Part shown: positions 1 to 34,750 of the stretch, one piece after another
Layout: each line of letters begins with the position of its first letter
How positions within the stretch are numbered: the stretch's first letter is position 1
DNA from: Candidatus Planktophila sp.
Lineage (GTDB): Bacteria; Actinomycetota; Actinomycetes; Nanopelagicales; Nanopelagicaceae
Direction: 5' to 3'
NCBI GenBank assembly: GCA_013205535.1
Contig: JABMMN010000011.1
Span: 1-34,750, forward strand
Length of the DNA stretch: 34,750 nt
Notes under the pieces: model-generated
Database searches by the model: none
Told to the model about the DNA's origin: nothing
The model's input: the letters and a program-made list of their open reading frames with translations, nothing else
Position numbers and translations under genes: made by a program

Positions 1-66
1 CCGTCAGGATTGAACTGACGACCTGCGCATTACATGTGCGCTGCTCTACCACTGAGCTAGAGAGGC
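1..66 (-). tRNA. tRNA-Thr(TGT), 3' end truncated by the window edge
   Basis: Reverse complement folds as GCCTCTC TA GCTC-AGTGGTA-GAGC A GCGCA-CATGTAA-TGCGC AGGTC GTCAG-TTCAATC-CTGAC; anticodon TGT, with A at position 33. Confidence 0.8.
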
Positions 67-171
67 CTACGTGTCAACTCGTACCGATCTTTCGACCAGC
101 CGCAATTATGGCAGTGAGTTGGGTAATCTTGAAATCCGAACTGCATAGCGACCTCGGGATAGGTTGTACCA

Positions 172-1089
172 GTGAGATTAGGCGTTCTGGACGTGGGCTC
201 AAATACCATCCATCTACAGGTGATGGATGCGCATCCCGGAGCACGTCCATCGCCGACTACAAATTTTAAGGTTGAGCTACGGCTGACGCAATATCTCGAT
301 AAATCAGGTGCAATCTCAGTCGAAGGAGTCACACTCCTGCACGAGGCGATAACAAACTCAATAAGCCATGCTCATGAAAACAATGTCGATGAGATTTTGG
401 CTTTTGCTACCTCTGCCGTTCGAGATGCAAAAAATAGTTCACAGATTATCAATGAGATAAATCTGCGACACGATATCGATCTACAGATTCTCACAGGCGA
501 GGAAGAGGCGCGTATGACCTTTCTTGCAGTACGCCGATGGTTCGGATGGTCTGCAGGAAAACTTTTGATGCTAGATATCGGTGGGGGCTCGCTAGAGATC
601 GCATCTGGTATCGATGAGAACCCAGAGGCGACACTTTCACTACCGCTGGGAGCTGCGCGATTGACTCGAGACTTCCTCAGTGGTGATCCTTATTCTCCAA
701 AAGATATTAAGTTCTTAGAGGACTATGTCGTAAATAATCTTGAGGAGAAATTACCTGCAATTCTTCGCATACATGATGCCAATAACTTTATAGCTACAAG
801 TAAATCATTTCGTACTCTTGCTCGACTCTCAGGTCATTGGTTCAATGACAACCCAAAGTATTTAGAGGCTACAAATTTGGGGGCTTTGACCTCAAGACTG
901 GCACAAATGAGTGAGAAGGAGAGGGCTAATCTTCCGGGAGTTTCAGCAAGTAGGGCACAACAGATAGTTGCAGGAGCAATCGTCGCGCGCTCAGTGATGG
1001 ATGTATTAGATATCGAAAAAGTTGAGATCTGTCCGTGGGCTCTGCGCGAAGGAATCGTTTTACGAAGGTTAGATTGGCTACAAGGCTAA
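172..1089 (+). CDS. ppx: Exopolyphosphatase / Ppx-GppA phosphatase family (GTG start)
   Basis: N-terminal DVGSNTIHL and internal DIGGGSLE motifs of the Ppx/GppA family. Confidence 0.9.
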   Translation: MRLGVLDVGSNTIHLQVMDAHPGARPSPTTNFKVELRLTQYLDKSGAISVEGVTLLHEAITNSISHAHENNVDEILAFATSAVRDAKNSSQIINEINLRHDIDLQILTGEEEARMTFLAVRRWFGWSAGKLLMLDIGGGSLEIASGIDENPEATLSLPLGAARLTRDFLSGDPYSPKDIKFLEDYVVNNLEEKLPAILRIHDANNFIATSKSFRTLARLSGHWFNDNPKYLEATNLGALTSRLAQMSEKERANLPGVSASRAQQIVAGAIVARSVMDVLDIEKVEICPWALREGIVLRRLDWLQG

Positions 1090-1090
1090 A

Positions 1091-1996
1091 TCAGGTGCTC
1101 GGTGCACTCACCCAGTCGACTGCCACGATCTCACCAGCGCGCTGATGCAAGACCCAGGCCTCGGCCGGCTTTAATTCAGTGCCCAGCTCCTTGAAATTTC
1201 GCTTCCCAATCAATTTTTTGAGTATTTTCGGAAGTATCGGATTGTGGCTACACACAATGGCACTTTGCCCTCTATTCACGAGATCTTGAGCATAATCAAG
1301 AGCGGCCTCCTTATCTTTCCCATATCGATACTCACTCAAATCCTGCGAAAAAATAGGATGGATATTCAATGCACGTGTCATGGGTTCGATTGTTTCAATA
1401 CAGCGAATCGCATCGGATGAATGAACCTCAGTGATTGCATATGGCAGGTACATAGATAACATGCGTTTGGCCTGAATCTGTCCGACATGGGCTAATGGGC
1501 GATCTCCATCATCATCGCCATCCCAATCTTCCCGCCTTACCGCTTTGGCGTGACGTAGAAGGACAAGTGGCGTCGTACCAACTCCAAACTCAAGAAAAAA
1601 GTCGACGATTGACTTGTCATCATCTAGCGTCAACTTTTTACGTGCAGCGGGTGGGCTCAGCCATAAAACCTCATCAACCTCCTGGGGATTTGGTTTTCCA
1701 ACTGCATCTTCAACTGATTGGGCCGACCAGTATTTGACTAACTTTGTCAGGCCATCAACAACGTAACTGACATGGCCAAGTTCAGGTCCAAAGACGGGCG
1801 TAAATCCAGTCTCCTCCATCACTTCACGGAAGGCACATCCGATCGTCGTTTCACCTGGATCGAGCTTGCCCTTTGGTAGTGACCAATCCCCATAACGTGG
1901 ACGATGAATCAGGGCGATCTCAATCTTGTTTTTCGCATTAAAGCGCCACAAGACCGCTCCGGCGGCGAAAATCACGGGCTCTGAAGTATCAGGCAT
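1091..1996 (-). CDS. NUDIX hydrolase fused to a SixA-like histidine phosphatase domain (MutT1-like)
   Basis: NUDIX box GKLDPGETTIGCAFREVMEETGF, followed by LLRHAKAV and a C-terminal SHNP motif. Confidence 0.9.
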   Translation of the reverse strand: MPDTSEPVIFAAGAVLWRFNAKNKIEIALIHRPRYGDWSLPKGKLDPGETTIGCAFREVMEETGFTPVFGPELGHVSYVVDGLTKLVKYWSAQSVEDAVGKPNPQEVDEVLWLSPPAARKKLTLDDDKSIVDFFLEFGVGTTPLVLLRHAKAVRREDWDGDDDGDRPLAHVGQIQAKRMLSMYLPYAITEVHSSDAIRCIETIEPMTRALNIHPIFSQDLSEYRYGKDKEAALDYAQDLVNRGQSAIVCSHNPILPKILKKLIGKRNFKELGTELKPAEAWVLHQRAGEIVAVDWVSAPST

Positions 1997-4069
1997 CTAT
2001 CGATTCCTCCTGTAATACTCGATCAAAACTGCATGCACGTCAGCACGGGCTTTACCTTTGTCATCAGAGCTCTTTCTAGACCAGTCTGTCCCGGTCAAAC
2101 TCCAACTCGATGTCTGGTCAGAGAGGCCAAGATCTAGAATCTCTTGCAACCTTTGTTGGTGCTCTTTTCTATCGATTCGAATAAGACTCTCTACGCGGCG
2201 ATCTAAATTTCTTCCCATCAGATCGGCGCTACCTATCCAGTACTCGTCCTTACCAGCGTTTGTGAAGTGGTAGATCCGGGAGTGCTCGAGGAAGCGACCT
2301 AACACAGATTTGACGGTGATGTTCTCAGAAAGTCCTGGGATACCAGGTTGTACTGCACAGATTCCACGAATCAAAAGTCTGATTTTAACTCCCGCGCCAG
2401 ATGCCTCATATAACTTGGTAACAAAAACCTCATCTAAAATCGAGTTGAGCTTTAGCTCTATCCCCGCAGGCTTACCCGACTTTGCATTATTGATTTCATT
2501 ATCGATACGTTCGATGATTCCAGAGCGCAATGTTCGGGGCGCTACAAGCAAACGCGAGTACGTCGATTGTGGTGCAAATCCAGAGAGTTGATTGAATAAC
2601 TTTGTGAGATCATCAGTGAGCTCGGGGTCGGCGCTCAGGAGTCCTAAATCCTCATACATGCGCGCCGTCTTTGGATGGTAATTACCAGTACCAACGTGAC
2701 AGTAGCGCCGAAGACCCTGTGCTTCATCCCGGATGATGAGTGAGAGTTTTGCATGTGTCTTCAGACCCATCAATCCATAAACGACGTGCACACCAGCGGC
2801 CTCGAGCTTTCGAGCCCACCGCACATTTGCCTGCTCATCAAAGCGAGCTCGAATCTCAATGACGGCTAGTACCTGCTTGCCTGCCTCAGCGGCCTCAATC
2901 AGTGCCTCGATGATGGGGGAGTCACCCGATGTGCGATACAGAGTCTGCTTAATCGCTAGAACATGAGGGTCTTGGGCCGCACTCTGCACGAATCGTAGAA
3001 CCGATGAAGTGAATGATTCATAAGGGTGATGCAACAAAATCTCACCTTGTCGAATAGCGGCAAAGAACAGATCCGTATCCAGTGGATCGACCTCTGATAG
3101 GGCATGGGCACTTGCAGATGAGAATCTCTCAAATTTGAGCCTAGCAATTCCAATATCGGCAATCTTGTGTAAGGCGGTGAGATCTAGCGGTAATGCAGAG
3201 GGAATAATATTTTCCTCAGCGATCCCTAACTGGCTTGCTAGTCGATCTACTAATCGAGCATCGACACCAGTTTCAATCTCAAGTCGTACGGGAGGACCAA
3301 AACGCCGACGAGCTAACTCTGCCTCTAGAGTAAGTAAAATATCCTCCGACTCGTCCTCATCGAGTTCGATATCTTGATTTCGTGTCACCCGAAACATGTA
3401 GTGGGCATCGATAGTCATGCCTGGAAAAAGTGTATGTAGATTATTTGCTATAATCTCTTCAATCGAGATAAATCGGTTGAGGCTATTTTTTTCCGTCGCA
3501 ATAAATCGTGGCAGAATCTCCGGGACCTTCACGCGAGCAAAGAACTCTTCTTGTGTCTGCGGATTCTTCATAATCACTGCTAAGTTCAGAGAAAGCCCCG
3601 AAATATATGGAAATGGGTGTGATGGGTCAACGGCAAGGGGTGTCAAAACTGGAAAGATTCGCTCTTCGAATAATTTATCCACATATAAGCGCTCAATCTC
3701 ATTGAGAGTGCCCCATTGCACGAATTCAATACCCTCGACCTTGAGTTGTGGAATCAAATCATCATGCAGGCTTTTGTAGGCACGAGCCACTAACTCCCGA
3801 GTCTTTGTTGAGATCTGTCCCATGAGATCTTGTGGAGTAATTCCGGCAACATTAGGAGCAGTTATCTGATTTTCAATCTTGCTCATGAGAGTTGCGACAC
3901 GAACCATGAAAAACTCATCGAGATTTGAGGAAAATATCGCCAAAAAACGTAGACGTTCGAGAAGTGGTAGCGCGGAGTCCTCGGCTAGCTCTAAGACCCT
4001 TTGGTCAAAGGCGAGCCAACTGATCTCTCGATCCGTCACGTGCTCGAACTTCACGAAAAGATTCTCCAA
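1997..4069 (-). CDS. ppk1: Polyphosphate kinase 1
   Basis: 690 aa; DREISWLAFDQRVLELA, LIEAAEAGKQVLAVIEIRARFDE, GLKTHAKLSLI and HVGTGNYH motifs. Confidence 0.95.
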   Translation of the reverse strand: MENLFVKFEHVTDREISWLAFDQRVLELAEDSALPLLERLRFLAIFSSNLDEFFMVRVATLMSKIENQITAPNVAGITPQDLMGQISTKTRELVARAYKSLHDDLIPQLKVEGIEFVQWGTLNEIERLYVDKLFEERIFPVLTPLAVDPSHPFPYISGLSLNLAVIMKNPQTQEEFFARVKVPEILPRFIATEKNSLNRFISIEEIIANNLHTLFPGMTIDAHYMFRVTRNQDIELDEDESEDILLTLEAELARRRFGPPVRLEIETGVDARLVDRLASQLGIAEENIIPSALPLDLTALHKIADIGIARLKFERFSSASAHALSEVDPLDTDLFFAAIRQGEILLHHPYESFTSSVLRFVQSAAQDPHVLAIKQTLYRTSGDSPIIEALIEAAEAGKQVLAVIEIRARFDEQANVRWARKLEAAGVHVVYGLMGLKTHAKLSLIIRDEAQGLRRYCHVGTGNYHPKTARMYEDLGLLSADPELTDDLTKLFNQLSGFAPQSTYSRLLVAPRTLRSGIIERIDNEINNAKSGKPAGIELKLNSILDEVFVTKLYEASGAGVKIRLLIRGICAVQPGIPGLSENITVKSVLGRFLEHSRIYHFTNAGKDEYWIGSADLMGRNLDRRVESLIRIDRKEHQQRLQEILDLGLSDQTSSWSLTGTDWSRKSSDDKGKARADVHAVLIEYYRRNR

Positions 4070-4162
4070 TTACAGTATGAATGGGGGATGGCTAGCCTAT
4101 GACCAATGGGCTAAAGCACAAAAATTTCACCCGCATCTACGCTGGCTGGCAGAATGTGACCC

Positions 4163-7100
4163 GTGATCACGAACTATTGGATGAGCCCTGAGACGACATC
4201 GCTCAATCGCCTTCCAATGCTCAATATCGAGCACCTTGAAAAGATCTCACTTGATGGCACTTGGCGTTTCCAACTCCTTCGCAATCCTCTCGCTCGTCTT
4301 GGAAAGAAATGGTCATCAATTCCCGTCCCCGGTTTATGGACGATGCAGCCAGAGAGTGATGTCTTTTTTGATAAACCTATGTATACAAATGTGCAGATGC
4401 CCTTTGAAGAACAACCTCCATATGTGCCAGAGGAGAACCCTCATGGTGTGTACGAGCGAGATTTTGACATACCAGAGAGCTGGCGAGATAAACGCATAGT
4501 GCTTCACCTTGGTGGCTACGAGTCCGTTGCCCTTATCTATATCAATGGCATGCAAGTTGGACTTACAAAAGATTCAAGACTTGCCGCAGAGTTTGATGTT
4601 ACAAAGTTCGTATACCCAGGTTCGAATGTGATCCGTATCGATGTGACGAAATGGTCAGATGCCACTTTTATTGAGGATCAAGATCAATGGTGGCATGGGG
4701 GGATCACCCGCTCAGTCAAGCTCTTTGCAACGAATAAGGTTTTTATCGAACGTTTTTATACGACGGCGGGTCTTGATCAAGATCGCACCACCGGAACCCT
4801 AAATATCCGTGCACATATTGCTAGCATCGAGAATCTATCGATTGATGGATACTCCCTTCGCATATCTATCGAGGAGCTAGCAAAAGTTAAAGGCTCTGAA
4901 TTAGAGGCAACGATAAAAAGTTTCATAGCTCCCCTATGGACAGAGCGTGATGAAAAACTCAAGCGCAGAAGTGACGAGTATTTTCATGGCAGGTTCTGGC
5001 ATGGAGATATGCCCGAGGATGCACGACGCGCCATCGCAGAGAACGAGCCCTGGCCCGCTGGAGCAATCGAGTTCGACACCACTATCTCAAAGGTAAAAGC
5101 CTGGTCTGCAGAGAGCCCTCATCTCTATACCCTGCACATCGAATTAGTGGATCCCACAGGCGCTGTTATTGAGGTCTCACAACAAAAAATCGGTTTTCGC
5201 TCAGTTGTTATCGATGGACAAGAGCTCCTAATAAATGGTGCACCAGTTATCTTCTACGGCATCAACCGTCATGATTTCAACCGCTTTACTGGACGTGCCT
5301 TGACTCGTGAAGATATGCGTGAGGATTTACTCGAACTCAAGCGCTGGAACTTCAACGCTGTGCGTACATCGCACTATCCCAATGATGCAGCCTTCCTTGA
5401 TCTATGTGATGAGCTTGGTTTTTATGTGATCGGCGAGGCCAATATCGAGTCGCATGCCTTTATCTCATCGATCTGTAATGATCCAAAGTATCTGAGCGCC
5501 TTTGTGGATCGGGTAGGCCGCATGATCGCCCGTGATATCCATCATCCCGCTGCAGTCTTATGGTCACTTGGAAATGAATCAGGTGCTGGGACTAATCACG
5601 AGGCCGCTGCAGCCTATGCACGTGCCTTCGATCCCACGCGCCCACTGCACTATGAAGGTGGGATCCGAGGCAACTGGATGGGTAGTCACTCACTCACAGA
5701 TGTAATCGCGCCGATGTATCCAAACATCAGTGCAATCAAGGAATATGCGAACTCTAAAAAAGCCGATCGCCCGTTGATCATGTGCGAGTACTCGCATGCA
5801 ATGGGAAACTCTAATGGCACTCTGGCTGAGTACTGGGAGACCATTGAATCGACTCACGGCCTTCAGGGCGGCTTCATTTGGGAGTTTTGGGATCACGCTC
5901 CTGTGCAGACGATGCCCGATGGCAGTACACGTAATGCATACGGTGGAGATTATGGCGAGAGCAAACACGACGGTAATTTCTGTTGTGATGGAATGGTCTT
6001 TCCAGATCGCACGGCAAAGCCTGCTATGCATGAGTTCAAAGCCATTGCAGCCCCAGCCAATATCAGTGCAGTAAAGGCATCTCTTGGTAGTTTCACAATT
6101 TTCAATAAGCAATTCTTCAAGGATCTCAGTGAGTACGAACTCACTTGGTCTATCACTCGTGATGGGCTGATTACCGATAGTGGGCGTGTGAGGCTTCCCA
6201 AAGTTGGCCCGCGTAAAACTATTTCCTTCATAGTAAAATCTCAACTTTTGAATAAACCAGATGGCCTAGGTGAGCGCTTTATTAACTTCCATATTATACG
6301 TATCGCAAGTACTGCATGGGCACCGGCCATGAGTGAAGTTGGTTGGAACCAGATGCCACTTCCATCACGGGCTCTGAAAGTGAGAACGACTAAGAGTTCA
6401 GAGTTATTTACTGATGTGATCGATGGATATGGTCAAATTCTCATGCCATATGGAGCTTTAGCACCTGTTCTATCGCTGTGGCGTGCCCCGACTGATAACG
6501 ATCGAATCGGACATATCGCAACTAAGTGGAGCCGTTGGGGTTTGCGCGATATCGATCGTAGCGATTGTGTTATCTCTCAAAATAGCTCCCGTGCCATAAT
6601 CACAAATACTTGGCAGACGAGTACTGGTCTTATCATCAAACATAAACAAGTGGTAACTCCTGTAGCCGATGGCTTTAGGGTTAAAGAGAGCGTTGTACTG
6701 CCTAAGCAGTTGGATGATGTTGCACGTGTTGGAATCAACTTTGAGCTCGATGGCCAACTATCTGATCTCACATGGTTTGGATCGGGTCCTCACGAGTCAT
6801 ATCCTGATCGAAAGATCGCACCGATAGGTCGCTATGTCTCAACCGTGGCCAGTCAATATATTCCATACGTGCGACCACAGGAAAATGGTGGACACAACGC
6901 AGTTCGTTGGATTGAACTCACAGAATCATCTGGACGTGGGCTTCGAATCGCCTTTTCTCGCCCGCTTCAAGTCTCTGTGACGCCTCACCGCAGCGTTGAT
7001 CTCGCCGATGCCACTCATGATGTAGAGGTAAAAGCGTGTGGTAACACTGTCGTACATATTGATGGCGCTCACCGTGGAGTTGGTACTGCCTCTTGTGGGC

Positions 7101-7171
7101 CTGACACTCTTGCCAAGTATGTGATTAGGCCCGGTCTGCATTCATGGGAGTGGACAGTCACCTCAATCTAA
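4163..7171 (+). CDS. Glycoside hydrolase family 2 beta-galactosidase (LacZ-like); start may be ATG downstream
   Basis: 1002 aa; SLGNESGAGTNH acid/base motif, MCEYSHAMGNSNG nucleophile motif, C-terminal beta-gal small-chain-like domain. Confidence 0.93.
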   Translation: MITNYWMSPETTSLNRLPMLNIEHLEKISLDGTWRFQLLRNPLARLGKKWSSIPVPGLWTMQPESDVFFDKPMYTNVQMPFEEQPPYVPEENPHGVYERDFDIPESWRDKRIVLHLGGYESVALIYINGMQVGLTKDSRLAAEFDVTKFVYPGSNVIRIDVTKWSDATFIEDQDQWWHGGITRSVKLFATNKVFIERFYTTAGLDQDRTTGTLNIRAHIASIENLSIDGYSLRISIEELAKVKGSELEATIKSFIAPLWTERDEKLKRRSDEYFHGRFWHGDMPEDARRAIAENEPWPAGAIEFDTTISKVKAWSAESPHLYTLHIELVDPTGAVIEVSQQKIGFRSVVIDGQELLINGAPVIFYGINRHDFNRFTGRALTREDMREDLLELKRWNFNAVRTSHYPNDAAFLDLCDELGFYVIGEANIESHAFISSICNDPKYLSAFVDRVGRMIARDIHHPAAVLWSLGNESGAGTNHEAAAAYARAFDPTRPLHYEGGIRGNWMGSHSLTDVIAPMYPNISAIKEYANSKKADRPLIMCEYSHAMGNSNGTLAEYWETIESTHGLQGGFIWEFWDHAPVQTMPDGSTRNAYGGDYGESKHDGNFCCDGMVFPDRTAKPAMHEFKAIAAPANISAVKASLGSFTIFNKQFFKDLSEYELTWSITRDGLITDSGRVRLPKVGPRKTISFIVKSQLLNKPDGLGERFINFHIIRIASTAWAPAMSEVGWNQMPLPSRALKVRTTKSSELFTDVIDGYGQILMPYGALAPVLSLWRAPTDNDRIGHIATKWSRWGLRDIDRSDCVISQNSSRAIITNTWQTSTGLIIKHKQVVTPVADGFRVKESVVLPKQLDDVARVGINFELDGQLSDLTWFGSGPHESYPDRKIAPIGRYVSTVASQYIPYVRPQENGGHNAVRWIELTESSGRGLRIAFSRPLQVSVTPHRSVDLADATHDVEVKACGNTVVHIDGAHRGVGTASCGPDTLAKYVIRPGLHSWEWTVTSI

Positions 7172-7951
7172 ATGCGATAACGGCCAATGAATCGCAGTGG
7201 GATATTTGCAACTACGTCCATCTCCCGATGACTTACCCCGCGAGCGGCGCCACATCCATGGCAGAGCAAAGGTAATAAACCACATCACCTTCACAAATAT
7301 ACGTAATGCTCTTGGCTTTGCTTTGACATATGGCAATGGATCTTGCCACGACGGATCAAATGGAAGTTTGAGAAGTTGAAGGATCGCTTGAGCGACACGA
7401 TAGTGGCCCTCCTTGTTCAGATGGAGCCGATCAAAGGCCAGGAATCTTGTATCACTAAATACGATCTCATCATTGGCATCGGCGATGATTGCACCGACCT
7501 CAGCGCCAACTGAGAGGACGTTGTTATTAAAATCTCTGAAGCGTTGCTCCCACATCGTGGCAAGACGACCCTTATTTCCTGTGCGCTCTAAGACAGTAGA
7601 TAAAATTATTGTGGCACCTGATGCCGCCAAGCGACGCACCGCCGCCGAATATAGAGGCAAGACGGTCTCGGATTCATAGCGTGGGCGGATGACATCATTG
7701 GCACCGGCATGGAAAGAGATGAGAGTATCTGGACCAGTGACTTGGGCGATCGCCGCATCAATCTGTTCAGCGACAACTTGGTGCACTAATTTTCCACGAA
7801 TCGCCAAATTGGCATACGTAAAATCTGGGTGGTGTTGAGTCATGACATCAGCGACTCGATCGGCCCATCCACGGTAGTTTCCATATTTTTTCTCATCGCA
7901 CATACCTTCGGTGTATGAGTCACCCAAGACGATTAAACGTTGATAGTTCAC
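7163..7951 (-). CDS. SGNH/GDSL hydrolase
   Basis: VLGDSYTEG block I, HAGANDV block III, DRLHLNKEGH block V. Confidence 0.9.
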   Translation of the reverse strand: MNYQRLIVLGDSYTEGMCDEKKYGNYRGWADRVADVMTQHHPDFTYANLAIRGKLVHQVVAEQIDAAIAQVTGPDTLISFHAGANDVIRPRYESETVLPLYSAAVRRLAASGATIILSTVLERTGNKGRLATMWEQRFRDFNNNVLSVGAEVGAIIADANDEIVFSDTRFLAFDRLHLNKEGHYRVAQAILQLLKLPFDPSWQDPLPYVKAKPRALRIFVKVMWFITFALPWMWRRSRGKSSGDGRSCKYPTAIHWPLSHLD

Positions 7952-7956
7952 TGCAA

Positions 7957-8961
7957 TTAACCCTTACGGCGTGCCTGGTCTATGAAAAAGAGTGCGATCG
8001 CCGTTGCAACACTGGCGTTGAGGGATTCAGTGGTTGCACTGATTGGAATCGAGATCACAAGATCGCATTTCTCGCGGGTTAGACGTGCAAGACCCTTGCC
8101 CTCACTGCCCACGATGATCATGAGCGGCTCGGATGCGATCTTGATAGTGCCAATGAGCTCCTCGGACTCACCATCTAGGCCTAGGACGAAGAGCCCCTCT
8201 TTCTTTGCTGCATCGATCGTGCGGGCAAGGTTTGTCACTTGTGCAATAGGTAAGCGCGCTGCAGCACCAGATGATGCCTTCCATGCCGATGCTGTCATCG
8301 ATGCCGCACGGCGCTCGGTCATTAGAACCCCCGCTGCGCCAAATGCCGCCGCACTTCGGATGATCGCACCTAAGTTACGGGGATCTGTCACACCATCGAG
8401 TGCGACGATGAGTGCTGGATGTTGTGCACGCTGCATGATCTCTTCATAACTTGAGTATTGAAAGGGCTTGATTGCAAGAATTATCCCCTGACTATTGGGA
8501 GAGATTCCCTCGACCTCTGCGCGGTGTGCCTCGCGGATAGGAAGTCCAAGATGTAGCGCCAACTTCAATGATTCAGCGACGCGATCATCGACCTCGATAC
8601 TGCGCGCTACTAATAATTCAGTTGATGGAACACTCTCGCGCAACGCCTCAAGGACAGCGTTGCGACCTGCAACGATCTCACCACGTGGTCTATCACCACG
8701 CGCAGGACGCGCTGAGCGCATCTCCTTGCCATCACTTCCTCCACTTGTGACCCGACCAGCACCACGAGCAGAGGTTTTACTAGAACTTTTTTTCACAGCG
8801 GCTTTTTTACGCTTTGCTGCGGCGTGATACGGGCGATCTTCAGCCTTGGGGGTTGGCCCTTTCCCACTCAGCCGTTTCTTGTTCTTTCCACCCGTGCCAC
8901 CGGCCGGTCCTTTTTTCGATGCACGGATTGCGCCCTTACGGGATGAATTGCCGGCCATCAT
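7957..8961 (-). CDS. rlmB: 23S rRNA (guanosine-2'-O-)-methyltransferase RlmB / TrmH family with a basic N-terminal extension
   Basis: SpoU/TrmH motifs DGVTDPRNLGAIIRSAAAFGAAGV, IIVGSEGKGL, ISIPISATTESLNASVATAI. Likely starts at the ATG overlapping the cysS stop; the ORF track extends to 8985. Confidence 0.92.
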   Translation of the reverse strand: MMAGNSSRKGAIRASKKGPAGGTGGKNKKRLSGKGPTPKAEDRPYHAAAKRKKAAVKKSSSKTSARGAGRVTSGGSDGKEMRSARPARGDRPRGEIVAGRNAVLEALRESVPSTELLVARSIEVDDRVAESLKLALHLGLPIREAHRAEVEGISPNSQGIILAIKPFQYSSYEEIMQRAQHPALIVALDGVTDPRNLGAIIRSAAAFGAAGVLMTERRAASMTASAWKASSGAAARLPIAQVTNLARTIDAAKKEGLFVLGLDGESEELIGTIKIASEPLMIIVGSEGKGLARLTREKCDLVISIPISATTESLNASVATAIALFFIDQARRKG

Positions 8962-10364
8962 TAACTCTTTTCCATCATCGACCAACGTGGCCCTTGTGCA
9001 GTGTCCTCAATTGTAATTCCTAATGCCAATAGCCCGTCTCGGATTGCATCAGATGCTGCAAAATCCTTACGCTCACGTGCAGCTGCACGCTGCGCAAGAG
9101 CCAACTTCACCACACCATCCATGGCCTGAGTTAAATCCTCGCAGGCGTTGGCACTGAAGTGAGTATCAAAAGGATCACAGCCCAAAATTTCCAGTGCGCC
9201 ACGGATCTCACTGGCGTTTTTAGATATTGCAGCCTTGTTTGTATCGGTGATCCCTTGATTTCCAAGGCGCAGATTCTGCGAGATAGTGGCAAGGGCTGCA
9301 GGCACCGCTAAATCATCATCCATAGCGGCGGCAAATTCCTCACTGATGACACACTCTGGTATTTCACCCAGAAGCTCTGCCGAGCGCTTAAGAAAACTCT
9401 CTATGCGTCGAAATGCGATGGCCGACTCATCAAGGGCGCCTTGAGAATATTCGAGCATTGAGCGGTAATGCGCGCTGCCTAAATACCAGCGTAGTTCGAT
9501 TCCACGCACACGCTGCACTATCTTTTCTACGAGTAGTGAGTTACCGAGTGACTTGCTCATCTTCTCACCAGACTGTGTGACCCATGCGTTATGCATCCAG
9601 CGCGCAGCAAATCCATATCCCGCCGCCTCTGATTGGGCGATCTCATTCTCGTGATGTGGAAAAATCAAATCTAAGCCACCACCATGTATGTCAAAGCTCT
9701 CACCTAAGTAAGCATGTGCCATCGCCGAACACTCAAGGTGCCATCCCGGCCGGCCGGCTCCCCATGGTGTTGGCCATGATGGCTCACCTGGCTTGGCGGC
9801 CTTCCATAGTGCAAAGTCATGTGGATCTCGCTTCATTGAGGCGATACCCTCGCCATCGCTAGCCGATAAAAGATCATCGATACGTTGGCCAGAGAGTATT
9901 AAATAACGAGCTAATTTCCGGACCTCTAGATAGACATCGCCATTACCTGGGGCATAGGCCGAACCGTTATCGATGAGGATCTGCATCAACTCAATCATCT
10001 GAGTGATATGGCCCGTCGCCCGAGGTTCATAAGTTGGGGGCATGACATTGAGCGCATCAAAGGCGACGCTGAATTCACGCTCATACTTCATCGCCAGCGC
10101 CCACCAGGCCATATCTTCATGGCCCGCCTTATGCAAAATCTTGTCATCGATATCTGTGACGTTACGGATCAAGCTCACTTTGTATCCAGATGAGATGAGC
10201 CAACGACGCAGAATATCGAAGTTGACTGCGCTGCGAATATGACCGATATGAGGAGATGCCTGCACTGTTGCACCACATACATAGATCGAGACTTCACCAC
10301 TCTTTATGGGAGCAAATTCACTCACAGAGCGCGTTGCAGTGTCGTATAAGTTGAGAGCAGACAT
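8961..10364 (-). CDS. cysS: Cysteinyl-tRNA synthetase
   Basis: YVCGATVQASPHIGHIRS, HGGGLDLIFPHHENEIAQ and KMSKS motifs. Confidence 0.95.
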   Translation of the reverse strand: MSALNLYDTATRSVSEFAPIKSGEVSIYVCGATVQASPHIGHIRSAVNFDILRRWLISSGYKVSLIRNVTDIDDKILHKAGHEDMAWWALAMKYEREFSVAFDALNVMPPTYEPRATGHITQMIELMQILIDNGSAYAPGNGDVYLEVRKLARYLILSGQRIDDLLSASDGEGIASMKRDPHDFALWKAAKPGEPSWPTPWGAGRPGWHLECSAMAHAYLGESFDIHGGGLDLIFPHHENEIAQSEAAGYGFAARWMHNAWVTQSGEKMSKSLGNSLLVEKIVQRVRGIELRWYLGSAHYRSMLEYSQGALDESAIAFRRIESFLKRSAELLGEIPECVISEEFAAAMDDDLAVPAALATISQNLRLGNQGITDTNKAAISKNASEIRGALEILGCDPFDTHFSANACEDLTQAMDGVVKLALAQRAAARERKDFAASDAIRDGLLALGITIEDTAQGPRWSMMEKS

Positions 10365-10373
10365 TTCTTAATT

Positions 10374-11492
10374 CTATCGCTTGAAAACAAGAGCCGATGC
10401 GATCGCGGCAATTCCCTTGCCCTCACCTGTCAGACCCATTCCATCAGTTGTGGTCGCCGATAATGAGATGGGAATGCCACCAAGTGCCGATGAGATCGCT
10501 GCAATCGCCTCGGCACGTCGCGCACTGATCTTTGGATGATTACCGATGATTTGTACCGTGACATTCGAGATCAAATATCCAGCGGCACTGACGATTGATA
10601 GCGTCTCTTTGAGCATCTGTGCACCCGATGCATCGGCATACTCTGGGCGATCGGTTCCAAAGTTCGATCCTAAATCACCTAACTGGCTTGCAGCGAATAA
10701 GGCATCGCATATTGCATGCGCTGCTACATCGCCATCGGAGTGACCCTGGACTCCATCGTGCTCGGGCCAGAGTAGGCAGGCCAGCCACAATGGACGACCA
10801 GATGCAAATGCATGAGCATCGACACCGATTCCACTGCGATAGGTCTCATCGAAGCCAAGATAAGCAAGTGCTGTGTGTAGATCTGCTGGCGTAGTGATCT
10901 TGAGTGCACGCTCTTCACCGGCGATGATCTTGACCCTGCCACCACTTGCCTCAATAAGTGCGCCATCATCGGTGGCGTTGCTCCCTGATGCATGTGCTGC
11001 GCGTAGTACCGATGTCTTAAAACCCTGCGGGGTCTGAGCACCGACAAGAGATGCACGATCCAAGCTCGATATAACGAAGCTATCTGCATCTACAACTTTG
11101 ATTGTGTCAACGACTCTCAACGCTGGAACCACGGCATCATGGCCCGATTTCAAGGCGGTAAGTACCGCACCCGCCAAATCACTGCTCGCTAAGGCACGAG
11201 CGGCATCATGGACTAAAACATAATCCCCAGTTGCCTGGGACAAGGCTGCACGCACACTCTGCGAGCGAGTCGCACCACCTGTGACCACAACAACGCCGGC
11301 ACCCACAAGCTCTGAGATCTGTTTTTCAAATCCGGCAGGTGCACTAATGATTATCTGATCGACTATCGCAGAGATTGATGCAACGGCATGTTCCAGAAGA
11401 GTTTTATCGCCAAGTTGGATGAGCGCCTTTGGAATACCTGCGCCGAATCTCTCACCGCTACCAGCGGCAGCGATGATGGCGGTTACTGACAT
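10374..11492 (-). CDS. ispDF: Bifunctional IspD/IspF (MEP cytidylyltransferase / MECDP synthase)
   Basis: N-terminal [20 protein letters not shown] (IspD); C-terminal [25 protein letters not shown] and [12 protein letters not shown] (IspF). Confidence 0.93.
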
Positions 11493-11497
11493 GTAAT

Positions 11498-12004
11498 TTA
11501 GGAGGCGAGAACCTCGTCAAGGATTACTGCAGCCTTTACCTCATCAGTACGCTCAGCAAGAGCGAGCTCTGATACAAGGATCTGCTTCGCCTTGGCGAGC
11601 ATGCGCTTTTCACCAGCTGATAAACCACGATCTAGATCGCGGCGATACAGATCACGCACGACCTCGGCGACTTTGATGACATCTCCTGAGGCAAGCTTCT
11701 CTAGATTTGCTTTGTAGCGACGTGACCAGTTCGTTGGCTCTTCTGTATATGGCTGGCGCAGAACGTTGAAGACGCGATCTAGTCCGGCCGAGTCAACGAC
11801 ATCACGAACACCTACAAGATCCACATTTTCGGCTGGAACACGAACTGTGAGATCTCCTTGGGCTACTTTCAGCACTAAATAGGTCTTTTCTTCACCTTTG
11901 ATGACACGCTTTTCAATTGCTTCGATGAGAGCTGCTCCGTGATGAGGATAAACAACGGTTTCGCCGACCTTAAATGTCATCTGTTGCCCTTCGGTAGAGG
12001 ACAA
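11498..12004 (-). CDS. carD: CarD family transcriptional regulator
   Basis: [23 protein letters not shown] and the conserved [25 protein letters not shown] segment; upstream of ispD as in mycobacteria. Confidence 0.95.
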
Positions 12005-12096
12005 TTGTACCAGCGTTTTTCTATCTAGTCATCCGCCCCTTAACGGCCTAAAACCAGTGTATTTCGCTATTTATCTCCTATGAGAGAATATGGCCC

Positions 12097-12603
12097 ATGC
12101 CTCGCATGTGTATCGCGCTATTGACTTTATCTCTTGCGCTCTTACTGAGTGCATGTGGGGCTGGTTTAAATGCAGAGTCACGCAATATCACGCAGGTGAC
12201 CGATGGTGTCGAAGGTGCGATCATTAATGATCAGCATGAGATCAAGGTTCGTAACCTCTTAGTGGTTGAAACTGCAGAGAAGGCAGGGGTAATCGTTGGA
12301 ACGATTATCAATACCTCAAAGACAGATGATGTGCTCCTAGGACTTGCGGTAAATGCACAAGTTGTCACCTTAACTGGTATGACAACGATCAAGAACGGCC
12401 AGCCCGTCATCTTTGAAGGCGCATCGGCCAATGCAAAGGCCGTGGTTGCTGCTCTGGACGCAGTCGCCGGTCAGAATGTGACGATTACTTTATTCTTTGC
12501 CCGCGCAGGAGAGTTGACGCTAACAGCGATAGTGCGGGATCAGCGCGATGATTATGCTGGGATTACGGCGCAGATGGATGCTGTAGCTACTCCTACTAAG
12601 TAG
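12097..12603 (+). CDS. Putative lipoprotein
   Basis: Signal peptide with lipobox LLLSACGAG. Confidence 0.7.
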
Positions 12604-13345
12604 TTTTAAGAGCTTGATTTGCAACCGCTGCGATCGCATCCTTTGCAGCAAGTGGATCTAGATACTCCCCACCTTTAAGAACTGGAGATAGATCGGAATT
12701 GAGTTTGTAATACAACGGGATTCCAGTTGGAATATTTAGATCTGAGATATCTGCATCACTTATCCCATCTAAATGCTTGACCAAGGCGCGCAGTGAGTTG
12801 CCATGGGCCGTCACCAAAACCCGCTTGCCACGCTTTAAATCAGGCACAATCGATTCATACCAGTAGGGCAGCATTCGCTCGATAACATCCTTGAGACACT
12901 CAGTTTTAGGCACTGAGATATCGGCGTAGCGCTCATCCCTTGCCTGGCTGAACTCATCTGCATCATTGATCGGTGGTGGAGCGACATCAAATGAGCGGCG
13001 CCAGAGAGCAAATTGTTCCTCACCATATTGGGCCAGCGTCGCGGCCTTATCTTTACCTTGAAGTGCGCCATAGTGACGTTCATTCAATCGCCATGATCGC
13101 TCAACAGGAATCCAGGCACGATCACAGGCATCAAGTGCCAACTGCGATGTATGGATCGCACGGCGCAGCAAGGATGTATGCAGCACGTCGGGTAGCAGAG
13201 CGCGCTCAACGAGCATCGCTCCACCACGTTTGGCCTCTTCCTCACCCTTACTCGATAGAGCGACATCGACCCAACCCGTGAAGAGGTTCTTAGCGTTCCA
13301 CTGTGATTCACCGTGGCGCAGAAGGATTAGTTCGAAAACGCTCAT
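12596..13345 (-). CDS. gpmA: 2,3-bisphosphoglycerate-dependent phosphoglycerate mutase
   Basis: [55 protein letters not shown]. Confidence 0.95.
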
Positions 13346-13354
13346 GGGTACATC

Positions 13355-13840
13355 CTAAACCAGATGCTTGAAAGCATCTAAATTCGCCAGTGATTCACCG
13401 CGCGATACACGCCAAGCCCATTCACGACGGATCGCATTTGCAAAGCCGAGTTCGAGCAGTGGATTAAATGATGAATCTGAAATCTCTAGGACCGCACCGA
13501 CCAATCGGTCAATCTCTCGATCTGTCACGGCGGGTAAAGGTAGACGACCGACTAAGAAGATATCTCCCAGCTCATTGATCGCAAATGCGATGCCATAGAG
13601 TGATGAGTTCTTAGCCATGCACCAGGAGTGCACTGCCGCTTCGTTATCATCAGGTTTTCGGATCACAAAGGCGTTGATACTCAACGAGTGATCGCCCACT
13701 ATGAGGGCGCAGTGCGTCTGAAGCTTCTTCTCACCGGGTAGGGTGATAAGAAATGTGGAGCTATCTTTCCTCTCAAAATCGAGATCATGGGAGTCAAGAA
13801 ACTCCTCGATAGTGATCCGGGGGTCGATCGCCGCCATCAC
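13355..13840 (-). CDS. YbjN domain-containing protein
   Basis: YbjN-like pattern (DHSLSINAFVIRKPDDNEAAVHSWCMAKN...LPLPAVTDREIDRLVG), next to mshA/gpm as in other actinobacteria. Confidence 0.75.
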   Translation of the reverse strand: MMAAIDPRITIEEFLDSHDLDFERKDSSTFLITLPGEKKLQTHCALIVGDHSLSINAFVIRKPDDNEAAVHSWCMAKNSSLYGIAFAINELGDIFLVGRLPLPAVTDREIDRLVGAVLEISDSSFNPLLELGFANAIRREWAWRVSRGESLANLDAFKHLV

Positions 13841-15138
13841 TGTCCCGCTATTTTTGCCGCAGCGTTATTCTCTGTTATTACTTGGTCGTAAATATCTAAA
13901 GTCCCACGGGCCGTTGCATCCCAGCCAAAGTGTGAGGCGTGCTCGGTCGCACCGAGTGAGAGAAGTACACGGCGCTGTGGCTCTTGTAATAGGCGGGCAA
14001 GGACAGAGGACCAGGCCTTAGGGTCATGCCCATCGACTAAGACACCAGAGATTCCATCTGCAACCGCGGTGCGCAGACCACCAACGGCAGTTGCTACAAC
14101 GGGTGTGCCGCAGGCTTGGGCTTCGAGTGCGACTAATCCAAAACTTTCAGAGTAACTAGGGACACAGACCAAGTCAGCGGCGCGATACCACTGTGCTAAC
14201 TCTTTGCGCGGCACAGGAGGTGCAAAATGCACCACATCATCAATGCCCAGCCACACCGTCAACTCTTTGAGCCGCTCGACCTCTTCAGTGTTGGCACCAG
14301 ATGCACCACCAATAATGTTGATCATCAACTTTTTACGCATCATCGGAGAGTGCTTGACTAGCTCTAGCGCAGCGCGTATCAATACCTCCGGACCTTTGTG
14401 CGCCTGAATACGTCCAACAAAGGTGATGACCAATGCCTCCTCTGGAACACCGATCTCTTTGCGCGCGGATATGCGACCATCACCTGGGGTAAATAGATCC
14501 AGATCTACACCGGGATTAACAACATGTACCGTGTCAGGACAGGCGTCATAAAGTGAGACGAGACTGGCCGCCTCAGAGTCAGTGTTAGCGATCAGGGCGG
14601 CAGCGGCAGCGGCGATCTGTGTCTCACCTTGAACTCGAATCATAGGTTCAGGGCTCTCTCCCTCTGCAAGATTCAAATTCTTAACACGTGCCATCGTGTG
14701 CATGGTGTGAACCAGTGGGATGCCTAACTGTGCCGCTGCAGGCATCGCTACTTTTCCTGAGAGCCAATAATGTGAGTGGATTGCATCGTAGTTTTCATCT
14801 TTGATAATCCGTTGGAAGGCCTTTGAGAGTCCGAGGATGTGCGCCGGTAACTGCTCTTTTGTTAAGGGGCCATGTCCGCAATCAAAGTATCGAACACGAA
14901 CACCCTTTGAGATCTCAACGATCTCTGGAAATTGTTTCTCAGTGCGGCGCGTGAAAATATCGACCTCGACACCCATCGCCGCCATACGCACCGCAGATTC
15001 AAGGACATAGATATTCATGCCACCAGCATCGCCAATACCCGGCTGATCCAGTGGGGATGTATGCACCATTACCGTCGCAATGCGTCCGTTCATCAGATAA
15101 GGGTACGACTTGTCAGAAGGTTGCGCGAATAGAGCCAA
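13837..15138 (-). CDS. mshA: D-inositol-3-phosphate glycosyltransferase (MshA-like, GT4); likely start ATG at 15093
   Basis: TSPLDQPGIGDAGGMNIYVLESA, YDAIHSHYWLSG, PSYSESFGLVALEAQACGTPVVA. Confidence 0.9.
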   Translation of the reverse strand: MALFAQPSDKSYPYLMNGRIATVMVHTSPLDQPGIGDAGGMNIYVLESAVRMAAMGVEVDIFTRRTEKQFPEIVEISKGVRVRYFDCGHGPLTKEQLPAHILGLSKAFQRIIKDENYDAIHSHYWLSGKVAMPAAAQLGIPLVHTMHTMARVKNLNLAEGESPEPMIRVQGETQIAAAAAALIANTDSEAASLVSLYDACPDTVHVVNPGVDLDLFTPGDGRISARKEIGVPEEALVITFVGRIQAHKGPEVLIRAALELVKHSPMMRKKLMINIIGGASGANTEEVERLKELTVWLGIDDVVHFAPPVPRKELAQWYRAADLVCVPSYSESFGLVALEAQACGTPVVATAVGGLRTAVADGISGVLVDGHDPKAWSSVLARLLQEPQRRVLLSLGATEHASHFGWDATARGTLDIYDQVITENNAAAKIAGQ

Positions 15139-16027
15139 TTACTTTGCCGCCACCATAGACAGGATCAGGTATTTCATGGGCATCAACGCCAAAGAGCTTC
15201 AAAATCGCCGCACTCACTGCAGGGATTGCGCGGGAATTTCCATCACTGATCTTCAATGCGAATGTGCGCCCATCGGGCAGAGATGCGACATTAAAGGCCT
15301 CAGCACCATCCTTCATAAATAATCCAGGAATACTCTGCATCATCCTTGTTGCAAGCCGGCCTTGGCCTGAGACCATCTCGGGATTTTCACGGCAGGCCTG
15401 CACGACGGCCTGGTGCACGCGATCAGTCGAGAGCGTTAAGGCACGCACCGCTCGCGCCAAACCAAGTAGAGAGAACATAAATAAGGGTGCACCACAACCA
15501 TCGACGCTTACAAGTGAGATCTTCTCACCGCTCATGGTTTCAACCTCGTCCTTGATTGCAATCTGCAGCGGATGTGACTCATCGAGATAAGAATCAATGG
15601 GCCATCCATTGATGTGACAGGTCAGAATCATCCCTGCATGTTTTCCACTGCAGTTCATTGCAAGGCGTGTCGGTACAGCGCTACGGCGAAGAAGTTCATC
15701 CAATGGCCGATCCATCACACACATCAGCGCAGATGCATCTAGGCCGGCCTTGCCCAAGATCTCCAAGGCGCCATCTTGATGCATCGCTGTACCTGCATGG
15801 CTGGCACAGACAAGTGCGAGCAGGCGTGGCTCAAGATCTAAACCAGCACGCACCATCGCAGATGCTTGAATCGATTTCAGCGATGAGCGTGAATACATCG
15901 CTCGCGTAGGATCACCCTTTTGGGTAAGTATCGAGCCATCACTATTGAGTGCAACAAAATGTCCTGCGTGGATGGATTCGACGACTCCACTACGAACTAC
16001 TTCGGCAAGGATTTCGCCCAACATCAC
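15113..16027 (-). CDS. L-asparaginase II family protein
   Basis: SGVVESIHAGHFVALNSDG, YSRSSLKSIQASAMV, MNCSGKHAGMILTC, DGCGAPLF. Confidence 0.9.
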   Translation of the reverse strand: MMLGEILAEVVRSGVVESIHAGHFVALNSDGSILTQKGDPTRAMYSRSSLKSIQASAMVRAGLDLEPRLLALVCASHAGTAMHQDGALEILGKAGLDASALMCVMDRPLDELLRRSAVPTRLAMNCSGKHAGMILTCHINGWPIDSYLDESHPLQIAIKDEVETMSGEKISLVSVDGCGAPLFMFSLLGLARAVRALTLSTDRVHQAVVQACRENPEMVSGQGRLATRMMQSIPGLFMKDGAEAFNVASLPDGRTFALKISDGNSRAIPAVSAAILKLFGVDAHEIPDPVYGGGKVIGSIRATF

Positions 16028-16528
16028 TTACTCACTCTGGCGCTCAAGGGAGGACCAGATATGAGCCTGTAACTCTTGTCCCTCTGCAGCCATGTCATAT
16101 GCGTAAAAAAGCTCGCCAGCGACAAGTCCATACAATCGAACACCTGCAGTAACAATCTTTGCAGTCGGCGCTGAATATCCCTGATCCATAACGAGTTGAA
16201 TCTTTGGACCATCAAAGGTTCCGACCCAACCCTCAGCGATACCAGTGTTATGTGCAAGAACTACCTCTAAAACATTATTAGGTTTCGGGCGCCAGAATCC
16301 AGTTTCTGAACCTCCAGGGCGCACAATTTCGCCCTCTTTATCTAAGATCCATGAACGTGAGTAGTAGTTTAAAAAAGGGCGTTCATCGTGGTTAAAGACG
16401 ACCTCTTGAGCGAACTCAAATGCTTCGATGTTGGGATACTCACCACGACCTTTTCCGCGCCATGTACCGACCAACCATGCAAGTGGATTTAAATCTGGGT
16501 GTAGGCCTTGCGGAATCGTAAAGACCAT
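16028..16528 (-). CDS. FABP-like / nitrobindin family protein
   Basis: LNPLAWLVGTWRGKGRGEYP and HSRSW-type segments (YYSRSWILDKEGEIVRPGGSETGFWRP). Confidence 0.88.
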   Translation of the reverse strand: MVFTIPQGLHPDLNPLAWLVGTWRGKGRGEYPNIEAFEFAQEVVFNHDERPFLNYYSRSWILDKEGEIVRPGGSETGFWRPKPNNVLEVVLAHNTGIAEGWVGTFDGPKIQLVMDQGYSAPTAKIVTAGVRLYGLVAGELFYAYDMAAEGQELQAHIWSSLERQSE

Positions 16529-16657
16529 CTACGGGCGGCCTCTAAATCTCGGAGAGCGACGGGCCTGTGATTGGCGACCTTTGAATGCATAGATGATGAG
16601 CGCTATCCCCAATGCGATGGCGACAAGGCCAAGGATTATCGAGGTAAAGAGCTCCAT
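16529..16657 (-). CDS. Small single-pass membrane protein (42 aa), below the ORF-track cutoff
   Basis: ATG...TAG translates to MELFTSIILGLVAIALGIALIIYAFKGRQSQARRSPRFRGRP; stop abuts the FABP start, filling the gap up to ygfZ. Confidence 0.7.
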   Translation of the reverse strand: MELFTSIILGLVAIALGIALIIYAFKGRQSQARRSPRFRGRP

Positions 16658-16673
16658 GGCTACAGAATAGCGG

Positions 16674-17579
16674 TTAAACAATCACTTGCTGCGAGGCGGG
16701 AATCCCATCGACGCTAAGGGTTGCATCTGTCGGAGTATTTCGCTTAACGATTGCAAGGGCGATCGTTCCAAGTTCGTGATGCCGTGCAACAGTACCGATA
16801 AAACCTACGACCACACCATCGTTCTCTACCTTTGTACCCTTGGCGGGAAAGCCGACTTCACTGCCATCTAGATGGAGCATCACTAAGCGCCGCGGAGGAT
16901 TTCCAAGATTAAATATCTTGGCTACCGTCTCTTGTCCACGATAACAGCCCTTATTCATATGCACCGCAGTATTTAATACACCTATCTCATTAGGAATCGA
17001 CTTGTGATCGGTCTCAAAACCAATACGTGGCCGGCCCGCGGCCACACGCTGCGCATCGAGTGCCCATGTACCGACCTGGGTTGCCACTGCATCAAAGCCT
17101 GCACGCATGTAATCAATCTCAGTGCGTGGTACTAGCGCAAATGGCCCACCGATATCGGTTGCAGCACCAGGTGCACGCAACACTGCAAACTCCCCACTTG
17201 CATCCCGCACATCCACACGTAACATGAACTTCATCTTTGTTAAATAAGTCACTAGCCCATCCCGATAGCCCGGATCTAGAACCAGCCATGTTGTCTTACC
17301 ATCATCGACTACATTGAACTGATACTCAATATGTCCTTGAGGATCCAAGATCATCCCAGCTCTCCAGGTTCCTGCCTCTAAGTCGCTCAGAAACTGTGTG
17401 GTTAAATCATGTAACCACTTCAAGCGATCCTCTCCGCTCACGGCGATAATATCCAGATGTGAGAGATCGGCCCATGCTGTGCCGGCCTCTAGTGCGCGCC
17501 CCTCTTTAACTGGCTCACCAAAGTGCCAGATAGCCCCCTTATCGACACCATCTTCAACGAGAACAGCGCTCATTGGCAA
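16674..17579 (-). CDS. ygfZ: YgfZ-like folate-binding Fe-S cluster repair protein
   Basis: Signature NKGCYRGQETVAKIFNLGNPPRRLV. Confidence 0.92.
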   Translation of the reverse strand: MPMSAVLVEDGVDKGAIWHFGEPVKEGRALEAGTAWADLSHLDIIAVSGEDRLKWLHDLTTQFLSDLEAGTWRAGMILDPQGHIEYQFNVVDDGKTTWLVLDPGYRDGLVTYLTKMKFMLRVDVRDASGEFAVLRAPGAATDIGGPFALVPRTEIDYMRAGFDAVATQVGTWALDAQRVAAGRPRIGFETDHKSIPNEIGVLNTAVHMNKGCYRGQETVAKIFNLGNPPRRLVMLHLDGSEVGFPAKGTKVENDGVVVGFIGTVARHHELGTIALAIVKRNTPTDATLSVDGIPASQQVIV

Positions 17580-17974
17580 CTGGCGCAGGTTCCGTAAACT
17601 GCAAAGTGTGTGACATCGGTCTTGAAACTGTAATCATCGGCTAAGGCGTTGACAAAGTTGGCTGCAACTTCGATCGGTGCATCACCAATTGAGCCACATG
17701 TGCCGCAGACAAGGTGCAGATGTGTGAGCTCCTCTGCTGCATGGTAGGTAGCACCACCATGACCAAGGTGTGTGTGTAGCACCAAGCCAACGTTCTCCAA
17801 CGTCTCAAGATTTCGATACACAGTTGAGAGATTGATGCCAGGGTGGGTCAAGCGCACCTTCTCGGCGATCTGCTCTGGGGTTGAGTGGCCAAGCTCGCGC
17901 ACGGCAGATAAGACAAGCTCACGTTGAGGTGTGAGTCGCAATCCCTTTTCGCGGAGTTCATTCGGCGCCTTCAT
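17570..17974 (-). CDS. Fur family transcriptional regulator
   Basis: LRLTPQRELVLSAV, GINLSTVYRNLETLE and HLHLVCGTCGSI zinc/metal motifs. Confidence 0.92.
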   Translation of the reverse strand: MKAPNELREKGLRLTPQRELVLSAVRELGHSTPEQIAEKVRLTHPGINLSTVYRNLETLENVGLVLHTHLGHGGATYHAAEELTHLHLVCGTCGSIGDAPIEVAANFVNALADDYSFKTDVTHFAVYGTCASCQ

Positions 17975-18073
17975 ACTCTAACTCTAGGTCATCAAGGAAT
18001 TTATGGCGCACGGGCTCATTCAGGGTTGAATATGCAGGTAGTGGGTGGGTTTGGCTGCGGGTAGGATTGCGCA

Positions 18074-18787
18074 ATGGCCAAAGTATTGCTACTCACACAT
18101 ACTCAACTGGCCAGCACTGAAGTTCTACCTGCGCTCTCTCTGCTTGCGCATCACGTTCGCATATTGCCGGCAGAGGCTAGTGTCTTGATCGATACACCAG
18201 ATGCCGATCTTATTCTTTTGGATGCACGTCGTGATCTGCCCGCAGCCAAATCACTTGCACGTTTACTGGCAACGACCGGTCTTGGCTGTCCCATTATTGT
18301 CATTGCAACCGAAGGTGGTCTCTCTGCAGTCAGCGCCGAGTGGGGAATCGATGATGTTTTACTCGATACATCTGGACCGGCCGAGGTCGATGCACGCATC
18401 CGTATCGCAGTTGGAAAACACCAAGCCGTTATGGCTATGAGTGATCCTCATGCTGGTGAGATCCGCACAGGTGATGTCGTTATTGATGAGGCGAGTTACA
18501 CCGCCCGCCTTAAAGGAAATGCCTTAGATCTCACATTCAAAGAGTTCGAACTATTGAAATACCTGGCCCAGCACCCAGGTCGCGTATTCACGCGTGCACA
18601 GTTGCTCCAAGAGATTTGGGGCTATGACTACTTTGGTGGAACCCGCACCGTTGATGTGCATATCCGTCGGCTACGTTCAAAGTTAGGGCCAGAGTTCGAG
18701 GCGCTCATCGGCACTGTCCGTAACGTTGGCTATCGATTTACGATGCCAAATGGTGCCAAAGAGAGCTCCATTAAAAATCGCATCTAA
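18074..18787 (+). CDS. glnR: GlnR-like OmpR-family winged-helix response regulator
   Basis: [25 protein letters not shown] receiver and the C-terminal [54 protein letters not shown]; located upstream of mshD as in mycobacteria. Confidence 0.88.
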
Positions 18788-18789
18788 TC

Positions 18790-19263
18790 ATGCGCCATAT
18801 CCTCAAAATTCACCGGAGCCTGCAAGGGCGTATCCCTGATACAGATCATGGCTTTGCTATCGAATCATTTGATCCCACAAAGGACAAGCAATTGTGGTTG
18901 GATCTTAACAATCTGATCTTTGCCCATCACCCTGATCAAGGTAACTGGACGATGCAAGATGTTGAAAATCGTATGGCCGAGTCCTGGTTTGATGCCGATG
19001 GCTTCTTCTTAGCGGTTGAGAATCGCCAACTCGTTGGCAGTTGTTGGACCAAGATCCATCGCGAGCTTGTCAACAAGGCACCTGTTGGCGAGCTCTACGT
19101 CGTCGGTACTCATCCCGATCATCATGGTCATGGCATCGCCCGCGCAGTATCAATCAAAGCTTTGAACTACCTTGTTGATAAAGGTATCAAGGATGCGATG
19201 TTGTATGTCGATGCAGATAATGAAAAGGCACTCAATCTCTACAAATCCTTAGGGTTTAACTAA
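18790..19263 (+). CDS. mshD: Single-domain MshD-like mycothiol synthase (GNAT)
   Basis: Matches the C-terminal GNAT half of MshD (NNLIFAHHPDQGNWTMQDVENRMAESWFDADGFFLA...GELYVVGTHPDHHGHGIARA...MLYVDADNEKALNLYKSLGF). Confidence 0.8.
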   Translation: MRHILKIHRSLQGRIPDTDHGFAIESFDPTKDKQLWLDLNNLIFAHHPDQGNWTMQDVENRMAESWFDADGFFLAVENRQLVGSCWTKIHRELVNKAPVGELYVVGTHPDHHGHGIARAVSIKALNYLVDKGIKDAMLYVDADNEKALNLYKSLGFN

Positions 19264-20454
19264 CTCCAACAGGCCAGCGACCAAGCGATCGACATCATTG
19301 CGTGTGGAGTAAGGAGCAAGACCAGCGCGCAGAGCCCCCGCATCACCTAGGCCTAACTTGCGCGAGACCTCGAGGGCATAGAAATTTGATGCTGGAAGAG
19401 TGACCTTCTTTTTGGCCATTGCCTTGTAGATATCGGCGCTGGTGTGACCGGTGAATGAAAAGTAGATCGTTGGTGTACGCCGCGATGCATGGCCATACAT
19501 AATCACATTTGGCAGCGCTTTGATGCCACTCTCAAGATACTCCAGTAGCTCATCCTCATACTTTTCAAGGGCATTCATTGAGTTCACGATTCTCTCGCGA
19601 CGAGTCGTAGCATTACCTGGGGCCATTTCTGCGATGAAATCAACGGCAGCGATGCACCCTGCCATAAGTTCATAGGGCAGAGTTCCAAACTCAAAGCGCT
19701 CTGGAACGGCATTGGTTGCAGGTAATAACTTGTCATTATTTAATGTTTCAAGTAGTGCCGGGGATGCAGCAAGGGCGGCGCAGTGAGGTCCCATCAACTT
19801 ATAGAAAGATAGTCCGTAAAAATCGGCACTTATCTCCCGAGCACTTATTGCTGCATGCGGTGTCAAATGCACACCATCAATAAAGAAGAGTGCACCAACT
19901 TTGTGCACAGCGATACCGATCGCCTTGAGATCTGGACGGGTGCCGATCGTATTTCCAGCACCTGTGATCGCAACTAATTTGGTTGCAGGCGATAAAACCG
20001 CCTCGACAGCGGCGAGAGTGAGCTCTGATGTCTGTGCATCGAACTCTGCCCAACGCACGGTTGCCCCAACTGCTTCGGCCGCTTGGATCCACGGACGGAT
20101 ATTTGAATCATGATCCAGGCGAGAAACGACAATTTCATCACCCGGCCCCCAACCCTTAGCCAAGGTGCGCGAGAAATCATAAGTGAGCTGTGTCCATGAG
20201 CGGGCATAGATGACCCCACGTGGATCGACATCGATGAGATCACCCACTGCTGCGCGAAAGCCCTGCACAATCTCCTCGGCGTTCTTCTCTGATTCGGTGT
20301 TGGTATTGCGGTTTGAAATCGGCTTAGTGATAGCGCCGGCAATGGCTGCTCCAACGACATCTGGTACTTGACTGCCCCCTGGCCCACAAAAGAATGCAAG
20401 GCCGGTATTAAGTGATGGAAAATGGGAGCGAATTTCCTCGACGTCGTAGGCCAT
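19249..20454 (-). CDS. Cysteine desulfurase-like class V aminotransferase
   Basis: FFCGPGGSQVPD, KLVAITGAGNTIGTRPDLKAIGIAVHKVGALFFIDGVHLTPHAAIS, DFYGLSFYKLMGPHCAA. Confidence 0.88.
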   Translation of the reverse strand: MAYDVEEIRSHFPSLNTGLAFFCGPGGSQVPDVVGAAIAGAITKPISNRNTNTESEKNAEEIVQGFRAAVGDLIDVDPRGVIYARSWTQLTYDFSRTLAKGWGPGDEIVVSRLDHDSNIRPWIQAAEAVGATVRWAEFDAQTSELTLAAVEAVLSPATKLVAITGAGNTIGTRPDLKAIGIAVHKVGALFFIDGVHLTPHAAISAREISADFYGLSFYKLMGPHCAALAASPALLETLNNDKLLPATNAVPERFEFGTLPYELMAGCIAAVDFIAEMAPGNATTRRERIVNSMNALEKYEDELLEYLESGIKALPNVIMYGHASRRTPTIYFSFTGHTSADIYKAMAKKKVTLPASNFYALEVSRKLGLGDAGALRAGLAPYSTRNDVDRLVAGLLELVKP

Positions 20455-20467
20455 GCGCGGCAGGCTA

Positions 20468-21817
20468 TCACTGAACTAGTTCAGCGCACATAGCCCTAAA
20501 AGACTTGGTATGGGCATCCACATCGGCCGCTGTTGTATCAGGACACATCAGCGCCATATTGTGAAATGGAGTGATCAAGAATCCATCGTTGAGCATGCGC
20601 AGATGGATGTACTGCTCCAACTCAAAGTCACCAGCGTTATTGGCCTCAGCCCCCGTCACTGGCGCAAGTTTGGAAAACATATATTCACCACGCGCACCTA
20701 GGCGATTCACTGTCCATGGCAGATCAAACTCATCAATTGCACTATCGACACCATCAGACCAGCGAGTGCCCAGATCGATCATATGATCAAAGTTTTTTTG
20801 TGTAAGGACATCACTCAACGTCGCCCGCATCGCAGCTAGTGAGAAGGCACTTCCCGCCAATGTTCCCCCGATACCACCAGTATCGATGATCTCTAGCTCA
20901 ACGAGACGGGCAATTTCATCTGCGATTTTTTGGGTCATCCCAAATGTTCCAGTTGGAATACCGCCACCAATCGCTTTACCGATAGTCAAGAAATCTGGTT
21001 TGAGTCCACGATCTGCCGTCATTCCACCAGGTCCAACAGAGATGGTATGGGTCTCATCGATGATCAGGATGGTGCCGTATTTCTTTGCAAGTGTCTGCAC
21101 CGCCTCTAGATATCCTGCCTGTGGAAGAACGATTCCAACATTCGTCATCGCAGGCTCCATCAGGATCGCTGCAACATCGCCATGTGCCAGTGCCTTTTCC
21201 ATACCGGTAATATCGTTGAACTCAACTACGCGGGTCGTTTGATCGAGTGCGACAGGTGCACCGATATTTCCTTCACGGGCCACTGTGTTTCCACCTGTAT
21301 CCAAAGTTGCAAAGCTCTCATCGACAGAGCCGTGATAGCAGCGATCGATCACAATGATTTTTGATCGACCGGTGATCATGCGCGAATATCGGATGACGTG
21401 TCGGTTGGCATCGGTTGCAGAGACAGTGAACTGCCATAGCGGCAGTCCGAAGCGACGAGCGAGCTCGCCAGAGACGATGGCTGCATCTTGAGTGGGTAGC
21501 ATCGAGGTGATTCCTTTACCCACCTGCTCGCAAATCGCAGCGACCGTTGCATCGGGTGAGTGCCCAGTCATCGAGCCTGTATCGCCTAAACAAAAATCGA
21601 TATATGTATTGCCATCGACATCGTTAAAGTGCGCGCCTTTGGCACTCTCTACAAATACTGGATAGGCACCAGGCCACTTGGCCATCCAAGACATCGGCAC
21701 ACCACCAGGCATGCTCGCTTTGCCCTGCTCAAATAACTCTCCACTTTTAGGATGCAAAGATAAGAAACGTGCATCCTCTTTTATGCGCAACTGTGCAAGG
21801 CGTGTGCGATTAATCAT
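20468..21817 (-). CDS. Class III PLP-dependent aminotransferase (GSA aminomutase-like)
   Basis: MPGGVPMSWM, IIDETHTISVGPGG, FLTIGKAIGGGIPTGTFG with the PLP lysine. Confidence 0.88.
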   Translation of the reverse strand: MINRTRLAQLRIKEDARFLSLHPKSGELFEQGKASMPGGVPMSWMAKWPGAYPVFVESAKGAHFNDVDGNTYIDFCLGDTGSMTGHSPDATVAAICEQVGKGITSMLPTQDAAIVSGELARRFGLPLWQFTVSATDANRHVIRYSRMITGRSKIIVIDRCYHGSVDESFATLDTGGNTVAREGNIGAPVALDQTTRVVEFNDITGMEKALAHGDVAAILMEPAMTNVGIVLPQAGYLEAVQTLAKKYGTILIIDETHTISVGPGGMTADRGLKPDFLTIGKAIGGGIPTGTFGMTQKIADEIARLVELEIIDTGGIGGTLAGSAFSLAAMRATLSDVLTQKNFDHMIDLGTRWSDGVDSAIDEFDLPWTVNRLGARGEYMFSKLAPVTGAEANNAGDFELEQYIHLRMLNDGFLITPFHNMALMCPDTTAADVDAHTKSFRAMCAELVQ

Positions 21818-21819
21818 CT

Positions 21820-22593
21820 CTAATCCAGATCTAATCGCTCGAAGACAAAGAGGGCCTCAATGTAGTCCTCACCGCTTATTCCTAAGTTCGCTGCATCAGG
21901 GGGCGCAGTCTGTGGTTCGATACACACCCCATCTGAGTCCTCCGTGTAGACAACCCACCACGGTGCATCACTTTCAATTGAGATGCGCGCAACATCGGCC
22001 CATACAACTGCCGGTGTCCCCTTGATACCAGTGAAGGCATCATCCCAAGGCGGTGCACTTGGCGCACTGCGCTCTCCCGTTGGAATCCCATCACTGCCAC
22101 GCACCAACATCTGCGTTGCATCAAACTCAACTTCGGCGCTACCACCACGATCTAAATCGCGTGCAAACCATGGATGCATCCCCATCCAGGCCGGCAGATC
22201 ACAGCCATTTGCCTCGTACTCAAGGGACCAACGCAGCGCATCATCTAATACTTCTATGCGCTGTTCGACAGTGGCACCGTTATATGGCGCAGGCAGATGT
22301 AAGAGCGAGCGGCCAGGCCCGATCTCTTGCCACGAACTAATAAGACCAAAGCCGTGCAGTGCATGGGGTGGATCGATCGTCGCTGGTAGTTGAAAGCTCT
22401 GACCCGCAGGATTGGTAATCAATCCCTCATTGATTCGCCCAGCCCATGGCGCCATCGCATACCAGCCCGATGTGGCTACCTGTCCACGAAACTGAACTGC
22501 AAACTCATTATCGCGCCAGCGCAGCGAGGTAATCCGTGCGCCATTGTCGTCATCGATTGCGACCTGAAACTCGGCGTCATCAATGAACTGCAT
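21820..22593 (-). CDS. Aldose 1-epimerase family protein
   Basis: GARITSLRW, WAGRINEGLI, ALHGFGLISSW, GMHPWFARDL. Confidence 0.88.
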   Translation of the reverse strand: MQFIDDAEFQVAIDDDNGARITSLRWRDNEFAVQFRGQVATSGWYAMAPWAGRINEGLITNPAGQSFQLPATIDPPHALHGFGLISSWQEIGPGRSLLHLPAPYNGATVEQRIEVLDDALRWSLEYEANGCDLPAWMGMHPWFARDLDRGGSAEVEFDATQMLVRGSDGIPTGERSAPSAPPWDDAFTGIKGTPAVVWADVARISIESDAPWWVVYTEDSDGVCIEPQTAPPDAANLGISGEDYIEALFVFERLDLD

Positions 22594-23494
22594 TATTTTC
22601 CATCGCCTTTGTTAGTTCGTGCGAATACGGCGGCTGCGCCCCGCTGCGTGAGCAGGTGATACCGGCTGCAACTGCGGCACGGTGAAGCACATCTCGTAAT
22701 ACTTGCGAGCGAAGGCTAGCAACAGAGTGAAAGATTATCGCCTCGACAATAATCGCACCCACACTATCTCCAGCACCGACCGTATCGACTACAGATACAT
22801 CTGGCGCATCGACCTCTTGCATATCCCCGTCAGTAAAACCAACCAGGCCATTGGCTCCACGAGTGATCACCACAAGACAGAGACCACCTGCGATCCAACG
22901 CCGTGCAACCTCATCGATTGGCTCATCGGGATAAAGCCACTGCATATCCTCATCGCTGAGTTTTACAACTGATGAGATAGAGATCCATCTCTCCACGGAT
23001 GCACGATAGGTAGCGCGATCTGACATGAGTGAGGGACGGATATTGGGATCAAAGAGGATCGGTGCAAATTCACCGACCCGCATCGCCCAATCAAAGAGAA
23101 CACTTGCTCCAGGCTCGATTATCGTGGCCAGGCTACCTATATGTAGGGCCGATGGCTTGAGCCTCTCGGGATCGGGTAGCCACGAATGCTCGAAATCAAA
23201 GGTAGCGCTGCCCTCAATCATAAACTCATAAGTTGCACCACCTTTTACATCTAAGGTGATAGTGGCCGTGCACGTTGGTTTATCGCTGATATGGGATAGA
23301 TTTAAACTCACACCATCACTGCTCAGCTCTTTGCGCGCCATCTCACCAAATGCATCAGATGAGATCCCATCGATGAAATCAACGGCATGGTCTAAGCGCG
23401 CAAGTGCTTTGGCGGTATTCGCAGGCCCACCTCCGACTACCGGACCCGTTGGCAAGATATCGATGATGAGTTCACCTGCGACCCAGATGCTCAA
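22580..23494 (-). CDS. PfkB family carbohydrate kinase (fructokinase-like; TTG start)
   Basis: GGGPANTAKALARLDHAVDFIDGISSDAFG and DTVGAGDSVGA signatures. Confidence 0.92.
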   Translation of the reverse strand: MSIWVAGELIIDILPTGPVVGGGPANTAKALARLDHAVDFIDGISSDAFGEMARKELSSDGVSLNLSHISDKPTCTATITLDVKGGATYEFMIEGSATFDFEHSWLPDPERLKPSALHIGSLATIIEPGASVLFDWAMRVGEFAPILFDPNIRPSLMSDRATYRASVERWISISSVVKLSDEDMQWLYPDEPIDEVARRWIAGGLCLVVITRGANGLVGFTDGDMQEVDAPDVSVVDTVGAGDSVGAIIVEAIIFHSVASLRSQVLRDVLHRAAVAAGITCSRSGAQPPYSHELTKAMENNAVH

Positions 23495-23604
23495 GTCAAC
23501 TCACCGATCTCAACGTCCTGCCTGTGAGAAAGTGATGCAAGTTGCAGGGTTTGGGCCTCTAACGCAAGCCCTGCACTAGTGAATCCACCCGCCGTTTCGA
23601 CCAT
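23491..23604 (-). CDS. Possible 37-aa ORF overlapping the pfkB start
   Basis: ATG...TGA translates to MVETAGGFTSAGLALEAQTLQLASLSHRQDVEIGELT; TGA overlaps the TTG start of the kinase. Confidence 0.35.
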   Translation of the reverse strand: MVETAGGFTSAGLALEAQTLQLASLSHRQDVEIGELT

Positions 23605-23631
23605 GCGCCCATTGTGCCTTATCGTGCATCC

Positions 23632-24561
23632 ATGCTCACTATCCCAAAGACCGAGCTCTTAGTTCATCCCCTCTGCCTTGGCACCAACATCTTTGGCAGT
23701 AACGCTGATGCCACACAGTCCCATGCCGTCTTAGATGCCTACGCCGCCCATAATGGAAACTTCATCGACACGGCAGATATGTATAACCAGTGGGTGCCGG
23801 GTCATATCGGTGGTGAGTCAGAGCGCATCATCGGTTCGTGGATGAAGGCCCGAGGCAATCGCGCTGCGATGGTAGTCGCAACCAAGGTTGCAAAATTGGA
23901 TGGCCGGCGTGGATTGTCTGCGAAGAATATTTTCTTGGCTTGTGATGAATCACTTGATCGACTGCAGAGTGATTACATCGATCTGTATTACAGCCACGAG
24001 GATGATGCAAGTATTTCGTTGGAAGAGACCTTGGGCACATATGCCCAATTAATTGCACAAGGCAAGGTGCGCCACATCGCCGCCTCTAACTTCACTGCCA
24101 CTCGTCTGCGCGAATCGATCCAATATAGCGAGGCAAACAACATCCCTGCCTATATCGCAGTACAGGATCTCTATAATCTCGTGGATCGTAAAACCTACGA
24201 AGGTGAAATGGCTCAAACTGTAGGAGATCTTGGGATCTCTAACATCCCTTTTTACGGAATTGCTCGTGGCTTTTTATCAGGCAAGTATCGACCTGGCATC
24301 GAAGAGGTCGATTCGAAGCGTGCAGCCGGTGCCCGCGAATATGCAACGGATAAAAACTTTGCCATCATCGCTGCAATGGATAAGATCTCAGCAAGCCATA
24401 ACAATGCGCCCTTATCTTCCATCGCACTTGCATGGCTTCGGGCCCAACCCACTGTGAGCGCACCTATCGCATCTGCCCGCACAGTGGCGCAGTTAGAGGA
24501 GATCATTCAGATAATTAAATTAACGAACGCTGAGGTAGAAGAGCTCAACGCTCTTTCTTGA
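23632..24561 (+). CDS. Aldo/keto reductase
   Basis: LCLGTNIFG, NFIDTADMYNQW, DYIDLYYSHEDD, ASNFTATRL; the ORF track begins at 23614. Confidence 0.92.
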   Translation: MLTIPKTELLVHPLCLGTNIFGSNADATQSHAVLDAYAAHNGNFIDTADMYNQWVPGHIGGESERIIGSWMKARGNRAAMVVATKVAKLDGRRGLSAKNIFLACDESLDRLQSDYIDLYYSHEDDASISLEETLGTYAQLIAQGKVRHIAASNFTATRLRESIQYSEANNIPAYIAVQDLYNLVDRKTYEGEMAQTVGDLGISNIPFYGIARGFLSGKYRPGIEEVDSKRAAGAREYATDKNFAIIAAMDKISASHNNAPLSSIALAWLRAQPTVSAPIASARTVAQLEEIIQIIKLTNAEVEELNALS

Positions 24562-24633
24562 GCCGCCTTCGGGAATCGAACCCGAGACCTTCGCTTTACG
24601 AGAGCGACGCTCTGCCAACTGAGCTAAGGCGGC
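24562..24633 (-). tRNA. tRNA-Thr(CGT)
   Basis: Reverse complement forms a full cloverleaf GCCGCCT TA GCTC...GAGC G TCGCT-CTCGTAA-AGCGA AGGTC TCGGG-TTCGATT-CCCGA AGGCGGC. Confidence 0.95.
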
Positions 24634-24634
24634 C

Positions 24635-25675
24635 TTAATCGCTGCTTGGAACGCGCCAAAACCAAATGAAGGCGGCAAGCCAGAGGCCAAGAGTAACCAT
24701 AAAGACATAGGCACCCAGAGTTTCTGAGCGCTGATAAATAATTACTGCGCAGGCCACAAAGCCGGCCTGCATCGCCCAGAGCGCATATGCAGCGTATTTC
24801 TTACTTAAGCCCTTGCGCATCAAACGGTGGGATAAATGATCGCGGCCGCCTTGGAAAGGTGAGATGCCTCGCCGCAGTCGAGAGAGAACGGCGACACTTG
24901 TATCTAATATCGGCACGGCGAGCAGAATCGGAAGTAAGGCGAGTGAGCGCCACTGTGGTTGGATTCCAGAATCAAGGCGAATCGTCAAAACACTCACGAC
25001 TACGCCGAGAAATAAAGCACCTGCATCGCCCATATAGATACGTGCTGGTGCCCTATTCCATAGAAGAAAACCGAGGCAGGCACATGCCGTGACAAAAGAT
25101 AGCGCCGTTACTAACTGCTGCCCACCAGAGTATGCGATATACGAAATCCCAAGTGAAGAAATTGCGACTGTTCCTGCTGCTCCCCCATCTAAATTATCAA
25201 AAAAGTTGATTGAGTTAGTCATCCCCACAATCCATACAACAAATAATGCATTATCAAGAAGCTCATTACCTGTTGGAGAGCCTGTAAATTGATTTTTAAT
25301 TACAACTGCTGAAATTATAATTCCAACTACGGTTTGAAATATCAATCTAGGCCAAGGTTGTAATCCCCGCAAATCATCGACTAATCCCATTAATCCCATC
25401 ACAACTGCAGGTACTAACAAATAACTCACAAGAGGAAATGTCGTTGCTGTATCATCAGCGATATAGATGGCGCTATAGGTCACAATACAAATTGATGCTG
25501 CGATAGAGATGCCACCCAAATACGGAACGGCCTCTTTCTGTGTCTTTCGCTCAATATTTGGTAGATCCATTGCACCAATCCAGAGTGCCACTTTTCTTAC
25601 AGGCCAAGTCAGCGTCCCAGTTAGAATAAATGCGCCGACACCAAGGAGGAGAAACTCCGTGGCGCTAATGTTCAT
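24635..25675 (-). CDS. MraY/WecA-family glycosyl-phosphoryl transferase (undecaprenyl/decaprenyl-phosphate sugar-1-P transferase)
   Basis: Multi-TM; PYLGGISIA, GLVDDLRGLQPWPRLIFQ, NSINFFDNLDGGAAG, IYMGDAGALFLG, RGGRDHLSHRL-like motif. Confidence 0.92.
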   Translation of the reverse strand: MNISATEFLLLGVGAFILTGTLTWPVRKVALWIGAMDLPNIERKTQKEAVPYLGGISIAASICIVTYSAIYIADDTATTFPLVSYLLVPAVVMGLMGLVDDLRGLQPWPRLIFQTVVGIIISAVVIKNQFTGSPTGNELLDNALFVVWIVGMTNSINFFDNLDGGAAGTVAISSLGISYIAYSGGQQLVTALSFVTACACLGFLLWNRAPARIYMGDAGALFLGVVVSVLTIRLDSGIQPQWRSLALLPILLAVPILDTSVAVLSRLRRGISPFQGGRDHLSHRLMRKGLSKKYAAYALWAMQAGFVACAVIIYQRSETLGAYVFMVTLGLWLAAFIWFWRVPSSD

Positions 25676-25805
25676 TGTGAGAGTATAGATAGGCCTCTTG
25701 GCGTAGTCGATAAGCCTCGACGAGGCCTTGCCCCCAATTCAAGGAGGCGAGAATCTCATCTTGAGAACCTGTTAGAGCTGGAAAGTCATTCTGAGCCAGC
25801 ACCAA
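25665..25805 (-). pseudogene. 3' remnant of an unidentified gene formerly in an operon with the WecA-like gene
   Basis: Open frame LVLAQNDFPALTGSQDEILASLNWGQGLVEAYRLRQEAYLYSHNEH* has no start of its own and an in-frame TGA upstream; its stop overlaps the WecA-like ATG. Confidence 0.55.
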
Positions 25806-25810
25806 TCAAA

Positions 25811-26677
25811 TTATTTTACTAAGCCTAATTTTGCAGCAGTAAATGAATGATCATGAGAATCAATTTTTATCTCTCTACCTAACTTTGCCCCTATTTTGCT
25901 TCCTATACCAAGAGATTCTTGGGCTATGCCACCGCCAAAAGCAACAGGTATCTCCGGGGAACCTAATCGCCTTTCCATCCGCTTCACCAATTCTACAAGG
26001 CAATCAGTAGCTCTATTTAAAATTGCAATCGCACTCTCTGATCCCTGTGCGGCTGAAGTACTGATAATTGGAACCAAGCTGGCAATTTTTGACCTATCAT
26101 TTGAGTAGACAAACTCCCTAACACCTGGCCAGTCGTGTACTCCGATAGCTTGTGACAGATTATTAGATAAGAGATCTAAGGAATCTAAATCTTCAAACTG
26201 TGTAACCAGCCAACGTAAGGCTTGATGTCCAATCCAGTAGCCAGCTCCCTCGTCTCCTAACAAATATCCCCAACCACCAATACTTACCTCCTTGCCTTTT
26301 GAGTCGATATGAACTGTGATTGATCCAGTTCCAGCGTATAAATAGATACCCTCTCCTGGATCAAAGGTTGATCTGTAGGCAAGGCCTACATCTGTTCCTA
26401 TAAATAATTTGGATTGAGGAAAGAACTTGAGAAGCTTTTCTCGAATCACTTCTGATGCACCTAATCCAGTGATTCCTAGAGTGATGACATCCGGCCTTAG
26501 ATCACCTAGATGTAAAATTAGTTCTTTTAGAAAATTATCAAACTTAACCTGTGACTCGACCCGGTAAAGATGGCCATCAATTGGAGCTGAATTTCCTCTA
26601 GCCTTTATAGCGCCCGATCCATCAACCAAGCTCCACTTCGCTGAAGATGAGCCTCCATCAATTCCAAGACTTAGCAT
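25811..26677 (-). CDS. BadF/BadG-type ATPase, N-acetylglucosamine kinase-like
   Basis: LGIDGGSSSAKWSLVDGSG, TLGITGLGASEV, IYLYAGTGSITVHI, GGWGYLLGDEGAGYWIG. Confidence 0.88.
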   Translation of the reverse strand: MLSLGIDGGSSSAKWSLVDGSGAIKARGNSAPIDGHLYRVESQVKFDNFLKELILHLGDLRPDVITLGITGLGASEVIREKLLKFFPQSKLFIGTDVGLAYRSTFDPGEGIYLYAGTGSITVHIDSKGKEVSIGGWGYLLGDEGAGYWIGHQALRWLVTQFEDLDSLDLLSNNLSQAIGVHDWPGVREFVYSNDRSKIASLVPIISTSAAQGSESAIAILNRATDCLVELVKRMERRLGSPEIPVAFGGGIAQESLGIGSKIGAKLGREIKIDSHDHSFTAAKLGLVK

Positions 26678-26696
26678 GTCCTAACCCTAGGATCAC

Positions 26697-27428
26697 TCAT
26701 AATATTGAGACTCGCTCTTTGAGTATAGATAGTAACTCTGAATTTCTTGCATCACCCTCCAAAGTGTTACTGCTACTAAATATTTCAGGCTTGCTACCGT
26801 TTTCAATCATGATTTCTACTGCTCGGACTACAAGTGCATTGACTATCGCTGCCCCTATAACTGTGGATGTTGGACCAGTCTTTTCCTCAAGTCCCAAATA
26901 GGAAATTGTCGCATCTCCAACCTGCCCCAGGTTATCTATCGTTATATCCGCAAGCTCATGAATTTTTCTTCCATGCACTCTGGCTGCTGGGGATGTTGCG
27001 TGTTTAAGGCTTGTGATAGCGATTAACATCAAACCCCGCTCTTTCACTTGATTTGCAATCGCTTCTACCAGGGCATTGCCACCAGAATTTGATGCAATGA
27101 TGAAGACATCACCTTTGCGTAGTTTGTGTTTAGCCAAAATATTGATGGCTAGTGCGGGATTTCGCTCTAGTTCGGTGCTCCTACTAGCATTTTTGTGAAG
27201 CATTAAGTCTTCCTCAAGGATTGGATTTACGGCGCCAAGCCCCCCGGCCCTATAAAACATCTCCTCAGCCAACATATGAGAATGGCCTGTACCAAAAATA
27301 TGTATCAATCCATCCTTTTGAAGTGATTGGGCAATTAGACCAGCAGCATCTTCGACTTGTTGGCAGTCTTGACGCAATCTTGTCAATAGTTCAATTAGAT
27401 TTGATAAGTACTCTTGGTGAGACTTCAT
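26697..27428 (-). CDS. SIS domain sugar-isomerase-like protein (UPF0309-like)
   Basis: IHIFGTGHSHMLAEEMFYRAGG, KGDVFIIASNSGGNALVEAIANQVKERGLMLIAITS. Confidence 0.88.
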   Translation of the reverse strand: MKSHQEYLSNLIELLTRLRQDCQQVEDAAGLIAQSLQKDGLIHIFGTGHSHMLAEEMFYRAGGLGAVNPILEEDLMLHKNASRSTELERNPALAINILAKHKLRKGDVFIIASNSGGNALVEAIANQVKERGLMLIAITSLKHATSPAARVHGRKIHELADITIDNLGQVGDATISYLGLEEKTGPTSTVIGAAIVNALVVRAVEIMIENGSKPEIFSSSNTLEGDARNSELLSILKERVSIL

Positions 27429-28159
27429 GAAACTTTTTGACTCCTTGTTTCCTCAATAGTTGCACTTACTTCTATTTGTAATTCAAATAAGTCGCTTCTA
27501 TAGAGACATTCAGCTGTCATTACAGGTTTACCAAATTGATCTAAATCCAACATCTTAATAAGGAGACAGGGAGTTTTTAATGAAGTCTGGAGAAGATTTC
27601 TATCTTTTTCACTCGGGTTGTGAGCGGTGATCCCTGCTTTAGCACTCATGATTCTAATTCCAAATTTCTTTGAAAAAACATCATATATAGAACCCTTGAG
27701 ATCTTCAGGGGTTAGATTTGGTATTGAGCTGCAAGCGATACGAAGTGTTTCCAGAGCAACTGGCATTTGATCTGCCAGGCGCAGTCTTGTGACTTGAAAT
27801 ATATCGTCTCCTCGGTTGATTCTTAATAATTTTGAAACACTTATATTTGCATTAGTCTTCTTAAATGAAATTAGGCTAGAGGATGGTTCTTGCCCTCTAG
27901 CTCTGATTTCTTCAGTGAATGACTTCAGACGCATCTCTGATGAAATCATGGGTCTCTTGATGTAGGTTCCCGAGCGGGCTCGTCTCTCAAGTCTTCCATC
28001 TGAGATAAAATCTTCAATCGCTCGCCTTAAAGTAACGCGACAAACTCCAAATTCCTCAGAGAGCGTTCTCTCGCCAGGCAGACGGGCGCCCTGGTGAAGC
28101 TGAGAAAGCAAACTCAATAATTGCTCTTTAGCCCTTATTGCAGCTTTATCGGCATTCAT
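27425..28159 (-). CDS. GntR family regulator, HutC/UTRA subfamily
   Basis: N-terminal wHTH LPGERTLSEEFGVCRVTLRRAIEDFISDGRLERRARSGTYI and a C-terminal UTRA-like domain. Confidence 0.9.
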   Translation of the reverse strand: MNADKAAIRAKEQLLSLLSQLHQGARLPGERTLSEEFGVCRVTLRRAIEDFISDGRLERRARSGTYIKRPMISSEMRLKSFTEEIRARGQEPSSSLISFKKTNANISVSKLLRINRGDDIFQVTRLRLADQMPVALETLRIACSSIPNLTPEDLKGSIYDVFSKKFGIRIMSAKAGITAHNPSEKDRNLLQTSLKTPCLLIKMLDLDQFGKPVMTAECLYRSDLFELQIEVSATIEETRSQKVS

Positions 28160-28226
28160 GTTTCTGAGGGTATTGTGTGAAGCTAGATAAATCTAGAGTC
28201 TGGAACGAGAAATTATCAGACCAGTC

Positions 28227-28287
28227 TGGACTAGATCTGATTTTTTAGGCGTAAATTATAGTTGAAAACTTGATTTGCTATAGACCA
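28227..28287. promoter_or_regulatory. Two candidate DasR/NagR-like GntR operators (28227-28238 and 28276-28287)
   Basis: TGGACTAGATCT (9/12) and TGCTATAGACCA (10/12) versus the dre-type core TGGTCTAGACCA, in the divergent gap gntR/GNAT. Confidence 0.45.
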
Positions 28288-28331
28288 GATTGCGCTCGCC
28301 AAAACAACAGCGAATAAGAGATTATTCTCGC

Positions 28332-28934
28332 ATGCCAGAAATTGAGATTCAGCAGGCGAGGCTTGATGATTTGGCTGATTTGTATTTTGTAACTTTGAAG
28401 ACTGGTAACTCTGGAAGTGATGCCACAGCGCTATTTAGAAATGATCAGATGCTCGGTGAAGTGTTTGTCGGCCCTTATGTTACTCATGCAAGTGAGACCA
28501 GTAACCTTCTTTCTCAGTCAGGAAAAACTGTTGGATATGGGCTCTGTGTTCTTGATACCGAACTCTTTCAAAGTATCTGCAAGAAGAACTGGTGGCCGAA
28601 ATTACAAATCAAATATGCTGAGCTAAAACATACTATTGAAGATGATTGGTTAGTCCGGGAAATATTCTTTCCTACTTTATCACCTTCTGAAATACTTAAA
28701 GATTTTCCCTCTCATGGACATATCGATTTACTCCCTGAGATTCAAGGAAAAGGCTGGGGTAGAAAAATGATGGCGCAGATGGAGAAACAGTTACAGGAAC
28801 TCGGCTCTGTAGGTTTTCATCTTCGGGTCTCTTCTCATAACGAGCGAGGTTTGCAGTTTTATGCAGCTCTTGGATACATAGAGCTTTTACAGGTTGGAGA
28901 TGAAGTTGTTGTGGGAAAGCGTTTCTCCAAGTGA
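28332..28934 (+). CDS. GNAT family N-acetyltransferase
   Basis: HIDLLPEIQGKGWGRKMMAQMEKQL...LRVSSHNERGLQFYAALGYIEL; the ORF track opens at a TTG at 28290, ATG at 28332 is preferred. Confidence 0.8.
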   Translation: MPEIEIQQARLDDLADLYFVTLKTGNSGSDATALFRNDQMLGEVFVGPYVTHASETSNLLSQSGKTVGYGLCVLDTELFQSICKKNWWPKLQIKYAELKHTIEDDWLVREIFFPTLSPSEILKDFPSHGHIDLLPEIQGKGWGRKMMAQMEKQLQELGSVGFHLRVSSHNERGLQFYAALGYIELLQVGDEVVVGKRFSK

Positions 28935-28959
28935 GCGAATTGATTATTTGGTTCGACAT

Positions 28960-29781
28960 CTACTCCTTAACGGCCCCGCTTGAAAGTCCAGCCACCAACC
29001 AGCGCTGAATTACGACCGTCAAAAGGACTATCGGTATCAAGGCCACCGTGGCGGCAGCTGCCATAGGACCCCAATCAAGGGTGCGATTACTTATGAAACT
29101 GGCAACCAAAACTGGAAGAGTTTTTGAGTTCTCTCCAGCCATAATCACAGGAATTAGAAACTCATTCCAAGAAAGAAGAGAAACAAATATCCCAGTGGCC
29201 ACCAAGCCAGGCGCCGCTAATGGCAAGATGATTCGAGTAAACAATTTGAAGGTTGAAGCCCCATCGACTCTAGCGGATTCTTCAATTTCAACTGGTATCT
29301 GTTCAAAAAAACTCATCAATAACCAAATTGCAAATGGGATATTAAAGCCTGCAAAAATCAGAATTAATCCAATTTTTGAATCATAGAGACCTAGAAATGA
29401 GCTGAGTTTGTATATTGGCAAGAGCAACACGATCGCTGGAAGCGCTCTCACAGCAATCATCAATCCCTCTAAGGGAGTTCTACCCCTGAATCGTGGTTTT
29501 CTTGCTAATGCATAGGCTGCAAGACTTCCGATCACCAAACAAATGAGCGTGCTTCCCAGTGTAATGATGATGCTATTGGAATAGATTTGCCAAAACTTCT
29601 CTAGGGCAAAAAGCGATGTGTAGTTCTTTAGGGTGGGAGTAAAGCTGAAGAACTTTGGTGGCAGGCTATAAGTATCTACTCGATCCTTTATTGAAGTACT
29701 TATAGTCCAAAAGAGCGGAAATAGTGAGAAAAAAGAGGCTCCAATCAACAGGGAATAAGAGGCGCTTCGCTTGAGAATCAT
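28960..29781 (-). CDS. Carbohydrate ABC transporter permease (MalG-type)
   Basis: Multi-TM with EAA loop EESARVDGASTFKLFTRIILPLAAPGL. Confidence 0.92.
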   Translation of the reverse strand: MILKRSASYSLLIGASFFSLFPLFWTISTSIKDRVDTYSLPPKFFSFTPTLKNYTSLFALEKFWQIYSNSIIITLGSTLICLVIGSLAAYALARKPRFRGRTPLEGLMIAVRALPAIVLLLPIYKLSSFLGLYDSKIGLILIFAGFNIPFAIWLLMSFFEQIPVEIEESARVDGASTFKLFTRIILPLAAPGLVATGIFVSLLSWNEFLIPVIMAGENSKTLPVLVASFISNRTLDWGPMAAAATVALIPIVLLTVVIQRWLVAGLSSGAVKE

Positions 29782-30674
29782 CGCACAACCCTTGAAGCTC
29801 GACGCCAGAGGAAATAGACCGGGAGCGTGATTATGGTAATTATTACCCCCAGCGCTGCTGCTCTAGAGAACTCAAGGAAGACAAAGCCGGTCTTATATGT
29901 CCAAAGCCCAAGGGTTGTAGTCGCATTTCCTGGGCCCCCTCGGGTGAGAATAAATAACGTGTCAAATAGTTTAAGAAAATCCATAATTTTGATCATGGTT
30001 ATTACCAAGAGTGTCGGTGTGATTAATGGCAGCGTAATCCTTCGGAATATCTGACTAGCTGAAGCTCCGTCAACCCTAGCTGCCTCATATAAAGAAGGTG
30101 AGATAGCAGTCAGGGCCGCTAAGACCAAGAGCATGACGAAAGGGACTGATTGCCACGAGTCCACAATTATTATGGCGAATAGTGCACTTGTTTGTGAGCC
30201 TAGCCAATTTACTTTTTCTATTCCAATACTTCCTAAAGCCCAGTTAATAACACCAAGATCGGTGTCAAACATAAATCTATAGGTCAGACCAACTGCGACC
30301 GGAGTCAGAAGCATCGGAGTGATTAAGATTGATCGAAATATTTTTGTGCCACGTAGGTTCTCATGTAGAACTAAAGCTAAAAGTATCCCTAGTGGTATCT
30401 GTGTAAGTAATCCAATGAATGTAATAATTAAGGTAATTCGAAGTGTTGACCAAGTCTCAGAGGCAACTAACACTGTCTGATAGTTTTCAAATCCCACAAA
30501 GTTTGGTGGGAGAAAAGAAGCCAGATTAATATTTAAAAACGATATATAAACCCCATAGAAGAAGGGAATTAACACGACCAGTGCGAGAAAAATCCAAGTA
30601 GGAATAGTTAACTGTGCAACAGGGCGAAGATTCTTCCTACGCAGCAAATTGGGCCTGGACACTTTAGTGATCAT
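29778..30674 (-). CDS. Sugar ABC transporter permease (MalF-type)
   Basis: Multi-TM with EAA loop YEAARVDGASASQIFRRITLPLITPTLL. Confidence 0.92.
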   Translation of the reverse strand: MITKVSRPNLLRRKNLRPVAQLTIPTWIFLALVVLIPFFYGVYISFLNINLASFLPPNFVGFENYQTVLVASETWSTLRITLIITFIGLLTQIPLGILLALVLHENLRGTKIFRSILITPMLLTPVAVGLTYRFMFDTDLGVINWALGSIGIEKVNWLGSQTSALFAIIIVDSWQSVPFVMLLVLAALTAISPSLYEAARVDGASASQIFRRITLPLITPTLLVITMIKIMDFLKLFDTLFILTRGGPGNATTTLGLWTYKTGFVFLEFSRAAALGVIITIITLPVYFLWRRASRVVR

Positions 30675-30720
30675 TTTCTATCACTATTGTGCCAGGCCCA
30701 AGCCTTAGTTTTGGCGCTGA

Positions 30721-31989
30721 TTAGCTCTTAGGCTCTTTTGCAAGTATCGGTTTGAGCTTCTCGTTAAGCGCATCCAATGCTGCCTGAGTCTTCTTCTTCC
30801 CAGTGAGAACCTGAGTTATAGCATCAATTGCTGCAACCTCAAATTCTGGCCATACGGCAATCTGTGGGTATCTCTCAATGCGTGAGCTTGATGGGATCTC
30901 CAACTGTGGCAGATATGGATTCTTTACTAATAAATCCGCATTGTTGATAATCGACTGACGGCCAATCGCTGCGGCACCTGACTCAAGGTACTTCACTGAA
31001 TTGGTCTTTCCTAGAACGAATTCGAGGAACTTCCAAGCGGCATCAGGATTCTTTGCATCAGCAGGAACTCCAATATTCCATCCAGCAAGATGGGTTGTAT
31101 CAACGCTGCCCATAGGCATTGGAGCTGTACCAATCTTTCCAGCATTCTTATTTATGCTTGGATCAAGAGCCATTCCGTAGTAGCCGGAGTAGTTGAGCAT
31201 TGCTCCAATATCTTCACCAAGGAATTTACTTGTTGTGTCATCACCGGTCGCCGTGATTGCTCCCTTTGGTGAGACTTCAAGTAATTTCTTAAGATAATCA
31301 GTGGCAGCAACTGCTTCCTTTGAATTCACTACTGGATTGAGATTCTCATCGTAGAGAGCTCCTCCAAATGACCAAACTAGCGTCATCCACCACCAAGATA
31401 CGTTTGGACCAAAGCCCATGATCTGTCCGCCAAATCCTGCAGCCTGAACTTTCTTGGCATTGTTGTAGTACTCATCCCATGTCTTAGCTGGAGTTAATCC
31501 AAGCTTCTCATAGAGATCAGTTCTATACCATTGAATCATTGGCTCAGTGCTTAGAGTTAGGCCTAAGGTCTCGCCCTTGCATTTACCATAATCTTGCTGT
31601 CCTTTTCCAAAATCATTGATGTCATACTCATCAGAACCAGAGATGTATGAATCAAGAGGTAACATGGCTTTGGCTTGGCAGAATGGGGCTAAGTATGTAT
31701 TGTCGAATTGTGCAATGTCATAAGCTCCCGCTTTTTGATTGTAGCTAAGGAGTTGTTTCTGATGTGCTTCCCCGTATGGTGTCTCAGATACATTAACTTT
31801 GATCCCAGTCTCTGCTTCAAACTCCGGGATAAAGCTCTGAATTGATGTTGATGATGGGCTAGGAATTAAAAAGACATTAATTTCTCCGCCTACCTCACCA
31901 CCAGATTCTGAGTCACTACTGCATGCACTCAGAGTTAAAACTGCAGCGGCAACTAAAGCAACTGCCTTGAAATTTCTTCCCTTTAACAA
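30721..31989 (-). CDS. Extracellular sugar-binding lipoprotein of the ABC transporter (TTG start)
   Basis: Lipobox LTLSACSS; family-1 solute-binding protein pattern; SD-like AGGAGAGG upstream. Confidence 0.93.
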   Translation of the reverse strand: MLKGRNFKAVALVAAAVLTLSACSSDSESGGEVGGEINVFLIPSPSSTSIQSFIPEFEAETGIKVNVSETPYGEAHQKQLLSYNQKAGAYDIAQFDNTYLAPFCQAKAMLPLDSYISGSDEYDINDFGKGQQDYGKCKGETLGLTLSTEPMIQWYRTDLYEKLGLTPAKTWDEYYNNAKKVQAAGFGGQIMGFGPNVSWWWMTLVWSFGGALYDENLNPVVNSKEAVAATDYLKKLLEVSPKGAITATGDDTTSKFLGEDIGAMLNYSGYYGMALDPSINKNAGKIGTAPMPMGSVDTTHLAGWNIGVPADAKNPDAAWKFLEFVLGKTNSVKYLESGAAAIGRQSIINNADLLVKNPYLPQLEIPSSSRIERYPQIAVWPEFEVAAIDAITQVLTGKKKTQAALDALNEKLKPILAKEPKS

Positions 31990-32095
31990 ATGTTTTCCTC
32001 TCCTTGTGGGGCGCGACCCCTAGTTGCTTAAAAGTACCCATAAACACTTGATTTATTAAGGGTTTACTACAACAATCTCAGAACAAGGATTTCTC

Positions 32096-32107
32096 TGGTC
32101 TGGTCTA
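32096..32107. promoter_or_regulatory. Candidate DasR/NagR-like GntR operator upstream of the PIG-L gene
   Basis: TGGTCTGGTCTA (9/12 to TGGTCTAGACCA), inside two overlapping CTGGTCT half-sites (32095-32106). Confidence 0.4.
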
Positions 32108-32121
32108 TTTTTGGAGGTAAA

Positions 32122-32910
32122 TTGGCTAAAAGGCTGCGGATACCACTCACCGGGCAAAAAACTGGTCTGATAGTCATCTCCCATGCCGATGACCTGCTCT
32201 TATTTTGTGGGGCGGCGACCTTGGCGCTCTTGGATGGTGGTTGGAAAATCCACGTCATAAGGGTTACCGATGATCGTTGGGATAGCTGGGGTATTGATGA
32301 AGTTGAGACCATCAGGCGCAATAAGTCTGAGTTTGACGAGGTCTTAGCTGCCCTTGGTATAGATTCTCTATCTGAATTTGGATACCCGACAGATACTTTA
32401 GGAGATAAAAGTGAGGTTTCACTTCGAAATCAAATAGTGAAGGTAATTAGAGAGATAAGGCCATATTTGGTGATGAGTTTTGATCCAGATTCAATCAAAT
32501 TTGAGGATAACCAAGACCATATTTTGGTTGGCAGAGCCGTGGCTGAGGCTTGTTGGACCGCAGGATTTGATAAACATCCAGATGGAAAAGTAGACCAGTT
32601 AGCACCTCACCTGCCTATAGAGAGATGGTACTTTGGAAGGGTTGTTGTGGAAGAAACTCACTTTCTTGATCTTGCTAATTATCGCAAACGATTAATTGAA
32701 CTAATATCACTTCACAGAACTATGCTAAATAATATGGTCGCGCAAGCCAGTCTGCAGGCAGAATTTTTAGGCCACTCTTTAGAGCAACTTCAGGAGAACC
32801 CAAAGATTTTCGTGGAATTACTGATGCGCAGCCGTGAGTCAGAGAAATACAGGATTATTGGTCCAGAGAGAATTACTCAATTGATAAAGGAGTTTGGGGT
32901 ACAGACATGA
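32122..32910 (+). CDS. PIG-L family deacetylase (TTG start)
   Basis: GLIVISHADDLLLFCG (variant of AHPDDE), RVTDDRWDSWG, DHILVGRAVAEACW; SD-like GGAGG upstream. Confidence 0.85.
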   Translation: MAKRLRIPLTGQKTGLIVISHADDLLLFCGAATLALLDGGWKIHVIRVTDDRWDSWGIDEVETIRRNKSEFDEVLAALGIDSLSEFGYPTDTLGDKSEVSLRNQIVKVIREIRPYLVMSFDPDSIKFEDNQDHILVGRAVAEACWTAGFDKHPDGKVDQLAPHLPIERWYFGRVVVEETHFLDLANYRKRLIELISLHRTMLNNMVAQASLQAEFLGHSLEQLQENPKIFVELLMRSRESEKYRIIGPERITQLIKEFGVQT

Positions 32911-33917
32911 CATTTAAGGCTCAGGGGTTTAATGCAACATACGGAAATAACATTTCAGCAGATGCAATAAATAAGGCTGGGGATTACATACTAGTAACAC
33001 AACCCGAACCTTGGGCACTACTTGATAAAAAAATAGAGAATCGACCACTACAGATAATTCAATCAGGAGATCTCTCTCCACATCATCTAGACAAACTTGC
33101 TGCAGGGTCACCAAGTGCCACAGTGATTGGCCTCGGTGGTGGCGGGGCCATGGATACTGCCAAGTGGATTCATTGGAGGCGAGAGCTGCCATTACTTCAA
33201 TTCCCATCTCTGCCAAGCGTTGATGCGTGCTTTACTCGCATGTCAGCACTCCGAGATCAAGGAGGTGTGCGCTATGAAGGTGATGCAGTTCCCGAGATGG
33301 TCTACGTAGATTTTGAGCTGTTTCGTGCCGCGCCAAAATCCATGGTGACTAGTGGCATTGGAGATGTTCTCTCCTGTCAAACTGCTTGGTTTGACTGGAA
33401 GTTGGCTCATGATGCAGGTAAAGATAAATTTGGTTGGACAAAGGAGATGCCAAAAATTTCACAGATGTATCTAGATGAGCTCTACCAATGTGCTCCTGGA
33501 ATAGCTGAGTTAACTGATGATGGTTTAAGGCGCTTGATGGAACTTCACCGTGATATCGGCTGGCGTTGCCATGACATGGGTCATGCCCGATTTGAAGAGG
33601 GATCCGAGCATTTCTTTGCCTACACTTTCGAGGAAGTAACTGGTAGAACAATCCTTCATGGAGAGTTAGTTAGCATGGGAGTTTTAATAATGTCTTATCT
33701 TCAGGGTAATGATTTCCAGCGTGCCAAAGAAACAATATCTCTGGCAAAAACTAGGCATCGCTTAGAAGATCTTGGAGTCAAGCGCGAAGAAGTTCTAGAG
33801 AGTCTGCGAAGGCTTCAGTCATACACGGTTGAGCAGAATCATTGGTATTCGCAGGCTCGATTCGTTGATCCAGATAAAATTAATGAAGAAGAGATTATTG
33901 GCTTGTTGAATTGGTAA
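32907..33917 (+). CDS. Iron-containing alcohol dehydrogenase / sn-glycerol-1-phosphate dehydrogenase-like protein
   Basis: GLGGGGAMDTAKW cofactor motif, PSVDACFTRMSALR, SGIGDVLSCQTAWFDWKLAH, EHFFAYTFE and LHGELVSMGV metal-ligand positions. Confidence 0.83.
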   Translation: MTFKAQGFNATYGNNISADAINKAGDYILVTQPEPWALLDKKIENRPLQIIQSGDLSPHHLDKLAAGSPSATVIGLGGGGAMDTAKWIHWRRELPLLQFPSLPSVDACFTRMSALRDQGGVRYEGDAVPEMVYVDFELFRAAPKSMVTSGIGDVLSCQTAWFDWKLAHDAGKDKFGWTKEMPKISQMYLDELYQCAPGIAELTDDGLRRLMELHRDIGWRCHDMGHARFEEGSEHFFAYTFEEVTGRTILHGELVSMGVLIMSYLQGNDFQRAKETISLAKTRHRLEDLGVKREEVLESLRRLQSYTVEQNHWYSQARFVDPDKINEEEIIGLLNW

Positions 33918-34074
33918 GGCTAATTCGTCAGCGCTACCTTGCTAACTCCTCTTGGAGAATCTGGGTTGAACTCTTACTTGACACCGGTAAGGTCTAAGGC
34001 AACCCCCCGAAGGACAGGTCCAGGTTAGAAGTAGTGTTTATTTCTAGCATTGATTTGGTATGAAAGGATTTTAC

Positions 34075-34129
34075 TGGTGGCGGGTGAAGGATTTGAACCT
34101 TCGAAGGCTGAGCCGGGGGATTTACAGTC
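34075..34129 (-). other. 3'-half tRNA-Tyr(GTA) fragment including encoded CCA; candidate att site
   Basis: Reverse complement GACTGTAAATCCCCCGGCTCAGCCTTCGAAGGTTCAAATCCTTCACCCGCCACCA; the 5' strand of the anticodon stem (CACGA) does not pair with TCCCC and no D-arm or 5' acceptor follows. Confidence 0.8.
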
Positions 34130-34189
34130 GTGCTTAGTTAGTTTCTAAGCGTGTCTGTAGGGTTCTTGTGTCTGATTAAAAGGCGTATT

Positions 34190-34209
34190 TAGTGCCTAGT
34201 AGTGCCTAG
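34190..34209 (+). repeat. Perfect 10-bp tandem direct repeat (TAGTGCCTAG)x2
   Basis: 34190-34199 and 34200-34209 are identical and adjacent. Confidence 0.9.
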
Positions 34210-34234
34210 AAGATTCTGGACTTACCTACAAGGT

Positions 34235-34256
34235 GTTAGCAGTTTGTTAGCAGTTT
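34235..34256 (+). repeat. Perfect 11-bp tandem direct repeat (GTTAGCAGTTT)x2
   Basis: 34235-34245 and 34246-34256 are identical and adjacent. Confidence 0.9.
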
Positions 34257-34329
34257 TTAACTTACTACTCCCACCGCCCTGCTATCCCGTCGTTCTCTTT
34301 CACCAATGGAATAGGGCAGACCCTAAGAT

Positions 34330-34596
34330 TTATTCAAATAATGTATTGCCAAAATCGTCCACACGAACAATTTTTGTTTGTCGGCGGTTTGTTAAATAAG
34401 TTGGCACATAAACGAATAACCAAACACCTAAAGTAATTATGGATAGAAAAATCTGAAGCGTATGGTTAATGTTCTTGCCCTTTACTAATATCGCCTGTAC
34501 TGCTGACTGGCTTTCTACTCGCCAGCCCTTACTAACCTCAGTCGAAATCGCCATAGCCAATTTGTTAGCCTTTTCTGCGTCAGTAATCTTGTCCAT
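34330..34596 (-). CDS. Small membrane protein typical of actinobacterial genomes/mobile elements, function unknown
   Basis: GWRVESQSAVQAILVKGKNINHTLQIFLSIITLGVWLFVYV pattern with one or two TM stretches and a C-terminal VRVDDFGN. Confidence 0.65.
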   Translation of the reverse strand: MDKITDAEKANKLAMAISTEVSKGWRVESQSAVQAILVKGKNINHTLQIFLSIITLGVWLFVYVPTYLTNRRQTKIVRVDDFGNTLFE

Positions 34597-34624
34597 TTTG
34601 ACTCCTCTAGTTAGCGCCTTTAAG

Positions 34625-34644
34625 AGGCAAGTGTGCCTTTTTTT
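34625..34644 (+). terminator. Rho-independent terminator-like hairpin
   Basis: AGGCA-AGTG-TGCCT followed by TTTTTT. Confidence 0.5.
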
Positions 34645-34750
34645 AGGGGTGACGGCTACCCCCCCTGCCTTTCCGGCATATCTCTCTCCCCGGAAGAGAC
34701 AAGGCGTACCTGTTAGAAGCCTTCTAAGGCTTAAGAGAACCGATCTAAAC

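Follow-up and report, generated by a model that had tools for sequence, protein, structure and literature searches.

Results

Organisation of the island

The window analysed here is a stretch of 34,750 nucleotides from the metagenome-assembled genome (MAG) of a lake actinobacterium of the genome-reduced acI type (Nanopelagicales). At positions 25811-33917 it carries nine open reading frames, all present and intact, organised in four transcription units: BadF-SIS-GntR on the minus strand, GNAT on the plus strand, permease-permease-binding protein on the minus strand and PIG-L-Fe-ADH on the plus strand. Pfam gathering scores were exceeded for every family of the island, only marginally for Fe-ADH_2 (29.9 vs 28 bits), which confirmed the genes, units and families proposed by a first-pass annotation. 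The same annotation had described the block as AT-richer than the core to its left, and its GC content is indeed 43.1% compared to 50.2% for positions 1-25675 of the window. It had also made the block start at a truncated gene: about 43 open codons do lie at 25676-25808 on the minus strand, but this fragment has no homologue in ten related loci and no homology to the large gene that stands beside a WecA-like gene in relatives. A truncated gene at the left edge of the island is plausible. The GNAT acetyltransferase gene (28332..28934, plus strand; Pfam Acetyltransf_1) probably starts at ATG 28332, which gives a protein of 200 aa as in relatives, rather than at TTG 28290 (214 aa); its orthologue in sister islands holds the same place and is 50-83% identical. 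The eight genes common to close relatives are under purifying selection, with dN/dS values of 0.03-0.18.

Regulator and operator-like sites

The regulator gene (27425..28159, minus strand) encodes a 244-aa GntR/HutC protein of the DasR/NagR type. It has the HutC architecture, a GntR helix-turn-helix domain (42.6 bits) and a UTRA domain (112.9 bits), and its closest solved relatives are DasR (1.3e-33) and YvoA/NagR (1.4e-27). The phosphate-contact and base-reading residues of NagR were taken from PMC4333415. In an alignment with 2wv0 all six phosphate contacts (T90, R133, R135, S165, I166 and Y167) are kept, with the reservation that the RxR and SIY residues of UTRA domains could in part be a general trait of HutC proteins. 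The base-reading R38 and R48 are also kept, and the wing glycine G69 aligns with an arginine. Half-sites of the TGGTCT type precede three of the four units: CAGACCAG = CTGGTCTG lies 5' of the regulator gene (28217..28224, minus strand), TAGACCAG = CTGGTCTA lies 5' of the GNAT gene (28281..28288, minus strand) and a CTGGTCTA-like double half-site, CTGGTCTGGTCTA, lies 5' of the PIG-L gene (32095..32107, plus strand). All three operator-like sites are kept in sister islands, the first two in six of the seven compared (the second as TAGACCAA in locus L026), both being absent in L025. A search of the window for loose palindromes of the dre type gave no excess over shuffled sequences and no full palindrome, and the TGGTCT motif is short; we therefore limit our claim to the conserved half-sites.

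An ABC importer for carbohydrates

The third unit encodes a MalG/UgpE-type permease (28960..29781, minus strand, 273 aa, BPD_transp_1 81.4 bits), a MalF/UgpA-type permease (29778..30674, minus strand, 298 aa, BPD_transp_1 65.8 bits) and a carbohydrate-binding lipoprotein (30721..31989, minus strand, 422 aa, SBP_bac_1 147.9 bits). A binding lipoprotein with two such permeases is the composition of a CUT1 carbohydrate importer, in agreement with the initial proposal of import by an ABC transporter. The model of the binding protein (pLDDT 78) has the fold of sugar- and oligosaccharide-binding proteins, with generic sugar-binder matches only. No ABC ATPase gene was found within the island; the ATPase of the importer must be encoded elsewhere and is presumably a shared one of the MsiK type.

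A conserved pair of enzymes

The fourth unit holds a PIG-L/LmbE-type protein of 262 aa (32122..32910, plus strand, PIG-L 69.9 bits) and a metal dehydrogenase of the Fe-ADH_2 superfamily of 336 aa (32907..33917, plus strand). The former has the HXDD + H metal and general-base motif of LmbE/PIG-L deacetylases (PMC4101496), with H21, D23, D24 and H133 invariant in 11 homologues; judging from this full catalytic motif, it is a predicted N-deacetylase. In the latter, the metal ligands D153, H235 and H251 and the GGG nucleotide motif (G77-79) are invariant in 16 homologues, and by these motifs it is a predicted NAD(P)-dependent polyol/keto dehydrogenase. Its model (pLDDT 91) has glycerol dehydrogenase and glycerol-1-phosphate dehydrogenase (G1PDH) as closest folds, with a fold match probability of 1.00, and G1PDH also provides the closest NCBIfam and PDB sequence matches. 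A true G1PDH, in an island degrading GlcNAc-glycerol or an archaeal-lipid-derived glycerol-1-phosphate conjugate, would account for these matches. However, identity over the fold is about 20%, the score against the G1PDH equivalog (PRK00843) is 119.8 bits for a cut-off of 413, three relatives carry a second Fe-ADH paralogue that is about 32-34% identical, and no sister island contains a glycerol kinase or phosphodiesterase gene, which makes this reading most unlikely. With the dehydrogenase so far below the G1PDH cut-off, the analysis gave no specific support to GlcNAc linked to glycerol or inositol, the kind of substrate that the first-pass annotation had thought possible. A plasmid search with the Fe-ADH protein returned only glycerol-dehydrogenase-like matches below 32% identity, with no annotated context.

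Phosphosugar enzymes in the island and elsewhere in the genome

The SIS-domain protein (26697..27428, minus strand, 243 aa) belongs to the NagS/UPF0309 subfamily (PRK02947, 265 bits for a cut-off of 135) and matches 3cvj and 9eol (NagS SCO4393) in the PDB. Eight of nine ligand-contacting or essential NagS residues (H53, S54, R64, S91, E94, S119, S121, D179 and N228) are kept, S91 being replaced by threonine, a count to be read alongside the report that distant NagS homologues from outside the Streptomycetaceae, at 26-36% identity, are inactive on GlcNAc-6P (PMC12680351). The neighbouring BadF/BadG-type kinase (25811..26677, minus strand, 288 aa, BcrAD_BadFG 81.7 bits) is GlcNAc-kinase-like: its PDB matches are hexokinase, human NAGK and a MurNAc/GlcNAc kinase (8zo3), while it scores 87 bits against the NagK_SO3507 GlcNAc kinase model, below the cut-off of 370. 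First taken for a core member, BadF turned out to be accessory, absent from most sister islands and present in some relatives only, at another position; the homologue in L025, 40% identical, lies on the opposite side of the island.

The first-pass annotation had also suggested a route without NagA or NagB, which is true of the window only. On contig 28 of this genome, a NagA gene (233.7 bits, above the TIGR00221 cut-off) adjoins a gene for a SIS protein of 344 aa, which matches the NagB-II model best (224 bits, for a cut-off of 430 that it does not reach). NagB itself (TIGR00502) was not found in a search of the genome, and the two steps of the classical GlcNAc route, NagA and GlcN-6P deaminase, are represented by NagA and this NagB-II-like protein. 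In relatives NagA, sometimes with a NagB-II-like SIS gene, flanks the island, and genes for a GH84 beta-N-acetylglucosaminidase, GH3 and NagB are found beside the module; in L024 a GH3 NagZ-like gene lies near it. With the phosphate contacts of the DasR/NagR-type regulator, the NagA, NagB-II-like, GH84 and GH3 genes near the island in relatives uphold the amino-sugar theme proposed at the outset.

Another reading would be a cluster for peptidoglycan (MurNAc/GlcNAc) recycling, with BadF phosphorylating MurNAc or GlcNAc and the SIS protein acting as a MurQ-like etherase. The 8zo3 match, the relationship of the NagS/PRK02947 group to MurQ (PMC12680351) and the NagZ-like gene of L024 would fit, but the model matches of the SIS protein include no MurQ, BadF falls outside the conserved set, such a route has no place for PIG-L and Fe-ADH, and no sister island holds a muramic-acid-specific gene. 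We regard this reading as very unlikely.

A reduced copy of a recurrent island

In relatives, a GH1 beta-glucosidase gene stands between the GNAT and permease genes. Here an 18-bp remnant is left (28932..28949, plus strand), which encodes ERIDYL.. like the intact gene, matches the inside of the GH1 gene of L034/L033 at 94% and is flanked by matches to the GNAT end and the permease end; no GH1 gene was found elsewhere in this genome. The SDR of sister islands is also missing, and BadF is present. From its gene content this copy is a reduced variant of the island (GH1 lost, SDR missing, BadF instead).

Without BadF, the gene set occurs with its order preserved at seven further loci of the acI type, and its core (ABC importer, PIG-L and Fe-ADH_2) reaches phylogenetically distant actinobacteria of high GC content. 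The binding protein is 60-65% identical across actinobacterial classes; together with the permeases it is orthologous to its counterparts in L027/L028 (73-82%) and L045/L081 (60-65%), and the permease at 28960..29781 has a 61% identical counterpart in L045, an actinobacterium of 71% GC. Of 296 genomes, 12 carry the binding protein and 12 carry Fe-ADH, with nine having both (P about 1e-12 for this co-occurrence). PIG-L, Fe-ADH and the importer are thus co-conserved, the check that had been suggested initially, and the PIG-L/Fe-ADH pair is, on these comparisons, a conserved, uncharacterised enzyme pair at the centre of the island. A literature search for the island's gene combination found no description. 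The island is probably mobile between actinobacteria; the tRNA-Tyr piece to its right has no repeat elsewhere in the genome.

In several sister MAGs the contig holds hardly more than the island and stops at its borders. These contigs, the abrupt GC step, the GH1 scar with the missing SDR, and the decayed copy in L032, where Fe-ADH has in-frame stops, could all be taken as signs of a chimeric contig or of an island that is decaying here without function. This is nevertheless quite improbable, as all nine reading frames are open and purifying selection is strong on the eight for which it could be measured, and since the scar and this BadF gene are unique to the present copy, it is no duplicate of a sister contig.

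Discussion

Proposed pathway and substrate

Catabolism of some amino-sugar conjugate is a well supported function of the island. We favour, with moderate confidence, a reading in which freshwater acI-type actinobacteria use an N-acetylated amino-sugar conjugate by means of a catabolic island that moves horizontally. The conjugate would be imported intact, PIG-L would take off its N-acetyl group, and Fe-ADH would carry out an oxidation or reduction at one carbon, either in the deacetylated product or in its partner. In sister islands the GH1 beta-glycosidase, deleted here, would then cleave the glycoside. BadF may phosphorylate the released sugar and the NagS-like SIS enzyme may process the phospho-amino-sugar, while GlcNAc-6P or GlcN-6P would enter the ordinary route of NagA and the NagB-II-like protein encoded on another contig. 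Either of these phosphosugars could lift GntR repression at the TGGTCT-type sites before the units.

The nature of the substrate could be different. In some acI relatives and in several of high GC content the set also includes a DegT aminotransferase, often accompanied by a MocA dehydrogenase, DegT being present together with Fe-ADH in L027, L028, L045 (where it was identified by a tblastn match), L046, L047, L048, L080 and L081. For the L027 DegT the nearest matches are AHBA synthase and 2-deoxy-scyllo-inosose aminotransferases, MocA matches UDP-GlcNAc 3-dehydrogenase and inositol 2-dehydrogenase models, and the orthology of binding protein and permeases makes it probable that a similar compound is imported. 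The substrate might then be an aminocyclitol or 3-amino-sugar conjugate, with the full pathway in L027/L028, L045 and L081 (import, deacetylation by PIG-L, a DegT transamination that turns the free amine into a ketone, redox steps by Fe-ADH/MocA) and the type seen in the window as a shortened offshoot, running part of the pathway or re-wired to GlcNAc. We consider this rather doubtful: neither this genome nor the sister acI genomes of its type contain DegT, yet in these genomes purifying selection acts on PIG-L and Fe-ADH, and DegT and MocA are assigned by sequence similarity in families that are also biosynthetic. It is likewise rather unlikely that the pair of PIG-L and Fe-ADH, joined by DegT and MocA where the set is fuller, makes up a catabolic pathway not yet described, whose substrate would be such an N-acetylated conjugate occurring abundantly in lakes. 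This pathway would deacetylate the amine, remove it by transamination and reduce the ketone, so that the residue concerned would not pass through NagA/NagB, and it would travel between actinobacteria as an island. As for the amino-sugar pathway that we prefer, the enzymes added in many relatives (DegT, MocA) are missing from this genome, and this copy may therefore run only part of it.

Actinobacteria of the acI type count among the most numerous cells of lakes. Uptake of GlcNAc by them has been reported (PMC5574706), in line with the pathway that we prefer, while the transporters and enzymes behind it are poorly resolved. The conserved module of binding protein, PIG-L and Fe-ADH, which streamlined lake bacteria share with actinobacteria of high GC content, offers a direct and testable approach to a dissolved compound of the amino-sugar kind, and to the substrates of the related clusters that contain DegT and MocA.

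Comparison with known systems

The archaeal chitinolytic route, with the diacetylchitobiose deacetylase and exo-beta-glucosaminidase of Thermococcus (PMC4101496, PMC6566704), resembles the proposed pathway in placing PIG-L deacetylation before glycosidic cleavage and a SIS-type GlcN-6P deaminase downstream. However its solved PIG-L enzymes score only 24 bits against the island protein, its glycosidase is a GH35 where sister islands have a GH1 and this copy none, and Fe-ADH has no counterpart there. Biosynthesis of 2-deoxystreptamine-type aminoglycosides involves a PIG-L enzyme (BtrD) and a DegT, and related loci also pair PIG-L with a DegT resembling 2-deoxy-scyllo-inosose aminotransferase; those pathways are biosynthetic, whereas the island genes sit with an importer and the window has no DegT. 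Streptomyces NagS, a GlcNAc-6P dehydratase (PMC12680351), belongs to the same SIS subfamily and the equivalents of its essential H53, R64, E94, D179 and N228 are kept here, but its dmdR1 context differs from that of the island gene. The GlcNAc regulon of actinobacteria and Bacillus (DasR/NagR, NagA, NagB) shares with the island an ABC sugar importer, a HutC/UTRA repressor that keeps the residues contacting the phosphosugar and the arginines that read bases (though here not the wing glycine), and half-sites of the TGGTCT type, which in the window form no full palindrome. Its NagA adjoins the island in relatives and lies elsewhere in this genome, where a NagB-II-like SIS protein, also outside the island, replaces NagB. 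Unlike the island, this regulon does without PIG-L and Fe-ADH_2, which are here the core enzymes.

Gene content and conservation of the island

The window is one entire 34,750-bp contig of a MAG of 1.17 Mb (77 contigs, 86.6% complete), and its host is an acI-type lake actinobacterium, since relatives bear names such as Candidatus Nanopelagicales bacterium, Candidatus Nanopelagicaceae bacterium and 'acI'. Nine ORFs in four transcription units were found at 25811-33917, where the first-pass annotation had placed them, and its family assignments were upheld: BadF-type kinase, SIS_2, GntR+UTRA, GNAT, two BPD permeases, SBP_bac_1, PIG-L and Fe-ADH_2, the last matching merely 1.9 bits over the Pfam gathering score. 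The island is indeed AT-richer, with a GC content of 43.1% (25,676 to 34,060) vs 50.2% leftward.

To the question raised earlier, whether these genes are co-conserved, the answer was largely positive. Fe-ADH orthologues from the order and from named genome contigs were mapped against every island protein. The order SIS - GntR - GNAT - GH1 - permease - permease - binding protein - PIG-L - FeADH is common to seven loci (L024, L025, L026, L033, L034, L035 and L039), at 50-98% protein identity to the window, but BadF does not belong to this shared order. Some of these loci may be one strain present in two collections, so that not all are independent of the named-contig loci. Of the 296 genomes of the order, 12 have the binding protein at E<=1e-90 and 12 belong to the strong Fe-ADH set; nine genomes are in both groups, with P about 1e-12, a measure of association and not of independent events because genomes share ancestry and island genes are linked. 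The family is rare farther out (4/394 other class-sample and 3/396 phylum-sample genomes, E<=1e-50), and no description of this gene combination was found in open papers.

Sister islands carry a GH1 beta-glucosidase between GNAT and permease (TIGR03356, 644.8 bits, cut-off 478.5). At 28932-28949 the window holds an 18-bp match to the GH1 interior, directly bordered by GNAT-end and permease-end sequence: this gene was removed from the window copy by two deletions. None was found elsewhere in the window's genome (87% complete). In sister islands SIS is followed by an SDR and a further GNAT; the window lacks both and has BadF in their position.

More distant loci share part of the set. L027 and L028 retain importer, PIG-L and Fe-ADH; in place of the other genes they encode a SIS protein with two domains, an additional Fe-ADH, a regulator of the DeoR type, a DegT aminotransferase, a MocA oxidoreductase and, in L028, a ROK kinase. 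Importer, PIG-L, Fe-ADH, DegT and MocA occur in high-GC actinobacterial L045 (71% GC) and L081 (73% GC), whose binding proteins are 60-65% identical to that of the window. PIG-L, Fe-ADH and DegT occur in L046, L047, L048 and L080, the last three also having a NagB-like gene (by test in L048, read from translations in L047 and L080). The additional Fe-ADH, a paralogue with about 32% identity to that of the window, lies at L027 9433-10449, L028 6924-7940 and L031 9385-10401; in L031 it is accompanied by ABC, DeoR and ROK genes without PIG-L, a separate sister module.

Probable mobility and borders

With G002, a genome assigned to a different genus, the island proteins share 83-98% identity and the core protein CysS 71%, which suggests transfer of the island. 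The G002 contig, which carries the island alone, could however be mis-binned, and the window contig may be chimeric. At the left border, a tRNA-Thr(CGT) gene (24560-24633, minus strand) adjoins a WecA/MraY-like gene; it is likely an integration hotspot, because in a relative (L094, genome G196) this tRNA gene has a phage-type integrase gene as its immediate neighbour. On the other side, the 3' part of a tRNA-Tyr, from the anticodon loop onward (34067-34129, minus strand; not called by ARAGORN), resembles what is left of the attachment site of another element and is followed by a short ORF to the contig end (34330-34749). In L032, from genome G050, an intact tRNA-Tyr (85% over 41 bp) lies close to an island remnant. 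This decayed copy (8782-9545), an Fe-ADH fragment with stops and a residual permease fragment, adjoins intact SIS, SDR, GNAT and NagA genes.

Amino-sugar context and possible substrate

Comparison of close relatives shows purifying selection on eight island genes (BadF outside the set), with dN/dS of 0.03-0.18. In L024 and L032 one edge of the island is taken by NagA; the opposite edge carries a NagB-II-like SIS gene with two domains in L024 (split over two frames), L025 and L032; L026, L029 and L030 encode a GH84 beta-N-acetylglucosaminidase and L024 a GH3 protein. In the window's own genome NagA (233.7 bits, above cut-off) is encoded divergently from a SIS protein of 344 aa, for which NagB-II is the best-matching model; a search of this genome for NagB itself returned none. 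The earlier proposal of a route without NagA or NagB therefore describes the window, not the cell. Our conclusion is that the island serves the uptake and breakdown of an N-acetylated amino-sugar conjugate and feeds the NagA/NagB-II-like route; the identity of this conjugate and the role of the Fe-ADH we infer.

One idea, drawn from DegT and MocA sequences in related loci, is that the substrate might be an aminocyclitol or 3-amino sugar: DegT most resembles AHBA synthase and 2-deoxy-scyllo-inosose aminotransferases, and MocA matches UDP-GlcNAc 3-dehydrogenase and inositol 2-dehydrogenase models. DegT is absent from the window's genome and MocA from the island. In L080, the immediate neighbour of Fe-ADH is a protein that by eye resembles a GH38-type alpha-mannosidase (6504-9653), and NagB-, PIG-L- and ceramidase-like genes lie farther away; this may be a clue to the conjugate used by high-GC relatives. 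A protein with weak neutral/alkaline ceramidase similarity recurs next to PIG-L (L048 6950-8344, under cut-off; L047 7118-8352; L080 16797-18002).

Enzymes and regulator compared with known systems

The HXDD+H motif of PIG-L is invariant among homologues, as are the Asp-His-His metal ligands of Fe-ADH. The Fe-ADH model (pLDDT 91) is nearest to glycerol dehydrogenase and G1PDH. These similarities do not imply G1PDH activity, because identity is about 20% and the score falls far under the equivalog cut-off. On contig 54 of the same genome (L063), a second CysS-like gene (3463-4830), at 36% to the CysS of the window, has a PIG-L gene (5138-6106) nearby; the two are possibly mycothiol genes (MshC/MshB).

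The SIS protein is a member of the NagS subfamily and keeps 8/9 NagS residues. Streptomyces NagS dehydrates GlcNAc-6P, but homologues with 26-36% identity did not (PMC12680351), so the island's SIS protein may catalyse a different reaction.

A TGGTCT half-site is kept in most sister islands, extended to TGGTCTA ahead of GNAT and PIG-L and to TGGTCTG ahead of GntR. These are modest candidate operators, since a loose palindrome scan of the window showed no excess. Among proteins of solved structure, the GntR protein is closest to DasR (1.3e-33) and NagR/YvoA (1.4e-27). NagR contacts the phosphate of GlcN-6P/GlcNAc-6P through T90, R133, R135, S165, I166 and Y167 and reads bases through R38 and R48 (PMC4333415). 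The island's regulator keeps the equivalents of all eight of these residues; the wing G69 of NagR is not retained.
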